Source: Xylophilus sp. GW821-FHT01B05 (lineage in GTDB: Bacteria; Pseudomonadota; Gammaproteobacteria; Burkholderiales; Burkholderiaceae_C). From it: a stretch of DNA of 64,000 bases. The stretch covers positions 1,984,001 to 2,048,000 of the forward strand of contig CP152408.1 of NCBI GenBank assembly GCA_038961845.1, read 5' to 3'. Positions 1 to 64,000 of the stretch are shown here, one piece after another. The translations under genes were made by a program, and so were the position numbers. Below the pieces are notes generated by a model that saw only the letters and a program-made list of their open reading frames with translations, made no database searches and was not told the DNA's origin. Each line of letters opens with the position of its first letter. Position 1 is the first letter of the stretch.

Positions 1-1320
1 AGGTGGCACGGCGGCGCCGCGCGCATGGAAGCGGGCGTATTCCTCGTCGGGCACAAACAGCCCGCCGGTGGTCCAGGCGATGTGCGTGGCCTGGGGCATC
101 AGCGCCTCCAGCCGGTGCTGGCGCAGATAGGCCTGGCCGGCAGCGCTGTCGCGCAGCATGGCGGGACCGGGCAGGCCGGCGGCGGCTGATGGTTCGATGC
201 GGATGTTTTCCGTGGCCGCAGCCTGGTACAGCAGCGGGAACAGCGCCTCGTCCTCGACCGTGTAGACGCCGGCCAGCAGCGGGCGCACCGCGGCGGCGGC
301 TAGTTCAGAAGCGCGCGGCACGGCCAGGCCGTCGGCCTCGGTGTGGTTGTCCAGGCCGATGTCGTAGACCGAGGGGTTGGCGCCCAGGTGGCTGAACGCC
401 GGCGTGCCCGCCAGCATCTGCAGCATGAAGCAGGGCGAGCGCGTGGGCTCGGCAAAAAAGCAGTGCACGTGCGGGCCGTAGATCTGCGCCAGGCCAAAGG
501 CAATGCCGCCCGGGGCGCCGCCCACGCCGCAGGGCAGGTAGACGAACAGCGGGTGCGCGGCGTCTACCTTGCGGCCCAGGGCGTCGAGCTGGCGCGCCAG
601 CTGCGGCGCGGCCGCCGCATAGCCCAGCAGCAGCGAGAGCGAGCGCTCGTCATCCACAAAGTGGCAGGCCGGGTCGGCATCGGCCGCGCGGCGGCCGGCG
701 GCCACGGCCTCTGCGTAGTCGCCGGCGTGCTCGACCACTTCCACGCCCCGGTTGCGCAGGCGCTGCTTCTTCCAGTCCTTGGCGTCGGCCGACATGTGCA
801 CCACGGCCTGAAAGCCCAGCGCCGAGGCCATCACGCCAATCGCCAGGCCCAGATTGCCGGTAGAGCCCACGGCGACCTGGTGGCGGGCGAACAGCGCGCG
901 CGCCTCGGCCGAGGCCAGGCTGCGGTAGTCGCCATCCAGCGCCAGCAAGCCGTGGCGCTGGGCCAGTGCCTCGGCATGCTCCAGCACCTCGTGGATGCCG
1001 CCGCGCGCCTTGATCGAGCCTGCCACTGGCAGCGCATGGTCGGCCTTGACCAGCAGGGTGCCAAAGTCTGGTGCCATGCCCAGCGCCTGCTGCAGCCGGG
1101 GCACCGGCAGCAGCTCGGACTCGATCACGCCGGCGCTTGGGGCCAGCTCGGGAAACAGTTCTGCCAGCAGCGGCGCAAAGCGGGCGAGCCGGGCGACCGT
1201 GGCATCAACATCAGCGCTGCTAATGCTCAGCCGGTGCCCCCCGCGACCGCGCTGATCCGAGGTCCAGAGCACGGGGCGGCCGCTCTTCAGGTGGTCGAGC
1301 GGAGCGCAAAGATCAGTCAT
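1..1320 (-). CDS. dsdA: D-serine ammonia-lyase, 3' end cut by window edge
   Basis: PLP enzyme that deaminates D-serine to pyruvate and ammonia in the cytoplasm. The reading frame opens at the ATG on the minus strand at 1320 and stays open for 440 codons to base 1, so only the last few residues and the stop are outside the window (the family is about 440-450 residues). The motif GSIKARGG (residues 101-108) carries the expected Schiff-base lysine, about K104, and GSTGNLGL further on is the phosphate-binding loop. It is divergent from a DsdC-like LysR gene at 1419, the same pairing as dsdC-dsdA in enterobacteria, so induction by D-serine is the natural inference. The family match is strong. Confidence 0.92.
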
Positions 1321-1397
1321 GGCAATGGGGGTAGAGCAGGGCCCGCCATTGTTGGATGCCCCGCTGTGCCCCGCAACGCATTTATAGTCGTCCGTCA

Positions 1398-1412
1398 ATT
1401 AGCTGGACTAAT
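1398..1412. promoter_or_regulatory. palindromic LysR-type operator, dsdC-dsdA intergenic region
   Basis: ATTAG-CTGGA-CTAAT is a perfect 5-5-5 inverted repeat containing the T-N11-A signature of LysR-type boxes. It ends 7 bp before the regulator start codon and lies in the 98-bp gap to the divergent dsdA start, a position suited to autorepression and control of dsdA. Function is inferred from position and symmetry. Confidence 0.6.
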
Positions 1413-1418
1413 AGCCAA

Positions 1419-2369
1419 ATGGACATTCGCCTTACACCTTCGCTGCTTGCATGGTTGCGGTGCTTCGAGGCCACGGCCCGGTGCATGAGTTTCACCAAGG
1501 CCGCCTCGGAACTGTGCATTACCCAGGGTGCGGTCAGCCAGCAGGTCAAGCACCTGGAAGACTGGCTGCAGCGCCCGCTGTTCTTGCGCACGCCGCGCGC
1601 GCTGCTGCCCACGCCCGAGGGCCAATGGCTGGCGACCGTGCTGCGCGAATCCTTTCAGGCCATGGAAGGCACGCTGGCGCAACTACGCAGCCCGCCGCGC
1701 GACGACCGCCCGCTGGCGCTGAGCTGTGCGCCATCCTTTGCCATGGGCTGGCTCACGCCGCGCCTGGGTGATTTCTTTCGCGCCCACCCGGAGGTCGGGC
1801 TGCGGGTCATGGGCGAATTCCATGTGCTGGACCGCGAGCGCATGGCGCGCGACGGCGTGGCCGCGGCCGTGCGCTTTGACCTGGGCGACTACCGCGACCT
1901 GCAGGCCACCGAATTTTTGGACGAATGGCTGCTGCCGGTGGCCAGCCCGGCCTTCCTCGCCGCCCACCCCACGTTGCGCACCCCCGCCGACCTGCGCGCA
2001 CCCATGCTGCTGCACGACACCAGCGCCTGGATCGGCGCCAGCCCTTTTGAGGAATGGGAGCACTGGCTGCACCAGGCCGGGGCCCAGGTGCCGCAGTTGG
2101 AGCTGGGCCACCACTTCAACCTGTCGCAACTGGCCCTGGCCGCCGCGCTGGCGGGCCAGGGCATGGCCATGGGCCGCGCGGCCCTGGTGCTGGACGACCT
2201 GGTGGCCGGCCGGCTGGTGGCGCCCTTTGCGCTGCCGGTGCTATCCAGGGCGTCGTACCACTTCGTCTCGGCCCCGCAGCCGGCGGCGCATACCGTGCTG
2301 GTGCAGGCCTGGATCGCGGCGCAGGCGGCGCGGTTTCGGGGCGAGCGGAATCGGGTGTTGGGGGTTTAG
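1419..2369 (+). CDS. dsdC: LysR-type regulator, DsdC-like
   Basis: 316-residue transcriptional regulator. The N-terminal winged helix-turn-helix (about residues 5-65, including SFTKAASELCITQGAVSQQV) is followed by the LysR effector-binding domain. The segment SFAMGWLTPRLGDF and the ending that precedes the C-terminal tail resemble E. coli DsdC. A longer frame from 1356 exists, but MDIRLTPSLLAWLRCFE is the usual LysR N-terminus and starts just after the operator-like palindrome at 1398-1412. Divergent from dsdA, so it probably activates that gene in response to D-serine. A generic GcvA-like role cannot be excluded. Confidence 0.82.
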   Translation: MDIRLTPSLLAWLRCFEATARCMSFTKAASELCITQGAVSQQVKHLEDWLQRPLFLRTPRALLPTPEGQWLATVLRESFQAMEGTLAQLRSPPRDDRPLALSCAPSFAMGWLTPRLGDFFRAHPEVGLRVMGEFHVLDRERMARDGVAAAVRFDLGDYRDLQATEFLDEWLLPVASPAFLAAHPTLRTPADLRAPMLLHDTSAWIGASPFEEWEHWLHQAGAQVPQLELGHHFNLSQLALAAALAGQGMAMGRAALVLDDLVAGRLVAPFALPVLSRASYHFVSAPQPAAHTVLVQAWIAAQAARFRGERNRVLGV

Positions 2370-2370
2370 C

Positions 2371-2445
2371 CTAAATATTGGTCAAATATGCCTTTTGCCC
2401 AGGTGCCACCTGGGCTTGTAGCTATCTATTTGGTAGTTTCAGGCT
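2371..2445 (-). repeat. short dispersed repeat F2 with hairpin, possible bidirectional terminator
   Basis: Contains the perfect palindrome GCCCAGGTG-C-CACCTGGGC at 2397-2415, flanked by AAATATTGGTCAAATATGCC on one side and TAGCTAT on the other. Related copies lie at 15325-15395, 22145-22200, 36163-36215 and 45790-45850. It sits between the convergent dsdC and alcohol dehydrogenase genes, where such a hairpin could terminate both transcripts. Confidence 0.7.
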
Positions 2446-2457
2446 GGCCGTCGGCGT

Positions 2458-3516
2458 TCAAGCCGCCTTCAAGGTCGCCATGTCCACCACAAACCGGTAC
2501 TTCACGTCGCTCTTCAACATGCGCTCATAGGCGGTGTTGATCTCGTCCATGCGGATGGTTTCGATGTCCGACACGATGCCGTGCTGGGCACAGAAATCCA
2601 GCATCTCTTGCGTCTCCTTGATGCCGCCGATGAGCGAGCCGGCCAGGCGGCGGCGCTTCAGGATCAGGTTGAACACGGTGGGCGAGGGGTGCGGGCTGTC
2701 GGGGGCGCCGACCAGGGTCATGGTGCCGTCGAGCTTGAGCAGGGCCAGGAAGGGATCCAGGTTGTGCGGCGCGGCCACGGTGTTGAGGATGAAGTCAAAA
2801 CTGCCGGTGTGCGCGGCCATCTCGTCGGCGTTCTTGGACACGACGACTTCCTTGGCGCCCAGGCGCAGCGCGTCTTCGCGCTTGCTGGCCGTGGTGGTGA
2901 ACAGCACCACGTGCGCGCCCATGGCCGCGGCGATCTTCACGCCCATGTGGCCCAGTCCGCCCAGGCCGACGATGCCGACCTTGCTGCCCGGGCCGATGTT
3001 CCATTGGCGCAGCGGCGAGTAGGTGGTGATGCCCGCGCACAGCAGCGGCGCCACGGCGGCCAGCGAGGCTTCGTCGTGCGAGATCTTCAGCACGAAGGAT
3101 TCACGCACCACCATGTGGTCGGAGTAGCCGCCGTAGGTGTTGCCGCCGGTGCCCTGCTCGGGGCCGTTGTAGGTGCCGGTAAAGACGTTGTCGCAGTACT
3201 GCTCCAGGCCATCGGCGCAGGGCTGGCAGTGCTGGCAGCTGTCGACCATGCAGCCCACGCCGACCAGGTCGCCCACCTTGAACTTGCTGACCAGATCGCC
3301 CACGGCGGTGACGCGGCCGACGATCTCGTGGCCCGGCACCGTGGGGTAGACGGTGTTGTGCCATTCGTTGCGCGCGGTGTGCAGGTCTGAATGGCAGACG
3401 CCGCAGTGCAGCACGTCGAGCGCCACATCCAGCGGGCCGGGGGCGCGCCGCTCGAAGCTGAAGGGGGCGAGGGCGGCGGTGGGGGCGGTTGCGGCGTAGC
3501 CGAGTGCAGTAGTCAT
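2458..3516 (-). CDS. zinc-dependent NAD(P) alcohol dehydrogenase (YahK/CAD-like)
   Basis: 352-residue medium-chain dehydrogenase that interconverts alcohols and aldehydes with NAD(P)H. The N-terminal catalytic domain has the zinc ligand motif CGVCHSDLHT, then GHE, and the structural zinc cluster in SCQHCQPCADGLEQYC. The Rossmann domain shows GLGGLGHMGVK near the middle. The start at 3516 gives MTTALGYAA, normal for this family; the frame extends upstream to 3663 but without family resemblance. The gene is transcribed alone, its 5' side facing a mobile repeat element. The substrate cannot be told from sequence; broad aldehyde reduction is typical of YahK-like members. Confidence 0.88.
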   Translation of the reverse strand: MTTALGYAATAPTAALAPFSFERRAPGPLDVALDVLHCGVCHSDLHTARNEWHNTVYPTVPGHEIVGRVTAVGDLVSKFKVGDLVGVGCMVDSCQHCQPCADGLEQYCDNVFTGTYNGPEQGTGGNTYGGYSDHMVVRESFVLKISHDEASLAAVAPLLCAGITTYSPLRQWNIGPGSKVGIVGLGGLGHMGVKIAAAMGAHVVLFTTTASKREDALRLGAKEVVVSKNADEMAAHTGSFDFILNTVAAPHNLDPFLALLKLDGTMTLVGAPDSPHPSPTVFNLILKRRRLAGSLIGGIKETQEMLDFCAQHGIVSDIETIRMDEINTAYERMLKSDVKYRFVVDMATLKAA

Positions 3517-3652
3517 GGCGGTAGAGGTCAATAGCAAAGCGGCGACCCTATTCCATTCCAGCGTGCCGCGTGTGACGGTCGGTGACAGCATATTGGCAGC
3601 AGGGCCTTTGAGTCGCCAGGGACTGGTCGCCAAGCCGCGTGCTAGTGAGACC

Positions 3653-4076
3653 ATCCCTTTCAAGGGCTCGTGATCTGCTCAGCTTCATCAACGGTGTGGG
3701 ACAGCCGAACAGCCGGCCCCACCCCAACCCTTCCCCAGTGGGGGAGGGAGCAATACCGGGCCGAGCGCAGCGATGGCCCGTGTGGCTGTCCCGGGTCCCC
3801 TCTGTGGCGTCGAGGAGCGGAAGAGTCGGCAGGTTGCCGCGCGTAGCGCGGATGGCGAGGACTGTTTGAGCGAAGCGAGTTCCGCAGCCACCTGCCGACT
3901 CTGAGCACCGCAGAGCAGTCCGGCAAAGCCGGACCGCCACAGCGGGGTCGCCTTCTCTTTGGTGACTTTCTCTTGGCGACACAAGAGAAAGTTACTCGCC
4001 CGCCGGGGCGAACTCCCGGCACCCGCCGCCTGCAAGGCAAAAGAGCATGGGATATCTCAAAGACCTTGAAAGGGAT
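3653..4076 (+). mobile_element. MITE-like element, copy A, upstream of urtA
   Basis: Non-coding element of about 424 bp. Its ends are inverted copies of CATCCCTTTCAAGG (left) and CATCCCTTTCAAGGTCTT (right, reverse complement). It is flanked by the 11-bp direct repeats GCTAGTGAGAC (3641-3651) and GCTAGCGAGAC (4077-4087), one mismatch apart, which look like an ageing target duplication. Internal modules recur in copies B-E, including a 14-bp stem hairpin at 3962-3995. Short reading frames inside it are by-products of the repeat. It occupies most of the 695-bp gap between the dehydrogenase and urtA and leaves 135 bp for the urtA promoter region. Confidence 0.8.
3962..3995. other. covarying hairpin inside repeat copy A
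   Basis: Stem of 3962-3975 with 3982-3995 (14 bp, one G-T pair) and a 6-nt loop. The same hairpin in copy B (9904-9937) keeps pairing through two compensated base changes (T-A to C-G and C-G to T-A), and copy D has the same fold at 37504-37540. Compensation suggests selection on structure, either of DNA during transposition or of an RNA. Confidence 0.65.
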
Positions 4077-4139
4077 GCTAGCGAGACCGCATACGCCACC
4101 CGGCGTATTTCGCATACAGGGCGCCGTCCATAGCATCCC
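4072..4139. other. nested inverted repeats upstream of urtA
   Basis: GGGATGCTA at 4072-4080 pairs with TAGCATCCC at 4131-4139, and inside the arms ATACGCC (4091-4097) pairs with GGCGTAT (4102-4108). The left arm overlaps the end of repeat copy A. A third hairpin, GGCTGCCC-CGTC-GGGCAGCC (4156-4175), follows before the urtA ribosome site GGAGAG. The region presumably holds the urt promoter or leader. No convincing sigma-54 or NtrC site was recognised. Confidence 0.4.
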
Positions 4140-4211
4140 TCCCATCGCCACACATGGCTGCCCCGTCGGGCAGCCGGGCGGCGACCCAATCCCTACCTCT
4201 GGAGAGATGCA

Positions 4212-5483
4212 ATGCAACGTCGATTTACCCTCAAGGCGCTCACCGCCGCTGTCGCGCTGGCCAGTCTTTCCGCTGCGCCGGCCTTTGCCGCCGACACCAT
4301 CAAGGTCGGCATCCTGCATTCGCTGTCGGGGACGATGGCGATCTCAGAAACAGCGCTGAAAGACATGGCGCTGATGACCATCGCCGAGATCAACGCCCAG
4401 GGCGGCGTGCTGGGCAAGCAGCTGGAGCCGGTGATCGTCGACCCGGCCTCCAACTGGCCGCTGTTCGCAGAAAAGACCAAGCAGTTGCTGGGCCAGGACA
4501 AGGTGGCGGTGATCTTCGGCTGCTGGACCAGCGTGAGCCGCAAGTCGGTGCTGCCGGTGGTCGAGGAAATGAATGGCCTGCTGTTCTACCCCGTGCAGTA
4601 CGAGGGCGAAGAGCTGTCCAAGAACGTGTTCTACACCGGTGCCGCGCCCAACCAGCAGGCCATCCCTGCGGTGGAATACCTGATGAGCAAGGCCGGCGGC
4701 GGCGCCAAGCGCTTCGTGCTGCTGGGCACCGACTACGTCTACCCGCGCACCACCAACAAGATCCTGCGCGCCTTCCTCAAAAGCAAGGGCGTGAAGGATG
4801 CGGACATCGACGAGAAGTACACCCCCTTCGGCCATAGCGACTACCAGACCATCGTCGCCGACATCAAGAAGTTCTCGCAGGGCGGCAAGACGGCGGTGAT
4901 CTCCACCATCAACGGCGACTCCAACGTGCCCTTCTACAAGGAGCTGGGCAATGCCGGCCTGAAGGCCAAGGACGTGCCGGTGGTCGCCTTCTCGGTGGGC
5001 GAAGAAGAGCTGCGCGGCGTCGACACCAAGCCGCTGGTGGGCCACCTGGCCGCATGGAACTACTTCATGTCGGTCAAGAACCCGACCAACACCGCCTTCA
5101 TCAAGCAGTGGAGCGAGTACGCCAAGGCCCAGAAGCTGCCCGGCCAGATGGACAAGCCGCTGACCAACGACCCGATGGAAGCCACCTACATCGGCATGCA
5201 CATGTGGAAGCAGGCCGTGGAGAAGGCCAAGAGCACCGACACCGACAAGGTGGTGGCCGCCATGGCCGGCCAGACCTTCAAGGCGCCGGACGGCTTCACG
5301 GTCGAGATGGACCCGAAGAACCACCACCTGCACAAGCCCGTGTTCATTGGCGAGATCAAGGCCGACGGCCAGTTTGGCGTGGTGTGGAAGACCCCGGCAC
5401 CGATCAAGGCCCAGCCCTGGAGCCCCTTCATCGAAGGCAACGACAAGAAGCCTGATTACCCGGCTGGCAAGTCTGCCTCCTGA
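4212..5483 (+). CDS. urtA: urea ABC transporter, periplasmic urea-binding protein
   Basis: 423-residue substrate-binding protein of the branched-chain amino acid/amide class that delivers urea (or short amides) to UrtBC. A Sec signal peptide covers about residues 1-27, ending AFA|ADTIKVG. The mature part has the type-I periplasmic fold, and the segments GILHSLSGTMAISE and FGCWTSVSRKSVLPVVE are characteristic of UrtA. GGAGAG lies a few bases before the ATG. First gene of urtABCDE. A terminator-like hairpin after it (5505-5537) should give more urtA than downstream mRNA, common for binding proteins. Amide-binding FmdD-like proteins are close relatives, but the complete five-gene order favours urea. 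Confidence 0.95.
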   Translation: MQRRFTLKALTAAVALASLSAAPAFAADTIKVGILHSLSGTMAISETALKDMALMTIAEINAQGGVLGKQLEPVIVDPASNWPLFAEKTKQLLGQDKVAVIFGCWTSVSRKSVLPVVEEMNGLLFYPVQYEGEELSKNVFYTGAAPNQQAIPAVEYLMSKAGGGAKRFVLLGTDYVYPRTTNKILRAFLKSKGVKDADIDEKYTPFGHSDYQTIVADIKKFSQGGKTAVISTINGDSNVPFYKELGNAGLKAKDVPVVAFSVGEEELRGVDTKPLVGHLAAWNYFMSVKNPTNTAFIKQWSEYAKAQKLPGQMDKPLTNDPMEATYIGMHMWKQAVEKAKSTDTDKVVAAMAGQTFKAPDGFTVEMDPKNHHLHKPVFIGEIKADGQFGVVWKTPAPIKAQPWSPFIEGNDKKPDYPAGKSAS

Positions 5484-5504
5484 GCTGTCCCATAGGCATG
5501 CACG

Positions 5505-5537
5505 GGCCCGCTCCCCGCATGGAGGGCGGGCCTTTTT
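5505..5537 (+). terminator. partial terminator between urtA and urtB
   Basis: GGCCCGC (5505-5511) pairs with GCGGGCC (5526-5532) with further TCC/GGA pairing inside, followed by TTTTTCTC. It looks like an intrinsic terminator placed inside the operon, expected to attenuate rather than stop transcription. Confidence 0.7.
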
Positions 5538-5575
5538 CTCTTGATTCTTTCGACCATGTCCAACCGAGGTTCCTG

Positions 5576-7153
5576 ATGCTGCGGAAATCGATCCAGGCCG
5601 CGCTGATTACCGCCTTGCTGTTGTCAGGCGCCGCGCACGCGCTGACGCCGGCCGAGGCCACGGCCATGGCCACCGGCGACACCGACGACCGCGTGACCGC
5701 CATCAACCAGGCGGTGCTGAGCGCAGACGCCAAGACCGTGGCCTTCTTCCAGGCCATGGCCGACGATGCCGTCAAGACCACGGCCAGCCAGGTCTACCTA
5801 ATGAAGGACGACAAGGGCTACGACCCGGTCACGGGTGCTGAACTGAAGCTGCCCGACGACGCCGAGGATGTCGTCAACAACAACCTGCTGCGCAGCACGC
5901 TCGACACGGCCATGGCCGCACTGCAATTGGCCAGCCCGGATGACAAGGTGCGCGGCGACGCGGTGCAGGTGCTGCTCAACGAACCCGACGAATCACGCTT
6001 GCCGCTGGTGGAAAAGGCGCTGGCGGCCGAGCAGGTGCCGGCCATCAAGGCCAAGCTGGAGCGCGTGCGCGCGGCCAGCATGCTCGACAGCGCAGACAAG
6101 GCACACCGGCTCGAAGCGGCCGCCAGCCTGGCGGACAGCGGCAGCCCCGAGGTCAAGCTTTTGCTCAACGAGCGCCTGGCCAAGGAAGAGGACGCTGGCG
6201 TCAAGGCCGCGCTGCTGGCTGCCGTGCACAGCATCGATGGCCGCCTGGTCTGGGGCGACCGCATCAACGCGGTCTTCAGCGGCATCAGCCTGGGCTCGGT
6301 GCTGCTGCTGGCGGCGTTGGGCCTGGCCATCACCTACGGCCTGATGGGCGTCATCAACATGGCGCATGGCGAGCTGATGATGATCGGCGCCTATGCCACC
6401 TACGTGGTGCAGGGCCTGTTCCAGCGCTACCTGCCCGAGGCCTGGTTTGGCGGCTACCTGGTGGCGGCGATTCCGGTGGCCTTTCTGGCATCGGCGCTGG
6501 TCGGCGCCGTGATCGAGCGCGGTGTGATCCGCTTCCTCTACGGCCGCCCGCTGGAGACGCTGCTGGCCACGTGGGGCATCAGTCTGATGCTGCAGCAACT
6601 GGTGCGCACGGTATTTGGCGCGCAGAACGTGGGCGTAGAGAACCCGTCATGGATGAGCGGCGGCTTCACCATGCTGGGCAACGTGGCGCTGCCGTGGAAC
6701 CGCATCTGCATCATCATCTTTGCTGGCCTGGTGCTGCTGGCCATGGCCTGGCTGATTGGCCGCACGCGGCTGGGCCTGTTTGTGCGCGGTGTTACGCAGA
6801 ACCGGCCTATTGCATCCTGCATGGGCGTGAACACGGCACGCATCGATACCTATGCATTTGCGCTGGGCTCGGGCATCGCGGGGCTGGCGGGCTGCGCGCT
6901 GAGCCAGATCGGCAACGTGGGGCCGGACCTGGGCCAGGGCTACATCGTGGATTCGTTCATGGTGGTGGTGCTGGGCGGCGTCGGCCAGCTCGCCGGCACG
7001 GTGTACGCGGCCATGGGCCTGGGCATTCTCAACAAGTTTCTGGAGGGCTGGACTGGCGCGGTGCTGGCCAAGATCGCCGTGCTGGTCTTCATCATCGTTT
7101 TCATTCAGAAGCGGCCGCAGGGCATCTTTGCGATGAAAGGACGAGAGGCATGA
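5576..7153 (+). CDS. urtB: urea ABC transporter permease UrtB
   Basis: 525-residue inner-membrane permease. It starts with a signal-like segment (MLRKSIQAALITALLLSGAA), then an alpha-helical extracytoplasmic region of about 220 residues typical of UrtB, and a LivH-like membrane domain from about residue 235 with eight or more hydrophobic helices (ITYGLMGVINMAHGELMMIG is the family hallmark). It pairs with UrtC to form the channel. The start at 5576 is preferred over 5498 because the longer frame runs through the intergenic terminator. A copy of repeat F3 follows the stop. Confidence 0.95.
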   Translation: MLRKSIQAALITALLLSGAAHALTPAEATAMATGDTDDRVTAINQAVLSADAKTVAFFQAMADDAVKTTASQVYLMKDDKGYDPVTGAELKLPDDAEDVVNNNLLRSTLDTAMAALQLASPDDKVRGDAVQVLLNEPDESRLPLVEKALAAEQVPAIKAKLERVRAASMLDSADKAHRLEAAASLADSGSPEVKLLLNERLAKEEDAGVKAALLAAVHSIDGRLVWGDRINAVFSGISLGSVLLLAALGLAITYGLMGVINMAHGELMMIGAYATYVVQGLFQRYLPEAWFGGYLVAAIPVAFLASALVGAVIERGVIRFLYGRPLETLLATWGISLMLQQLVRTVFGAQNVGVENPSWMSGGFTMLGNVALPWNRICIIIFAGLVLLAMAWLIGRTRLGLFVRGVTQNRPIASCMGVNTARIDTYAFALGSGIAGLAGCALSQIGNVGPDLGQGYIVDSFMVVVLGGVGQLAGTVYAAMGLGILNKFLEGWTGAVLAKIAVLVFIIVFIQKRPQGIFAMKGREA

Positions 7154-7208
7154 AACACCCCCAGGCTACGCACTTGAGAAATCCACGCACCCGTTCGCTT
7201 CCGTGCCC
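7154..7208 (+). repeat. fragment of dispersed repeat F3 between urtB and urtC
   Basis: The sequence CACCCCCAGGCTACGC just after the urtB stop is shared with 33110-33125 and, in reverse orientation, with the end of the monooxygenase gene near 29205-29222. It makes the only non-overlapping junction in urtBCD. Confidence 0.6.
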
Positions 7209-8405
7209 ATGAATCACTCCATCCTCCCGCCAAAGGCGCCGCTGTTGACCCGCAAGGGCTGGAGCGCCTTCTTCATTGCGCTGATCGCGGTATGCGCGCT
7301 GGCGCCGGTCATGAACCTGTGGCTGCCGCCCGGCAGCGCGCTCTACCTGAGCGACTACGGCGTGGCGCTGGTCGGCAAGATCATGTGCTACGCCATCGTT
7401 GCGCTGGCCATGGACTTGATCTGGGGCTACACCGGCATTTTGTCGCTGGGCCACGGTGTGTTCTTTGCGCTGGGCGGCTATGTCATGGGCATGTACCTGA
7501 TGCGCCAGATCGGCCGCGACGGCAACTACAAGAGCGACCTGCCCGACTTCATGGTGTTTTTGGACTGGAAGGAGCTGCCCTGGCACTGGGCGCTGTCGGA
7601 CAGCTTCATTGCCACGCTGGTGCTGGTCGTGGCGGTGCCGGGCGTCGTGGCCTTCGTGTTTGGCTACTTTGCCTTTCGCTCGCGCATCAAGGGCGTGTAT
7701 TTCTCCATCATCACGCAGGCCATGACCTTTGCCGCGATGCTGCTGTTCTTTCGCAACGAGACCGGCTTTGGCGGCAACAACGGCTTCACCGACTTCAAGC
7801 GCATCCTGGGCCTGCCGATTGCCACGCAAGGCATGCGCATGACCTTGTTCGTGCTCACAGGCTGCACGCTGCTGGGCTTCTTCCTGTTCGCGCGCTGGCT
7901 GGTGGGCAGCAAGTTCGGCCGCGTGCTGCAGGCCATACGCGATGCAGAGACGCGCGTCATGTTCAGCGGCTACAACCCGCTGCCCTACAAGCTCACGATC
8001 TGGGTCATCTCTGCCGTGATGTGCGGCGTGGCCGGGGCGTTGTATGTACCGCAGGTGGGCATCATCAACCCGGGCGAGATGAGCACCGCGGCCTCCATCG
8101 AGATGGCGGTGTGGGCGGCGGTTGGTGGCCGCGCCACGCTCGTGGGGCCGATCCTGGGCGCCTTCCTGGTCAACGGTGCCAAGAGCTGGCTGACCGTAGT
8201 GGCACCTGAATTCTGGCTGTACTTCTTGGGCGCGCTGTTCATCGCGGTGACGCTGTTCCTGCCCGATGGCGTGGTGGGCCTGTGGCGCCGGCTGGCGCGG
8301 CGCAAGGCCGTGCCCGTGGCGGCGCCGCTGCGCGAAAGCGTGGCGCGTGAAGCCGGTCAGATCAAGAGTGCTCCTGGCGCGCCGGTGACGGAGGCTGCCC
8401 GATGA
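7209..8405 (+). CDS. urtC: urea ABC transporter permease UrtC
   Basis: 398-residue LivM-like permease with about ten membrane helices. The segments MDLIWGYTGILSLGHGVFFA and FRSRIKGVYFSIITQA are typical of UrtC. It forms the translocation pore with UrtB. ATG at 7209 is taken as the start; a GTG two codons earlier (7203) is equally in frame and neither has a strong ribosome site, possibly because a repeat separates the gene from urtB. Its stop overlaps the urtD start (ATGA at 8402-8405), indicating translational coupling. Confidence 0.95.
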   Translation: MNHSILPPKAPLLTRKGWSAFFIALIAVCALAPVMNLWLPPGSALYLSDYGVALVGKIMCYAIVALAMDLIWGYTGILSLGHGVFFALGGYVMGMYLMRQIGRDGNYKSDLPDFMVFLDWKELPWHWALSDSFIATLVLVVAVPGVVAFVFGYFAFRSRIKGVYFSIITQAMTFAAMLLFFRNETGFGGNNGFTDFKRILGLPIATQGMRMTLFVLTGCTLLGFFLFARWLVGSKFGRVLQAIRDAETRVMFSGYNPLPYKLTIWVISAVMCGVAGALYVPQVGIINPGEMSTAASIEMAVWAAVGGRATLVGPILGAFLVNGAKSWLTVVAPEFWLYFLGALFIAVTLFLPDGVVGLWRRLARRKAVPVAAPLRESVAREAGQIKSAPGAPVTEAAR

Positions 8406-9253
8406 CCCCCGACCTCATGGAACAAGGCGCGCAGCGCCTGGCCGCCAACACTGCCTCCGGTGGCCGAGAGGCCGGCTTTGGCCGCGTGGCGGTGCCGGGC
8501 GAGGTGGACATCACGCACGGCCGCATCCTGTACCTGGAAGACGTGAGCGTGAGCTTCGACGGCTTCAAGGCCATCAACAATCTGTCGCTGGACATCGCGC
8601 CCGGCGAGCTGCGCTGCATCATCGGCCCCAACGGCGCGGGCAAGACCACGATGATGGACATCATCACCGGCAAGACCCGGCCCGACAGCGGCACCGTGTT
8701 CTTCGGCAGCACCATAGACCTGCTGCGCCACAAGGAGGCCGACATTGCCCAATTGGGCATAGGCCGCAAGTTCCAGAAGCCCACGGTGTTCGAGCAGCTC
8801 AGCGTGTTCGAGAACCTGGAGCTGGCGCTGAAGACGCACAAGGGCGTGCAGGCCTCGATGTTCTTCAGGCTCGATTCCGAGCAGAAAGACCGCCTGGTCG
8901 AGGTGCTGCACACCATCCAGCTGGCCGACAGCGCCGCGCGCATGGCGGGCACGCTCAGCCACGGGCAAAAGCAGTGGCTGGAGATCGGCATGCTGCTGAT
9001 GCAAGACCCCAAGCTGCTGCTGCTCGACGAGCCCGTGGCCGGCATGACCGATGAGGAAACGGCGCGCACTGCGGAGCTGTTTCTGAGTCTCAAGGGCAAG
9101 CATTCGCTGATGGTGGTGGAGCACGATATGAGCTTTATCCGCACCATCTCGGACATCGTGACGGTGTTGTGTGATGGGGCTGTGTTGGCGCAGGGGACCT
9201 TGGATCAGGTGCAGGCGGATGAACGGGTTATTGAGGTTTATCTTGGGCGCTGA
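8402..9253 (+). CDS. urtD: urea ABC transporter ATP-binding protein UrtD
   Basis: 283-residue ATPase. Walker A is GPNGAGKT (about residues 77-84), the signature motif is LSHGQKQWLEIG, and Walker B is LLLLDEPVAGM, followed by the switch histidine in VVEHDM. The N-terminal extension of about 45 residues before the ABC core is usual for UrtD. It overlaps urtC by four bases. Downstream, instead of urtE following at once, there are 786 bp of non-coding repeat DNA, so co-transcription of urtE through the repeat must be assumed or urtE must have its own promoter. Confidence 0.95.
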   Translation: MTPDLMEQGAQRLAANTASGGREAGFGRVAVPGEVDITHGRILYLEDVSVSFDGFKAINNLSLDIAPGELRCIIGPNGAGKTTMMDIITGKTRPDSGTVFFGSTIDLLRHKEADIAQLGIGRKFQKPTVFEQLSVFENLELALKTHKGVQASMFFRLDSEQKDRLVEVLHTIQLADSAARMAGTLSHGQKQWLEIGMLLMQDPKLLLLDEPVAGMTDEETARTAELFLSLKGKHSLMVVEHDMSFIRTISDIVTVLCDGAVLAQGTLDQVQADERVIEVYLGR

Positions 9254-9284
9254 GGGTTTGTTTTTTGTTGTTGGTCTAGGCGCT

Positions 9285-9980
9285 GCCTTGCAGGCGGCGG
9301 GTGCCGGGACTCGCCCCGGCGGGCGACCTACTTGTTCTTTGCTTCGCCAAAGAAAAGTAGGCAAAAGAAAGGCGAGCCGGAGCCAGGGGCCCTGCGGGCT
9401 TCCCTGCGCTGCTCGCGCCGGGCGGGGTATCGCCCAAACTCGCTTCGCTCAGACAAGGGCGATCCCTGACCCGCCCGTCGCTGTGCTGCTCGGCCCTGCC
9501 AACGGCGGGGGACAGCCTGAACATCCAACAGCCGGCCCCCACCCCAACCCTCCCCCAGCGGGGGAGGGGGTAATACCGAACACCGAATGGCCCAACTTCC
9601 ACACTCCCTCCCCCTTTGGGGGAGGGCAGGGGTGGGGGCGCCAGGGGCCGAGCGAAGCGATGGCCCGTGTGGCAGTCCCGGGTCCCCTCTGTGGCGTCGA
9701 GGAGCGGAGGAGTCGGCAGGTTGCCCGCAGCGCAGCGAAGGGACGGCGAGGACTGTTTGAGCGAAGCGAGTTCCGCAGCCGCCTGCCGACTTCGAGCACC
9801 GCAGAGCAGTCCGGCAAAGCCGGACCGCCACAGTGGGGTCGCCCTTTGGTCTGTCGCATAACTTCGCTTTGCGAAGTGAGCGCAGCCCCGCTTCGCGACC
9901 ATGGTGACTTTCTTTCGGCGACGCGAAAGAAAGTTACTCGCCCGCCGGGGCGAACTCCCGGCACCCGCCGCCTGCAAGGC
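9285..9980. repeat. large composite repeat, copy B, inside the urt operon
   Basis: About 700 bp of non-coding repeat between urtD and urtE. Both ends carry, in inverted orientation, a ~40-bp module beginning GCCTTGCAGGCGGCGGGTGC (left from 9285, right ending 9980). Two hairpins lie inside each end, 9327-9361 and 9904-9937. The interior repeats the modules of copies A and D in mirrored halves, including the CCCCAACCC...GGGGGAGGG segment. The outer CATCCC ends found on copies A, C and D are absent, so this is a truncated or recombined form. The long frames across it on both strands show no protein-like features. Confidence 0.8.
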
Positions 9981-10039
9981 AACCCCAGCTTTCCAGTCGG
10001 AAGCCGCGGTATCCCATGCCAACGCACAAAGCCCACCCC

Positions 10040-10744
10040 ATGCTGACCACCCAAAACCTCCACCAGTACTACGGCGGCTCCCACATCCTGCGTGACGTCA
10101 GCCTCACGGCAAAGGCCGGCGAAGTGACCGTCGTGCTCGGCCGCAACGGCGTGGGCAAGACCACGCTGCTCAAGTCGCTCATGGGCCTGGTGCCCATCAA
10201 GAGCGGCAGCATCGTTTTTGAGGGCCGCGAGATCCAGCGCGCCACGCCGTATGAACGTGCCCGCGCCGGCATAGGCTTTGTGCCGCAGGGGCGCGAGATC
10301 TTCGCGCGGCTGACGGTGGAAGAGAACCTGCGCATGGGCCTGGCCACCAAGCCGGGCAGCACGCCCATCCCGCCGCAGCTCTATGAGCTGTTCCCGGTGT
10401 TGAAGCAGATGCTGTACCGGCGCGGCGGTGATTTGTCGGGCGGGCAGCAACAGCAACTGGCCATTGCGCGGGCGCTGGCTGCGGGCCCCAAGCTGCTGGT
10501 GCTGGACGAGCCGACCGAGGGCATACAGCCCAGCATCATCAAGGACATAGGCCGCGTGATCCGCATGCTGGCCAATGAGGGCTTGAACGGCCAGCCCATG
10601 GCGATCCTGCTGGTGGAGCAGTACTACGACTTTGCCGAAGAGTTGGCCGATGCCTACCTGGTGATGGAGCGCGGCGAGGTGATTGCGCGTGGCGCCGGGG
10701 CAGACATGCAGCGCGACGGCGTGCGGCGGCTCGTGGCGATCTAG
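10040..10744 (+). CDS. urtE: urea ABC transporter ATP-binding protein UrtE
   Basis: 234-residue ATPase partner of UrtD. Walker A is GRNGVGKTT, the signature LSGGQQQQLAIARAL, Walker B LLVLDEPTEGI, and the LivF-type GFVPQGREIF is present. ATG 10040 (MLTTQNLHQYYGG) matches the family start; an ATG at 10016 would add eight residues. It is separated from urtD by repeat copy B. The stop codon TAG is itself part of a 15-bp end sequence of another small repeat (F4) that also flanks 47582-47694. Confidence 0.95.
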   Translation: MLTTQNLHQYYGGSHILRDVSLTAKAGEVTVVLGRNGVGKTTLLKSLMGLVPIKSGSIVFEGREIQRATPYERARAGIGFVPQGREIFARLTVEENLRMGLATKPGSTPIPPQLYELFPVLKQMLYRRGGDLSGGQQQQLAIARALAAGPKLLVLDEPTEGIQPSIIKDIGRVIRMLANEGLNGQPMAILLVEQYYDFAEELADAYLVMERGEVIARGAGADMQRDGVRRLVAI

Positions 10745-10757
10745 TGTCGCGTCAAGC
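10743..10757 (+). repeat. single end of small repeat F4 at the urtE stop codon
   Basis: AGTGTCGCGTCAAGC directly overlaps the urtE stop (TAGTGTCGCG...). The same 15 bases form the two inverted ends of the 113-bp element at 47582-47694. Only one end is recognisable here. Confidence 0.6.
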
Positions 10758-10780
10758 GGGCTCTTGGGGCTTCACGCAAA

Positions 10781-10798
10781 ATACGGGGTTACCCGTAT
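10781..10798. promoter_or_regulatory. inverted repeat upstream of MFS exporter genes
   Basis: ATACGGG-GTTA-CCCGTAT is a perfect 7-4-7 inverted repeat 51 bp before the start at 10850. Position and lack of a T-tract suggest a repressor operator rather than a terminator. No regulator gene is adjacent. Confidence 0.45.
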
Positions 10799-10849
10799 AT
10801 GCCGGACCTGTCTTTGGGCCGGCGGGGTCTCTGCCTCTTTACTCCCCGC

Positions 10850-12094
10850 ATGTCCTCTTCTTCCGCCCCCCAGACGGCCGCCGATACGCCGTCGGCCGCT
10901 TCTTCGCGCAGCAGCGCCCACACCCGGCCTGAGGGCGACAAGCATGCCGCAGCCCTGCTGGCGCTGGCCGTCGGCGGCTTTGGCATTGGCACCGGTGAAT
11001 TCGCCATCATGGGCCTGCTGCCCGAGGTGGCGCATGACCTGGGCGTGAGCATTCCCCAGGCCGGCCATGTGATCAGCGCCTATGCGCTGGGCGTGGTGGT
11101 CGGGGCGCCGGTGCTGGCCGTGCTGCTGGCGCGCTGGCACCGGCGCGCGCTGCTGGTGGCGCTGATGCTGGTGTTTGCGGCTGGCAACTTCGCCAGCGCG
11201 CTGGCGCCGGGCTACCTGTCGCTGAACCTGCTGCGCTTCATGGCCGGGCTACCGCACGGCACCTACTTTGGCGTGGCCGCACTGGTGGCCGCAGGCCTGG
11301 CACCGCCGGGGCGGCGCGGGCGTGCCATTGCCTCGGTGATGATGGGGTTGACCGTGGCCACCGTGGTGGGCGTGCCGCTGTCGGCCTGGCTGGGCGAGGC
11401 ATTGGGTTGGCGCGCAGCCTTTGCGCTGGTGGGCGCCATCGGGCTGCTGGCGGCCTGGCTGGTGCGCCGCCATGTGCCCGACAGCACGCCCGAGCCCGGC
11501 GCCAGCCCCTGGCGCGAACTGGGCGCGCTGCGCCGCGGCCAGGTCTGGCTCACGCTGGGCATTGGCGCCATCGGCTTTGGCGGGTTGTTCTCGGTGTTCA
11601 GCTACATCAAGCCGACGATGATCGAGGTGGCTGGCATGTCGCCCTCGCGCGTGCCGCTGGTGCTGGCGGTCCTGGGGCTGGGCATGGTGGCGGGCAATGT
11701 GATCGGCGCGCGGCTGGCAGACCGCAACCTGATGCGCACCATTGGTGGCGTGTTGCTGTGGGCGGTGCTGGTGTTGACGGCCTTCTGCTTCACCGCCTCG
11801 CATGCACTGGCGGCCACGGTCACGGTGTTCTTCGTCGGCACCATTGGTGCTTTGGCGGTGGCACTGCAGATCCGTCTGATGGACGTGGCTGGCGAAGCCC
11901 AGACCCTGGCCGCTGCGCTCAACCACTCGGCCTTCAATATGGCCAATGCGCTGGGCGCCTGGCTGGGCGGCGTGACGATTACCGCCGGCCTGGGCTGGAC
12001 ATCCACGGGTTGGGTGGGGGCGTTGCTGGCGCTGGGCGGCTTGGGTGTTTTTGGCTGGTCGCTGGCCTACGAACGCGCTGCGCGCCGGTCATGA
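10850..12094 (+). CDS. MFS efflux transporter, DHA1 (AraJ/YdhP-like)
   Basis: 414-residue proton-driven exporter with twelve predicted membrane helices after a hydrophilic N-terminus. The opening GGFGIGTGEFAIMGLLPEVA is the classic DHA1 drug or sugar efflux motif of the YdhP/AraJ/Cml group, and FMAGLPHGTYFGVAAL matches the same group. ATG 10850 (MSSSSAPQ) is chosen over an in-frame start at 10799 because the longer form would begin at the inverted repeat. The next gene, also an MFS exporter, starts inside its stop codon (ATGA overlap). The substrate is unknown. Confidence 0.85.
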   Translation: MSSSSAPQTAADTPSAASSRSSAHTRPEGDKHAAALLALAVGGFGIGTGEFAIMGLLPEVAHDLGVSIPQAGHVISAYALGVVVGAPVLAVLLARWHRRALLVALMLVFAAGNFASALAPGYLSLNLLRFMAGLPHGTYFGVAALVAAGLAPPGRRGRAIASVMMGLTVATVVGVPLSAWLGEALGWRAAFALVGAIGLLAAWLVRRHVPDSTPEPGASPWRELGALRRGQVWLTLGIGAIGFGGLFSVFSYIKPTMIEVAGMSPSRVPLVLAVLGLGMVAGNVIGARLADRNLMRTIGGVLLWAVLVLTAFCFTASHALAATVTVFFVGTIGALAVALQIRLMDVAGEAQTLAAALNHSAFNMANALGAWLGGVTITAGLGWTSTGWVGALLALGGLGVFGWSLAYERAARRS

Positions 12095-13521
12095 AGCCCG
12101 CAGCCACCGCAGAAGGCACGGCCGCGCGCGGTGGCGGTGCGCTGCCCTTGCTGGTGGCGGCAGCCTTCTTCATGGAGAACCTGGACGGCACGGTGATCGT
12201 CACCGCGCTGCCGCAGATGGCCGCATCCTTTGGCGTGCGGCCGGTGGACATGAGCATAGGCGTGTCGGCCTACATCCTGACCCTGGCAGTGCTGATCCCG
12301 GCCAGCGGCTGGGTGGCCGACCGTTTGGGCGCGCGCAAGGTGTTTGCGGCGGCCATCGTGCTGTTTACGCTGGCCTCCGTGCTGTGCGGCATCAGCCCGA
12401 ACCTGGGCTGCTTCACCGCGGCGCGCGTGCTGCAGGGCGCAGCCGGCGCCATGATGGTGCCGGTGGGCCGGCTGGTGGTGCTGCGCAGCACGCCCAAGAG
12501 CGGGCTGATGCGCGCCATCGCCACCATCACCTGGCCCGGCCTGGCCGCTCCGGTGCTGGGGCCGCCGCTGGGCGGCTTCATCACCACGCATTGGTCTTGG
12601 CACTGGATCTTCTTCCTCAATGTGCCGCTGGGTTTGCTGGGACTGGTGTTTGCGCTGCGCCTGATCCCCAAGGGCCAGGGCAGTGCGGGCCGGCCCTTCG
12701 ACGCCGTGGGCTTTGTGCTGACCGGTAGCGCCTGCCTGGCCTTGATGGCGGGCGTGGAACTGCTGAGCCACGGCGGCCACGGCACGGCGGCAGTAGTGGC
12801 GCTGGTGGCGGGCCTGCTGCTGGGCTGGTGGGCGCTGCGCCATGCGCGCGGCCATGCGCATCCGCTGGTGGATCTGTGGGCGCTGCGGGTGCCGAGCTAT
12901 GCGGTCACGGTGTATGGCGGCTCGTTGTTTCGCATCTCGATTGGCGCCATACCGTTTTTGCTGCCGCTGCTGTTCCAGCTGGGTTTTGGCCTGGATGCGT
13001 TCCATGCCGGCATGCTGGTGCTGGCGGTGTTTGCCGGCAATCTGGCGATGAAGCCCATGACCGGTGCGGTGCTGCGGCGCTTCAGCTTTCGCACGGTGCT
13101 GCTGGGCAATGGCCTGATCAATGCGCTGTCGATCTTTGTCTGCGCGCTGCTGACGCCGGCCACGCCGGTCTGGGTCATTGTGCTGGTGCTGTTCATCAGC
13201 GGCCTGTCACGCTCGATGCAGTTCACCACGCTGGCCTCGCTCGCGTTTGCCGACGTGCCGCAACCGCGCATGAGCGGCGCCAACACGCTCCTCAACATGT
13301 CGCAGCAGATGGCCATGGGCATGGGCGTCGCCCTGGGCGCGGTGGTGCTGCGGCTGGCCGCGCTGCTCACGGGCGATGTGGGCAGCGTGCCATCGCTGGC
13401 CGACTTCCGCCTGGCCTTTGTCGCCATGGGCGTGCTGTCGCTGCTGGCCATGCTGGATGTGCGCGGGCTGTCGCGCACGGCGGGGGATGAGGTGCGGCTG
13501 GCGGGCAAGAAGGGGGCTTAG
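12091..13521 (+). CDS. MFS efflux transporter, DHA2 (EmrB/QacA-like)
   Basis: 476-residue exporter with about fourteen membrane helices. Family motifs include MENLDGTVIVTALPQMA in helix 1, GWVADRLGARKVF (motif A) and the proline/glycine-rich GLAAPVLGPPLGGFI of helix 5 (motif C, antiporter signature). It overlaps the preceding DHA1 gene by 4 bp, so both should be made from one message. It ends at TAG 13519-13521, immediately before repeat copy C and convergent with opgD. The substrate is unknown; multidrug or metabolite export is usual. Confidence 0.85.
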   Translation: MKPAATAEGTAARGGGALPLLVAAAFFMENLDGTVIVTALPQMAASFGVRPVDMSIGVSAYILTLAVLIPASGWVADRLGARKVFAAAIVLFTLASVLCGISPNLGCFTAARVLQGAAGAMMVPVGRLVVLRSTPKSGLMRAIATITWPGLAAPVLGPPLGGFITTHWSWHWIFFLNVPLGLLGLVFALRLIPKGQGSAGRPFDAVGFVLTGSACLALMAGVELLSHGGHGTAAVVALVAGLLLGWWALRHARGHAHPLVDLWALRVPSYAVTVYGGSLFRISIGAIPFLLPLLFQLGFGLDAFHAGMLVLAVFAGNLAMKPMTGAVLRRFSFRTVLLGNGLINALSIFVCALLTPATPVWVIVLVLFISGLSRSMQFTTLASLAFADVPQPRMSGANTLLNMSQQMAMGMGVALGAVVLRLAALLTGDVGSVPSLADFRLAFVAMGVLSLLAMLDVRGLSRTAGDEVRLAGKKGA

Positions 13522-13525
13522 CGGC

Positions 13526-13671
13526 ATTCCTTTCAAGGTCTTGTGATCTATTTGATAGTTCTGTTGCCTTGCTGACGGCGGGAGCCGGGACTCGCCCGCC
13601 GGGGCGAACTCCCGGCACCCGCCGCCTGCAAGGCACACAGCGCAGGGATATCTCAAAGACCTTGAAAGAGT
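13526..13671 (+). mobile_element. MITE-like element, copy C (minimal form) between convergent genes
   Basis: 146 bp with ends ATTCCTTTCAAGGTCTT (left) and ACTCTTTCAAGGTCTT (right, reverse complement). The core is just the two terminal modules joined back to back, with no internal cargo. Left flank CTTAGCGGC contains the MFS stop codon; right flank CTAGCGCGGC contains the opgD stop codon. The flanks look like a decayed target duplication across what was a shared stop-codon region. Confidence 0.75.
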
Positions 13672-13676
13672 GGGTC

Positions 13677-15248
13677 CTAGCGCGGCCGCTCTGCCGCCGG
13701 CGGCGGCGTCCATTCGTACACCCAGGTCTCGGTCAAAGCCTGGCCATCTGCGCGCAGGTACATGCGCAGGCCAATCGGCTCGGTACTGGTGTCGGGCGGC
13801 ACGATGTCGAACATGGCGCGCCAGCCCTTTACCGATGCCAGTGGCCGGGCCGAGGTGATTTCCAGCTTGCCGCGCGTGGCGGTGATGACGGCCTCTACCG
13901 TGGTGCCCGGGTCTACCAATGCGAAGTTGCCGCCCGCGAAGTCCACCGCGAAGCGCCAGGAGAAATACTTGCGCGGCTGCCCGACCACGCCGCCCAGGCC
14001 GGTGCGGGTGGCCACGCAGCGCGCCAGCGACGGGCGCGAGGGTGCTGGGTCATTGCCCCAGTGCAGGCGGTAGCCCAGCAGCAGTTCGTCGCCGGCCTTC
14101 GGTTTTTGCGCGGGCTCCCAGAAGGCGACGATGTTGTCGAAGGTCTCGTCGGTGGTGGGGATCTCGACCAGGTCCACCGTGCCCTTGCCCCAGCCGGCGG
14201 TGGGCTCTACCCAGAGCGAGGGCCGGCGGTCGTAGAACACGCCGTCGTCCTGGTAATGCTCGAAGTTGCGGTCGCGCTGCAGCAGGCCAAAGCCGCGCGG
14301 GTTGTTGTCGGCAAAGGCGTTGAAGCGCAGTTGCGGCGGGTTGACCAGCGGCCGCCAGATCCATTCGCCAGCGCCGGTGTGCATGGCCAGGCCGTCGGAG
14401 TCGTGGATCTCGGGACGCCAGTCGCGGGCCATGCGGCGGTCGTTCTCGCCGGTCTGGTACATGCTGGTGCAGGGCGCCAGGCCCAGGCGCTCTATGGCCG
14501 TGCGCGGGTACAGCGCGGCATCCACGTCCATCACCAGGGTGTCGCCGGGCGTGATGGCAAAGCGGTAGGCGCCGGTGATGCTGGGCGAGTCGAGCAAGGC
14601 GTGGACCACGATGGTGGCGGCACCGGTGGCGGGGCGCTCGATGTAGAACTCGATGAAGTCCGGGAACTCTTCATCGCGCGCCACGGCGGTGTCCACCGCC
14701 ACGCCGCGCGCCGACAAGCCGTACTGCCGCGTGCCGCCCACGGCACGGAAGTAGCTCGCGCCCAGGAAGGCCGCCACGTCCTGCCGCGGCGCGGTGTGGA
14801 AGTTGAGCCGAAAGCCGGCAAAGCCCAGGTCCTGCGGCAGCATGTCGGCGTCGAGGTGGCTGTTGCCGTAGTCGAACAGGGCCGGGTCGTAGGCCAGCTC
14901 TTGCGCCTGGCCGCTGGCCACTTCATAGATCTGCACCGGGCGCTTGAAGTACATGCCCAGGTGGAACAGCTTGACGTGGAACAGCAGCGCCGGGTCGTCT
15001 CCCCACAGCGCGTGGTCGTCCCGGAAGCGGATCGCCTGGTACTCGTCGAAGCCGAGCGCGGCCACGCTGTCGGGCACCTGCGCCGCCGGCGCCTGCCAGG
15101 CCCCTGCTGCCAGCGTGCGGGCGCGCTCCTTGAGCCAGGCGGTGTCGAAGGCCTGCGGCGCGCCCAGTGGTTTCAGGCCGGCCGCCTGCGCGGCGGGCGA
15201 GAGCAGGGCGGCACCGAGTGCGCTGCCCAGGAAGCTTCTTCTCTTCAT
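13677..15248 (-). CDS. opgD: glucan biosynthesis protein D (periplasmic)
   Basis: 523-residue periplasmic protein of the OpgG/OpgD (MdoG/MdoD) family, which shapes osmoregulated periplasmic glucans. The N-terminus MKRRSFLGSALGAALLSPAA is a twin-arginine signal, as in OpgD rather than OpgG. The family region follows from FDTAWLKERARTLA through RQDVAAFLGASYFRA and ends with a beta-sandwich domain. The frame extends to 15419, but the Tat-signal start at 15248 is clearly right. No opgH glycosyltransferase is adjacent. The 3' end abuts repeat copy C. Confidence 0.88.
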   Translation of the reverse strand: MKRRSFLGSALGAALLSPAAQAAGLKPLGAPQAFDTAWLKERARTLAAGAWQAPAAQVPDSVAALGFDEYQAIRFRDDHALWGDDPALLFHVKLFHLGMYFKRPVQIYEVASGQAQELAYDPALFDYGNSHLDADMLPQDLGFAGFRLNFHTAPRQDVAAFLGASYFRAVGGTRQYGLSARGVAVDTAVARDEEFPDFIEFYIERPATGAATIVVHALLDSPSITGAYRFAITPGDTLVMDVDAALYPRTAIERLGLAPCTSMYQTGENDRRMARDWRPEIHDSDGLAMHTGAGEWIWRPLVNPPQLRFNAFADNNPRGFGLLQRDRNFEHYQDDGVFYDRRPSLWVEPTAGWGKGTVDLVEIPTTDETFDNIVAFWEPAQKPKAGDELLLGYRLHWGNDPAPSRPSLARCVATRTGLGGVVGQPRKYFSWRFAVDFAGGNFALVDPGTTVEAVITATRGKLEITSARPLASVKGWRAMFDIVPPDTSTEPIGLRMYLRADGQALTETWVYEWTPPPAAERPR

Positions 15249-15324
15249 GCGGGAATGGTGGTGGTGTCGGCTTGGGGAAGCCCTGGAGGATAGTGGCTGC
15301 GCGTGTCTGGGGGCCTTTTTGTGG

Positions 15325-15395
15325 ATATAGAAATATTGGTGAAATATGCCTCTAGCCCAGGTCCTGCCTGGGATATTAGCTATAGATTTTGAATT
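15325..15395 (-). repeat. short dispersed repeat F2
   Basis: Same family as 2371-2445: AAATATTGGTGAAATATGCC, then CCCAGG-TCCTG-CCTGGG (15356-15372), then TAGCTATAG. Located in the 194-bp gap between the LysR stop and the opgD start. Confidence 0.65.
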
Positions 15396-15442
15396 TATCC
15401 CGCGCCCAGCCGTCTTCAAGTGAGCGGGGTGTGCGCCCCTCT

Positions 15443-16414
15443 CTATGGCGAGCCCTGGCGCCGTGCTCGCACTGGCGAGGGGCGAGCGCCCGGGCCGGCT
15501 CCGGCGTCATGCGGCCAGCCTGGCAGCCATGCGGCGAGATGTTCGGCAAAGCCCTCTGCGGCCGGCGATAGCGCACGCGAATGTGACGTGTAGAGGCACA
15601 CGCTGCGCACCGTCTCGGGTTCGAGCACGCGCAGCATCTTCAATCCAAAGGCCTTGGCCAGCTCGCCGATGTAGGCCGGTGCCAAGGTGGCCGACAGTCC
15701 CTGCACGGCGAGGCCGAGTGCTGTGGTCACGTTGTCGACCACATCGACCGGCGTGACGCGCACATCGTCGGGCGCATTGACGCGCATCTGGGCAACGCTG
15801 CGCTCGTGGTCGCGCCCGGCGGAGACCAGCGCCACTTGCCGCAGGTCGGACCAGTTCACGTTGCGCCGCCGGGCCAGCGGGTGTGCGGGCGAGCACCAGA
15901 GAACCCACGGACTGTCGAACAAGGCCTGGCGGCCGACGTCGGGCGGGGTGACGAGGTCGGGGCCAAGGGCAAGGTCCACGTCGCCTCCGGCGACCGCGTC
16001 GACCAGCGCGTCTACCGAGATGTCGCGGATGCGCACGACCACCTTGGGGCGCAAGGCTGCATAGGCCTTGATTGCCGCCGGGATGGCCGTGGCAGCGATG
16101 GCGAGTGGCGCGCCGATGCGTACGACGCCGGCGGCGCGGTTGCGCACATCGTTGGCGGCACCTTCGGCAGCACGTATGTGCCGCAACATGGTTTCTGCAG
16201 AGGGCAGGAAGTCGCGCCCCGCGCTGGAAAGGTCGACGCGCCGGGTCGTGCGGTCGAACAGCCGGAACGACAGCGTTGCCTCAAGCTCGGCGACAAGCTG
16301 GCTGACCGCTTGCGCCGTCAGGCCAAGCCGCTCTGCAGCGCTGCTGAAGCTGTGCAGCTCGGCCACCAGGGCAAAGGCCTCGACTTGGCGCAAGGTGAAG
16401 CGGGTCAGCGGCAT
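15443..16414 (-). CDS. LysR-type transcriptional regulator
   Basis: 323-residue regulator with an N-terminal winged helix (residues 1-60, SFSSAAERLGLTAQAVSQLV) and a LysR substrate-binding domain. Start 16414 (MPLTRFTLRQVEAFALVA) is the standard LysR N-terminus; an upstream in-frame ATG at 16501 would run through the divergent promoter. It is divergent from a solute-binding protein gene, with the palindrome TCAAGC-CGC-GCTTGA in between, so it probably controls that gene. The effector is unknown. Confidence 0.85.
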   Translation of the reverse strand: MPLTRFTLRQVEAFALVAELHSFSSAAERLGLTAQAVSQLVAELEATLSFRLFDRTTRRVDLSSAGRDFLPSAETMLRHIRAAEGAANDVRNRAAGVVRIGAPLAIAATAIPAAIKAYAALRPKVVVRIRDISVDALVDAVAGGDVDLALGPDLVTPPDVGRQALFDSPWVLWCSPAHPLARRRNVNWSDLRQVALVSAGRDHERSVAQMRVNAPDDVRVTPVDVVDNVTTALGLAVQGLSATLAPAYIGELAKAFGLKMLRVLEPETVRSVCLYTSHSRALSPAAEGFAEHLAAWLPGWPHDAGAGPGARPSPVRARRQGSP

Positions 16415-16424
16415 GGGGAAATTA

Positions 16425-16439
16425 TCAAGCCGCGCTTGA
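16425..16439. promoter_or_regulatory. candidate LysR operator
   Basis: Perfect inverted repeat TCAAGC-CGC-GCTTGA placed 11 bp upstream of the LysR start and 93 bp upstream of the divergent binding-protein gene. A plausible recognition site for the adjacent regulator. Confidence 0.5.
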
Positions 16440-16531
16440 AAGCACCGTCCGATTGTTTGTTTGTTTTGGTGAGCGGCTGCGACAACACTCCACGCCTTCA
16501 ATCAACGTGAAACTGAAGAAAGCTGTTCGTG

Positions 16532-17659
16532 ATGCGTGATCTGCAACCCCACCTGCACCGCAGGCACCTGCTGGGGCTGGCCCTTGGCGCCGCCGCAACC
16601 AGTGCGCTGGCCGACCCCGTGCCACATCGTCTGGCGCCAGAGGCGGAGACCCGCAGCCTGGACGAGCTGCATCGTGCCGCGCTGGCCGAGGGCGGCAAGC
16701 TGGTCGTCTATGCGGGCGGCGACACTGCCGACTCGCAGGTCGCGCTGGAGAAGTCATTCATGGCGCGCTTCCCTGGCATGAACGCCAGGATCCTGCCTGA
16801 CCTGAGCAAGTACCACGATGCCCGCATCGACCAACAGCTGGCACGCGGCCGGCTTGAATGCGACGTGGCCCATCTGCAGACGCTGCACGACTACGACCGC
16901 TGGAAGTCAGAGGGGCAATTGCTCCACTACAAGCCGCTCGACTGGGACGCGATCCTGCCCGAGTTCAAGGACCCGGATGGTGCCTTCGTCGCGATCGGTG
17001 TGATCGCGTTCAGCAACGTCACCAACGCAAACCTGATCGCCGAAGCAGATGCGCCACGCGACGCCCTGGACTATCTCGATCCCAAGCTGCGCGGACGGCT
17101 CGTGCTGACCTATCCGCACGACGACGACGCTGTGCTGTTCATCTTCGATCGCATTGTTGCGGCCCACGGTTGGGAGTACGTGGACCGGCTGCTGAAGCAG
17201 GACGTGCAATGGATTCGCGGCACAGCCCCGGCGCGCCTGGTCGTGCGGGACGGCAAGAAGGCCGCCAGCTTCACCGTCTCTGCGCCACTCGTGCAGGCCA
17301 GTGGCAGCCCGTTGCGCTTTCAACTGCCGCGCCGCGACGTCTTCCAGTCATGGGGGCAAACGGCCGCGATCTTCCGCGAGGCCCCGAACAAGGCGGCGGC
17401 GCGCCTGTACCTGAGCTGGATGTGCTCGAAGGAAGCCACCGTGGCACGCACCAGCCAGTGGTCGGCGCGCCGCGACGTGCCGGCGCCGGGCGGCTATGGC
17501 GCCCCGGCGAGCTACAACACAGATCCGCAGGCATTCCACCGCTTCATGCTGGACCGCTATCGCATCGAGCGGCTGAAGACACAGTTCGAGGAAATCATCG
17601 GCCCAGCCGCCGGTGCAAACCCGACCGGCGCGAACGGCATCTATTTGCTGGGGGCATGA
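16532..17659 (+). CDS. orphan extracellular solute-binding protein (family 1, iron-type)
   Basis: 375-residue periplasmic binding protein. A Tat-like signal (HRRHLLGLALGAAATSALA) occupies about residues 10-30. The mature part has the family-1 layout seen in ferric-iron, thiamine and phosphonate binders (GKLVVYAGGDTADSQVALEK, then DVAHLQTLHDYDRW). No permease or ATPase gene is next to it, so it either feeds a distant transporter or acts as a sensor. ATG 16532 is used; GTG 16529 is also in frame. The gene ends 19 bp inside the convergent GNAT gene. The ligand cannot be assigned. Confidence 0.75.
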   Translation: MRDLQPHLHRRHLLGLALGAAATSALADPVPHRLAPEAETRSLDELHRAALAEGGKLVVYAGGDTADSQVALEKSFMARFPGMNARILPDLSKYHDARIDQQLARGRLECDVAHLQTLHDYDRWKSEGQLLHYKPLDWDAILPEFKDPDGAFVAIGVIAFSNVTNANLIAEADAPRDALDYLDPKLRGRLVLTYPHDDDAVLFIFDRIVAAHGWEYVDRLLKQDVQWIRGTAPARLVVRDGKKAASFTVSAPLVQASGSPLRFQLPRRDVFQSWGQTAAIFREAPNKAAARLYLSWMCSKEATVARTSQWSARRDVPAPGGYGAPASYNTDPQAFHRFMLDRYRIERLKTQFEEIIGPAAGANPTGANGIYLLGA

Positions 17660-18153
17660 GCTGTTGAGGGCGAGCGGCAAGGCGAAGCCGCGCCCTCGGC
17701 CAACTGCAAGGCCATGAACACGCTGTGTGGGTCTTCCTGGTAGGCCCCAAAGGGCCCGGAGTACGAAAAGCCAACGCTCTGATAAAGCCCTTGCGCAGCC
17801 TGGAAGGCCGGGTGCGATCCGGTCTCCAGGCTCAGCCATTCGTAGCCGCGTTGTCTGGCCGTTTCGATGATCTTCTGCAGCACCGCGCGGCCGGCACCGC
17901 GGCGGCGTTGTGTTGCCGGGGTTCGCATGGATTTGATCTCGCCGTGCGTTGGCGAGAGTTCCTTCAACGCGCCACAGCCCAGCAGCACTTCGCCGTCCCA
18001 GGCCGTCCAGAAGCTGATGTCGGGCGAGCGCAGCTTTGACAAGTCCAGCGCGAACACCCGGTCTGCTGGCGTCAACTCATGCATGTTGGCCAGATGCTCG
18101 CTCAGCAGCGCGTGCACGGCGGGGCGCGAGAGGTCGTCGAGTTCGATTTGCAT
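17641..18153 (-). CDS. GNAT family N-acetyltransferase
   Basis: 170-residue acetyltransferase. The acetyl-CoA loop is seen as RTPATQRRRGAGRAVLQKII (Q/R-x-x-G-x-G/A type) at about residues 77-97, and the terminal strand motif as LYQSVGFSYSGPFG. Substrate not identifiable; the closest families act on small amines or amino acids. Start 18153 (MQIELDDLSR) is preferred to the long upstream extension. Its last 19 bp overlap the 3' end of the convergent binding-protein gene. Confidence 0.85.
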   Translation of the reverse strand: MQIELDDLSRPAVHALLSEHLANMHELTPADRVFALDLSKLRSPDISFWTAWDGEVLLGCGALKELSPTHGEIKSMRTPATQRRRGAGRAVLQKIIETARQRGYEWLSLETGSHPAFQAAQGLYQSVGFSYSGPFGAYQEDPHSVFMALQLAEGAASPCRSPSTAHAPSK

Positions 18154-18252
18154 GTTGAAGCGGGCGTGTCGTTTGGTGAAGGATTCACCTGCCAGGCAGG
18201 GGCTTTGAGGGGTGGTGGTGCGGGTGAAGCACCACTTTGAAGCACACACGCA

Positions 18253-18727
18253 TCAGAAGACCCCGGCCTTCTGAAACGCTTCCTGCAGCCGTGTGACGAT
18301 GGCTTCAAAAGAGACTGCATCGAGGCGGTTCTTCTTCAGAAAAGCGGCCCATTGCAGCCGCTTGGTCGCGTCGGTCGCGAAGGCCTCGCTCAGGCCACTC
18401 GGCGTGGAAGGCGGCAGGGTCGAACGCGACGCCGTCATCGACTGCGATCAGGCAGACATCGCGGAACGCCGCCACGGCGGAGTCGATGTGGTCGGGGCCG
18501 AAGCCCAGCAGGTCGGCATCGCGTGTTGGCCGGTGTGGATGCTCGTACCACAGGGCAAACAGCAGGGCGCCCTTGAGCAGAAAGTTGGGCGCATGCGGAG
18601 AGATGGACAGCCGGTACAGCAGTCGCTCCAGGCCGTAGTGCGTGAGCGTCAGGTTGAAGTCCTGCCGTGCGCTGCCAGCATGCTGTTTGAGGCGTGCGCG
18701 AATGGAGGCTGCGCGGTTATTGCGCAT
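18253..18727 (-). pseudogene. AbiEii-type toxin, internally deleted and frameshifted
   Basis: Remnant of the nucleotidyltransferase toxin of a type IV AbiE system. The 5' part (18727 to about 18400) encodes the N-terminus through FLLKGALLFALWYEHPHRPT and DADLLGFG, which carry the nucleotidyltransferase G-x-L and D-x-D-like residues. The last ~60 codons, in another frame (18253-18438), encode the family's C-terminal region (ATKRLQWAAFLKKNRLD). The middle, more than 100 residues in intact relatives, is missing and the two halves are out of frame. A functional toxin is therefore unlikely. It follows the antitoxin gene in the usual order. Confidence 0.75.
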
Positions 18728-18763
18728 GGACGCCCCTTGGCGCTTCGCACCGCGAGTGGGCCT

Positions 18764-19381
18764 TCATGCTGTGATGCTCTCGAGGTAGGGGCGCATCACG
18801 TTGTTCACGCGGTCAATGGTGGCGTAGTGCCACAGCGCATCCATCGTCAGCTTGCGCTGCGTCCATCCATCGCGCAGCGCTTCCAGCGCCACGTCCAGGC
18901 CGATCTTGTTGCGGTACTTGAAGCAGTCGGCAACGGTCTTTGCGGCGTTGAAGACAGGAACCTGCACGCCATCGATTTGCAGGTGCTCGACGCCTTCGGT
19001 CAGCGCCGGCCCGGACATGCGCATGGCGCGCAGCGCTGGCTGGTCAAGCCGCGGGGTGGGCGAGTGATGCGGGATGGCCAGCCAGACCTCGAAGGGGGCC
19101 TGCGTGCCGATGCCGTGGACGCGCAGTGCGGACAGCAGGCAGACAACGCCCTGCGGTACGCGCAGGGCGACCTGGGCCAGGGAGTGGTGCTCGCTCAGCG
19201 CACGGCCTGGCAGGCTGTAGACGCCGCGAGCGACACGCTCCAGCTTGCCTGCTGCCACCAGTCGGCTGAGTGCCGCAGTGGGCAGCCCCTGCTCTGCCAG
19301 GTCTCGCGCGCGCAGCAGCGGGCGCTGCCCGGCCAATGCCAGGGTGGCTTGCTCATGCGTGGGGCTTGATGGGGGCTTCAT
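18764..19381 (-). CDS. AbiEi-type antitoxin / transcriptional autoregulator
   Basis: 205-residue protein with the AbiEi architecture: an N-terminal winged helix (RARDLAEQGLPTAALSRLVA through RVARGVYSL, about residues 25-60) and a C-terminal domain with FNAAKTVADCFKYRNKIGLD typical of AbiEi_4 proteins. In known AbiE systems the antitoxin counters the AbiEii toxin and represses its own promoter at inverted repeats. Such a repeat lies just upstream at 19408-19425. The antitoxin frame is intact while the toxin is decayed, so the locus is probably a relic or a stand-alone regulator. Confidence 0.8.
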   Translation of the reverse strand: MKPPSSPTHEQATLALAGQRPLLRARDLAEQGLPTAALSRLVAAGKLERVARGVYSLPGRALSEHHSLAQVALRVPQGVVCLLSALRVHGIGTQAPFEVWLAIPHHSPTPRLDQPALRAMRMSGPALTEGVEHLQIDGVQVPVFNAAKTVADCFKYRNKIGLDVALEALRDGWTQRKLTMDALWHYATIDRVNNVMRPYLESITA

Positions 19382-19407
19382 CCACCATCAAGTTTGTTGC
19401 ATTTGCT

Positions 19408-19425
19408 AGTCATTAGTCAATGACT
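19408..19425. promoter_or_regulatory. inverted repeat upstream of AbiEi antitoxin
   Basis: AGTCATT-AGTC-AATGACT is a perfect 7-4-7 inverted repeat 27 bp before the antitoxin start. AbiEi proteins are known to autoregulate through inverted repeats in their promoter, so this is the candidate operator. Confidence 0.6.
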
Positions 19426-19485
19426 GCCTAACTATCAAAACATTCCCTTGTGCCTGCATATGCCACGCGAGTACAGGGGCGCGCC

Positions 19486-20097
19486 TCAATACCCCACGGT
19501 AAACCGCTTGCCCGTATGGCGCGGCGTCTCTACCTCGTCGGCCAGGGCGATGGCGTAGTCTTCCATCGACACATGGCTCTTGCCGTTGGCGTCGGCCAGC
19601 AACTGGTCGCCGCCCAGGCGGAAGTGGCCGGTGCGCTCGCCCGGGTTGAACTCGGCCGAGGGCGAAAGGAAGGTCCAGGCCAGGGATTTTTCCTCACGCA
19701 GGCGGTTGAGGAAGGCGCGGCCACCCAGGGCTTCGGCCTTGTAGGCGGCGGGGAAGCCTTCGGCATCCACCAGTGCCTTGCCGGGGGCGATCTCCAGGCT
19801 GCCGGCACCGCCGACCACCAGCAGGCGTGGCACGCCGGCCTGGTGCACGGCCTGCAGCAGTTGGTTGGCGTCGCTGCCGTCGAAGCGGGTGGAGCTGATG
19901 ACGGCGTCGTGGCCGGCCAGCAGCGGCGCCAGCGTGGCGGGCTGCGATGCGTCGCCGTTGTGCAGGGCCAGGCCGGGTTGGGCAGCGGCCTTGCTGCTGT
20001 CACGGGCGATGCCGGTGACCTGGTGGCCACGGGCCAGCAGTTCGGTGGCGATGCGTGAACCGGCGCGGCCGGTGATTCCGATGATGGCGATCTTCAT
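19486..20097 (-). CDS. NAD(P)-binding oxidoreductase (NmrA/atypical SDR)
   Basis: 203-residue Rossmann-fold protein. The dinucleotide loop is GITGRAGSRIATELLARGH at residues 7-25, and LVVGGAGSLEIAPGK follows strand 4. It belongs to the atypical short-chain dehydrogenases related to YwnB and NmrA, often flavin or quinone reductases or redox sensors. It is 31 bp downstream of a DsbA-like gene on the same strand and likely co-transcribed. The divergent LysR at 20933 may control both. No substrate can be inferred. Confidence 0.82.
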   Translation of the reverse strand: MKIAIIGITGRAGSRIATELLARGHQVTGIARDSSKAAAQPGLALHNGDASQPATLAPLLAGHDAVISSTRFDGSDANQLLQAVHQAGVPRLLVVGGAGSLEIAPGKALVDAEGFPAAYKAEALGGRAFLNRLREEKSLAWTFLSPSAEFNPGERTGHFRLGGDQLLADANGKSHVSMEDYAIALADEVETPRHTGKRFTVGY

Positions 20098-20128
20098 GAG
20101 TTGCTCCTGGTGGATGGGTGAGAGAAAT

Positions 20129-20824
20129 CTAGATGGCGCAGCCGTCCGGGCCGCACAGCGGCAGGGATGCGTCCGTTGTCGCTGCAGCGGGCAGGCGCGC
20201 GGTCAGCAGTTGCTGCCAGTCCTCGGCGCGGCCCAGGTAGCGGCCGGCGTCGAGCAGTTCCAGCGAGCCGTCTTCGGCCTCCAGCGCAAAGCTGGGGAAG
20301 CCTTGTGCGCCCAACTGCTTGAGCAGTGCACGGCTGGCGCTGATGTGTTGCAGCGTGGGCGTGCCGCTGGCCTGGGCAAAGGCCTGCTCGAAGGCGGTGG
20401 CGTCCAGGCCGATGTCGGTGGCCAGCGCGCGCAGCACGGCGGGATCGGCGATGCGCCGGCCTTCCACGTAGTGCGCCTGCTGCTGGCGCTGCAGCATGTC
20501 TGCGCCACGGCCGGCCAAGGCATCGGCGGCAAGGATGGCGGTGGTGGGCGGCTCGGAGTCAAACACGGCGGTGCTGTCACGCAGCAGGCCGTCGAAGTAG
20601 GCGTCGCCAAAGGGCTGGCCGCTCATGGTGGCAATGCGGCGGTCATGCGGGATCACGTAGTCGCGCAATTGCGGCGTGACGCGCTGCGCATTGCCGCCGG
20701 CCATCATGCCGCCGCCGTGCAGCGCCAAGGTGAGGCCGGGCAGGGCGCGTGCGGCGCGCACCAGCGGTGCTGCGGCATAGCACCAGCCGCAGAAGGGGTC
20801 GAACAGGTAGTGCAGGGTGGTCAT
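20129..20824 (-). CDS. DsbA family (FrnE-like) thiol oxidoreductase
   Basis: 231-residue cytoplasmic thioredoxin-fold protein with no signal peptide. The active-site motif CGWC lies at residues 12-15 (YLFDPFCGWCYAAAPL), followed by the helical insertion domain of the DsbA/2-hydroxychromene isomerase group, and the cis-proline region is GFPSFAL. It ends with an unusual cysteine-containing tail (PLCGPDGCAI). Likely reduces or isomerises disulfides. It heads a two-gene unit with the NAD(P)-binding protein and is divergent from a LysR regulator. Confidence 0.85.
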   Translation of the reverse strand: MTTLHYLFDPFCGWCYAAAPLVRAARALPGLTLALHGGGMMAGGNAQRVTPQLRDYVIPHDRRIATMSGQPFGDAYFDGLLRDSTAVFDSEPPTTAILAADALAGRGADMLQRQQQAHYVEGRRIADPAVLRALATDIGLDATAFEQAFAQASGTPTLQHISASRALLKQLGAQGFPSFALEAEDGSLELLDAGRYLGRAEDWQQLLTARLPAAATTDASLPLCGPDGCAI

Positions 20825-20859
20825 TGGATGGCTCGTTGAAGCAAGGCCTGCATGGTAGG

Positions 20860-20895
20860 TTGCATGAAACGGTATGAAAATCCCTTGTCATGCAA
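20860..20895. promoter_or_regulatory. inverted repeat in DsbA-LysR divergent promoter
   Basis: TTGCATG at 20860-20866 is repeated in inverse as CATGCAA at 20889-20895, in the 108-bp gap between the divergent genes. Candidate regulator site; the wide spacing makes it tentative. Confidence 0.4.
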
Positions 20896-20932
20896 TGATT
20901 TGTTGCCTGAATCGATCAAATAAGGAGCCCGC

Positions 20933-21868
20933 ATGGACCGCATCGTTGCCACCCAGGTGTTTGTCGCCGTGGTGGACAGCGGCAGCCTGACCGCTGCTGC
21001 GGAGCGCCTGGACATGTCGCGCGCCATGGCCACGCGCTACCTGGCGCAGATGGAGCGCTGGGCTGGCGCGCGCCTGCTGCACCGCAGTACCCGGCGCCTG
21101 GGCCTGAGCCCGGCGGGCGAAGAGCTGCTGCCGCGTTGCCGCGAGCTGCTGGCGCTGGCAGAGCAGATGCCACACCCGGCGGGCGAGGGCGCAGACGGCC
21201 CGCAGGGCATGCTGCGCATCGCCTGTGCGCCCTCGCTGGCCGAGAACTGGCTGGCACGCGCCATGGCCGACTACCTGCGCCAGTACCCGCGCGTGGCGGT
21301 GGACCTGGTGCTGGGCAACCAGGCAGTGAACCTGGTGGAAGAGCGCATCGACCTGGCGATCCGCATCAGCAATGCGCTGGACCCGCAACTGATCGCGCGG
21401 CGGCTGGCGGACTGCCACTCGGTGGTGTGCGCCGCGCCCAGCTACCTGGCCGCGCGCGGCACGCCGCGCCGGGTAGAAGACCTGGCGCTGCACGATTGCC
21501 TGACCTACACCTACTTTGGCAAGAGCCTGTGGAACTTCACGCGCGCTGGCGAGCCGGTGGCCGTGCCGGTCGGCGGCAAGCTCAGCGCCAATGACGCCAC
21601 CGCGCTGCTGCATGCGGCGATAGCGGGCGCGGGCATCTGCATGCAGCCGGCGTATGCGGCGGCGCCGCACATTGCCGCAGGCACGCTGGTGGCGCTGCTG
21701 CCCGAGGCTGAGCCGCCGATGCTGGGCGTGCACGGTATCTACAGCTCGCGCCGGCAGATGCCGGCGGCGCTGCGCAGCCTGCTGGATTTCCTGGCGGCGC
21801 GCTTTGCCGCCGACCCGGGCTGGGGGCGCTATGCTGCGCCCTTACCACTGCGAAGCGAGACCCCATGA
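20933..21868 (+). CDS. LysR-type transcriptional regulator
   Basis: 311-residue regulator. The HTH spans about residues 15-60 (SLTAAAERLDMSRAMATRYL), followed by a DsdC/PrtR-group effector domain (SLAENWLARAMADYLRQYPR). It is divergent from the DsbA-like/NAD(P)-binding pair, which it probably regulates. The ribosome site AAGGAG is clear 9 bp before the ATG. Its stop overlaps the start of a DUF427 gene by 4 bp. Confidence 0.87.
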   Translation: MDRIVATQVFVAVVDSGSLTAAAERLDMSRAMATRYLAQMERWAGARLLHRSTRRLGLSPAGEELLPRCRELLALAEQMPHPAGEGADGPQGMLRIACAPSLAENWLARAMADYLRQYPRVAVDLVLGNQAVNLVEERIDLAIRISNALDPQLIARRLADCHSVVCAAPSYLAARGTPRRVEDLALHDCLTYTYFGKSLWNFTRAGEPVAVPVGGKLSANDATALLHAAIAGAGICMQPAYAAAPHIAAGTLVALLPEAEPPMLGVHGIYSSRRQMPAALRSLLDFLAARFAADPGWGRYAAPLPLRSETP

Positions 21869-22146
21869 AAGCCACCTGGAACGGCAAGACCATTGCCGAG
21901 AGCGAAGACACCGTACTGGTCGAAGGCAACCACTACTTCCCGCCCGAGTCGCTCAACCGCGACTTTGTCACCTTCAGCAACCACCGCAGCACCTGCCCCT
22001 GGAAGGGCCAGGCCAGCTACTACTCGTTGCTGGTGGATGGCGAGCTGAACACCGACGCCGCCTGGTACTACCCCGAGCCCAAGTCCGGCGCCGAAGAAAT
22101 CCGCGGCCGCATCGCCTTCTGGAAGGGCGTCAAGGTTGCGGCTTGA
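21865..22146 (+). CDS. DUF427 domain protein
   Basis: 93-residue single-domain protein. The family hallmarks WNGKTIAES, VEGNHYFPPES and the tryptophan-rich STCPWKGQASYYSL with AAWYYPEP are all present, covering the full length. The biochemical role of DUF427 is not established. It is translationally coupled to the LysR gene (ATGA). Repeat F2 follows directly after the stop. Confidence 0.85.
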   Translation: MKATWNGKTIAESEDTVLVEGNHYFPPESLNRDFVTFSNHRSTCPWKGQASYYSLLVDGELNTDAAWYYPEPKSGAEEIRGRIAFWKGVKVAA

Positions 22147-22200
22147 TGCTATTTAAATAATAGCTATGTGCCCTAGAGTGGCCTGCGTTTCAGCCACTTT
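22145..22200 (+). repeat. short dispersed repeat F2, degenerate copy
   Basis: Begins GCTATTTAAATAATAGCTAT just after the DUF427 stop and continues into GCCCTAGAGTGGC, resembling the start of other F2 copies. GTGGC...GCCAC can pair and is followed by TTTT, so it may act as a terminator. Confidence 0.5.
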
Positions 22201-22216
22201 TCTTCTAAATTTCGCC

Positions 22217-22738
22217 TCAGGCTTTCCATGCGCCCACATGCGAGGCGCTGGCTTCTTCCAGCAGCGCCGGCCCCACGCATTCGATAGGGTTGGGTGACGC
22301 CGCAAACACGTCGCGGCAGAACAGCTCGGCATCCACCTGATCGGCGCGATCGCCCCGGAACACGCGCAGGCGCACCGCGTCTATGCCGTACACCACGCGC
22401 CCTATGGCCGACCAGAAGATGGCGCCGGCGCACATCACGCAGGGTTCGCCCGACGCATACATCGTGGCCTGCGCCAGCACGTCGCGGCTGAAGCGCGGCG
22501 AGAGCTTGCGTACCAGCGAGGTCTCGGCATGCGCGGTGCAGTCGCCGGTCTCGAAGGTGGCGTTCCAGGCCTCGTCCAGCACGGTGCCGTCGGGCAGCAC
22601 GGCGACGGCGCCGAAGGGGCGGTTGCCCAGGCTGCGGGCATGGTCGGCCAGGGCGATGGCGCGGCGCAGATAAAGGCCGTCGCGCTCGTCGAGTTCGACC
22701 GGTTCGGGTAGCAGGCTGTTCGGAGTGTTGGCGTTCAT
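22217..22738 (-). CDS. nucleoside/guanine deaminase (CDA family)
   Basis: 173-residue zinc deaminase. The catalytic HAETS (C/H-A-E motif) and the PCVMCAGAIFW zinc cysteines are intact, and the spacing matches guanine deaminase (GuaD) and tRNA/nucleoside deaminases. It is the last gene of the minus-strand operon that also encodes a Rieske oxygenase, and its ATG overlaps that gene's stop (ATGA at 22735-22738). The context suggests deamination of a purine-like or other amino N-heterocycle. True guanine deaminase is possible, although a second guanine deaminase-like enzyme of the amidohydrolase type lies at 46076. Confidence 0.8.
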   Translation of the reverse strand: MNANTPNSLLPEPVELDERDGLYLRRAIALADHARSLGNRPFGAVAVLPDGTVLDEAWNATFETGDCTAHAETSLVRKLSPRFSRDVLAQATMYASGEPCVMCAGAIFWSAIGRVVYGIDAVRLRVFRGDRADQVDAELFCRDVFAASPNPIECVGPALLEEASASHVGAWKA

Positions 22739-23859
22739 GCTGCGGCCTCCAGTGCCACGGGTGTTGCGATGGGTTTGGCGGCAGCCATGGCGCTGCAGGA
22801 GGCCGGCGTGGCTGCCACGATGGGGATGCTGGCGACATTGCCACGGTGCACTTCGGGCTCGCCGTGGCGGGCCAGCAGCTCCATCAGTTTCTTGCGGATC
22901 AGCATGCCGGGCTTGTCGCTGGCCATGGAGTATTCGACGCCGCGCCGGCGCGTGTCGATCACGGCGTCGGGGTCGGTGGATTCGAGGATGTCCTTGTCCT
23001 CGCGCGTCACCGCGTCGTCGAAATCGATCAGCATCTGCGCCGGGCAATCTGCTTCCGTGTCGTTGCGGAACAGCCATTGGCACAGCTGCATGCGGCCGTC
23101 GTCTATGGGCGTGAAGCAGTTGATGATGATGTGGCGCACACCGGAGGGGTATTCAATGTCCAGCCGGCGCGAGAACGGCAGGAAGTAGGCGTTGCGCATG
23201 TGGCGCGTGGTGACCGCATCGGTCACGCCGCTGATGCGCTGGAACTTCTCCGGGTTGCTGGCGGGGATGGTCGTCTCGGCGTAGAACCCGGTGGGCGACT
23301 CCACCAGCTCGTAGCTGCTGGGCTTGGGCTGCGAGGCCACGCCAAAGGTGGCGCGGTGCACAAAGCTGAAGTGCGAATTGTCGAAGGAGTTTTCCAGCGC
23401 GCGCATGGGGCTGGTGTCCCAGGTTTCGTAGAACTGGAAGATGGTGCGCCAGCCTTCGGCGCCAAACTCGGGGATGGCGGGGATGTCTTCTATCGGGTCT
23501 TCCAGCGCCACCCAGGCATAGCCGTAGCGCGCGGTGCAGTGGTAGGCGGGCGTGCAGTAGCCCGGCGGGATCGGCTGGCCGGCATCCATCTGCGGGATGC
23601 CGACCACGCGGCCGCTGCGGTCGTACTGCCAGCCGTGGTAGCCGCACTGCAGCGTGCCCTCGTGGCACCAGCCCTTGGACAGCTTGGCGGTACGGTGGCA
23701 GCAGCGGTCCTTCAGCGCGGCGGGCTGGCCGTCGCCATCCAGAAACAGCACGATGTTCTCGCCCAGCAGGGTGAAGGGCTTGGGGCCGTCGGCCAGATCG
23801 GTGAGCGGCATGACGGCATGCCAGAACTTTCTGAACACGGGTTGGCGGGTGGTGAGCAT
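22735..23859 (-). CDS. Rieske non-heme iron oxygenase, alpha subunit
   Basis: 374-residue terminal oxygenase. The Rieske cluster ligands are C53-x-H55 and C72-x-x-H75. The mononuclear iron site is D160-x2-H163-x4-H168, preceded by N157 (NxxDxxHxxxxH). No reductase or ferredoxin gene is nearby. The layout resembles single-component oxygenases that hydroxylate or demethylate heterocycles, and HpxD of the Klebsiella purine pathway is a conceivable analogue. It shares the motif GAGAGTAGAAGCG upstream (minus strand, 23919-23931) with the other unit of this cluster. The substrate is unknown. Confidence 0.85.
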   Translation of the reverse strand: MLTTRQPVFRKFWHAVMPLTDLADGPKPFTLLGENIVLFLDGDGQPAALKDRCCHRTAKLSKGWCHEGTLQCGYHGWQYDRSGRVVGIPQMDAGQPIPPGYCTPAYHCTARYGYAWVALEDPIEDIPAIPEFGAEGWRTIFQFYETWDTSPMRALENSFDNSHFSFVHRATFGVASQPKPSSYELVESPTGFYAETTIPASNPEKFQRISGVTDAVTTRHMRNAYFLPFSRRLDIEYPSGVRHIIINCFTPIDDGRMQLCQWLFRNDTEADCPAQMLIDFDDAVTREDKDILESTDPDAVIDTRRRGVEYSMASDKPGMLIRKKLMELLARHGEPEVHRGNVASIPIVAATPASCSAMAAAKPIATPVALEAAA

Positions 23860-23918
23860 GGAGAGGTCCTTTCAGGGGAGGAACAAGAGCAATGACCTGC
23901 CGTGGGGAACGGTTGAAT

Positions 23919-23931
23919 CGCTTCTACTCTC
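23919..23931 (-). promoter_or_regulatory. shared upstream element GAGAGTAGAAGCG, copy 1
   Basis: On the minus strand GAGAGTAGAAGCG lies 60-72 bp upstream of the Rieske gene. The identical 13 bases, followed in both by TTCA (after one extra A here), occur at 26556-26568 upstream of the cluster's binding-protein gene. A common regulator site or promoter is likely. Confidence 0.55.
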
Positions 23932-23952
23932 GGGGAACGGGAAATTGTGGAA

Positions 23953-24381
23953 CTAGCGCGGCGCGGCAGCGGCTTGCACGCCGGCCGGCAGCGCTTCTGC
24001 GCTGACGCGGAACACATGCTGCTCCGGGTCGGTCAGCACCGCCTGCCACTGGCCGTAGTAGGTGGCATAGGGGAACTTGAGCACGCGCCCGCCCAGCTTG
24101 CCGATGCGCGCGGCCACGTCGTCTACCGCCGTGGGCGTGGGCAGCATGAAGGTGGCGTAGGCGGTGACGGGCGCGGTGCTGTGTGCAGCCGGTGCGCGGT
24201 CGGTCAGGTCCAGCAGCGCGTAGGCCGGCCGCGCGTTGAAGCCAAACTGCACGCCCTCGGAATGCAGCGCGCGGTAGATCGGCGAGCGGCTCTGCTCGGC
24301 CTCTTGCCAGCCCAGCAGGTGGCGGTAGAACTGCATCTGCGCCTCGATGTCGTGGCACAGCAGGTTGAACCACAGCTTCAT
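23953..24381 (-). CDS. VOC (glyoxalase/bleomycin resistance) family protein
   Basis: 142-residue protein with the two beta-alpha-beta-beta-beta modules of the vicinal oxygen chelate fold. It opens KLWFNLLCHDIEAQMQFYRH and continues to the family-typical DPEQHVFRVS. Members include dioxygenases, lyases and isomerases. Its start overlaps the 3' end of the IPNS-like oxygenase gene by 4 bp, so it belongs to the same message. A specific reaction cannot be assigned. Confidence 0.8.
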   Translation of the reverse strand: MKLWFNLLCHDIEAQMQFYRHLLGWQEAEQSRSPIYRALHSEGVQFGFNARPAYALLDLTDRAPAAHSTAPVTAYATFMLPTPTAVDDVAARIGKLGGRVLKFPYATYYGQWQAVLTDPEQHVFRVSAEALPAGVQAAAAPR

Positions 24382-25340
24382 GCGGGCTCCTTTAGTCCAT
24401 ACGTTTTGGCGTACATCTCGCGCAGGTGCTCGCCGGCGGTGCAGGGCGCGTAGCGCGGTGCTTCACCGGCCGGCACGGTGCCCGGCACGGGTTCTATGCG
24501 CGCGAAGTAGCCGGGCTCGTAGAAGAAGGGGATCGAGTAGCGCGGTGCGCCGCCCGAGTGCATGTTACGCACGCGGTGCGGGTTGGAGTGGTAGCGGCCA
24601 TTGGTCCAGCGCGGGATCATGTCGCCCAGGTTGACGACCAGGCAGCCGGCCATGGGCGTGGCTGGCACCCAGTTGCCATCGGGCATGCAGACCTCCAGCC
24701 CGCCATGCCCGTCTTGCGCCAGGATGGTGATGGCGCCCCAGTCGGTATGCGCGCCGGCGCCGAATGTGCGCGCATCGGCATCGGCCGGGTGCGGCGGGTA
24801 GCGGACCATGCGCAGCGTGAGCATGGGGTTCTCGCTGCTGCCGTCGAAGTAGGCTTCGGGCAGGTCCAGTGACAGCGCCATCAGCTGCATCAACCGGCAC
24901 GACAGGGCCAGCATGGCCTGGATGTACTCCTCGCATGCCGCCGGCACATGGGGCAGCTCGGCGGGCCACTGGTTGCCGCCATAGGTCTGGTAGCCAGCCT
25001 GTACGTAAGGATGGTTGTCGGGGTAGGCCATGCCGCAGTAGAAGCTCTCTTTCAGGTCTGGCCGGGCATCTGCATCCAGCGTCTGCGCACCGATGTTCTC
25101 AAAGCCGCGCATGGTGGGCGAGTGGCGCATGTCCAGCGCCTGGCGTGTGGCGGCGGGTAGATCCAGCAGTTGTTGCGTGATGCCGAACTGACGCTCTACC
25201 AGCGCTGCCGCCACGCCGTGCTGGCGCACATAGAAAAAGCCGGATTCCATGGCCGCTGCGCGCAGCTGCGCGGCCACGTCGGCACTGCGCGCGCCGCCGG
25301 GTGCCAGCGCGTCGTGCAGGTCGATGACGGGAATGCCCAT
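24378..25340 (-). CDS. isopenicillin N synthase-like 2OG-Fe(II) oxygenase
   Basis: 320-residue enzyme of the IPNS/2-oxoglutarate oxygenase superfamily. The iron ligands appear as HTD in GAHTDWGAITILAQD and the distal histidine in SNPHRVRN; RYSIPFF supplies the cosubstrate-binding arginine. The N-terminal DIOX_N region (PVIDLHDAL through ESGFFYVRQHGV) is present. It lies 4 bp after the binding-protein gene. Homologues hydroxylate small heterocycles as well as amino acids, but the substrate here is not evident. Confidence 0.85.
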   Translation of the reverse strand: MGIPVIDLHDALAPGGARSADVAAQLRAAAMESGFFYVRQHGVAAALVERQFGITQQLLDLPAATRQALDMRHSPTMRGFENIGAQTLDADARPDLKESFYCGMAYPDNHPYVQAGYQTYGGNQWPAELPHVPAACEEYIQAMLALSCRLMQLMALSLDLPEAYFDGSSENPMLTLRMVRYPPHPADADARTFGAGAHTDWGAITILAQDGHGGLEVCMPDGNWVPATPMAGCLVVNLGDMIPRWTNGRYHSNPHRVRNMHSGGAPRYSIPFFYEPGYFARIEPVPGTVPAGEAPRYAPCTAGEHLREMYAKTYGLKEPA

Positions 25341-25344
25341 GCGC

Positions 25345-26370
25345 TTAAGCCTTGAGCTTGCGATCCGCAGCAGCCGGCAGAAAGCGATCAGTCCACATGT
25401 CGGCCACGGCCAGCGTGCCCTTCAGGCCAAAGGCGGCCACGGTCTCGTCGATGGTGGCCTGCAGCCGCGCTGGCGTGGCCGCGCCCCAGCCGTTGGCGCG
25501 GGTGTCGGGCGTTTTCATGCTGCCGTCTACCACCAGCTTCAGGCGCTCGTGTTCGATCTCTTCGTTGGCCAGCGGCTCGCGCGCCTTGACGGCAGCAGCG
25601 CCGGCTTTTGGGTCGGCAATGGCGTCGATCCAGCCGCGCGTGCTGGCCTTGACGAAGGCCTTCATGGCGTCTTGCTGCTCCATGCTCTTGCTGTTGGCGA
25701 CCAGGCCGTTGCCATAGGACTTCATGCCGTAGTCGGAGAAGCGAAAGGTGGTGATCTGGTCCAGGCCCATGCCGCGCAGCTTGAGGTTGAGCAGGCCGGT
25801 GAAATAGAAGTAGGCCGAGGCGTCGAAGTCACCCTTGACGAAGCGCGTGTCGCCAATGTCGGGCGACACGTTCTCCCACTTCACGCCGGATGGATCAAAA
25901 CCTTGCGCCTTGGCAAAAGCCGGGAACAGCTTGCGCGAGGCGTTGAAGGGCTGGCCCAGGATGGTCTTGCCAGCCAGGTCCGCCGGGGTCTTGATCGGGC
26001 CGTCTTTGCGCACCAGGATGGCGTTGGGGTTCAGGTCGTACTGGATGGCGACCGCAGCCAGTTTGGCGCCGGGGTTGTTGACGTTGAATTCGATCATCGT
26101 CGCCAGGTCGGCCGAGGCGCAGTCATAGGCGCCGCTGCCCACCAGGCTGATGGCTGCGGCCGAGCCGTTGCCGGTGTCTATGGCCACGTCCAGGCCGGCG
26201 TCCTTGTAATAGCCGCGCTGCTGCGCCAGCAGAAAGCCGGCGGCCGTGGCCTCGACCTTCCAGCCCAGGTTGAACTTGAACTTCTGCAGCGAGCCCTGCG
26301 CGCGCACGAAGGGCGTGGCGGCAACAAGGGTGCTGGCGCCGGCGGCGCGGAGGAGTGAACGGCGGTGCAT
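25345..26370 (-). CDS. ABC transporter substrate-binding protein (NMT1/THI5, SsuA/TauA-like)
   Basis: 341-residue periplasmic binding protein. The N-terminus MHRRSLLRAAGASTLVAATPF is a twin-arginine-like signal. The mature region KFNLGWKVEATAAGFLLAQQ and ATMIEFNVNNPG are characteristic of the NMT1/THI5-like group, which binds pyrimidines, sulfonates or riboflavin-type compounds. It is the first gene of the operon, but no permease or ATPase accompanies it. Start 26370 is chosen by the signal peptide; the frame continues to 26469. It suggests uptake of the compound degraded by the downstream oxygenases. Confidence 0.82.
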   Translation of the reverse strand: MHRRSLLRAAGASTLVAATPFVRAQGSLQKFKFNLGWKVEATAAGFLLAQQRGYYKDAGLDVAIDTGNGSAAAISLVGSGAYDCASADLATMIEFNVNNPGAKLAAVAIQYDLNPNAILVRKDGPIKTPADLAGKTILGQPFNASRKLFPAFAKAQGFDPSGVKWENVSPDIGDTRFVKGDFDASAYFYFTGLLNLKLRGMGLDQITTFRFSDYGMKSYGNGLVANSKSMEQQDAMKAFVKASTRGWIDAIADPKAGAAAVKAREPLANEEIEHERLKLVVDGSMKTPDTRANGWGAATPARLQATIDETVAAFGLKGTLAVADMWTDRFLPAAADRKLKA

Positions 26371-26555
26371 GGCGGGGCGCTCCAGGAAACGGGTTGGAAC
26401 GCACAGGCGGCAGAGTTCGAGTGGAATGGGCCGTGCAGGCTGAACGGCATCCATGGCATCTCGAAGCACTGCGGCTGTGCGCGCTTCGAGAGCAATTTCC
26501 GGCCGTGGTCCGGCAGTTGCACCAAGCGGGGGCAGGCTGCGCGAAGCACGGTGAA

Positions 26556-26568
26556 CGCTTCTACTCTC
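26556..26568 (-). promoter_or_regulatory. shared upstream element GAGAGTAGAAGCG, copy 2
   Basis: Same 13-bp minus-strand motif as at 23919-23931, here 186-198 bp upstream of the binding-protein gene. The 331-bp gap (26371-26701) also holds the divergent LysR promoter; nothing else was recognised in it apart from the box at 26644-26662. Confidence 0.55.
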
Positions 26569-26643
26569 TGCCGAAAATTACGCAGCTTCCGTGCCAGGCG
26601 GCTGGCGGGCTGCGCTTTTTTCATATGTGCTCATGCTGTTTAA

Positions 26644-26662
26644 GTATTTGTAATTCACATAC
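26644..26662. promoter_or_regulatory. LysR-type box GTAT-N11-ATAC
   Basis: GTAT (26644-26647) and ATAC (26659-26662) separated by 11 bp form the T-N11-A type box expected for the LysR regulator starting at 26702. The surrounding DNA is AT-rich and promoter-like. Confidence 0.5.
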
Positions 26663-26701
26663 TGATGCGTCATGATTTCTAAATACGAATAATTAGGCCC
26701 C

Positions 26702-27661
26702 ATGGAACTTCGCCAGCTTGAAGCCTTCGCCGCCGTGATGTCGAGCGGCAGCGTGACCGCTGCCGCGCGCCTGCTCGACCGCTCGCAGCCCGCAGTCAGC
26801 CGCCTGCTGCAAGAGCTGGAGGCCGAGATCGGCTATGCGCTGTTCACGCGCGGCGGCCCGCGCGTCACGCCGACGGAGCAGGGCTTTCTGCTGTATGAGG
26901 ATGTGGAGCGCGCGCTGGGCAGCCTGCGCCAGATCAAGCGCCGCGCCGCCGAGATCGCCCGTGGCGAGGCGCAGCCGCTGCGGCTGGCGGCCACCTCGGC
27001 CCTGGCCGTGGGCCTGCTGCCGCAGGCGCTCAAGCGCATCGAATCCCAGACCGGCGGTGCCGCCATCCAGCTGCGCAGCGCCTCGCCCGAGCAGGTGGTG
27101 CACGAGGTGCTGACCGGCGCCGTGCAACTGGGCGCCACCAGCCTGCCGCTGGAGCACCGTGGCCTGCAGGTGCACTGGATCGCCCAGGTCGCCTGCGTGG
27201 CCGTGCTGCCGCAGGACGACCCGCTGGCGGCCGAGGCCGTGGTGCCGCTGGCCGCGCTGGCCGCGCGCCGCCTGATCACCATGAGCAACCCATTCCGCCT
27301 GCGCGGCCGCCTGGACCGCGCCCTGCTGCGCGCCGGCCGCTGGGGCGAGGCCGGCCACAACGCCATAGAAACCAACTCATCGGTCAATGCCCTGGCGGCC
27401 GTGCGCGCCGGCCTGGGCGTGGCGGTGCTGGAGCCGATCACGGCCGCGGGCACCCCCTTCGAGGGCGTGGTGGTACGGCCGCTGGACACCGACATTCCCT
27501 TCTTCTTTGGCGTGATCACGCCGCAATCGCAGCCGGTGACGGTGGCGGTGCAGGCCGTGGCCGATGCGCTGCTGGACGTGGCCTCGGCGCTGCCGGGCTT
27601 TGTGCAGCATGCCCCGGACGCGCACGGATCACTGCTGCAGAGCCTGTATGGCAAGGCATGA
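26702..27661 (+). CDS. LysR-type regulator, NAC/Cbl/CysB-like group
   Basis: 319-residue regulator with the HTH near residues 15-60 (SVTAAARLLDRSQPAVSRLL) and a LysR effector domain. It sits between two catabolic units: divergent from the binding-protein/oxygenase operon and immediately upstream of the monooxygenase-transporter genes (7 bp to the next start). It may regulate either or both. The inducer is unknown. Confidence 0.86.
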   Translation: MELRQLEAFAAVMSSGSVTAAARLLDRSQPAVSRLLQELEAEIGYALFTRGGPRVTPTEQGFLLYEDVERALGSLRQIKRRAAEIARGEAQPLRLAATSALAVGLLPQALKRIESQTGGAAIQLRSASPEQVVHEVLTGAVQLGATSLPLEHRGLQVHWIAQVACVAVLPQDDPLAAEAVVPLAALAARRLITMSNPFRLRGRLDRALLRAGRWGEAGHNAIETNSSVNALAAVRAGLGVAVLEPITAAGTPFEGVVVRPLDTDIPFFFGVITPQSQPVTVAVQAVADALLDVASALPGFVQHAPDAHGSLLQSLYGKA

Positions 27662-27668
27662 AACACAT

Positions 27669-29233
<1,565 letters not shown>

Positions 29234-29237
<4 letters not shown>

Positions 29238-30208
29238 CCGGCTGGCTGCTGCGCCGTATCGGCCAGGCCGCGCTGGTCGTGCTGTTGATGACGGTCATCG
29301 TCTTCATCGGCCTGCATGCCATCGGCAACCCGGTGGACATCCTGATCGGCGACGACATGAACCAGCAGGAGCGGCTGCAGGCCATTGCCCGCCTGGGCCT
29401 GGACCAGCCGCTGTGGCGCCAGTACCTGGCCTTTATTGATGGCGCGCTGCATGGCAGCCTGGGCAAGAGCTTTGTCTACCAGGAAGACGCGATCCGCCTC
29501 ATCCTGCAGCGCCTGCCGGCCACCATGGAGCTGGCCGTGGCGGCGCTGCTGCTGGCCATCGTCATCGGCGTGCCGTTGGGCCTGTACGCGGGCATGAAGC
29601 CGGACCACCCGTTGTCCAAGGCGGTCACGGCGGTGAGCATCGTCGGCTTCTCGCTGCCGGCCTTCTGGGTGGCGCTGATGCTCATCATGGTGTTCAGCGT
29701 GCAGCTGGGCTGGCTGCCGGCCAGCGGCCGTGGCGAGACGCGCGCGCTGCTTGGCGTGCAGTGGTCCTGGCTCACGCTAGACGGCCTGCACCACCTGATA
29801 CTGCCGGCCTTCAACCTGGCGCTGTTCAAGATATCGCTGGTGCTGCGTCTGACACGTGCCGGCGTGCGCGAGGTGTTGCCGCAGGACTATGTGAAGTTCG
29901 CGCGCGCCAAGGGCTTGTCGAACACGCGCGTGGTGGTCATGCATGTGCTGCGCAACACCATGATCCCGCTGGTCACCGTGCTGGGGCTGGAGCTGGGCTC
30001 GACCATTGCCTACGCTGTGGTCACTGAAACCATCTTCGCCTGGCCGGGTGCGGGCAAGCTCATCCTCGACAGCATCAACTCGCTGGACCGACCGGTGGTG
30101 GTGGCCTACCTGATGGTGGTGGTGGTGATCTTCGTCACGCTCAACCTGGTGGTGGACCTGCTCTACAAGCTGCTGGACCCACGGGTACGGCTGGAGGCCG
30201 CGCGATGA
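29234..30208 (+). CDS. peptide/opine-type ABC transporter permease (DppB-like)
   Basis: 324-residue inner-membrane permease with six predicted helices. The N-terminal RRIGQAALVVLLMTVIVFIG and the EAA loop region with YVKFARAKGLSNTRVVVMHV are diagnostic of the DppB/OppB family. It overlaps the monooxygenase gene by 4 bp and the DppC-like gene by 4 bp. Together with the next four genes it forms a complete importer of the peptide/opine/nickel class; the cargo is not known. Confidence 0.9.
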
Positions 30209-31110
30209 AGCCGCTGCGCAGCAAGACTTTCGACGAGCATTCGATCTGGTGGCGCGTGGGCGCGGATTTTCTGCGCTCCCGCGTGGCCGTGGCCGGGCTG
30301 GTGGTGCTGGTCCTGGTGGTGCTAGCCGCACTGGCCGCCCCTTGGATCACGCCGCAAAACCCCTACGACCTGATGCAGCTCGACGTGATGGACGCGCGCC
30401 TGCATCCCGGCACGCCCAGCAGCGAGGGCGGCTACACCTATTGGCTGGGCACCGATGGTCAAGGGCGGGATCTGTACTCGGCCATCGTCTACGGCCTGCG
30501 CATCAGCCTGGTGGTGGGCGTGGGCTCGGCCCTGGTGGCGGCGGTGATCGGCACCCTGGTCGGCCTGCTGGCCGCCTATGCGGGCGGCAAGGTCGATGCC
30601 GTGCTGATGCGGCTGGTCGACCTGCTGCTGTCCTTCCCCACCATCCTGATGGCGCTGATGATCCTGGCCTATGTGGGCAAGGGCGTGGGCAACGTGGTGC
30701 TGACCCTGGTGCTGCTGGAGTGGGCCTACTACGCCCGCACCGCGCGCGGCCAGGCGCTGGTGGAAACCAACCGCGAATACGTAGAGGCCGCGCGTGGCCA
30801 GGGCATTCCGCAGTGGCGCATTCTTACCGGCCACATCCTGCCCAACTGCCTGCCGCCACTGCTGGTGATAGGCGCGCTGCAGATCGCGCGCGCCATCACG
30901 CTGGAGGCCACGCTGTCCTTCCTGGGCCTGGGCGTGCCCATCACCGAGCCATCGCTGGGCCTGCTGATTTCCAACGGCTACCAGTACCTGCTGTCCAACG
31001 AATACTGGATCAGCTTCTTCCCTGGCGTGGCACTGCTGGCCACCATCGTGGCGATCAATCTCGTAGGCGACCAGTTGCGAGATGTACTCAACCCAAGGCT
31101 GCAGAAATGA
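30205..31110 (+). CDS. peptide/opine-type ABC transporter permease (DppC-like)
   Basis: 301-residue partner permease. It starts with the OppC_N segment (DFLRSRVAVAGLVVLVLVV), has LGTDGQGRDLYSAIVYGLRI typical of DppC, and contains the EAA motif YVEAARGQGIPQWRILTGHI. The start and stop overlap the neighbouring genes by 4 bp on each side, a tightly coupled operon. Confidence 0.9.
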   Translation: MKPLRSKTFDEHSIWWRVGADFLRSRVAVAGLVVLVLVVLAALAAPWITPQNPYDLMQLDVMDARLHPGTPSSEGGYTYWLGTDGQGRDLYSAIVYGLRISLVVGVGSALVAAVIGTLVGLLAAYAGGKVDAVLMRLVDLLLSFPTILMALMILAYVGKGVGNVVLTLVLLEWAYYARTARGQALVETNREYVEAARGQGIPQWRILTGHILPNCLPPLLVIGALQIARAITLEATLSFLGLGVPITEPSLGLLISNGYQYLLSNEYWISFFPGVALLATIVAINLVGDQLRDVLNPRLQK

Positions 31111-32111
31111 GTACGCACGACATCACGCTGGAAGTGCGCGATCTGCAGACCCGCTTCCACACCCGCGCCGGCGTGCTGCCGGTGGTCAATGGCGTGTCCT
31201 TCACGCTGGGGCGCGGCAAGGTGCTGGGGCTGGTGGGCGAGTCGGGCTCGGGCAAATCGGTTACCGGCTTTTCCATCATGGGCCTGGTCGATCCGCCGGG
31301 GCGGGTCGAGGGCGGGCAGGTGCTGTTCAAGGGGCAGGACCTGGTGCAGCTCACACCAGGCGAACGGCGCGCGCTGCGCGGCAACCGCATCGCCATGATC
31401 TTCCAGGACCCGATGGCCACGCTCAACCCGGTGCTGCGCGTCGACACGCAAATGATGGAAGCCGTGCACGCCCACCGCAAGGTGTCCAACGCCGTGGCCC
31501 GCCAGCAGGCGGCCGATGCCCTGGCGCTGATGGGCATCCCCAGCCCCGAAGACCGGCTGCGCGCCTACCCGCACCAGTTGTCGGGCGGTATGCGCCAGCG
31601 CGTGGCCATTGCGATTGCCATGCTGCACGGGCCGGACCTGATCATTGCCGACGAGCCCACCACCGCGCTGGACGTGACCATCCAGGCGCAGATCCTGTCG
31701 GAGATGCAGAAGCTGGTGCAGCAGAGCGGCACCTCGCTGATCTGGATCAGCCACGACCTGTCGGTGGTGGCCGGCCTGGCTGACGAGATCGCCGTGATGT
31801 ACGCCGGCCGCATCGTCGAGCACGGCAGCGTGGACCAGGTGCTGGACCACCCGCAGCACCCCTACACCCAAGGCCTGATCGGCAGCCTGCCCAGCGCCAA
31901 CCGGCGCGGCGCACGGCTGCGGCAGATTCCCGGCATGGCGCCCAACCTGCTGCAGATGCCTGCGGGCTGCGCCTTTGCGCCGCGCTGCGCGCGTGCCAGC
32001 GCTGTCTGCAATACCCTGCCCGACATGAGCCGCCCGCGTGCAGACGCGCCCTCGCATTTGGTGCGCTGCTTTCATCCCGGCGCAGCGCCTGTTGCGGAGG
32101 CCGCAGCATGA
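31107..32111 (+). CDS. peptide/opine-type ABC transporter ATPase (DppD-like)
   Basis: 334-residue ATPase with Walker [10 protein letters not shown]-loop [10 protein letters not shown], signature [15 protein letters not shown], Walker [13 protein letters not shown] and switch histidine ISHDLSVV. The C-terminal oligopeptide/dipeptide transporter domain holds the cysteines ([14 protein letters not shown]) that in this family may bind an iron-sulfur cluster. It is coupled to the permease and to the next ATPase gene by 4-bp overlaps. Confidence 0.92.
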
Positions 32112-33109
32112 GCGATCTACCGCTGATCGACATGCAAGGCGTCACCAAGCGCTTTGGCGCGCAGCCGCCGCCGGGAAAACTGGGCCGGGCGCTGCGGCGC
32201 CTGGGCTGGTCCAAGCCGCCCGTGGTCACCCATGCGGTGGATGGCGTGGACCTGGCCGTGCGCCCGGGTGAGGTAGTGGGCCTGGTCGGTGAATCCGGCT
32301 GCGGCAAGTCCACGCTGGGCCGCATTGCGGCCGGCTTGCTGGAGCCGACCGAGGGCGAGGTGCTGGTGAACGGCGCGCCGCTCGACAGCCTGAACGCCGA
32401 GCAGCGCCTGGCTGCGCGCCTGCGCGTGCAGATGGTGTTCCAGGACCCGTTCGCCAGCCTGAACCCGCGCCTGCGCGTGTCGCGCATCGTGGGCGAGGCG
32501 GCGCGCCTGCACGGGCTGACTGACGCTGCGGGTGAAGACGACTACGTTGCCGCCCAGTTGCAGCGCGCCGGCCTGGACCCCAGCCTGCGCCATCGCTACC
32601 CGCACCAGTTCAGCGGCGGCCAGCGCCAGCGTATCGGCATTGCGCGGGCGCTGGCGGTGCAGCCTTCCATGCTGATCTGCGACGAGGCCGTGGCGGCGCT
32701 GGACGTGTCCATCCAGGCGCAGATCCTCAATCTGTTCATGGACCTGCGCGACCAATTGGGCCTGGCCTATTTGTTCATCAGCCATGACCTGGGTGTGGTC
32801 GAACATGTGTGCGACCGCGTGGCCGTGATGTACCTGGGCCGCGTGGTGGAAAGCGCGCCGGTGGAAGAGCTGTTTGCCAGGCCCAACCACCCCTACACGC
32901 AGGCGCTGCTGGCAGAGATCCCGCGCATCTCCACGCGCCGCACCCGCTTCAGCACCATTCGCGGCGAGATCCCGAGCCCGATCACGCCGCCCTCGGGCTG
33001 CCACTTCCATCCGCGCTGCCCGCAGGCCATGCCGCGCTGCAGTACGGAAGTACCCCAGTTGCGCGGCATCGCCATCAACCACATCAGCGCCTGCCATTTG
33101 AATAAATGA
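32108..33109 (+). CDS. peptide/opine-type ABC transporter ATPase (DppF-like)
   Basis: 333-residue second ATPase with Walker A GESGCGKS, signature [16 protein letters not shown], Walker [12 protein letters not shown] (alanine where most relatives have DEPVSALD/DEPTSALD) and switch ISHDLGVV. The C-terminal cysteine region [14 protein letters not shown] is present. The DEA instead of DEP in Walker B is a mild deviation that may not affect function. Confidence 0.9.
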
Positions 33110-33200
33110 ACACCCCCAGGCTACGCGCTTCGCGTCTTCGCCAACCCCCTCAAGGGGGCACATCCAGCGGCCCGGCAAAGCCGGTTCCGCGGATGTCCTG
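33110..33200 (+). repeat. repeat F3 between DppF-like and binding-protein genes
   Basis: CACCCCCAGGCTACGCGCTTCGCG followed by CCCCCTCAAGGGGGC and GCCCGGCAAAGCCGG hairpins, within a 214-bp gap. The same repeat is found near 7154 and 29150-29230. It may process or attenuate the transcript ahead of the binding-protein gene. Confidence 0.6.
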
Positions 33201-33323
33201 GCATGGCCTGCTCCGCGGCCTTCTGCACCTTTGTGGCTCATGTACCGCGAACGGTGTCGACTCCGGGACTGAAGCGGCGTGCCGCACATCGTCATCCATG
33301 ATTTTTCTTTGAAAGGTATCGCC

Positions 33324-34895
33324 ATGCACCATCGCAAGCTTTCCGTCATCGCCGCCGCCCTGCTGGCCGTGGGCACGGCCGCCTCGGCCCAGACCCTGTC
33401 GATCGGCTTTGCCGACCCGATCTCGTCGGTAGACCCGCAGCTCAACAACCACGCAGGCGACCGCTCGCTGGCGCTGCACTTCTGGGATTCGCTGGTCGCC
33501 TCGCGCGATGGCGGCAAGCTTGAGCCTGGCCTGGCCGCGAGCTGGAAGACGCTGGACGACAAGACCTGGGAATTCAAGCTGCGCACCGACGTCAAGTGGC
33601 AGGACGGCACGCCGTTCACCGCGGACGACATCGTGTTTTCGTTCCAGCGCGCGCGTAGCGTGCCGGGCTCGGTGGCCTCTTACGCTGGCGCCCTGCGCAC
33701 GGTGGAGTCCACCACGGCCAAGGACCCGAGCACGGTCATCATCAAGACCAATACGCCCAACCCGATGCTGCCGCTGGAGATCTCATCGATCTACATCGTG
33801 AGCAAGCACATCGGCGAAAAGTCCAAGACCGAGGATTACAACGCCGGCCGCGCCGTGGTGGGCACCGGGCCCTACAAGTTCATCTCCTACACCCCGGGCG
33901 ACCGCACGGTGTTCGAGCGCAGCCCCAGCTACTACGGCCCCAAGCCGCTGTGGGAGAAGGTCAACTACCGCTTCATCAACAACGGCGCGGCGCGCACGGC
34001 GGCGCTGCTGGCGGGCGATGTGGACGTGATCGACAAGGTCGCGGTGACCGATGTAGAGAAGCTGCGCAAGACGCCCACCGTCAGCGTCTACACCTACCCC
34101 GGCCTGCGCGCGCTGCTGCTGCAACCCAGCTTCAAGCCCGGGCCCAATGAGTTCATTACCGACAACGCCGGCAAGCCGCTGGCGCAGAACCCGCTGCTGG
34201 ACGTGCGCGTGCGCGAGGCGCTGTCGGTGTCGATCAACCGCAAGGCCATCGTCGACCGCATCCTGCAGGGCACGGTGACCGAGGCCAACCAGTGGATGCC
34301 CAAGGGCAGCTTTGGCTACAACCCGGACGTCAAGGACATCGCCTACAACCCCGAGCAGGCCAAGAAGCTGCTGGCGGATGCGGGCTTTCCGCAGGGCTTC
34401 CAGATCAGCATCCACGTGCCGGGCGACCGCTACCCGCAGGCGCCCGAGACGGTGCAGGCCGTGGCCCAGTTCTGGAGCCGCGTGGGCGTGAAGACCAAGG
34501 TCGAGGTGGTGCCCTGGGCCGTGTACTCCAGCCGCGCCAACAAGAACGAGTTTGCCGTGAGCGTGATCGCCTGGGGCAACGGCACGGGCGAGGCCGGCTA
34601 CGGCCTGCTGCAGACCCTGGCCACCACCGACGCCAAGCGTGGACGCGGCGCCAACAACTGGGGCCGCTACAGCAATGAGGCCGTGGACAAGGCGCTGGAC
34701 GCGGCCACGGTCGAGTTCGACGCCAAGCGCCGCGAGGCCATCTTCCGCCACTCGGTCAAGCTGGTGACCGACGACGTCGGCCAGATCCCGCTGTTCCACT
34801 ACCAGAACATCTGGGCCGCCAAGAAGGGCCTGAAGGTGGTGCCGCTGCTGAGCGACCGCACCACCGCCTTGCAAGTGACCAAGGTCGCCAAGTAA
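33324..34895 (+). CDS. ABC transporter substrate-binding protein (DppA/OppA-like, SBP family 5)
   Basis: 523-residue periplasmic protein with a clean Sec signal (MHHRKLSVIAAALLAVGTAASA). The SBP_bac_5 features FEFKLRTDVKWQDGTPF (as WEFKLRTDVKWQDGTPFTADD) and AVVGTGPYKFISYTPGD are present. It supplies the ligand to the four preceding transporter proteins. Family members bind peptides, opines, glutathione, nickel or sugars; the ligand here is open. The downstream hydrolase starts 9 bp after its stop. Confidence 0.9.
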   Translation: MHHRKLSVIAAALLAVGTAASAQTLSIGFADPISSVDPQLNNHAGDRSLALHFWDSLVASRDGGKLEPGLAASWKTLDDKTWEFKLRTDVKWQDGTPFTADDIVFSFQRARSVPGSVASYAGALRTVESTTAKDPSTVIIKTNTPNPMLPLEISSIYIVSKHIGEKSKTEDYNAGRAVVGTGPYKFISYTPGDRTVFERSPSYYGPKPLWEKVNYRFINNGAARTAALLAGDVDVIDKVAVTDVEKLRKTPTVSVYTYPGLRALLLQPSFKPGPNEFITDNAGKPLAQNPLLDVRVREALSVSINRKAIVDRILQGTVTEANQWMPKGSFGYNPDVKDIAYNPEQAKKLLADAGFPQGFQISIHVPGDRYPQAPETVQAVAQFWSRVGVKTKVEVVPWAVYSSRANKNEFAVSVIAWGNGTGEAGYGLLQTLATTDAKRGRGANNWGRYSNEAVDKALDAATVEFDAKRREAIFRHSVKLVTDDVGQIPLFHYQNIWAAKKGLKVVPLLSDRTTALQVTKVAK

Positions 34896-34904
34896 GGCCG
34901 CGCC

Positions 34905-36206
34905 ATGCTGAGCATCACGCCTGAAGACGCACTGATCGATGTGCCACGGCACATCACCGTGAGCGGTTTGACGTCGGGTGAAGAGATCACGATCGGCACC
35001 CGCACTGTGCGCGGCCCGGGCGTGGTCTGGCGCTCGGCCGCCAGCTTCCGCGCCGACGCGCAGGGCAGGGTGGATCTGCAGTGCGACGCGCCGCTCGCGG
35101 GCAGCTATGCCGGCGTAGACGCGATGGGCCTGATCTGGTCGCAAGCGCCCGAGCAGGCCGGTGCGCCACGCGAGGTGTTTGCCGCCGAACCGGCGGCGGC
35201 GCTGACCACCGAGGTAACCGTGCAGCGCGCAGGCGCTACGGCTTGGCAGGGGCCACTGGTGCAGCGCCTGGCGGCCGCCGGCGTGACCCGGCGCGAGGTG
35301 CGCGAAGAGGGCTTGGTGGGCACGCTGTTCCTGCCCTCGGGCCCCGGCCCGCACCCGGCGGTGCTGGTGCTCAACGGCTCGGGCGGCGGCATCAACGAGC
35401 CGCGCGCCGCGCTCTATGCCTCGCACGGCTACGCCGCGCTGGCACTGGGCTACTTCAAGGCGCCGGGGCGCTCGGACTACATCTCTGACACCCACCTTGA
35501 ATACTTCGAAACCGCGCTGGCCTGGATGCACCGCACGCTGCGGCCGCTGCATGGCTTCGTCGCCCTGAGCGGCCAATCGCGCGGCGGTGAGCTGGTGCTG
35601 CTGCTGGGCTCGCTGTTTCCTGAGCAGGTCTCTGCCGTCATCGGCTATGTGCCCGGCGCCGTGGTGCACAGCGCGCAAAACGCCTGCAACCCCGCTACCG
35701 GTCGTGAAGGCCCGGCCTGGATCTTTCGCGGCCAGCCCTTGCCGCATCTGTGGGAAAACAACCGTACCGCCACCTGGGCGCCCTGGGACGAAGGCCCGCA
35801 GCCACGCCGCCATGCCAACGCACTGCTCACCGCGCTGCAAGACCCGGACGCGGTCGAGCGCGCGCGCATCCGCGTGGAGAACATCCGCGGCCCGGTGCTG
35901 CTGCTGTCGGCCACCGACGATGGCTCCTGGCCCTCCAGCCTGTACAGCCGCATGGTCACTGAGCGGCTGGCGCAGTTCCAGCACCCGCACGCGGTGGAGC
36001 ACCTGGACTTTGAAGGCGCGGGGCATTCCATCGTCTTCCCCTATGTGCCGACCACGCAGCTGGTCTACGCGCATCCGGTGTCCAAACGCCTCAGCACCAC
36101 GGGCGGCGCACCCGCTGCCAATGCCCATGCGGACGAATCATCCTGGCAGGGCGTGCTACGTTTTCTAGAGCTAGCGGCCCAGGCTGCACCTGGGCTAGAG
36201 GCCTAA
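34905..36206 (+). CDS. acyl-CoA thioester hydrolase/BAAT-like alpha/beta-hydrolase
   Basis: 433-residue enzyme with the two-domain layout of the BAAT/acyl-CoA thioesterase family: an N-terminal beta-sandwich (residues 1-125) and a C-terminal alpha/beta hydrolase. The nucleophile is the serine in [14 protein letters not shown], the acid is likely in [13 protein letters not shown] and the histidine in EGAGHSI. The last ~15 residues ([15 protein letters not shown]) are encoded by repeat F2. It lies between the ABC transporter and the CMD protein and probably cleaves an acyl or amide bond in the imported compound. Confidence 0.8.
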
Positions 36207-36215
36207 AACGTATAA
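36163..36215 (+). repeat. repeat F2 forming the gene end and a terminator-like hairpin
   Basis: TACGTTTT (36165-36172) pairs with AAAACGTA, and inside GGCCCAGG pairs with CCTGGGCT; TAAATTTTTATT follows. The repeat begins within the hydrolase frame and supplies its stop codon, and it could terminate or attenuate before the CMD gene. Confidence 0.6.
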
Positions 36216-36248
36216 ATTTTTATTGCAAGCAATTTTGGAGACTTCGCC

Positions 36249-37418
36249 ATGTCCTCATCCATCTCCACGGCCGACCTGGTCGACACCCTGGTGCCGCTGC
36301 CCGCCACCAGCGCCGTGCATGCCGTGCGCCACCAGCGCGACAAGGTCGTGGCCGCCACGCAGGGCAGCTACGACAGCATCTTTGATCCGGCGCTAGGCGG
36401 CCCTTCGCTGGCCGAGCGCTTGCTGGCCGCCCATGAGATCGCGCGCCTGGCCGGCAGCGCGCTGCTGCAAGCGCACTACCGCGAGCGCCTGCTGGCGCTG
36501 CCTGCGCTCACCGCGCCGCAACAGGCCGCGCTGGCGGGCCAGGCTGCCACCGGCGATGCGCGCCTGCAAGCCATCCTCGCCTTCACCCGCACCCTGACCG
36601 AGCGCCCGGTGGATGGCGACCAGGCCGCGCTGCTCAAGCTGCCCGCCGCCGGCCTGGCCACGCCCGAGGTGATTGCGCTGGCGCAACTGATCGCCTTCGT
36701 CGCCTACCAACTGCGCGTGGTGGCCGGCCTGCAGGCCCTGGTGGCGGCAGGCGATGGCGCATCGGCCGCGCCGGCCGTGGCTGATGCACCGACCGAGCCT
36801 TTCGTGCACCCGGCCAATCTGCCCAAGCCCGGCGAGCCGGTGCGCGTCAACGGCTACACCAGCGAAACCCTGGGCTGGAAGGCCTGGCTGCCGGTGGTGA
36901 AACTGGAAGAGGCCACACCCGCCCAGATGGCGGTGCTGGAAACCAGCCACCCCAAGGCCAAGACCTCGGACTACTACCGCGTGCTGGTGCACCAGCCGCG
37001 CATCCTCGAAGAGCGCTCGATCGTCTTCAACGCCATCATGTACGCGCCCGGCGGCCTGTCGCGCGCCGAGCGCGAACTGGCCAGCGCCGTGGTCTCGCGC
37101 GTCAATGGCTGCGTCTACTGCGCCTCGGTCCACGCCCAGCGCTTCGAGCAGCTCGCCAAGCGCAACGACGTGATCTATCAAGTGTTCACCGAGCCACAGG
37201 GCGCAGGCACCAACGCCCGCGAGCGCGCCATCGTGCAGTTGTCGATAGACCTCACCCTGCGGCCCGAGCAGTTTGGCGCCGCGCAACTGCAAGCCGTGCG
37301 CGCGGCTGGCCTGTCGGACCTGGAAGTGCTGGACCTGTTCCACGCCGTGGCCATCTTCGCCTGGGCCAACCGGCTGATGCTGAACCTGGGTGAGCCGGTG
37401 TACGGTGCGAGCTCTTAG
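36249..37418 (+). CDS. fused CMD / alkylhydroperoxidase (AhpD-like) protein
   Basis: 389-residue protein with two carboxymuconolactone decarboxylase-type domains. The N-terminal half (to about residue 180) is a CMD-like helical domain without the redox motif. The C-terminal half has CVYCASVHAQRF, the CxxC-x3-H active site of AhpD peroxidases. The arrangement resembles a fusion of the paired CMD and alkylhydroperoxidase families known as Avi_7170 and Avi_7169, which accompany peptide-type ABC transporters, as here. A redox or detoxification role next to a monooxygenase is plausible. Its stop TAG lies in the 11-bp target duplication of repeat copy D. Confidence 0.78.
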   Translation: MSSSISTADLVDTLVPLPATSAVHAVRHQRDKVVAATQGSYDSIFDPALGGPSLAERLLAAHEIARLAGSALLQAHYRERLLALPALTAPQQAALAGQAATGDARLQAILAFTRTLTERPVDGDQAALLKLPAAGLATPEVIALAQLIAFVAYQLRVVAGLQALVAAGDGASAAPAVADAPTEPFVHPANLPKPGEPVRVNGYTSETLGWKAWLPVVKLEEATPAQMAVLETSHPKAKTSDYYRVLVHQPRILEERSIVFNAIMYAPGGLSRAERELASAVVSRVNGCVYCASVHAQRFEQLAKRNDVIYQVFTEPQGAGTNARERAIVQLSIDLTLRPEQFGAAQLQAVRAAGLSDLEVLDLFHAVAIFAWANRLMLNLGEPVYGASS

Positions 37419-37421
37419 TCG

Positions 37422-37794
37422 CATCCCTTTCAAGGTCTTTGAGATATCTCGGCGCTGTGTGCCTTGCATGCGGCGGGTGCCGGGAGTTCGCCCCGGCGGG
37501 CGAGTAACTTTCTCTTGGCGAACGCCCAAGAGAAAGTCACCAAAGAGAAGGCGACCCCACGTGCTGCGTCCCCTGCGCTTCGCTCCGGGGCAACCTGCGG
37601 TGCTCGCGCCAGGCGGGGTCTCGCTCAAACTCGCTTCGCTCAGACAGGAGCGATCCCTGATCCGCCTGCCGCTGTGCTCCTCGGCGCATCCCGAGGGGGC
37701 CCGGGACAGCCACGCGGGCCGTCGCTGCGCTCGGCTCCTGCCGTCAGCAAGACACGAGAGCTACCGAACAGATCACAAGACCTTGAAAGGGATG
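37422..37794 (-). mobile_element. MITE-like element, copy D, with perfect 11-bp target duplication
   Basis: Non-coding element with perfect 18-bp ends CATCCCTTTCAAGGTCTT / AAGACCTTGAAAGGGATG. It is flanked by identical 11-bp direct repeats GCTCTTAGTCG at 37411-37421 and 37795-37805. The left repeat contains the stop TAG of the CMD gene and the right one the stop TAA (minus strand) of arfB. Orientation is opposite to copies A and C (GAGATATC end on the left, GTGATCTG end on the right). It contains the hairpin 37504-37540. No transposase. Confidence 0.88.
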
Positions 37795-37798
37795 GCTC

Positions 37799-38215
37799 TT
37801 AGTCGTGGCCCGGCCGGCCGCGCAAGGCCTTGGTCTCGGACCGCCGCACCTTGGCTTCCACGCGGCGGCGCACTGATGCGCGCGTGGGCTTGGTCGGTTT
37901 GCGCACGATCTGCACCAGCGCGGCCTCGTCGACCAGCGCCTGCAAGCGCTCCAGTGCATCGGCGCGGTTCTGCTCCTGCGTGCGGTGGCGCTGCGCCTTG
38001 ATGATGACCACGCCGGCAGCGGTGATGCGTCGGTCGGGCAGGGCGCGCAGGCGCTCTTTCAGTTCCTCTGGCATGGACGATGCCGCAACGTCAAAGCGCA
38101 AATGGATGGCGCTGGAGACCTTGTTGACGTTTTGCCCACCCGCGCCCTGGGCGCGTATGGCCGTGACCTCGATTTCGTCTTCGGGGATGGGCCAGGTGGG
38201 CGAGGAAGAGGCCAT
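37799..38215 (-). CDS. arfB: alternative ribosome-rescue factor ArfB (peptidyl-tRNA hydrolase)
   Basis: 138-residue RF1/RF2-like domain that releases peptides from stalled ribosomes. The catalytic GGQ is in RAQGAGGQNVNKVSSAIHL (about residues 26-28). The C-terminal basic tail (KPTKPTRASVRRRVEAKVRR) that enters the empty mRNA channel is complete. Its stop codon lies in the target duplication of element copy D, so the insertion left the protein intact. Confidence 0.93.
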   Translation of the reverse strand: MASSSPTWPIPEDEIEVTAIRAQGAGGQNVNKVSSAIHLRFDVAASSMPEELKERLRALPDRRITAAGVVIIKAQRHRTQEQNRADALERLQALVDEAALVQIVRKPTKPTRASVRRRVEAKVRRSETKALRGRPGHD

Positions 38216-38225
38216 CAGCGCAGCT

Positions 38226-39461
38226 TCATGCCAGAAGATCGCGTAGCGTGCGGGCTACGACCTTGGTTGCACGGCGCAGGTCTTCCAACAGCAGGCGCTC
38301 GTCCGAGCGCTTGGCGTGCGACTCCAGCACGGTGCGCGGGCCGGCGCCGTAGATCACGCCGGGGATACCGGCCTCGGCGTACAGGCGCACGTCGGTGTAG
38401 AGCGGCGTGCCCATGGCCGCGATGGGCTGGCCGAAGAGCTGCGCGCCGTGCTTCTGGATCGCGTCCACCAGCGGCTGGTTGCCCGGCAGCGGCCGCATGG
38501 AGCGCGCCAGCAGCAGGCGGCGGATGTCCACGCTGATGCCGGCTACGCCGGCTGCGGCATCGGCGATCACCTGGCGGATCGTGGCCTCGACCTCGGCCGG
38601 GTTCTCTTCGGGGATCATGCGGCGGTCCAGCTTGAACACCACCTTGCCGGGCACGACGTTGGTGTTGGTGCCGCCTTCGATGCGGCCCACGTTCAGGTAG
38701 GGGTGGTTGATACCTTCGACCTGCGATTGCACCTTTTTGTACTGCGCGTTCTGCGCATACAGCGCGTTCAGAATCGCGACCGCGCCCTGCAGCGCATCGA
38801 CGCCGCTGTCTGGAATGGCGGCATGCGCCATCTTACCGTGCACCGTCACCTCCATCTGCAGGCAGCCGTTGTGCGCGGTCACCACTTCGTAAGAGAAGCC
38901 GGCGGCGATCAGCAGGTCGGGCTTGGTCAAGCCCTGCTTCAGCAGCCAGCCCGGGCCCAGCTCGCCGCCAAACTCTTCGTCGTAGGTGAAGTGCAGCTCC
39001 ACGCCGCCCTTGAGCGGCGCGCCCAAGGATTCGAGCGCGCGCACGGCAAAGGTGAAGCTGGCGAAGTCGCTCTTGCTGACGGCGGTGGCGCGGCCGTAGA
39101 GGCTGCCGTCTTTGATCTCTGCGCCATAGGGCGCATGCGTCCAGCCTTCGCCGGGCGGCACCACGTCGCCGTGGGCGTTGAGGGCCACGGTGCGGCCCTC
39201 GCCATAGCGGCGGCGCACGATCAGGTTGGTGATGGATTCCATGCCGTAGGCACGCACATCGGCCTCGGGCACGGGATGCTTTTCAGCCTCGAAGCCAAAG
39301 CCTTGCAGCAGCGCGGCCGTGCGCTCTGCATGCGGCGCGTTGTTGCCGGGCGGCGTGTCGGTGGGCACGCGCACCAGCTCCTGCAGAAAGCGCACTTCTT
39401 CGTCAAAGTGCGCGTCGATCCAGGCGTCGAGGCGGTCGTAGTCGGTGGTGGATGCGGTCAT
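38226..39461 (-). CDS. M20 family deacylase (ArgE/DapE-like) in purine cluster
   Basis: 411-residue zinc aminoacylase-type hydrolase. Metal and catalytic residues are seen in ALNAHGDVVPPG, YDEEFGGELGPG and the dimerisation-domain KMAHAAIPDSGVDA. It is the last gene of the minus-strand unit puuE/uraD-allC/M20, 4 bp after the UraD-AllC stop, so a role in processing a ureido or N-carbamoyl intermediate is likely. Annotation as acetylornithine or succinyl-diaminopimelate hydrolase would rest on family similarity only. Start 39461 fits the spacing; the frame is open further up but overlaps the upstream gene. Confidence 0.8.
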   Translation of the reverse strand: MTASTTDYDRLDAWIDAHFDEEVRFLQELVRVPTDTPPGNNAPHAERTAALLQGFGFEAEKHPVPEADVRAYGMESITNLIVRRRYGEGRTVALNAHGDVVPPGEGWTHAPYGAEIKDGSLYGRATAVSKSDFASFTFAVRALESLGAPLKGGVELHFTYDEEFGGELGPGWLLKQGLTKPDLLIAAGFSYEVVTAHNGCLQMEVTVHGKMAHAAIPDSGVDALQGAVAILNALYAQNAQYKKVQSQVEGINHPYLNVGRIEGGTNTNVVPGKVVFKLDRRMIPEENPAEVEATIRQVIADAAAGVAGISVDIRRLLLARSMRPLPGNQPLVDAIQKHGAQLFGQPIAAMGTPLYTDVRLYAEAGIPGVIYGAGPRTVLESHAKRSDERLLLEDLRRATKVVARTLRDLLA

Positions 39462-39465
39462 GGGG

Positions 39466-41253
39466 TCAGGTAGGGGTGTCGGCGGCCAGTTGGGCCAGCA
39501 GGTTCTGGAAGGCATGGACGGCCAGGTCCATGTCGGCGCTGGTGGTGCTTTCCAGCGGGTTGTGGCTGATGCCGGAGTTCTCGCCGCGCACAAACAGCAT
39601 GGCCTGCGGCAGCCGCTTGTGCAGCTTCATCGCGTCGTGGCCGGCGCCGCTGGGCATGCGGTAGAGCGGCAGGCCCAGCGCGGCCACGGCCTGCTCCCAG
39701 CGTTGCTGCCAGGCGGGCGCACTGGGCGCGGCTGCGGCGCGCTCGGTTTCCTCCAGCGTGTAGTGCACGCCGCGGCGCGCGCAGATGTCGGCCAGGGCCG
39801 TGCGCACGTCGGCCACCAGCGCGTCGCGCTGCACGTCGTTGGGGGCGCGCATGTCCAGCGTGAAGCGGCAGCGCCCGGGCACCACATTGATCGAGCCATT
39901 GGGCACTTGCAGGATGCCGATGGTGCCAACCGAGTCACCGTCTTGCGCGGCGCGCTGCTCCAGGTACAGGGCCAGCTCGGCCACGGCGGCGGCGGCGTCG
40001 CGGCGCCGTGCCATGGGCGTGGTGCCGGCGTGGCTGGCCGTGCCAATCACCTCGCACACGCAGCGCACGCTGCCGTTGATGGAGGTGACGATGCCCAGCG
40101 GCAGGTCCAGTTCGTTGAGCACCGGGCCTTGTTCGATATGCACTTCCACAAAGCCCAGGTAGCGGGCAGCGTCGCGCTGCAGCGCCGCGATGGATTCCAG
40201 CGTGCCGGGCAGGCCGGCGGCCTGCATGGCGGCGCGCATGCTGATGCCGTCGGCATCCTGCTGGTCCAGCCAGGCGGGCTTGAAGTCGCCAATGAGCGCG
40301 CCAGAACCCAGGAAGGTGGCCTTGTAGCGCTGGCCTTCTTCTTCCGCAAAACCCACAAGCTCAATGGCGAAGGGCAGGCGCTTGCCTTGGCGGTGCAACT
40401 CTTGCACGCAGGCCAGGGGCACGTAGATGCCAAGGCGGCCGTCGTACTTGCCGCCGTTGCGCACGGTGTCGTAGTGCGAGCCGGTAAGCAATGCCTTGGC
40501 CGCAGGATCGCTGCCGTGGTAGCGGCCGACCACGTTGCCCACTGCATCGATGCTGACCTCATCGAAGCCGCAGTCGCGCATCTGCTGCGCGATGCGGCGG
40601 GCGCAGGCGCGGTGCGCCTCGGTCAGGTAGGTGACGGTGAGCTGGCCTTGCTCGGCAAAGCCGGGGTCGCTGTACTGGGCCAGTTCTTCCTGCCAGTCCC
40701 ACACCGTGTCGCCCAGCAGCGGCGCCACGCCAAACTTGTCGCCCAGCCGGATCTCGGCAATGCGGTGGATGTTGCGCAGCGCCTCGGCGCGCTCGAAGTC
40801 CGGGTGGTTCTGCAGCCGGCGTGCAAAGGTATCGATGATCTGCTGCCGGCCCAGGCCCGCGCCGCGCGGCCCGCGCACCGCCAGGATGAAGGGGAAGCCA
40901 AAGCGCGCGTTGTAGTCGGCATTGAGCTGTTGGATGCGCGCGAACTCTTCTGGCGTGCATTGGGTGAGGCCGGCCTTGCTCTGCTCGTGGGTCGATTCCG
41001 CCGTGAGCGCCTGCGCCACCATGGCCTTGCCGGCCAGCTCCGGGTGGGCGCGGATCAGGCCCAACTGCGCTTCAGCGGGCGCAGCGGCCACGGTGCGCGC
41101 CAGCGCATGTTTGAAGTGCGCCAGCGATGCAAAGGGCGCGGCAGCGGCCACGGTCTGTTCGACGATCCAGGGTGAATGCTCGTACAGGCCGTCTAGCAAC
41201 TTTGCGGCATCGACCGGCGTGGCGGCGTTGAGTTGGTCCAGGGTGAGTGCCAT
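39466..41253 (-). CDS. fused OHCU decarboxylase - allantoate amidohydrolase
   Basis: 595-residue two-domain enzyme of urate degradation. Residues 1 to about 165 form UraD (2-oxo-4-hydroxy-4-carboxy-5-ureidoimidazoline decarboxylase), with RAHPELAGKA and ESTHEQSKAGL. Residues from about 180 form an M20/AllC-type allantoate amidohydrolase, with metal motif GSHYDTVRNGGKYDGRLG, EEEGQRY, HIEQGPVLN and SHAGTTPM. Thus one polypeptide makes S-allantoin and later hydrolyses allantoate, while PuuE handles the step between. Such fusions occur in Burkholderiales. The gene follows puuE by 2 bp. Confidence 0.92.
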   Translation of the reverse strand: MALTLDQLNAATPVDAAKLLDGLYEHSPWIVEQTVAAAAPFASLAHFKHALARTVAAAPAEAQLGLIRAHPELAGKAMVAQALTAESTHEQSKAGLTQCTPEEFARIQQLNADYNARFGFPFILAVRGPRGAGLGRQQIIDTFARRLQNHPDFERAEALRNIHRIAEIRLGDKFGVAPLLGDTVWDWQEELAQYSDPGFAEQGQLTVTYLTEAHRACARRIAQQMRDCGFDEVSIDAVGNVVGRYHGSDPAAKALLTGSHYDTVRNGGKYDGRLGIYVPLACVQELHRQGKRLPFAIELVGFAEEEGQRYKATFLGSGALIGDFKPAWLDQQDADGISMRAAMQAAGLPGTLESIAALQRDAARYLGFVEVHIEQGPVLNELDLPLGIVTSINGSVRCVCEVIGTASHAGTTPMARRRDAAAAVAELALYLEQRAAQDGDSVGTIGILQVPNGSINVVPGRCRFTLDMRAPNDVQRDALVADVRTALADICARRGVHYTLEETERAAAAPSAPAWQQRWEQAVAALGLPLYRMPSGAGHDAMKLHKRLPQAMLFVRGENSGISHNPLESTTSADMDLAVHAFQNLLAQLAADTPT

Positions 41254-41255
41254 GG

Positions 41256-42200
41256 TCAGGCGCTTTCAGAATAGGGGTGAACGGCCTGCCAGTGCCGCGC
41301 GATGTCGATGCGGCGGCACACCCACACGCGATCGTGCCGCGCGATGTGGTCGAGGAACTTTTGCAGCGCCACGATCCGCCCCGGCCGCCCCAGCAGGCGG
41401 CAGTGCATGCCCACGCTCAGCATCTTGGGCGACTCCGCGCCTTCGGCATAGAGCGCATCAAAGCTGTCGCGCAGGTAGGTGAAGAAGTCATCGCTCTGGC
41501 TAAAGCCCTGCGGCAGTGCAAAGCGCATGTCGTTGGTGTCCAGCGTGTAGGGCACGACCAGGCGCGGCACGCTTGTGCCGTCGCTCTTCTGCACCTTCAT
41601 CCAGAAGGGCAGATCGTCGCCGTAGTAGTCGCTGTCGTAGAGCGTGCTGCCCTCGTCGGCCACCAGGCGGCGGGTGCGCGGGCTGTCGCGGCCGGTGTAC
41701 CAGCCGAGCGGGCGGGTGCCTGTCATCTTCTGGATCGTGTCCAGGCCCAGCAGCAAATGTTGTCGCTCAGTGGCCTCATCCACGCCCTGGTAGTGGATCC
41801 AGCGCCAGCCGTGGCAGGCGATCTCGTGGCCCAGCTCGACAAAGGCCTGCGTCAGCTCAGGGTGCCGCTGCAGCGCCATGCCTACGCCAAACACGGTCAG
41901 CGGCAGGCCGCGCTTCTCAAACTCGCGCAGGATGCGCCAGACGCCCACGCGCGAGCCGTATTCGTAGATGCCTTCCATGCTCAGGTGCCGGTCGGGAAAG
42001 CTGGGCGGGTTGGCCATCTCCGACAGGAATTGTTCTGAGCCGGCGTCGCCATGCAGCGTGGCGTTCTCGCCGCCTTCCTCGTAGTTGAGGACAAACTGCA
42101 CCGCAATGCGCGCCTGGCCAGGCCACTGCGCCTGCGGCGGGTTGCGGCCGTAGCCGACCAGGTCGCGTGGGTAGGGAAGGGTGGAGTCGTAGACGGTCAT
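41256..42200 (-). CDS. puuE: allantoinase PuuE (polysaccharide deacetylase-like)
   Basis: 314-residue NodB-fold hydrolase that opens allantoin to allantoate in place of a classical AllB allantoinase. PuuE hallmarks are YPRDLVGYGRNPPQAQWPG at the N-terminus, VQFVLNYEEGGENATLHGD, and HEIACHGWRWIHYQGV. ATG 42200 (MTVYDSTLPYPRD) is chosen; the longer frame runs into the GntR gene. It is the first gene of the puuE/uraD-allC/M20 unit, 19 bp after the GntR stop on the same strand. Confidence 0.93.
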   Translation of the reverse strand: MTVYDSTLPYPRDLVGYGRNPPQAQWPGQARIAVQFVLNYEEGGENATLHGDAGSEQFLSEMANPPSFPDRHLSMEGIYEYGSRVGVWRILREFEKRGLPLTVFGVGMALQRHPELTQAFVELGHEIACHGWRWIHYQGVDEATERQHLLLGLDTIQKMTGTRPLGWYTGRDSPRTRRLVADEGSTLYDSDYYGDDLPFWMKVQKSDGTSVPRLVVPYTLDTNDMRFALPQGFSQSDDFFTYLRDSFDALYAEGAESPKMLSVGMHCRLLGRPGRIVALQKFLDHIARHDRVWVCRRIDIARHWQAVHPYSESA

Positions 42201-42219
42201 GGTGGAAGGGCGTGGGGAG

Positions 42220-42885
42220 TTATGCCAAGGCTTTTGCCAAATCATTGCTGGGCAGCTTGCGGTCGAACACCAGGCTTTGCTCGACGTGCAGCAGGTGCTC
42301 GTCCATGAGCTGCACCGCAAGGTCTTCGTCGCGCGCGGCCAGCGCCTTGACGATCTCGGCGTGCTCGGCGTAAGAGTGCGCGGCGGCGCTGGAGGACTGG
42401 TACATCAGCGTGATCAGCGCGCAGCGCGAGATCAAATCGCCCAGTAGCTGGGCCAGCACCTCGTTGCCCATCAGCTCGGCCATGCGCACATGGAAGTCGC
42501 CCAGCAACTCGGTGCGGCCAGAGACATCTTCGCGGTCCACCGCGGCCTTCTCCAGCGCCACATGGGCGCGCAAGGCCTTGAGCCGCGCGGGCGTCACGCC
42601 GCGCACAAATTCGCGTGCCATGCCGGCCTCGACCATGCGGCGCACGGCGAACACCTGGCGCGCCTCATCGGCCGAGGGCGCGGCCACGAAGGCGCCGCGC
42701 GCGGGCTCGAGCGTGACCAGCCGGTTTTGCGACAACTGGAACAGCGCCTGCCGCACCAGTGTGCGCGAGACGCCAAAGTGATCCGCCAGCTTCTGCTCCG
42801 CCAGCTTGGTGCCCGGGTGCAGCCGGTGCTCGACGATGGCCCGGGTCAGGGCGTCGACGATGGTGCTGGTGGAAGAGGTCTCCAT
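42220..42885 (-). CDS. GntR (FadR/VanR-type) regulator of purine catabolism
   Basis: 221-residue regulator. The winged helix covers residues 10-75 (HPGTKLAEQKLADHFGVSRT), and the all-helical FCD effector domain follows with the metal-binding histidines (DFHVRMAELMGN, then AHSYAEHAEIVKAL). It is divergent from uraH, with the palindrome AAAGTGTATACACTTT in between, and is followed on the same strand by puuE. Control of both directions by a pathway intermediate is the straightforward inference. Start 42885 is preferred over 42960, which would lie beyond the operator. Confidence 0.88.
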   Translation of the reverse strand: METSSTSTIVDALTRAIVEHRLHPGTKLAEQKLADHFGVSRTLVRQALFQLSQNRLVTLEPARGAFVAAPSADEARQVFAVRRMVEAGMAREFVRGVTPARLKALRAHVALEKAAVDREDVSGRTELLGDFHVRMAELMGNEVLAQLLGDLISRCALITLMYQSSSAAAHSYAEHAEIVKALAARDEDLAVQLMDEHLLHVEQSLVFDRKLPSNDLAKALA

Positions 42886-42910
42886 GGCGGAAATGATAGT
42901 GGCAGCGGCA

Positions 42911-42926
42911 GAAAGTGTATACACTT
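42911..42926. promoter_or_regulatory. palindromic GntR operator
   Basis: AAAGTGTATACACTTT is a perfect 16-bp palindrome in the 95-bp gap between the GntR gene and uraH. GTGTATACAC cores of this type are typical of FadR/VanR-subfamily sites. Everted half-sites of the same sequence occur before puuD at 44727-44740. Confidence 0.75.
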
Positions 42927-42980
42927 TTGGTTCACCAAATTGCGCTGCAAAGCCGTCCACCTCTCCGCCAAGGAACCGCC

Positions 42981-43331
42981 ATGGGCCTCAGCACCCACGT
43001 CCTCGACACCATGCACGGCTGCCCCGCGGCCGGCATGGCCGTTGCGCTCTACACCACCGAGGGCGACAGCGCCACGCTGGTCAAGCGCCTGGTCCTCAAC
43101 AAGGACGGCCGCACCGATGGCCCGCTCTACAGCGACGGCGATCTGCGCGCCGGCACCTACCGCCTGGAGTTCGACGTAGAGGCCTACTTTGCCGCGCGCG
43201 GTGTGGCGCTGCCGCAGCCCAACTTCCTGGGCAAGGTGAAGCTCGACTTTGGCGTGGCCGACACGCGGCAGCACTACCACGTGCCGCTGCTGGTGAGCCC
43301 GTGGAGCTACTCGACTTACCGCGGCTCCTGA
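42981..43331 (+). CDS. uraH: 5-hydroxyisourate hydrolase
   Basis: 116-residue transthyretin-like enzyme that hydrolyses HIU, the product of urate oxidation, to OHCU. The N-terminal LSTHVLDTMHGCPAAGMAV and C-terminal YSTYRGS signature are complete. ATG 42981 follows AAGGA. The frame opening at 42915 begins within the operator and is not used. It stands alone in this direction, with the lipoprotein gene convergent after it. Confidence 0.95.
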   Translation: MGLSTHVLDTMHGCPAAGMAVALYTTEGDSATLVKRLVLNKDGRTDGPLYSDGDLRAGTYRLEFDVEAYFAARGVALPQPNFLGKVKLDFGVADTRQHYHVPLLVSPWSYSTYRGS

Positions 43332-43332
43332 G

Positions 43333-43836
43333 CTACTCCTGACCTTCGGTCAGGGTGTCTAGCTGGAAGCGGCCGCTCTTGTCCCACAACCAGGTATCGG
43401 TGTAGACCACCTTGCCCAGGCGTGCCGGCACCGGGAAGGGCGAGGCCTGGCGCACGGTGCGCTCGATCTCGGCCACCACCTCGGGTGCGTGGCGTGGGGC
43501 GCGCATCCAGTCCAGGCGGGTGACGCGGCCATTGGCATCCAGGTAGATCTGTAGCGTGCCGATGGCATAGAGCAGCGGCGGCAGCCGGCCCGGGTAGATG
43601 CGATGGGCATTGAGGGCGTAGATGTGCGCGGCGCCGTCCTGCCGGTAGGCACGCGGCGTGCTGGCGTTGGAGGCGGGAGCCGGGCCTTGGCTGATGGGCG
43701 CAGGGCCGCCGGTGGTCGGCTGTGCGCCGGGTTCGCCGGGGGCTTCGCGGCGCGGGGCGCAGGCGGCGACAAGGGCTGCCACGGCGCTGGACATCATGGC
43801 CAGCAGCCAGGGACGGCGGGATGCTTTGGGAGGCAT
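43333..43836 (-). CDS. predicted lipoprotein with TonB-C-like domain
   Basis: 167-residue protein. A lipoprotein signal ends at VAACAPR (cleavage before C26), followed by a proline/alanine-rich linker (residues 30-60). The C-terminal ~100 residues resemble the TonB C-terminal/energy-transducer fold (GTLQIYLDANGRVTRLDW, FPVPARLGKVVYTDTWLWDK). It is convergent with uraH (1-bp gap) inside the purine cluster without an obvious link to it. Function unknown. Confidence 0.65.
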   Translation of the reverse strand: MPPKASRRPWLLAMMSSAVAALVAACAPRREAPGEPGAQPTTGGPAPISQGPAPASNASTPRAYRQDGAAHIYALNAHRIYPGRLPPLLYAIGTLQIYLDANGRVTRLDWMRAPRHAPEVVAEIERTVRQASPFPVPARLGKVVYTDTWLWDKSGRFQLDTLTEGQE

Positions 43837-43859
43837 GGGGCGAGGGCCTTCGGATCAGA

Positions 43860-44696
43860 ATGCAGACAGAGGAAACACGCTTGGACACATTGCAACGGAT
43901 GCTCGAACAGTTGGCCCAAGAGCCCGCCGTGCTGGTGCGCGTGGAGTCTACCCAAGGCTCGGTGCCGCGCGAGGCCGGCACCTGGATGGCTGTGTTTGCA
44001 GACAGCCTGGTCGGCACCATAGGCGGCGGCCGGCTTGAATTTGATGCCATCGATGAAGCGCGCGCGCGCCTAGCCACAGCGCAGCCGGCCGAATCGCGCC
44101 GCTACGCGCTGGGCCCGAGCCTGGGCCAGTGCTGCGGCGGCGTGGTGCATCTGCGCTACCAGCGTGTGGCCGCGCCTGATGTGCCGGCACTGCGCCAGCA
44201 ACTGCGCGCGCCGCAGCACCCGCTGGCGCTGTTTGGCGGTGGCCATGTGGGCGCGGCGCTGACCCGCGTGCTGGCGCCGCTGCCCTTTGCCCTGACCTGG
44301 ATAGACAGCCGAGACGGCATCTTTCCCACCGATACGCCCGAGGACGTGGCCTGCGAACACTCCGACCCGGTGCAGGCCGCCGTGCCCGGCCTGGCCGCCG
44401 GATCGCACGTGCTGGTGATGAGCTTCAGCCACGCCGAGGATCTGGACATCGTCGCGGCCTGCCTGCTGCGCCAGCGGGCGCTGGGCGACCTGCGCTTCAT
44501 TGGCCTGATCGGCAGCAAGACCAAGTGGGCGACCTTTCGCCACCGGTTGGAGATGCGCGGCTTTACCGACGCCGAGCTGGCCCAGGTCACCTGCCCGATA
44601 GGCGTGCCGGGCATCCACGGCAAGGAGCCTGAAGTGATCGCGGTGGCGGTGGCGGCACAGTTATTGCAATTGGTTTCTACGTCAGGCGACGGTTAA
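43860..44696 (+). CDS. xdhC: xanthine dehydrogenase accessory protein XdhC
   Basis: 278-residue protein that sulfurates and loads the molybdenum cofactor into xanthine dehydrogenase. Two family blocks are present: the N-terminal XdhC_CoxI region (VESTQGSVPREAGTWMAV, GTIGGGRLEFDAI, GQCCGG) and a C-terminal Rossmann domain (LALFGGGHVGAALTRVL). The dehydrogenase subunits xdhAB are not in this window. Start 43860 is the likely ATG. The puuD gene follows on the same strand after 162 bp. Confidence 0.9.
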   Translation: MQTEETRLDTLQRMLEQLAQEPAVLVRVESTQGSVPREAGTWMAVFADSLVGTIGGGRLEFDAIDEARARLATAQPAESRRYALGPSLGQCCGGVVHLRYQRVAAPDVPALRQQLRAPQHPLALFGGGHVGAALTRVLAPLPFALTWIDSRDGIFPTDTPEDVACEHSDPVQAAVPGLAAGSHVLVMSFSHAEDLDIVAACLLRQRALGDLRFIGLIGSKTKWATFRHRLEMRGFTDAELAQVTCPIGVPGIHGKEPEVIAVAVAAQLLQLVSTSGDG

Positions 44697-44726
44697 GCAA
44701 CAGCGCTTTAGCGGCGCCAGATTGCA

Positions 44727-44740
44727 TACACTCGCGTGTA
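44727..44740. promoter_or_regulatory. everted GntR half-sites upstream of puuD
   Basis: TACAC-TCGC-GTGTA places the half-site GTGTA of the uraH operator in outward orientation, 119 bp before puuD. It could be a second binding site of the same regulator. Tentative. Confidence 0.4.
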
Positions 44741-44858
44741 CAGGTCGCAGCGGAGCAGGGGGCACATCAATGCCCCGGGTTCGCGGCCATTGCTGCTCAG
44801 AGCGCCCGCAGTGGTGAGCAGGCTCCTCAACGTGCCATGCCCTGCATGGCCAGAGAAC

Positions 44859-46079
44859 ATGGATAGCTATCTTCTCGACTGGGCCAACCTGCTGCTGCGC
44901 TGGGTCCATGTCATCACCGCCATTGCCTGGGTTGGCTCGTCCTTCTACTTCGTCTTTCTCGACAGCAGCCTCACGCCGCCCGAGGACCCGGAACTGAAGC
45001 GCCAGGGCGCCACCGGCGAGCTGTGGGCCGTGCACGGCGGCGGCTTCTATCACCCGGTCAAGTTTGCGGTAAAGCCGCCGCAGTTGCCGCCGCACCTGCA
45101 CTGGTTCTTCTGGGAGAGCTACAGCACCTGGCTCACGGGCTTCTCGCTGTTCACCGTCAGCTACCTGTGGAACGCCAGCACCTACCTGATCGACAAGTCG
45201 CTGATGGACTGGCAGCCGGGCGCCGCCATCAGCGTGGCGCTTGCCTTCCTGGTGGTGTTCTGGATGCTGTACGACGGCATCTGCCAGCTGTTTGGCCACC
45301 GCAAGAACGGCGACAAGATCGTCGGCGCCCTGGTGGCGCTGCTGGTGTGCGCCGCTGCCTGGTTGGCCTGCCACTGGTTTGCCGGGCGCGCCGCCTTCCT
45401 GCTGGTGGGCGCCATGATCGCCACCAGCATGAGCGCCAACGTGTTCTTCTGGATCATCCCGGGCCAGAAGAAGGTGATTGCCGCAATCAAGGCCGGCCAG
45501 CCGGTAGACCCGGTGCACGGCCAGCGCGGCAAGCAGCGCAGCGTGCACAACACCTACTTCACGCTGCCGGTGCTGTTTGCCATGCTCAGCAACCACTACA
45601 GCTTTACCTACAGCCATCCGCAGAACTGGCTGGTGCTGATTTTGATGATGTTTGCGGGCGCGGCGATCCGCCAGTTCTTCGTCATGCGCCACGGCTGGAA
45701 GCTGGGCCGCAACCGCCATCCGCTGCCCTATGCACTGGTGGGCGTGGCGGTGATCGTGGGCACCATCGTCTGGATGAAACCGCCGCCGTCTGCTACGGTT
45801 TCAATAGCTGGTAGCCCAGGTGCAATAAGGGCTAAGCCCGTTTTTTATGCAGAAGTGCAGAGGGTGCTGGAGCAGCGCTGCTACCTGTGCCACGGCGCTG
45901 CCATGCAGATGAAGAACGTGCGCCTGGATTCGCCCGACCAGTTGAAGCTGCACGCCCCGGCGGTCTACCAGCAGGCGGTACTGACCAAGACCATGCCCAT
46001 GAACAATGCCACGCACATCACGGACGAAGAACGGGCGCTGATAGGCCGCTGGTTTCTGGGTGGCGCCAACACGCAATGA
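44859..46079 (+). CDS. puuD: urate hydroxylase PuuD (membrane urate oxidase with cytochrome c domain)
   Basis: 406-residue inner-membrane protein that oxidises urate to 5-hydroxyisourate and passes electrons to a fused cytochrome c. The N-terminal ~300 residues contain about eight helices starting DWANLLLRWVHVITAIAWVG. The C-terminal cytochrome has the heme motif C341-Y-L-C-H345 and a likely methionine ligand in KTMPMNNATH. The linker (about residues 310-330) is encoded by a copy of repeat F2. The stop overlaps the deaminase start (ATGA). It replaces soluble uricase and avoids H2O2. Confidence 0.93.
   Translation: MDSYLLDWANLLLRWVHVITAIAWVGSSFYFVFLDSSLTPPEDPELKRQGATGELWAVHGGGFYHPVKFAVKPPQLPPHLHWFFWESYSTWLTGFSLFTVSYLWNASTYLIDKSLMDWQPGAAISVALAFLVVFWMLYDGICQLFGHRKNGDKIVGALVALLVCAAAWLACHWFAGRAAFLLVGAMIATSMSANVFFWIIPGQKKVIAAIKAGQPVDPVHGQRGKQRSVHNTYFTLPVLFAMLSNHYSFTYSHPQNWLVLILMMFAGAAIRQFFVMRHGWKLGRNRHPLPYALVGVAVIVGTIVWMKPPPSATVSIAGSPGAIRAKPVFYAEVQRVLEQRCYLCHGAAMQMKNVRLDSPDQLKLHAPAVYQQAVLTKTMPMNNATHITDEERALIGRWFLGGANTQ
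45790..45850 (+). repeat. repeat F2 inside the puuD coding region
   Basis: GCTACGGTTTCAATAGCT, then GTAGCCCAGGTGC and GGGCTAAGCCC with a following T-run, aligns with the intergenic F2 copies at 36163 and (reversed) 2371. It is in frame and encodes the linker ATVSIAGSPGAIRAKPVF between the membrane and cytochrome domains. Confidence 0.7.
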
Positions 46080-47458
46080 GCACCCTGCTGGTCCGCAACG
46101 CCAGCTGCGTTGCCAGCATGGACGACGCCCGCCGCGAGTGGCGGGACGCCTCGGTCTTCATACGCGGCAACGTGGTGGAGGCGATCGGCCCCGCCGCCGA
46201 TCTGCCGCAGAGCGCGGATGAGGTGATCGACGCGCGCGGCCACCTGGTGGTGCCGGGCCTGGTCAACACGCACCACCACATGTACCAGTCGCTCACGCGG
46301 GCGATTCCTGCGGTGCAGGATGCGGAGCTGTTCTCGTGGCTGCGCGGCCTGTACCCGATCTGGGCCGGGCTCACGCCTGAGATGGTGCGGGTATCGACCC
46401 AGGTGGCGATGGCCGAGCTGCTGCTGTCGGGCTGCACCACGAGTAGCGACCACCTCTACCTCTACCCCAACGGCGTGCGGCTGGACGACAGCATCGAGGC
46501 CGCAGCCGCCATCGGCATGCGCTTTACCGCCGCGCGCGGCAGCATGAGCGTGGGGCAGAGCCAGGGTGGCCTGCCGCCCGATGCGCTGGTCGAGGCGGAA
46601 GACGCCATTCTGCGCGACACGCAGCGCCTGATCGAGCAGCACCATAACGCCGCGCACGGCGCCATGCTGCAGATCGCAGTGGCGCCCTGCTCGCCCTTCA
46701 GCGTGAGCCGCGATTTGATGCGCGAATCCGCCGCGCTGGCGCGGGCCCACGGCGTGCGCCTGCACACGCACCTGGCCGAGAACGACCACGACATCGCCTA
46801 CAGCCGCGAGAAGTTCAACCGCACCCCGGCCGAGTACGCCGAAGACCTGGGCTGGGTCGGCCGCGATGTCTGGCATGCGCACTGCGTCAAGCTCGATGAG
46901 GCCGGCATCCGCCTGTTTGCGCGCAGCAAAACCGGTGTTGCCCACTGCCCTTGCAGCAACATGCGCCTGGCCTCTGGCATTGCGCCGGTGCGGCGCATGC
47001 TGGATGCGGGCGTGCCGGTGGGCCTGGGCGTGGACGGCAGCGCCAGCAATGACGGCGCCCACATGCTGGGCGAGGCGCGCCAGGCCATGCTGCTGGCACG
47101 CGTGGGCCGTGCGCTGGAGCCCTTTGGCTGCGACCACGGCGCGGCCGAGATGACGGCACGCGATGCGCTGGCGCTGGCCACCCGTGGCGGCGCCGAGGTG
47201 CTGGGCCGCACTGACATCGGTCACCTCGCGCCCGGCATGTGCGCCGACCTGGCGCTGTTTGATTTGCGCACGCTGGCCTTTGCCGGCGGCGCGCTGCATG
47301 ACCCGGTCGGCGCACTGCTGTTGTGCGCCAGCGCGCAGGCCGCGTGGACGGTGGTCAATGGCCGCGTCGTGGTACGCGAGGGCCAACTGGCCACGCTGGA
47401 GCTGGCGCCGTTGGTGCAGCGGCACAACGCGCTGGCGCTGCAGTTGGCCATGGGCTGA
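46076..47458 (+). CDS. 8-oxoguanine/guanine deaminase (amidohydrolase family)
   Basis: 460-residue zinc amidohydrolase. Metal ligands are in NTHHHMYQSLTRA, HTHLAEND and HAHCVKLDEAG, with DGSASNDGAHML as the catalytic aspartate region. The overall pattern matches 8-oxoguanine deaminase, and the same fold includes guanine deaminase. The product (urate or xanthine) feeds directly into PuuD or xanthine dehydrogenase. It is translationally coupled to puuD. The choice between 8-oxoguanine and guanine is by family resemblance; 8-oxoguanine to urate fits the tight coupling. Confidence 0.88.
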   Translation: MSTLLVRNASCVASMDDARREWRDASVFIRGNVVEAIGPAADLPQSADEVIDARGHLVVPGLVNTHHHMYQSLTRAIPAVQDAELFSWLRGLYPIWAGLTPEMVRVSTQVAMAELLLSGCTTSSDHLYLYPNGVRLDDSIEAAAAIGMRFTAARGSMSVGQSQGGLPPDALVEAEDAILRDTQRLIEQHHNAAHGAMLQIAVAPCSPFSVSRDLMRESAALARAHGVRLHTHLAENDHDIAYSREKFNRTPAEYAEDLGWVGRDVWHAHCVKLDEAGIRLFARSKTGVAHCPCSNMRLASGIAPVRRMLDAGVPVGLGVDGSASNDGAHMLGEARQAMLLARVGRALEPFGCDHGAAEMTARDALALATRGGAEVLGRTDIGHLAPGMCADLALFDLRTLAFAGGALHDPVGALLLCASAQAAWTVVNGRVVVREGQLATLELAPLVQRHNALALQLAMG

Positions 47459-47581
47459 ATGGGCTGAAGGCCGCAAGGGGCGCTGCCCCTGTAATCCGCT
47501 GCAATCGACCGGCGGAACGCAAATTCTTACAACGCACACAAAGTGCCACCAATGGCGGCGCATGCCTTGTGCTGCATGCCT

Positions 47582-47694
47582 AGTGTCGCGTCAAGCGTGA
47601 GGTGACGGATGGGTGCGAAGGCATCGGCGTGCAACGCAGCGATGCGCGGCGAGGGCAAGCGCACACCGGCAGATCATGCTTGACGCGACACTGG
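47582..47694. mobile_element. 113-bp mini-element F4 with 15-bp inverted ends
   Basis: Ends are AGTGTCGCGTCAAGC (47582-47596) and its exact inverse GCTTGACGCGACACT (47680-47694). There is no coding capacity and no clear target duplication. A lone copy of the same 15 bp overlaps the urtE stop at 10743. The element occupies the middle of the 297-bp gap between the deaminase and chemoreceptor genes; the rest of that gap shows only the weak hairpin AGGGGC-GCT-GCCCCT at 47476-47490. Confidence 0.7.
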
Positions 47695-47755
47695 TGCCGC
47701 GCACAGATCCGCCACACGTTGCACGTGTCAAGACACCAGCCCAAGGAGCCTTCCC

Positions 47756-49264
47756 ATGTCGCCTGTGTCCGAGCCCCGGTTCTCGACCTCTGCCGCTGGC
47801 GAGGCGGCATTGCGTGTGATTGGCCGCCGGGCAGACCAGCTCTTGCTGGCGGTGCTGGCGCTGGGCACCGGCGTGGCGTTGTGGCTGGGCCTGGTGTACG
47901 GCCGGCCGGGCACGGCCCTGGCCTGGGGGCTGCCGCTGTTGGGTGGCGCGCTGCTGGCCTACCTGCTGGCTGCGGGCCGGCTGTGGGCGCGCATGGCCAT
48001 GGCGCTGGCCGGAGTCGGGCTGGTGGGGCTGCAGATCCAACTGGCCATGGGCGCGCTGGAGTATCACTTTGGCGTCTTCGTGCTGCTGGCCTTTCTGCTG
48101 GCCTACCGCGACTGGCGGCCCATCGTCTTTGCCGCTGCGCTGGTGGCGGTGCACCACATTGCGTTCGACCGGCTGCAACTGGCGGGCTTGCCCTTCTACT
48201 GCCTGAGTGAGCCGGACTTCGGCCGCATCCTGGTCCACGCCGCATTTGTCGTGGTGCAGACCGGGGTAGAGATCTTCATGGCGCAGCGCATGCGCGCCGA
48301 CGCGCTGGAGTCGGCCGAGCTGCAAGCCCTGTGCGCGCTGGACGCCAGCGGCGAACTGTCTTTGGACGTGCATGCGGTGGCCGTGTGCAGCCCTTCTGGT
48401 GTGGCGCTGCGGCGCGCGCTACTGCAGCTGGATGCCGCAGTGGCGGCGGTGCACCAGGCGGCCGAGAGCGTGTCGGCCGCCACCTTGCAGATCGCCACAG
48501 GCAACCAGGACCTGAGCCGGCGCACCGAACGCACCGCCTCGCACCTGCAAGAGGCGGCGGCCTCGATGGAGCAGCTAGACGGCGCGGTGCAGCACAGTGC
48601 GCAAGAGGCCACCGTGGCGCGCGAGCTGGCCGCAGCGGCTTCGCAGATGGCCGGCCAGTGCGGCCAGGTGGTATCGCAGGTGGTGTCGACCATGGATGCC
48701 ATCCACGACAGCGCGCAGCGCATTGCCGACATCGTCGGCGTGATCGATGGCATTGCTTTCCAGACCAACATCCTGGCGCTCAACGCCGCAGTCGAGGCGG
48801 CGCGCGCCGGCACACAGGGCCGCGGCTTTGCCGTGGTGGCGGCCGAGGTGCGCGCGCTGGCGCAGCGCAGCGCGCAGGCGGCACATGAGGTGCGCGGCCT
48901 GATAGCGGCATCGCTGGAGCGGGCCGACCGTGGCACGCAACTGGTGGCCGACGCCGGCCGCAGCATGGGCGAGGTCGTGGGCAGCGCGCAGCGCGTGTCC
49001 GAAATGGTGGGCGGCATCAGCCAGGCGGTGGCGGGGCAGTCGGGCGACATTGGCCGGGTCAGCCATTCGGTGCTGCAGCTCGACCGAATGACGCAGCAGA
49101 ACGCCGCGCTGGTAGAGCAATCTGCCGCCGCTGCCGACAGCCTGACGCAGCAGGCTGCACGGCTGCTGCAGGTGGTGGGCAGCTTCAAGTTCCGCCACCT
49201 GGAAGAGGGCAATGCGGGCGGCAAGAGCGTGGCAGGGCGCGCGCCGGGGCTGGCTTTGCGCTGA
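47756..49264 (+). CDS. methyl-accepting chemotaxis protein, membrane-sensor type
   Basis: 502-residue chemoreceptor. The first ~185 residues hold about six hydrophobic helices with very short loops and no periplasmic ligand domain, so the signal is probably sensed within or through the membrane. The cytoplasmic signalling tip IAFQTNILALNAAVEAARAG is fully conserved, flanked by long heptad-repeat helices. No C-terminal CheR-binding pentapeptide is evident. The ribosome site AAGGAG precedes the ATG. It is next to the purine cluster but separated by element F4; a shared role is unproven. Confidence 0.88.
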   Translation: MSPVSEPRFSTSAAGEAALRVIGRRADQLLLAVLALGTGVALWLGLVYGRPGTALAWGLPLLGGALLAYLLAAGRLWARMAMALAGVGLVGLQIQLAMGALEYHFGVFVLLAFLLAYRDWRPIVFAAALVAVHHIAFDRLQLAGLPFYCLSEPDFGRILVHAAFVVVQTGVEIFMAQRMRADALESAELQALCALDASGELSLDVHAVAVCSPSGVALRRALLQLDAAVAAVHQAAESVSAATLQIATGNQDLSRRTERTASHLQEAAASMEQLDGAVQHSAQEATVARELAAAASQMAGQCGQVVSQVVSTMDAIHDSAQRIADIVGVIDGIAFQTNILALNAAVEAARAGTQGRGFAVVAAEVRALAQRSAQAAHEVRGLIAASLERADRGTQLVADAGRSMGEVVGSAQRVSEMVGGISQAVAGQSGDIGRVSHSVLQLDRMTQQNAALVEQSAAAADSLTQQAARLLQVVGSFKFRHLEEGNAGGKSVAGRAPGLALR

Positions 49265-49265
49265 A

Positions 49266-50192
49266 CTAGACAAACTTGACGTCCAGGCCCGGGCCGCTGA
49301 ACGTGAGTTGCATAAACACTTTGAACGCATCCACTGCGCCTGAGAGCGGACCCTTGATATCCCAGGCCAAGCCAATCTCGATCGATGGCAATCCGTCAAT
49401 CAATGAGCGTGCCTCGATCCGCAGACCTTCGCAGGAAAACGGGCGATAAGTTACGTCCGACAGTATCGTCACGCCCATCCCTTGCGCGACCAAACTGCGT
49501 ACCGCCTCAACCGAGCTGACACAGTAGCGAATGTTGGGCTCCAATCCGGCTTGCTTCCAGAACAAGAGGGTGTTGCGCGGGGTTTCATCGACATTGAAGA
49601 GCACGTAGGGCAGCTCACGGATGTCGCTCAAGGAAATATTGCGCTTGTTCAGTAGCGGGTGCGACGCGGGCAGCCACAACTGCCGGCGCGACCTCGTCAA
49701 GGGCACTGTGCCGAACGCACCTGGTTCATCAAGGTTAATGAGCCACAGCACGCCAATATCGACCTCGCCGCGCAATAGGGCGCTTTCCAGCGCCGGCCGT
49801 TCCAGCTCGATCACCTCCACTTCAATTTGCGGATAGGCGCGTGAGAACCGTGCAATGGCTGGCACCACATAGGAGCCAAGCATGGAAGGCGTGGCGCCCA
49901 GACGAACGCGGCCTGAAACGTCCTGGCGCATCAAGCCCGGGTCATGGATGGCCGAGTTGACTGCGGCCACTATGTTGTAGGCATGGTGCAGGAACTTCTG
50001 CCCGTCTACCGTGAGTGACACGCCCGAGGCGTGATGCCGCAAAAACAGCTTGAGACCCAGGCTGGATTCCAGCTCTTTGATGGCGGCGGTGATGGCCGTC
50101 TGGGTGACGTAGACCTTGGCGGCTGCCGCTGAGAACTGGCCCGTCTCGGCAGCCGCCAGAAAGTAGTGAACCTGCTTAAGGCTTATCTGCAT
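49266..50192 (-). CDS. LysR-type transcriptional regulator
   Basis: 308-residue regulator with the HTH near residues 16-60 (QFSAAAAKVYVTQTAITAAI) and a LysR effector domain. It is divergent from an ArgE-like deacetylase and an MHS permease, its probable targets, and convergent with the chemoreceptor gene (1-bp gap). Codon choice is less GC-biased than in the flanking purine genes, as in its two neighbours, suggesting that the three genes arrived together. Confidence 0.86.
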   Translation of the reverse strand: MQISLKQVHYFLAAAETGQFSAAAAKVYVTQTAITAAIKELESSLGLKLFLRHHASGVSLTVDGQKFLHHAYNIVAAVNSAIHDPGLMRQDVSGRVRLGATPSMLGSYVVPAIARFSRAYPQIEVEVIELERPALESALLRGEVDIGVLWLINLDEPGAFGTVPLTRSRRQLWLPASHPLLNKRNISLSDIRELPYVLFNVDETPRNTLLFWKQAGLEPNIRYCVSSVEAVRSLVAQGMGVTILSDVTYRPFSCEGLRIEARSLIDGLPSIEIGLAWDIKGPLSGAVDAFKVFMQLTFSGPGLDVKFV

Positions 50193-50290
50193 GAATTATT
50201 TTTATCCAATAACTCACTATTTTGCATCCTGTCTACAGCCTGGTTCTCCATAAAATAAGCTTCGACAGAAAATTAGGCGGGTTATGGCGA

Positions 50291-50312
50291 TGAATTGTAT
50301 GAATAAAATTCA
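50291..50312. promoter_or_regulatory. inverted repeat in LysR-argE intergenic region
   Basis: TGAATT (50291-50296) and AATTCA (50307-50312) form a perfect 6-10-6 inverted repeat in the AT-rich 260-bp gap between the divergent LysR and deacetylase genes. Candidate LysR box. The rest of the gap holds AT-rich promoter-like sequence. Confidence 0.45.
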
Positions 50313-50452
50313 GCCAATGGGGCAAACCCGAAGTCAGAACATCACAAGGCCCCGCGCATGAAAGCAGTGCGCCATCGGAGCGCATGCAACTTTCCTGCCA
50401 CCTGAGCCAGGCTGGAACCTGCGCCCGCGGCGACCTCGCCACAAGGAATCCC

Positions 50453-51646
50453 ATGAACACCACCACTTCACCTGCGTTGCTGCAGCCGTCGCCCGACGTC
50501 CTGGCAATGATCGAGCGCCTGATTGCGTTCCCGACCGTCTCTCGCGACTCCAACCTCGGCCTGATCGAATGGATACGCGACTACCTGGCCGGCTTGGGCG
50601 TGCGCTCGCGGCTGACCTACGACGCCACCGGCAAGAAAGCCAATCTGTTTGCCACGCTCGGCGAAGGCAGCAAGCCTGGCTTGATCTTGTCCGGCCACAC
50701 CGACGTGGTGCCTGTCGAAGGCCAGGCCTGGGACACGGATCCGTTCAAAGCCACCATCAAGGATGGCTTGCTGTACGGCCGCGGGTCTTGCGACATGAAG
50801 AGCTATATCGCTACGGCACTGGCACTGGCACCGAAGTTTTTGGCCGCCAAGATGGACGCGCCGCTGCACTTTGCCTTTTCGTATGACGAAGAGGTGGGTT
50901 GTATCGGCGTGCAGGGCCTGATCGCCGATCTGCAGGACCTGAACCTGAAGACGGCGGGCTGCATCGTGGGCGAGCCAACATCCATGCAGCCAGTCATTGC
51001 GCACAAGGGAACGCATCGCTTTCGCTGCTGCATCACCGGGCGTGAAGCGCATTCCAGCTACACCACTCTGGGGGTGAACGCGGTTGAATATGCGGCGCGC
51101 ATCATCGTCTACATCCGTCAGATGGCGGACCGCTTCGCGCAGCTGGAAACGCGCGATTACGGCTTCACCGTGCCCTACACCACGATGCAAACCGGCCTGA
51201 TCCGCGGTGGCCTGGCCGCCAATATCGTGCCGAAAGAGTGCAACTTCGAATTCGAGGCGCGCACCATGCCCGGCGTCGATGCCAATCACCTGTACCAGGA
51301 GGTCCAGGATTTCGCCGCCAGGCTGCTGCCTGAAATGCAGCTTGTAGAGCCGAACGCAAAGATCGCCTTCGAATGGCTGGCCTCCGCGCCTGGGCTGAGC
51401 ACCAAAGAGCACGATGCGATTGCTCAGTTGGCCGCAGCCTTGTCGCGCACCAAGGCCACCGGAGCCGTGTCCTACGGCACCGAAGCAGGCCTGTTCCAGC
51501 GCGCCGGGATCCCGACCGTAGTTTGCGGCCCGGGCAGCATCGAGCAGGCACATCGACCGAATGAATTCGTGGCACTGGAGCAGGTGGCGCAATGCGAAGC
51601 TTTTCTTTTGCGCTTGCTGGACCCCATGCCAAGCTTTTCGAAATAA
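50453..51646 (+). CDS. argE: acetylornithine deacetylase-like M20 hydrolase
   Basis: 397-residue zinc aminoacylase. The metal-binding motifs LSGHTDVVPVEGQAWDTDPF, YGRGSCDMKSYIA, SYDEEVGCIGV and the dimerisation histidine in GREAHSSYTTLGVNA match ArgE-type enzymes closely. Since a MHS permease follows and a LysR regulator is divergent, it more likely serves catabolism of an imported N-acyl amino acid than arginine synthesis; the symbol reflects family resemblance. Start 50453 has AAGGA upstream; the longer frame to 50384 is not used. Confidence 0.83.
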   Translation: MNTTTSPALLQPSPDVLAMIERLIAFPTVSRDSNLGLIEWIRDYLAGLGVRSRLTYDATGKKANLFATLGEGSKPGLILSGHTDVVPVEGQAWDTDPFKATIKDGLLYGRGSCDMKSYIATALALAPKFLAAKMDAPLHFAFSYDEEVGCIGVQGLIADLQDLNLKTAGCIVGEPTSMQPVIAHKGTHRFRCCITGREAHSSYTTLGVNAVEYAARIIVYIRQMADRFAQLETRDYGFTVPYTTMQTGLIRGGLAANIVPKECNFEFEARTMPGVDANHLYQEVQDFAARLLPEMQLVEPNAKIAFEWLASAPGLSTKEHDAIAQLAAALSRTKATGAVSYGTEAGLFQRAGIPTVVCGPGSIEQAHRPNEFVALEQVAQCEAFLLRLLDPMPSFSK

Positions 51647-51718
51647 GCAAGGCCCCTGCCGCCCGAATCGTGTTTGGCCTATATCAGATTGATCCAGCAG
51701 TAGAAAAGGAAGTGATCT

Positions 51719-53044
51719 ATGAGTAAAGATTCAACGATGCGACGTACTTTACCTTCTGGTGGTACTGGCGGCGTCACGTCTGCCGAAGTGGAATTCAAAC
51801 AGCACCCGCAAACCTGGCGAGCGGTGATTTCATCGTCGATCGGCAATGCGCTGGAGTGGTTCGATGTCCTGATTTACAGCGCCATGGCGGTCACCATCGC
51901 CAAGCTGTTCTTCCCGACCGAGAACCAGACCGTATCGCTGATGATCACCTTTGCTACCTTCGGGGTGGCGTTCTTCATGCGTCCGCTGGGCGCGATCGTC
52001 ATCGGCTCCTATTCCGATCGCGTGGGCCGCAAGGCCGCACTGACTCTGTCCATCTTGCTGATGATGATCGGCACACTGCTGATCGCCGTCATGCCGACGT
52101 ATGCGCAAATCGGTTTGTGGGCGCCGGCCGGTATCGTCGTCGCACGCTTGCTGCAAGGCTTTTCCGCCGGTGGAGAGTTCGGCAGCTCGACGGCGTTTCT
52201 GGTTGAGCATGCACCGCATCGGCGCGGCTTTTTCTCTAGCTGGCAGGTCGCCAGCCAGGGCCTCAGCATTGTGATGGCCGCCGTTTTTGGCGCGCTCCTG
52301 TCGTCGCAGCTCTCTACCGAGCAACTGGAGTCGTGGGGCTGGCGCATTCCCTTCTTCTTCGGCCTGCTGATCGGGCCTGCCGGCTACTACATCCGTAAGA
52401 ATCTGGACGAGTCGCCCGAATTCGCCCAGGCCGACGCCACCAGCTCACCCCTGCGCGACATCATGACGGGGCAGAAACTGCGTCTGTTGATCGGCGCAGG
52501 CAGCGTCATCATGGCGACCGTGTCGGTCTATCTGGTGGTCTACATGCCGACCTATGCCGTCAAGCAACTGGGCATGACCTCTACCGCAGCGTTCAGCGCC
52601 ACCATTCTGGCGGGCCTGCTCATGCTTTTGCTTTCGCCATTGGTGGGCCATCTGTCTGACAAGTACGGCCGCACGCCGTTCATGTTGTGCAGCAGCGTGC
52701 TGTTCGTGCTGGTGACTTATCCGCTGTTCGCCTGGCTGTCGCGCAACCCGAGCTTCGTCAACCTGCTCCTGGTGCAAGGCACCATCGGCCTGCTGATGAG
52801 CATGTATTTTGCGGCGATGCCGGCACTGCTGTCGGACATCTTCCCGGTCCAGACACGCGGCTCTGGCATGTCCCTCAGCTACAACATCGGCGTGATGATC
52901 TTTGGCGGTTTTGCCGGCATGACGATCACCTGGCTGATCGCCGCCACCGGAAACAAGCTGGCCGTGACCTTCTACGTGATCGTTGGCGCAATGTTCAGCG
53001 TGATCGCCACGCTTGCTGCGCGTTACCGGCTGCGTTTGCGCTAG
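51719..53044 (+). CDS. MHS family MFS permease (metabolite:H+ symporter)
   Basis: 441-residue transporter with twelve predicted helices. The opening SSIGNALEWFDVLIYSAMAV, GSYSDRVGRKAALTLSI (motif A) and RLLQGFSAGGEFGSSTAFLVEHAP are typical of the MHS group (ProP, KgtP, citrate and shikimate carriers). It is 72 bp downstream of the deacetylase and likely imports its substrate, possibly an N-acylated amino acid or related carboxylate. AGGAAG precedes the ATG. Confidence 0.88.
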   Translation: MSKDSTMRRTLPSGGTGGVTSAEVEFKQHPQTWRAVISSSIGNALEWFDVLIYSAMAVTIAKLFFPTENQTVSLMITFATFGVAFFMRPLGAIVIGSYSDRVGRKAALTLSILLMMIGTLLIAVMPTYAQIGLWAPAGIVVARLLQGFSAGGEFGSSTAFLVEHAPHRRGFFSSWQVASQGLSIVMAAVFGALLSSQLSTEQLESWGWRIPFFFGLLIGPAGYYIRKNLDESPEFAQADATSSPLRDIMTGQKLRLLIGAGSVIMATVSVYLVVYMPTYAVKQLGMTSTAAFSATILAGLLMLLLSPLVGHLSDKYGRTPFMLCSSVLFVLVTYPLFAWLSRNPSFVNLLLVQGTIGLLMSMYFAAMPALLSDIFPVQTRGSGMSLSYNIGVMIFGGFAGMTITWLIAATGNKLAVTFYVIVGAMFSVIATLAARYRLRLR

Positions 53045-53072
53045 GACCGGTGACTCGCAAGAATTCGAGTTC

Positions 53073-54956
53073 CTAGGCGCTGCGCCGCAGCCCCGCGCCA
53101 CCCACTTCGCGCACAAACAGCCGCAGCCGGCCGGCCTTGGCGTCGTGCTTGGCCAGCGCGGCCAGGCTGGCGACTTCGTCTGCGTGGCGGAAGGCGCCGC
53201 AACCGACCGGCACCGCGCCTATGGACAGCGTGGTGCACGGGAAGAAGCGCGGCAGGCCTTGCCGGTCTTCACCGTGGATGCCGCCGGCAGCGCGCGCCGC
53301 CGGGTCGAACAATGCCAGCGCCTGCTCGGCGAAGTCGTCCACGATGCGCTCGCAGCGCTGGCGCCAGTCCACGCTCTGGAACAGCACCATGAAATCGTCG
53401 CCGCCCACATGGCCGACAAAGTCACGCTGCGGGTCGGCATGGGCCACGGACAGGCGCGCGGCCAGGCGGATCATTTCGTCGCCGCGCCAGTAGCCGTAGT
53501 GGTCGTTAAAGGGCTTGAAGTCGTTCAAGTCTGCGTGGCAGGCGACGAAGGGCGTGCCGCTGCCCAGCAGGCGCTCGATGTGCAGGTTGATCGGGATGTT
53601 GCCAGGCAGGAAGGTCAGCGGGTTGGCGTGGCGCGCGGCCTCTATGCGGGCCTCGGTCACGGAGCGCACCAGTTGCTCGCCCGTGCCCAGGCCGGCGTAG
53701 CGGCCTTGCTCGGTGACGATGAAGCCGTCGTTCAGGTAGCGCTGGTCGTGCGAGGTCAGGATGGCGATCAGGTCGTCTATGTCGTCGTCCAGCTCGATCA
53801 CGCGCGGCGAGCGGTTGGCGTGCGTGATGCAGGGCTTCTTGCCATGCACCTCGCGAAAGTACAGCGTGGCGTAGTGGTCCATGAACTGCTGGCGGTTCAC
53901 CAGCGCCACCGGGCGGTCGCCTTCCACCAGTGCCACCGCATGCAGCTCGCTGCGCGCGTGGAACAGCGCAGCCAGGTCGTTGTGCGAGGTGTCGGGCGGC
54001 AGCGCTGGCGCATCGATCAGCGCCAGGCCGCGCAGCACGCCGGGGCGCGCCGGGCGTTGCGGCAGCATGGGCGGCATGGCGGGGCCGGTGGACAGTGCAA
54101 TGGTGGCGGCGGCCTCCAGCCGCAACCGTGGCGCCAGCGCCGGGCGGCCCAGCAGGTAGCCCTGGCCGTGCGATATGCCCAGCTCGCGCAGGGCGCGCAG
54201 CTCTTCCACCGTCTCTATGCCCTCGGCCACCAGGCGCGTGCCGAAGATGTCGGCAATGCCTTGTATGGCGCGCAGCACCTGCAGCTTCTCGGGGCCGCTG
54301 TCTTCCTGCCCCACACCGCGGGTGAAGTACTTGTCGATCTTGACGAAGTCCGGCCGCAGCTCAGACCACACGCGCAAGCTGGAATGGCCGTCGCCAAAGT
54401 CGTCCAGCGCCAGCATGGCGCCGCAGGCGTGCACCTGCTGCGCCACAGTGCGCAGCGCTTCCAGGTCGGGCACGCGCTCGTGCTCGGTGATCTCCAGCAC
54501 CAGTTGGCGCGGGTCCATGCGCACGCCGCGCAGTGTCTCCAGCAGTGCGTCGCGGCCATGCCGCTGCACCGCCTGCACCAGCGCGTCGGCGCCAATGTTC
54601 ACAAACAGCCTGCCAGTGCCGCAGGCGCGGTGCCACTCGGCCAGCACCGTCTGCAGGCAGAACAGCTCAAAGGCCTGCGCCATGCCGGCGCGCCGCGCCA
54701 GGGCCAGCAGTGCGTCGGGCGGGTGCAGGGGCGTGTCGACCGGGCCGCGGATCAGCGCCTCGTGGCCATAGACCGCGCCGGTGCGCAGATCTGCCAGCGG
54801 CTGGAACACCGCATGCAACTGGTGGTAGCGCATCAGCCGCGCGAGCACGCGTGCCTCCTTGTGCCTTTGCACAGCGGGCATGGAATGCAATGGAGCGGTG
54901 GCAGGAGCGGCAAGCATGGGCCTGCCCATGGTGTGGCAGGCGCGTGACGTGGCCAT
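53073..54956 (-). CDS. EAL-CBS-GGDEF c-di-GMP signalling protein
   Basis: 627-residue cytoplasmic protein. The N-terminal EAL domain (E66-A-L) retains the usual catalytic residues: LFVNIGADAL, LEITEHE, LALDDFGDGHSS, FVKID, VAEGIET and the QGYLLGRP glutamine. A middle CBS-type pair spans roughly residues 310-430. The C-terminal GGDEF domain carries GGDDF (518-522), with no arginine at the inhibitory RxxD position (PQRD). It can therefore be a phosphodiesterase with a regulatory or active cyclase domain. Start 54956 is used because the frame beyond it runs antisense into glycerate kinase. Divergent from that gene. Confidence 0.85.
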   Translation of the reverse strand: MATSRACHTMGRPMLAAPATAPLHSMPAVQRHKEARVLARLMRYHQLHAVFQPLADLRTGAVYGHEALIRGPVDTPLHPPDALLALARRAGMAQAFELFCLQTVLAEWHRACGTGRLFVNIGADALVQAVQRHGRDALLETLRGVRMDPRQLVLEITEHERVPDLEALRTVAQQVHACGAMLALDDFGDGHSSLRVWSELRPDFVKIDKYFTRGVGQEDSGPEKLQVLRAIQGIADIFGTRLVAEGIETVEELRALRELGISHGQGYLLGRPALAPRLRLEAAATIALSTGPAMPPMLPQRPARPGVLRGLALIDAPALPPDTSHNDLAALFHARSELHAVALVEGDRPVALVNRQQFMDHYATLYFREVHGKKPCITHANRSPRVIELDDDIDDLIAILTSHDQRYLNDGFIVTEQGRYAGLGTGEQLVRSVTEARIEAARHANPLTFLPGNIPINLHIERLLGSGTPFVACHADLNDFKPFNDHYGYWRGDEMIRLAARLSVAHADPQRDFVGHVGGDDFMVLFQSVDWRQRCERIVDDFAEQALALFDPAARAAGGIHGEDRQGLPRFFPCTTLSIGAVPVGCGAFRHADEVASLAALAKHDAKAGRLRLFVREVGGAGLRRSA

Positions 54957-55035
54957 GACAGCGCCCCTGGGGGCGCTGTTGGCTACCGGGCAAAATCCCA
55001 GGCTGTTTTGACCAACCGAGACAAAGCCGCGCGCC

Positions 55036-56346
55036 ATGACCGACTTCCGCACCGACCCCCGCGCCTTCCTGCGCCACCTCTTTGACGTGGCCGTGCGCCG
55101 CGCCCAACCGCTGCACACGCTGGAGCCGTTTCTGCCCCAGCCTCCCAAGGGCCGCACCGTGGTGATCGGCGCGGGCAAGGCCGGCGGCGCCATGGTGCAG
55201 GCGCTGGAGGCGCTGTGGCCGGCCAGCGCGCCGCTGTCGGGCCTGGTCGTCACCCGCTACCACCACATCCCTGAGCGCCCGGCCGGCCTGCCCGAGCGCA
55301 TAGAGCTGGTCGAGGCCGCGCACCCGGTGCCCGACGCGGCCGGCCTGGCCGCTGCCGAGCGCATGCTGCAGATGGTGCAGGGGCTGACGGCCGATGACCT
55401 GGTGCTGTGTTTGATATCCGGCGGCGGCTCGTCCTTGCTGACCTTGCCGGCCGAGGGCCTGACGCTGGAAGACAAGCAGCGCATCAACCGCGCCCTGCTG
55501 GAATCGGGCGCGCACATTGGCGAGATGAACTGCGTGCGCAAGCACCTGTCGCGCATCAAGGGCGGGCGCCTGGCGGCGGCCTGCGCGCCGGCGCGCGTGG
55601 TGACGCTGGCGATCAGCGACGTGCCGGGCGACGACCCGTCCATCATCGCCAGCGGCCCCACCGTGCCTGATGCCAGCACCTGCGCCGAGGCATTGGCCAT
55701 CCTGGCGCGCTACGGCATCGAGGTGCCGGCCGCCGTGCGCGCGCGCCTGCAAGACGGCACGCTGGAAACCCCCAAGCCCGGCGACGCCTTGTTCGACGGC
55801 CACGTGGTGCAACTGATCGCCGCGCCGCAGCAGTCGCTGGAGGCGGCCGCCGATGCCGTGCGCGCCGCCGGCCTGCCCGCGTACATCCTGAGCGATGAGA
55901 TCGAGGGCGAGTCGCGCGAGGTCGGCAAGGTGCATGCCGCGCTGGCACGCGCCGTGGCGCTGCGCGGCCAGCCGTTTGCGCGGCCCTGCGTGATCCTGTC
56001 GGGTGGCGAAACCACCGTCACCATCCGCCCACGCCAGCCCGGCGCCGCCAAAGGCCGCGGCGGCCGCGCCGGCGAGTTCTGCATGGGCCTGGCGCAGGCG
56101 CTGCAAGGCCAGCCCAACGTCTGGGCGCTGGCGGCCGATACCGATGGCATCGACGGTGTGGAAGACAACGCCGGCGCCTTCGTGCAGCCCGACACGCTGG
56201 CGCGCGGCCTGGCCGCCGGGCGCAAGGTGGCCGAGCACCTGGAGCGCAACGATGCCTATGGCTACTTCGAGGTGCTGGGGGATTTGCTGGTGACCGGGCC
56301 TACGAATACCAACGTGAACGATTTTCGGGCGCTGCTGGTGTTGTGA
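55036..56346 (+). CDS. ttuD: glycerate 2-kinase (MOFRL family)
   Basis: 436-residue kinase that phosphorylates D-glycerate to 2-phosphoglycerate, the last step of glyoxylate/tartronate-semialdehyde or tartrate use. The N-terminal GCKF-type domain has VIGAGKAGGAMVQALE and LISGGGSSLLTLPAEGL; the C-terminal MOFRL domain has ILSGGETTVTI and WALAADTDGIDGVEDNAGAF. The gene is complete. Its last 246 bp are present again at 59020-59265 (about 97% identical) and its last ~130 bp, more divergent, at 62968-63097. The name ttuD rests on family resemblance; gckA is a synonym in some species. Confidence 0.92.
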   Translation: MTDFRTDPRAFLRHLFDVAVRRAQPLHTLEPFLPQPPKGRTVVIGAGKAGGAMVQALEALWPASAPLSGLVVTRYHHIPERPAGLPERIELVEAAHPVPDAAGLAAAERMLQMVQGLTADDLVLCLISGGGSSLLTLPAEGLTLEDKQRINRALLESGAHIGEMNCVRKHLSRIKGGRLAAACAPARVVTLAISDVPGDDPSIIASGPTVPDASTCAEALAILARYGIEVPAAVRARLQDGTLETPKPGDALFDGHVVQLIAAPQQSLEAAADAVRAAGLPAYILSDEIEGESREVGKVHAALARAVALRGQPFARPCVILSGGETTVTIRPRQPGAAKGRGGRAGEFCMGLAQALQGQPNVWALAADTDGIDGVEDNAGAFVQPDTLARGLAAGRKVAEHLERNDAYGYFEVLGDLLVTGPTNTNVNDFRALLVL

Positions 56347-56378
56347 TTTGAGGCGTCAAGGATGTGTTCTGCGAGCGC

Positions 56379-56504
56379 TTACTGTCCGCCGGTTTCATTT
56401 TTCTTCTTTCTCCCTTGATCGTAATGCCACTTGATGGCGAAAAACATGCCCGTGCCGAACACAAGAACCTTGAATGCAATGAAGAATATAGGGAAAAAAT
56501 CCAT
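56379..56504 (-). CDS. small membrane protein, 41 residues
   Basis: Short frame with a hydrophobic N-terminus (MDFFPIFFIAFKVLVFGTGM) and a basic tail (KWHYDQGRKKKNE), the pattern of single-span small membrane proteins that I associate with other Proteobacteria. It lies just after glycerate kinase in the opposite direction, within the first accessory insert, where base composition is lower in GC. No clear ribosome site beyond CAAAG. Function unknown. Confidence 0.5.
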   Translation of the reverse strand: MDFFPIFFIAFKVLVFGTGMFFAIKWHYDQGRKKKNETGGQ

Positions 56505-56588
56505 CTTTGAGTATTTTATGGCTATTAATTGACACTATCTATCTCGATAGTAGCAAACCAGTGGTCGAGTAGCACTGGACATTTTGTC

Positions 56589-56684
56589 TCACTGATCGGG
56601 AGCAAGGCGTGCTGAATTTATGTGTTCCTTGAAACGTCGAATATCTTTGCGAGCCGCCTTTGCGCCTTCTCTCTCGCCGCCCAT
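56589..56684 (-). CDS. possible 31-residue charged peptide or gene remnant
   Basis: ATG at 56684 follows the very strong ribosome site AGGGAGG by seven bases, and the 31-codon frame (start MGGEREGAKAARKDIRRFKE) is highly charged. The same frame is open upstream without a start for about 25 codons, ending at a TGA, so this may be the tail of a decayed gene. Otherwise 56505-56935 shows no gene. Confidence 0.3.
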   Translation of the reverse strand: MGGEREGAKAARKDIRRFKEHINSARLAPDQ

Positions 56685-56935
56685 GTAGCCTCCCTCAATA
56701 ACATTGCATCGTGTCCAGCACCTAAGTGGCAGCTTCTGGACCCATAGCTGTCCCGCACGTCAGAAATCCGATCAACAGGACCGCCGCAAAGCGGTCGCCG
56801 ACCTGCGCGAAATCACGGGCGGCAACTGGCCCTTTGCTTCCAAAGCCTGGGGCAGAATTCGGCCAGAAGCTGACCTTCGCCTCGTGCACCCAGTCAGCTT
56901 GCAAATGGAGCGGCACAGAAAATTTGGCTATTGAG

Positions 56936-57256
56936 ATGCAAGAAACGGATTGGCTTGAACCTTGGACATCGACCGCTGGCGCGGACGACGGCTACCTTCG
57001 TACCTTCGCGGAGCAGCTTGCTCGCGAAACGAGCCGGGGTCATGAACTGCACCAGGTTCCAGTGAAACTCATCGGCCGTGGCAACGGCGACGATGCACTT
57101 TTCGAGCTGCAGGACGGTACAGGCCGCGTTGCTCAGGTTCATCTTGTCTGGCAAGGGAGGCAAAAGCCGCCATGGCCTGGAACCGCAATCTTTGCAAGCC
57201 TTGAAGACTGGCGAATTAAAAGCATGATTCCGGAGAACCGTGAGTGGCAGGACTAG
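56936..57256 (+). CDS. uncharacterised small protein, 106 residues
   Basis: Soluble protein beginning METDW-like (MQETDWLEPWTS), with GDDALFELQDGTGRVAQVHLV and a C-terminal WPGTAIFASLEDW. This matches my recollection of a widespread family of ~100-residue proteins of unknown function with VLFEV...VHLTW and W-P-x-T motifs. Start 56936 is chosen over 56726 because similarity begins there. It precedes kptA by 13 bp on the same strand, so the two may form one unit. Confidence 0.6.
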   Translation: MQETDWLEPWTSTAGADDGYLRTFAEQLARETSRGHELHQVPVKLIGRGNGDDALFELQDGTGRVAQVHLVWQGRQKPPWPGTAIFASLEDWRIKSMIPENREWQD

Positions 57257-57269
57257 AGGAACAATTGGT

Positions 57270-57821
57270 ATGAACAGCGTGATTGAAAAGAGCAAGTTTT
57301 TAAGTCTTGTACTTCGTCATGCACCAGAAAAAATCGGATTGTCACTGGACGGCGCTGGATGGGCGCAGGTTGACGTTCTTTTGGAACGAGCGAATGCCAA
57401 CGGCGTTGCACTGAATCGGGAATCGCTAAGTCAGATTGTGGCCAGCAGCGATAAGCAACGGTTTGTTTTCAGCGACGACAGAGAGCGCATTCGCGCCAAT
57501 CAGGGCCATTCCGTTGAGATAGACCTTGGGCTGCCGCCCCAGGAGCCGCCAAACCAATTGTTTCATGGAACTGCATTTCGGTTCCTTGAGTTAATTCGGA
57601 GCAATGGTCTACAGCCGATGGAGAGACAGCATGTGCACCTGTCGCCAGACGAGCAGACGGCAGAAAGCGTAGGCCGACGCCACGGTAAGCCTTGCGTCCT
57701 GTTGGTGAACGCGAAGGCAATGCACTTAAGCGGGCAGTTGTTCTTCCTCTCAAACAATGGCGTTTGGCTAACCGCAGCGGTACCACCGGAGTTCATCGGC
57801 TTCCCCCGCGACGGGGTATAA
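57270..57821 (+). CDS. kptA: RNA 2'-phosphotransferase KptA/Tpt1
   Basis: 183-residue enzyme that transfers an internal RNA 2'-phosphate to NAD, giving ADP-ribose 1'',2''-cyclic phosphate. It is complete: SKFLSLVLRHAPEKIGLSLD and GWAQVDVLL at the N-terminus, RIRANQGHSVEIDLGL, the NAD-binding LFHGTAFRFL, the HLSPDEQTAESVGRRHGKPC segment, and the C-terminal VWLTAAVPPEFI. Bacterial KptA has no known tRNA-splicing role; RNA repair or ADP-ribosylation of nucleic-acid ends has been proposed. Located in accessory DNA with a small unknown protein upstream. Confidence 0.92.
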   Translation: MNSVIEKSKFLSLVLRHAPEKIGLSLDGAGWAQVDVLLERANANGVALNRESLSQIVASSDKQRFVFSDDRERIRANQGHSVEIDLGLPPQEPPNQLFHGTAFRFLELIRSNGLQPMERQHVHLSPDEQTAESVGRRHGKPCVLLVNAKAMHLSGQLFFLSNNGVWLTAAVPPEFIGFPRDGV

Positions 57822-57873
57822 CTGTCATCGCGTCACTTGTACGAACGGCCGCCTTGGAGGCCCCGCAAAGTCG

Positions 57874-57889
57874 GCTTTGGGCCCAAAGC
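57874..57889. other. 16-bp perfect palindrome between kptA and phosphotransferase gene
   Basis: GCTTTGGGCCCAAAGC in the 165-bp gap after kptA. It is not followed by a T-tract on either strand, so terminator function is doubtful. It may be a recombination or protein-binding site. Confidence 0.35.
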
Positions 57890-57986
57890 AGCCATTGGCT
57901 GTTTCCTCATTCCTGGCCTTGTCAGCAGCAAGTCGAAAATGGGCGAACCGCCTTATCGAAGCGTCTGACCGGACGGCCATTGACCC

Positions 57987-59012
57987 ATGACCGATAGCCA
58001 GAAACACAATCCCCATCTTGTCCCCACCCACACCACCACAGCCGCCGACTCCATCGCAAGCTGGGTAGCCCAGCACCATGGCATTGCGGTGCAGCAGTGC
58101 CACCTGATTCGTCGCGGGCTGAACGACAACTACGCGCTTCGGTCGGTCGACGGAAGCAAGTACGTGGCACGGCTGTGCTCGATCCGGCCGCGAGGCGGCT
58201 TCAACGTGGATTTCGAAGTTGCACTGCTGGCGCACTTGGCGGCCAAAGGCGCAGAGGTCGCAGCGGCGGTGCTGACAGCAGACAAACGCACGCACGTTCA
58301 ATTGCAGTTCCCCGAAGGCCCGCGTGCGTTGCTTCTGTTTCGCCATGCTGAGGGCGTCACGCCCGAGTCCTTGGACGAGTTCGAACTGACCGGCCGTGCG
58401 TTGGCGCGGGTGCATGCTGCGGCGCAGGGCTACGCTGGGCCGCCTAGCCTTTACGCGCTGGACGGCCACCATCTTGCCGGCAGGACGCTGATGCACTTGG
58501 CGGCACATCCAGAAATGACCACCGAGTTGCTGGAGACATACAGCCAACTGGTGGCCCGCCTGCTTGCAGAGCTGATTGCAGCCGAAGAGGGGCTCACGCG
58601 TGTCCTGTGCCACGGTGACATGCATGGCTTCAACAACCATGTGGCGACGGACGCGGCCGGCGCCAAGAAAACCGTACTCTTCGACTTCGACGATGCAGGC
58701 CCGGGCTTCCTGGCATACGACCTGAGCGTGCTGCCGTGGTCGTACCTGAATCGCAAGAGCCTCAAGCAAGCAGACGACGCGTTGCGGGAGCGCTGGGTGC
58801 ACTACCTGCGCGGCTATCGGGCGGGCGGCGGCGAGGTGAGCGACTGCGACTTGGCTGCGCTACCGCTTTTTGTACAGTTGCGGCACCTGTGGAACATCGG
58901 CGAGGCGGCGGGCCGTCTGCACCATTGGGGAACGAGCAACGTGCCTGCGGATTGGCTGCAGAAGCAGGTCGAGGTCTTCAAGGCGTGGAGCGCGCTGGAT
59001 CTGCGCGCGTGA
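57987..59012 (+). CDS. APH-family phosphotransferase
   Basis: 341-residue kinase-like protein (aminoglycoside phosphotransferase/homoserine kinase/SrkA superfamily). The catalytic loop is CHGDMHGFNNHV (HGDxHxxN) and the metal aspartate is in LFDFDDAGPG; the N-lobe has RGLNDNYALRSVDGSKYVAR. The substrate could be a small alcohol, a protein (SrkA-like) or an aminoglycoside; resistance should not be assumed. Its stop codon is only 7 bp before the duplicated glycerate-kinase 3' end, so it is the last gene of the first insert. Confidence 0.8.
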   Translation: MTDSQKHNPHLVPTHTTTAADSIASWVAQHHGIAVQQCHLIRRGLNDNYALRSVDGSKYVARLCSIRPRGGFNVDFEVALLAHLAAKGAEVAAAVLTADKRTHVQLQFPEGPRALLLFRHAEGVTPESLDEFELTGRALARVHAAAQGYAGPPSLYALDGHHLAGRTLMHLAAHPEMTTELLETYSQLVARLLAELIAAEEGLTRVLCHGDMHGFNNHVATDAAGAKKTVLFDFDDAGPGFLAYDLSVLPWSYLNRKSLKQADDALRERWVHYLRGYRAGGGEVSDCDLAALPLFVQLRHLWNIGEAAGRLHHWGTSNVPADWLQKQVEVFKAWSALDLRA

Positions 59013-59019
59013 TGCCGCG

Positions 59020-59265
59020 CTGCAAGGCCAGCCCAATGTCTGGGCGCTGGCGGCCGATACCGATGGCATCGACGGCGTGGAGGACAACGCCGGCGCCTTC
59101 GTGCAGCCCGACACACTGGCGCGCGGCCTGGCGGCGGGGCGCAAGGTGGCGGATCACCTGGAGCGCAACGATGCCTATGGCTACTTCGAGGTGCTGGGGG
59201 ATTTGCTGGTGACCGGGCCTACGAATACCAACGTGAACGATTTTCGGGCGCTGCTGGTGTTGTGA
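59020..59265 (+). pseudogene. duplicated 3' end of glycerate 2-kinase, copy 2
   Basis: 246 bp matching 56101-56346 with 8 differences (about 97%). Seven are silent at the protein level and one changes E to D (VADHLERN). The last ~105 bp, including the stop TGA, are identical. There is no start codon or 5' part. It begins 8 bp after the phosphotransferase stop. Structurally it marks the right border of the first accessory insert (56347-59019). The following 142 bp (59266-59407) hold no recognisable gene. Confidence 0.9.
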
Positions 59266-59407
59266 TTTTGGGGCGTGGCGCTTGGATGCGCCGGGCTCGG
59301 TGTTGCGCTGCCCGGTCTTCCACCGCCTCCTTTATGTCGCTGCGCAGAGCACGCCCTACTTGATGCTGGCGAGAGCCTTCTGCGGCGGGCGACGGCTGGT
59401 CAGCGTA

Positions 59408-60577
59408 TCAATCCCCAACGTGTGCGTTTCGCCCTGCGAGCATCCCCGCACAGGCACCCAGGATCGCAATAGCTGCGGCCACCGTCAGCGCGGCAGTCCA
59501 GCCCTGCTGCCAATCGCGAATGGCGCCCAATACCATGGGGCCAGCGGCAGCCATGAGGTACCCAATGCCTTGCGCCATGCCTGAAAGAGCACCAGCCTCT
59601 TCAGCGGATCGGGTGCGCAGGCCGATGAATGTCAGGCCAAGAATCATGCTTGCCCCACTACCGAACCCGAGCAACGCAGACCAGACCAACGCCAAGCGCG
59701 GTAAAAAAATCAGCCCGAGCATAGAAACTGCGCAGATCAGGCTTGCGGAAATGGCCGCGGGCCGCTGGTCTGGCATTCGCCTGATGACGGTGGCCAGAAT
59801 CAAGCCAGGGATGGCGGTAGCGAGCTGCAAAACGCCATGCATGGAGCCCGCTTGGGTGGCGGACAGGCCCTGGTCTACCAAAATTGTGGGAAGCCAGCTG
59901 ACGGCTATGTAAAAAATCATGGCGTTGAAACCCATGAACAGCGTCACTTGCCATGCCAACGCGGAGCGCCACATGTTCGCTGAGCGCCCATGCCGGACGC
60001 TGACGGGAGTGCTCTTCGCAGGCGCATTGCGCCGTGGCGCCCAAGCTGCCAGAGCAATTGCGGGCAGAAGGATGAATGCCGCAAGAGCAAGTTGCCATCC
60101 ATACGCTTGGGTCATTGGGGCGACCAGCGCCGAGCCGAGCGCACCGCCGGCACCCATCGTCAATGCGTAGGCACCTGTGAGCGATGCAACACGCCCCGGA
60201 AAATCACGTTTGACCAGGCTCGGCAGCAGTACGTTTCCAAACGCTATCCCAATGCCAATAACGGCGGTGCCGTAGTAAAGCAGCCACATGGAGCCGGTGG
60301 AGCGCATAACGATGCCCAGCGCGATGAGCATTAATGCTCCAAGAATCGTGCGATCAAGCCCGAACTTTCTTGCGATGGCCGGACTCACCGGAGAGAAAGC
60401 GGCAAAGGCGAGCAACGGCAGCGACGTCAGTGCCCCTACAGCCGCTGTGCTGAGACTGAAGTCACTTTGAATAAAGGTCAGGACGGGGGCCAAGCCTGTA
60501 AACGGTGCGCGGAGATTCATGGCGAGAAGCAGAATTCCAGCGATCAGGGCCATGTTGGACGGCGCCCGTTGAGTCAT
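59408..60577 (-). CDS. nimT: CynX/NimT-family MFS exporter
   Basis: 389-residue transporter with twelve predicted helices. MNLRAPFTGLAPVLTFIQSD and the following region are typical of the CynX/NimT (YeaN) group. In E. coli, NimT exports 2-nitroimidazole and is controlled by the divergent AraC-type NimR; here an AraC gene is likewise divergent, 101 bp away. ATG 60577 is taken as the start; a GTG at 60589 would add four residues. GC content is visibly lower than in the core genes. The substrate may differ from nitroimidazole. Confidence 0.78.
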   Translation of the reverse strand: MTQRAPSNMALIAGILLLAMNLRAPFTGLAPVLTFIQSDFSLSTAAVGALTSLPLLAFAAFSPVSPAIARKFGLDRTILGALMLIALGIVMRSTGSMWLLYYGTAVIGIGIAFGNVLLPSLVKRDFPGRVASLTGAYALTMGAGGALGSALVAPMTQAYGWQLALAAFILLPAIALAAWAPRRNAPAKSTPVSVRHGRSANMWRSALAWQVTLFMGFNAMIFYIAVSWLPTILVDQGLSATQAGSMHGVLQLATAIPGLILATVIRRMPDQRPAAISASLICAVSMLGLIFLPRLALVWSALLGFGSGASMILGLTFIGLRTRSAEEAGALSGMAQGIGYLMAAAGPMVLGAIRDWQQGWTAALTVAAAIAILGACAGMLAGRNAHVGD

Positions 60578-60678
60578 TGAAAAGGTCACAGAAAAGAAGA
60601 AGCTCGGAAAAGGGCTTCCGACTTTAGGTAAGCTGCGACTTAATTAATATAGAAGAATTGACCAATGATCACTAAAAA

Positions 60679-61497
60679 ATGACATCACCGTCCAGGCCCC
60701 GCGTCAGCACCCCCGATGACTTCAACTCTGATCATTTCGGGCAGGCTGCCGTCGCTGTGCGGGTTCATGTGGAAGGCAAGCAGTCCGAACACCCTCTGCA
60801 TCGCCACCGCAAAGGGCAGTTGATCCTGATGCTGCAAGGATCGGTGACTTGCGAGGTTCCTCAGGCGCTGTGGTTCGTGCCGCCGCAGCACGCGGTCTGG
60901 ATACCGGGTGGCACGCCCCACAGCAGCAGAGCGTCCAGCAACGCCCAGCTCTACTTTCTGTTCATCGAGCCTGGCGCGGTCCGCATGCCCGACAACTGCT
61001 GCACATTGGCGATCACACCTCTGATCCGTGAACTGATTCGCCATCTCGCCCAAGAGGAGCCTGCTTACAGCCGGGGCAGCTCGACCGACAGGCTGGTCTC
61101 CGTGCTTCTGGACCAGTTGGCAGCGGCACCCATTGAACAACTGCACCTCCCAATTTCGCAGGAGCCAAGCATCAAGCGCATATTGGATGCGCTGACGGCG
61201 GACCCGGCTGACCGGACCACGCTGTCGCAATGGTCAGCGCGCCTGGCGATGAGCGACAGGACCTTGGCGCGGCTCGTTGTGCGCGAGACGGGATTGACAT
61301 TTGGTCGCTGGCGCCAGCAACTTCATCTCATAGTTGCCCTTCGACATTTGGCCAACGGCGAGTCGGTTCAGCGAGTCTCAGGACTTCTGGGCTATGACTC
61401 GGTGACGGCGTTCATCACGATGTTCAAGAAGGCTCTGGGGAAGTCCCCCACCCAGTACTTCGCCAGCTTGCGGGAGTCCTCCTCCACTGCCGACTAG
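60679..61497 (+). CDS. nimR: AraC-family regulator, NimR-like
   Basis: 272-residue regulator. An N-terminal cupin domain (HPLHRHRKGQLILMLQGSV, VWIPGGTPHSSR) is followed by a two-HTH AraC domain (TTLSQWSARLAMSDRTLARL, RVSGLLGYDSVTAFITMFKK). This cupin-AraC layout and the divergent CynX-type exporter reproduce the nimR-nimT arrangement. The gap contains the AT-rich CTTAATTAATATAG promoter region. Likely a repressor of the exporter relieved by its substrate. Confidence 0.78.
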   Translation: MTSPSRPRVSTPDDFNSDHFGQAAVAVRVHVEGKQSEHPLHRHRKGQLILMLQGSVTCEVPQALWFVPPQHAVWIPGGTPHSSRASSNAQLYFLFIEPGAVRMPDNCCTLAITPLIRELIRHLAQEEPAYSRGSSTDRLVSVLLDQLAAAPIEQLHLPISQEPSIKRILDALTADPADRTTLSQWSARLAMSDRTLARLVVRETGLTFGRWRQQLHLIVALRHLANGESVQRVSGLLGYDSVTAFITMFKKALGKSPTQYFASLRESSSTAD

Positions 61498-61630
61498 ATG
61501 GTAGTGCTGCGCGGCTGCCGTAGAAGGCGAGGTTGCTGAAGACGTGGACGCTTGCCCACCGAGGTGCCGATTCCGCTACTCAGGCACTTGCCAAACCTCG
61601 CAGGCCCTGTCTTTGCCCCCAATCAATAAC

Positions 61631-61672
61631 AGACCATTCAGTCTGATAAATATTTTGTAGACTATGGGGTCT
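61631..61672. promoter_or_regulatory. two TetR-type operators, AGAC-N6-GTCT
   Basis: AGACCATTCAGTCT (61631-61644) and AGACTATGGGGTCT (61659-61672) are two copies of AGAC-N6-GTCT, 28 bp apart start to start, 18 bp before the DoxX-like gene. The TetR gene is second in this unit and is the obvious ligand. The remaining 61498-61630 shows nothing else. Confidence 0.7.
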
Positions 61673-61689
61673 ACTAATTATTGATTGCC

Positions 61690-62094
61690 ATGACTCAACT
61701 TCTTGCAGCAGTTGCCGACCACCCAGGCACATTGGTGGCTTTTCGTGTAGTCCTTACAACGTTCTTCTGGATGGCGGGCCTCTATGGTCTGTTCAACTTC
61801 AGCGCTATCGTCGACGAGATGGTCGCGGAGAAGCTGCCCGCGCCGGTGGCATTTGCGGTCGCGACGATTGCAACGCAGCTCATTGGCTCGGCACTGCTCA
61901 TCTCGGACTATCGCGGGCTGGGCTGGCTTGGCGCCGGAGCGCTTGCCGTGTTCACGCTGCTGACCATTCCCATCGGGCACGCCTTCTGGACCTTCTCTGA
62001 ACCAAAACGCACGGCAGAATTTCACATCGCCCTGGAGCACATTACCGTCGTGGGCGGCCTGCTCCTCGCAGGACTTCTTTCACTGAAAAAATGA
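61690..62094 (+). CDS. DoxX-like small membrane protein
   Basis: 134-residue protein with four predicted helices (VVLTTFFWMAGLYGLFNFSA, FAVATIATQLIGSALL, AGALAVFTLLTIPIGHAF, ITVVGGLLLAGLLSL). The pattern with a conserved F-x-E-K/H-x-A-L-E-H end resembles DoxX/DUF417-type proteins that accompany TetR genes in redox- or electrophile-response units. The stop overlaps the TetR start (ATGA). An upstream TTG (61681) is possible but ATG 61690 is preferred. Confidence 0.75.
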   Translation: MTQLLAAVADHPGTLVAFRVVLTTFFWMAGLYGLFNFSAIVDEMVAEKLPAPVAFAVATIATQLIGSALLISDYRGLGWLGAGALAVFTLLTIPIGHAFWTFSEPKRTAEFHIALEHITVVGGLLLAGLLSLKK

Positions 62095-62738
62095 CCGAAC
62101 CAAGCCCTCGTACCCGTGGTCGCCCTAAGGACGCCAGCAAGCGCGACGCCATCTTGATTGCCGCTCGCGGGCTCTTACTCGACTGCGGTGTAGATGTCAC
62201 CACGGGCGAGGTCGCCGCAGCCGCTGGCGTTGCGAAGGCAACGCTCTACGCGAACTTCAAGGATAAAGATGAGCTGATTGAGGCGGTCATCCGGCGAGAG
62301 TCGGAGCAGGTTATTGCGGACGACTTCATTCAGGTGCGGCCAGGTGCCACGTTCGCGAAAGTGCTGCGCAGCTTTGGCGCCAAGTACGTCCGTTTTGTCA
62401 ACCAAACGGACGTATCCGGGTGGGACCGCCTGATTGCGCATGGCGCCAAGCGAATTCCCCAGTTGCCCCATCGGTTCTATGAGGCGGGCCCTGGCCGGTG
62501 GAACCGACTACTGATGCAACTCCTGACGACCGGCGTTGATCTGGGATGCCTGCGCCCCCTGAACAATGCCCAGGCGGCAGAGGACTTGACGGCTCTCTGG
62601 ATGGGTTCCACCAGCCTGAAGGTCAAACTTGGCGTTGGCAAGCCAATGAGTGAGAAAGCCATTCTGGCCAAAGTGGACCATGGCATCGACGTTTTCAAAA
62701 CCTTCTACGGGGCTGCGATAGGGGATGCGCAGAACTGA
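62091..62738 (+). CDS. TetR-family repressor
   Basis: 215-residue regulator. The HTH covers residues 15-62 (TTGEVAAAAGVAKATLYANF), and the C-terminal domain is of the AcrR/TetR_C type (WDRLIAHGAKRIPQLPHRFY). It is coupled to the DoxX-like gene; the two AGAC-N6-GTCT sites upstream of that gene suggest autoregulation of the unit. The inducer is unknown. Confidence 0.87.
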   Translation: MTEPSPRTRGRPKDASKRDAILIAARGLLLDCGVDVTTGEVAAAAGVAKATLYANFKDKDELIEAVIRRESEQVIADDFIQVRPGATFAKVLRSFGAKYVRFVNQTDVSGWDRLIAHGAKRIPQLPHRFYEAGPGRWNRLLMQLLTTGVDLGCLRPLNNAQAAEDLTALWMGSTSLKVKLGVGKPMSEKAILAKVDHGIDVFKTFYGAAIGDAQN

Positions 62739-62789
62739 CAGGCCTTCTTTGGACGTCAGCATCTGGCCGCATTGCTGGCCGCTTAGAAC

Positions 62790-62849
62790 GTGTTTGCGAC
62801 CCGTCATCCCGCCAAGATGCTTGCGCGATCCCATAGAGTTCGTAAACAC
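62790..62849. other. imperfect inverted repeat before element copy E
   Basis: GTGTTTGCGA (62790-62799) and TCGTAAACAC (62840-62849) are inverse with one mismatch, 40 bp apart. It may be a further small mobile repeat. Located in the 499-bp non-coding stretch 62739-63237. Confidence 0.35.
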
Positions 62850-62861
62850 CTTCTTATAGCC

Positions 62862-62967
62862 ATTCCTTTCAAGGTCTTGTGATGTGTTCGGTCGTTCTCG
62901 GGTCTTGCTGACGGCAGGAGCTGGGCCGAGCGCAGCGGCAGGCGGATCAGGGATCGCTCTTGTCTGC
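62862..62967 (+). mobile_element. MITE-like element, copy E, right side missing
   Basis: Left end ATTCCTTTCAAGGTCTTGTGAT followed by modules matching the right half of copy D in reverse (CTTGCTGACGGCAGGAGC, then AGGCGGATCAGGGATCGCTC), with internal deletion. It stops abruptly at TTGTCTG and is fused to a glycerate-kinase 3' fragment; no right inverted end is present. Confidence 0.75.
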
Positions 62968-63097
62968 CGGGCGCAAAGCGGCCGAGCACCTGGAGCGCAA
63001 CGATGCCTATGGCTACTTCGAGGCGCTGGGGGATCTGCTGGTGACGGGGCCGACCAATACCAACGTCAATGATTTCCGTGCGCTACTGATTTTGTAG
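62968..63097 (+). pseudogene. duplicated 3' end of glycerate 2-kinase, copy 3
   Basis: 130 bp matching the last part of ttuD with 16 differences (about 88%), mostly silent; the encoded tail still reads as the family C-terminus [16 protein letters not shown], ending in TAG rather than TGA. It starts directly at the broken end of element copy E. It marks the right border of the second accessory insert (59266-62967). It may be the displaced original gene end or derive from another strain. Confidence 0.85.
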
Positions 63098-63116
63098 CTT
63101 ATAGCCCGTGATTCCT

Positions 63117-63150
63117 CTGCATTTCAGGTGCTTTTTTATCTGAAATGCAG
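63117..63150. terminator. 11-bp stem hairpin after the kinase 3' fragment
   Basis: CTGCATTTCAG (63117-63127) pairs perfectly with CTGAAATGCAG (63140-63150) around a 12-nt loop that is T-rich on the plus strand. No T-tract follows on either side, so termination is possible but not certain. It lies between the kinase fragment and the convergent surface-protein gene. Confidence 0.45.
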
Positions 63151-63237
63151 GATCTACCAGGGGCTGCTGCTATCTTTTTTGTGAAAGCAGAAATCGCCGC
63201 CCGCTCAGCCCGGCGGGCGTGCCTGCAAGCCAGGCGC

Positions 63238-64000
63238 CTACCGCCGCCGCAGCCCGCGCGCGCCCAGCATGGCCAGTGCCAGGCTCATGGCTGCCAGCAT
63301 CCAGGGCTGCAGCAGGGGGATGGCCGTTGGGTTTACCGGCCCGGCCGCAGCCATGATGGCAATGCCGCCTGGGTCGACGATGCGGCCGTCTGCCGCCAGG
63401 TCGCTGTCGCCGGGGCCGCCGTCGGTGATGCTCAGCGTCACGGTGTTGCCCGTGATCTGCACCTGGCTGGCGTCCAGCGCATACCAGTGGTCCTGCGGCT
63501 GCTGCGCCGTGGGGCCGTACTTCCAGTACTGCGCGTTGGCCGGCAGGGCATTGCCGGGGTAGCTCAGGCGCAGCGACAGCGTGCGGCCGGCCTGGTCGCA
63601 GGTGGCCTGGAAGCTCAGCAGGCCATGGGGCATGGCCGTGGCGCCCGGCGGCAGCGTGGCTGGTGCCGCCGGGTAGCTCACCGTGTCGAAGGCGCAAGTG
63701 TTGCCCTGGATATCGGTGGTGAGCGTGCCCTGTCCGCCGGGGCTGGGCGCGCTGTAGCCCGACTGTGCAAACTGCGCCACCACCGTGCAGTCCTGCGCCA
63801 TCGCGGCCGTGGTGTAGGTGCTGCCCACCAGCGTGCCGCCGCAGGTACCGCCAACACTGGCTATGCGCCAGCCGCTGGCGGGCTGCAGGGTGAACTGCTG
63901 CACGCTGCCCAGGTCCAGCACTTGTGGCGTGGCCGGGCTGATCTGCCCACCGGCACCGCTCACGCTGGGCGTGACGGTGGGGGCGGCCAGATAGACCTGG
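63238..64000 (-). CDS. IPTL-CTERM surface protein with choice-of-anchor U-like domain, 5' end outside window
   Basis: At least 254 residues of the C-terminal part of a secreted protein; the frame is open to base 64000. It ends with a sorting tag of the IPTL-CTERM type: AIPLLQPWMLAAMSLALAML and a basic GARGLRRR. Before it lies a domain with LSFQATCDQAGRTLSLRLSY and ITDGGPGDSDLAADGRIVDPGG, the pattern of choice-of-anchor U domains. Before that is a repeat-like GSVQQFTLQPASGWRIASVGG region with paired cysteines. Probably exported and anchored or processed at the envelope. Minor departure: IPLL instead of IPTL. Confidence 0.8.
   Translation of the reverse strand, partial: QVYLAAPTVTPSVSGAGGQISPATPQVLDLGSVQQFTLQPASGWRIASVGGTCGGTLVGSTYTTAAMAQDCTVVAQFAQSGYSAPSPGGQGTLTTDIQGNTCAFDTVSYPAAPATLPPGATAMPHGLLSFQATCDQAGRTLSLRLSYPGNALPANAQYWKYGPTAQQPQDHWYALDASQVQITGNTVTLSITDGGPGDSDLAADGRIVDPGGIAIMAAAGPVNPTAIPLLQPWMLAAMSLALAMLGARGLRRR

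What the first reader, a model, noticed from the sequence alone, without database searches (positions are those of the whole stretch)
55036..63097. Three copies of the glycerate-kinase 3' end delimit two tandem accessory inserts
The full ttuD gene is followed by insert 1 (56347-59019: small proteins, KptA, APH-type kinase), then a 246-bp copy of the ttuD 3' end, then insert 2 (59266-62967: NimT/NimR-like pair, DoxX/TetR unit, broken repeat E), then a third, 88%-identical 130-bp copy. This is the geometry of islands that integrate into the 3' end of a gene and restore it. No integrase is seen, so it could be an unrecognised integration hot spot or serial homologous recombination with incoming DNA.
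Basis: partly seen in the sequence, partly recalled or inferred. Interest (0 to 1): 0.8.

Follow-up and report, generated by a model that had tools for sequence, protein, structure and literature searches.

The report
Stacked gene-end copies mark DNA insertions
Behind a sugar-acid kinase gene in a Xylophilus bacterium, two batches of acquired genes are each followed by a leftover copy of that gene's tail, most likely because incoming DNA kept recombining at this spot without a dedicated integration enzyme.

Summary
Intact ttuD (glycerate kinase, 55036-56346) is followed by two partial 3'-end copies, 59017-59265 (97%) and 62966-63097 (89%), behind inserts of 2.7 and 3.7 kb. An assembly error is unlikely: the genome is one 5.83-Mb contig, and a second Xylophilus species (ASV27) has a two-copy version with the same insert/ttuD junction. 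Of 7 genomes of the genus searched, only these two have stacked ends. Four share the gene upstream of ttuD but differ in what directly follows it; in Leaf220 a 39% G+C ATPase pair sits there. So this is a turnover spot in the genus. No integrase lies in the inserts, and no attC site or phage/viral relative of the end was found. The ends fall into two allelic types about as far apart as the two species and differing mainly at synonymous sites, so both evolved in working genes. Best reading: serial recombination with DNA of close relatives, homologous in ttuD and non-homologous at the far side, each time leaving the old tail downstream. That works like the displaced 3'-end arrays of V. cholerae T6SS loci and resembles 'insertion with long target duplication'. 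The order of insertions and linear versus circular donor DNA are unresolved. New variant of a known kind.

The parts
53073..55253 (-). EAL/GGDEF gene, conserved upstream neighbour of ttuD in 4 of 7 Xylophilus genomes
   Evidence: Pfam; tblastn. The ORF as listed overlaps ttuD; the true start is probably further in.
55036..56346 (+). intact ttuD (glycerate 2-kinase family), carrying end copy 1 (type A end)
   Evidence: Pfam DUF4147 + MOFRL; NCBIfam glycerate 2-kinase models below their cut-off
56346..56829 (.). left block of insert 1; 84% identical to a block in another genus, the match beginning at the ttuD stop codon
   Evidence: G009:C1:839919-840389
57240..57821 (+). KptA RNA 2'-phosphotransferase, insert 1
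   Evidence: Pfam PF01885; NCBIfam NF002014 above cut-off
57987..59012 (+). APH-fold kinase, end of insert 1; shared with ASV27 (93% aa)
   Evidence: Pfam PF01636; shared DNA block 57958-59263, 92.5%
59017..59265 (+). copy 2 of the ttuD 3' end, codon 355 to stop, type A end
59266..62965 (.). insert 2 (MFS/AraC pair, DoxX/TetR pair, truncated repeat E)
   Evidence: DNA 59266-62860 matched only itself and a 68% piece (AraC gene) in one other of 399 genomes
59408..60589 (-). CynX/NimT-family MFS transporter
   Evidence: TIGR00896, E 6e-106 but below the curated cut-off
60679..61497 (+). AraC-family regulator
   Evidence: Pfam
61681..62094 (+). DoxX-family membrane protein
   Evidence: Pfam PF07681
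62091..62738 (+). TetR-family regulator
   Evidence: Pfam PF00440 + PF14246
62858..62966 (-). repeat E fragment, cut internally where copy 3 begins
62966..63097 (+). copy 3 of the ttuD 3' end, codon 394 to stop, type B end
63238..64000 (-). 3' part of an IPTL-CTERM / choice-of-anchor U surface-protein gene that follows copy 3 (it runs on to about 66183 in window numbering); the region next to copy 3 is also next to ASV27's end copy
   Evidence: NCBIfam; gene extent; 62966-63280 is 95% identical in ASV27

Best explanation
The locus is an array built by serial recombination of incoming DNA at the ttuD 3' end. Each incoming molecule came from a close relative and carried ttuD sequence followed by other genes. 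On one side it recombined by homology inside ttuD, so the resident gene received an equivalent 3' end and stayed intact. On the other side it was joined without long homology to the resident ttuD at codon 355 in one event and codon 394 in the other. That left the rest of the old ttuD end, plus everything behind it, as a displaced remnant. The blocks between the anchors have since been exchanged between strains. Shown: three copies, one identical junction in two species, two allelic end types, different genes after ttuD in relatives, and no integrase in the inserts. Inferred: homology-facilitated illegitimate recombination, the route of DNA entry, and close relatives as donors.
For: (1) ASV27 has the same APH-stop/codon-355 junction, and its partial copy ends in the type B end followed by the same flank. 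(2) Different genes directly follow ttuD in window, ASV27, Leaf220 and X. ampelinus, although all four share the upstream EAL gene. (3) Copy left edges differ (codons 355 and 394) and copy 3 abuts an internally truncated repeat E with at most about 1 bp of overlap. (4) Ends A and B differ mainly at synonymous sites (pS 0.28-0.31 against 0.24 for whole ttuD between the two species), and all five ends group together among 102 ends (support 0.82). (5) Copies 1 and 2 are identical over the last 111 bp of the gene but have 8 differences in the first 138, as expected of a crossover or conversion. (6) Insert 1 also turned over: a G009-like block plus KptA in the window, a different block in ASV27.
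Against: No donor molecule (ttuD followed directly by insert 2) and no empty site with the same downstream flank was found. The order of insertions is undecided: ASV27 could be the ancestral two-copy state or could have lost insert 2 by recombination between copies 2 and 3. A boundary near the stop codon is partly expected anyway, because coding sequence is conserved and flanks are not. The crossover test in (5) chose its cut after seeing the data. Only 7 Xylophilus genomes were available. ComEC is present in 7 of 7, but it is present in 10 of 14 control genomes too, so it says little about competence.
Confidence: 0.6

Rival explanations
1. Campbell-type integration: small circular molecules carrying a 5'-truncated ttuD end (from codon 355 in one, 394 in the other) plus cargo were inserted by a single crossover in the resident ttuD end. 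The gene gets the donor end and the donor's truncated copy is left behind.
For: It gives exactly the same geometry and explains why each partial copy begins abruptly behind cargo. ASV27's partial copy looks mosaic (codons 355-393 are 4/117 from window copy 1, but its last 23 codons are 13/69 from it).
Against: No plasmid or phage carrying such a truncated end was seen: phages none, viral contigs none, plasmids 127 matching records, of which the best was checked and carries the whole gene (the other 126 were not checked). The mosaic signal rests on few sites.
Confidence: 0.17
2. Integrase-type islands target the ttuD 3' end and restore it; the integrase has been lost or acts from elsewhere.
For: The target gene stays intact, the copies are direct repeats, and cargo differs between strains. 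Long attachment repeats are known for some phages (recalled).
Against: No recombinase among the scanned insert proteins and no PF00589 match in the inserts; the nearest of 10 in this genome is about 45 kb away. The elements share no right end, there is no identical core, and no other ttuD end exists in the genome. Serine recombinases were not searched genome-wide.
Confidence: 0.08
3. Local tandem duplication of the ttuD end with neighbouring DNA, followed by divergence and deletions; no incoming ttuD allele is needed.
For: An APH-stop/codon-355 joint is also what a tandem duplication would leave. The truncated repeat E at copy 3 shows a secondary deletion or illegitimate joint.
Against: Flanks behind the copies are unrelated. 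Copy 3 differs from copy 1 chiefly at synonymous sites (10.5 to 3.5, p about 5e-4), so the divergence arose in a working gene and not by decay of a fragment. Differences between the two type B remnants (3 to 2) are compatible with neutral drift (p 0.12).
Confidence: 0.1
4. Integron-like or transposon-like gain of single cassettes behind ttuD.
For: Insert 1's left block has a relative in another genus, in a run of small ORFs with lower third-position G+C. Repeat E is MITE-like.
Against: A scan for attC-like sites gave 0 in either insert, 0 in the G009 stretch and 0 in the ASV27 contig (motif recalled). It would not explain the copied ttuD ends.
Confidence: 0.03

Closest known systems
Displaced 3'-end arrays by homology-facilitated illegitimate recombination (V. 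cholerae T6SS effector-immunity arrays; orphan Rhs ends); PMC5361080, passages seen
   Same: A conserved anchor receives a new 3' end plus cargo and older 3' ends and cargo are pushed downstream. Serial events, no integrase; complete blocks are also exchanged by ordinary homologous recombination.
   Different: There the variable part is the effector's own C-terminal domain and cargo is its immunity gene. Here the displaced end encodes nearly the same residues as the resident end, and the cargo is unrelated to the anchor gene.
Insertion with long target duplication (restriction-modification genes in Helicobacter pylori; Nobusato et al. 2000, not seen; described in passages of PMC1643837, PMC3154945, PMC4978471)
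   Same: An insert flanked by a long direct duplication of target sequence.
   Different: Here the duplications are the end of one gene, occur twice in series and are mosaics of two alleles; cargo is not a restriction-modification system.
Transfer hotspots lacking mobile elements, driven by homologous recombination in flanking core genes (PMC5635113, abstract and passages seen)
   Same: Variable content between conserved genes without an integrase; homologous recombination in the flanking gene proposed.
   Different: That model uses homology on both sides and leaves no gene-end copies; here the remnants record one-sided events.
Integrative islands that insert into a gene's 3' end and restore it (recalled)
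   Same: Gene restored, 3'-end direct repeats, strain-specific cargo.
   Different: No integrase, no constant element end, no identical core found.

Membership tests
Displaced 3'-end array by homology-facilitated illegitimate recombination | Intact anchor gene followed by serial 3' remnants with cargo between them | tested here: met
Displaced 3'-end array by homology-facilitated illegitimate recombination | Far side joined without long homology | tested here: inconclusive
   Copy 3 abuts a truncated repeat E with at most about 1 bp overlap. For copy 2 the donor sequence behind the APH gene is unknown; relatives at 62-71% diverge just after the stop.
Displaced 3'-end array by homology-facilitated illegitimate recombination | Relatives hold earlier or alternative states of the array | tested here: met
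   ASV27 two-copy state with the same junction
Displaced 3'-end array by homology-facilitated illegitimate recombination | Recombination demonstrated experimentally in the species | not testable with these tools
   -
Insertion with long target duplication | Long direct duplication of target at the two sides of an insert | tested here: met
Insertion with long target duplication | Relative with an otherwise identical locus, one target copy and no insert | tested here: not met
   Single-end relatives have different downstream genes; no empty site with the same flanks among 7 genus genomes
Hotspot without mobile elements | Different accessory genes between the same core genes in relatives | tested here: inconclusive
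   Upstream neighbour shared by 4 of 7, genes directly after ttuD differ; a shared downstream core gene was found only for window and Leaf220
Hotspot without mobile elements | No integrase or transposase in the spot | tested here: met
   repeat E is a non-coding repeat and was not tested for mobility
Integrase-type island at a gene 3' end | Integrase gene in the element | tested here: not met
Integrase-type island at a gene 3' end | Identical attachment core in both end repeats and constant element ends | tested here: not met
   copies restart at codons 355 and 394
Integron cassette array | attC sites | tested here: not met
   0 attC-like sites in either insert (motif recalled)

The most novel reading that the evidence does not exclude
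The ttuD tail works as a portable homology arm. Strains of this Xylophilus clade exchange cargo units that each carry their own ttuD 3' end, so every unit can enter any strain at ttuD, repair the gene on entry and leave one more anchor for the next unit. This would be an integrase-free cassette array that grows by housekeeping recombination at an ordinary metabolic gene.
Probability: 0.2. Interest if true: 0.65.

Novelty: new variant of a known kind. Interest (0 to 1): 0.42.

Why it matters
Many transfer hotspots lack integrases, and how they take up genes is mostly inferred statistically (PMC5635113 passages: 45% of hotspots encode an integrase). Here the remnants of individual events remain legible: which gene was the anchor, where each joint fell and which allele supplied each end. 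It extends the displaced-end arrays described for toxin loci to a metabolic gene with unrelated cargo, and makes the mechanism testable by sampling more strains.

Tried and rejected
Integrase island: searched PF00589 in 7 genus genomes, Pfam and PHROGs on insert ORFs, the ttuD end in phages and viral contigs; nothing in support. Plasmids gave 127 records; only the best was opened and it carries a whole ttuD.

Family-wide recurrence: 366 of 399 genomes matched the 82-aa end, but the list of places was capped and genomes with two or more matches were mostly not examined. Nine suspicious places were fetched and all were whole genes, contig edges or frameshifted genes. Of the 80 best named loci (of 354), one has an end copy (ASV27; one search examined 89 loci, ASV27 twice; some loci end early at contig edges). 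So stacked ends were not seen outside the two Xylophilus species in what I examined, but absence in the family is not shown.

Weak end copies in relatives: local alignment of the last 160 bp of ttuD against 9.5 kb downstream in five genus genomes stayed within shuffled scores.

Origin of end B: 183 of 399 genomes matched copy 3 plus flank, but among listed places only window and ASV27 extend beyond the gene end by more than about 15 bp; origin unresolved.

APH relatives in four other-genus genomes (62-71%, 6 of 299 genomes at E<=1e-80 with window and ASV27) have no ttuD within the 19-kb stretches fetched. attC scan. RNA families and tRNAs: one xanthine riboswitch far away, no tRNA. The tblastx comparison was mostly noise and was not used. 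The Leaf220 row was out of register and was dropped.
Full report
WHAT IS THERE. The window lies at 1984001-2048000 of a single-contig genome of 5,832,500 bases. Relatives in its genus could be named by matching contig lengths and positions: G004 = Xylophilus sp. ASV27, G003 = Xylophilus sp. Leaf220, G001 = X. ampelinus CECT 7646, G006 = an uncultured Xylophilus MAG. The window's own strain and G002 and G005 remain unnamed. Intact ttuD (55036-56346) is followed by insert 1, a second copy of its last 82 codons plus stop (59017-59265), insert 2, and a third copy of its last 43 codons plus stop (62966-63097). No other convincing ttuD end exists in the genome; four further BLAST matches are 28-68 bp long at E 8e-5 to 1e-3.

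NOT AN ASSEMBLY ARTEFACT. ASV27 (contig of 13,156 bases, L050) reads ttuD, a different block, the APH gene, then a ttuD end that starts at the same codon with the same few bases after the APH stop. That copy ends as copy 3 of the window does and runs into the same flank (95% over 315 bp). The block 57958-59263 is 92.5% identical between the two species, against 91.3% for ttuD. So insert 1's core (APH plus end copy) probably predates the split of these species.

THE SPOT TURNS OVER. In 4 of 7 genus genomes the EAL gene precedes ttuD. What directly follows differs: in the window a block 84% identical to DNA of another genus, the match beginning at the ttuD stop codon, then KptA; in ASV27 a 79-aa ORF, of which 149 bp match the window block in inverted orientation; in Leaf220 an AAA_15/AAA_21 ATPase and a 208-aa partner with third-position G+C of 0.34-0.39, resembling ATPases of anti-phage systems, with the last four ttuD codons different; in X. 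ampelinus a 97-aa ORF and a FAD-linked oxidase gene. Among 78 of the 80 named loci that could be scored, the G+C drop after ttuD is largest in Leaf220 and third largest in ASV27. A Variovorax is second; X. ampelinus (9th) and the Xylophilus MAG (14th) lie much nearer the median. Boundaries near a stop codon are partly expected because coding sequence is conserved, so I give this only moderate weight.

THE ENDS ARE TWO ALLELES AND MOSAICS. End type A (window copies 1 and 2, ASV27 ttuD) resembles the X. ampelinus end; end type B (window copy 3, ASV27 partial copy) differs from A by 11-13 of the last 69 bases. Differences between A and B over the last 43 codons are mainly synonymous (for example 10.5 synonymous and 3.5 non-synonymous, p about 5e-4 on rounded counts), with pS 0.28-0.31 against 0.24 for whole ttuD between the species. 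B therefore diverged in a working gene at about the distance of a sister species, and all five ends group together in a 102-sequence tree (support 0.82; only 129 bp, so weak). Copies 1 and 2 are identical over the last 111 bp but differ at 8 of the first 138 (Fisher p 0.009, cut chosen after the fact). In codons 355-393 the partial copy of ASV27 is closer to window copy 1 (4/117) than ASV27's own ttuD is (10/117 to each), a further hint of mosaicism that rests on few sites.

JOINTS. The APH protein ends where its relatives end, and four bases later ttuD codon 355 begins. Copy 3 begins at codon 394 immediately after repeat E is cut internally. Repeat E is dispersed (75 matching pieces in the genome) with consistent outer ends and terminal inverted repeats in the longest copies, so its truncation at the joint marks an illegitimate joint or a later deletion.

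HOW IT MOST LIKELY AROSE. Shown: the array, its copy in a second species, allelic mosaics, variable neighbours. Inferred: incoming DNA paired with the resident ttuD end, replaced the end by an equivalent one and was joined non-homologously further inside the resident ttuD, leaving the old end and everything behind it downstream. Two histories fit: insert 2 entered the ASV27-like two-copy array, or insert 2 is older and ASV27 lost it by recombination between copies 2 and 3. Single-crossover insertion of circles carrying truncated ends gives the same map and is kept as the main rival.

AGAINST AN INTEGRASE. No PF00589 match in the inserts (10 in the genome, nearest about 45 kb away), no recombinase among scanned insert ORFs, no common right end, no identical core, no phage or viral contig with the end. 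Serine recombinases were not searched across the genome.

IS IT GENERAL? In 800 kb of this genome no other pair of this kind stood out; other interspersed same-strand repeats outside repeat E were shorter, mostly families of 60-125 bp, plus one pair of 167 bp. A 400-kb stretch of G005 gave two short pairs. Most of the genome was not scanned.

COMPARISON WITH WHAT IS KNOWN. The geometry matches the model for V. cholerae T6SS immunity-gene arrays, where a conserved upstream stretch anchors incoming DNA and the other end is joined illegitimately, shifting old 3' ends back (PMC5361080, passages). Homology-facilitated illegitimate recombination is described for three naturally competent species and at low frequency in E. 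coli conjugation (PMC3240628, abstract and passages). Insertion with long target duplication is described in passages of PMC1643837, PMC3154945 and PMC4978471; the original paper was not seen. Hotspots lacking mobile elements and showing more recombination in flanking core genes are described in PMC5635113 (passages). A search for glycerate kinase with integrase, attachment site and genomic island gave no paper, and a search with Xylophilus gave mostly papers on the nematode of that species name (listing only). I found no description of this locus in those searches.

VERDICT. A real, well-preserved case of serial insertion at the end of a metabolic gene, in two species. The kind of process is known; its use of a metabolic gene as a repeated anchor, with readable remnants, is the new variant.

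Noticed in passing
window 3689-4090, 9284-9982, 13517-13689, 37414-37802, 62858-62966: Repeat E: roughly 380-bp dispersed element with terminal inverted repeats (ATCCCTTTCAAGGTCTT), 75 matching pieces in the genome, often in nearby opposed pairs; MITE-like, no coding capacity examined.
   Followed up: partly
L051 12463-14350 (Leaf220): Low-G+C AAA_15/AAA_21 ATPase gene with a 208-aa partner (phrog_25533) directly after ttuD; resembles ATPases of several anti-phage systems without fitting one.
   Followed up: partly
G000 5009588-5009754 and 5037231-5037397: 167-bp direct repeats, 98% identical, 27.5 kb apart; possible ends of an island.
   Followed up: no
G000 1804057-1884350: Family of about 80-110-bp dispersed repeats, nine or more places within 80 kb.
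   Followed up: no
window 63238 onward (to about 66183 in the extended sequence): Large IPTL-CTERM/choice-of-anchor U gene with internal repeats (shifts of about 147 bp); several relatives elsewhere in the genome.
   Followed up: no
window 26485-26571 (-): Xanthine riboswitch (NMT1) above Rfam's gathering score.
   Followed up: no
window 56401-56547; 61 of 399 family genomes: The left part of insert 1 (mostly 56400-56545) matches DNA in many Comamonadaceae; in ASV27 the corresponding stretch overlaps a 79-aa ORF in inverted orientation. It may be a widespread small accessory gene.
   Followed up: partly
G006:C52, L013: The full-length ttuD of the Xylophilus MAG has one in-frame TAG in the match, and further ttuD pieces lie at contig edges (C68, C95), perhaps a second copy.
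   Followed up: no
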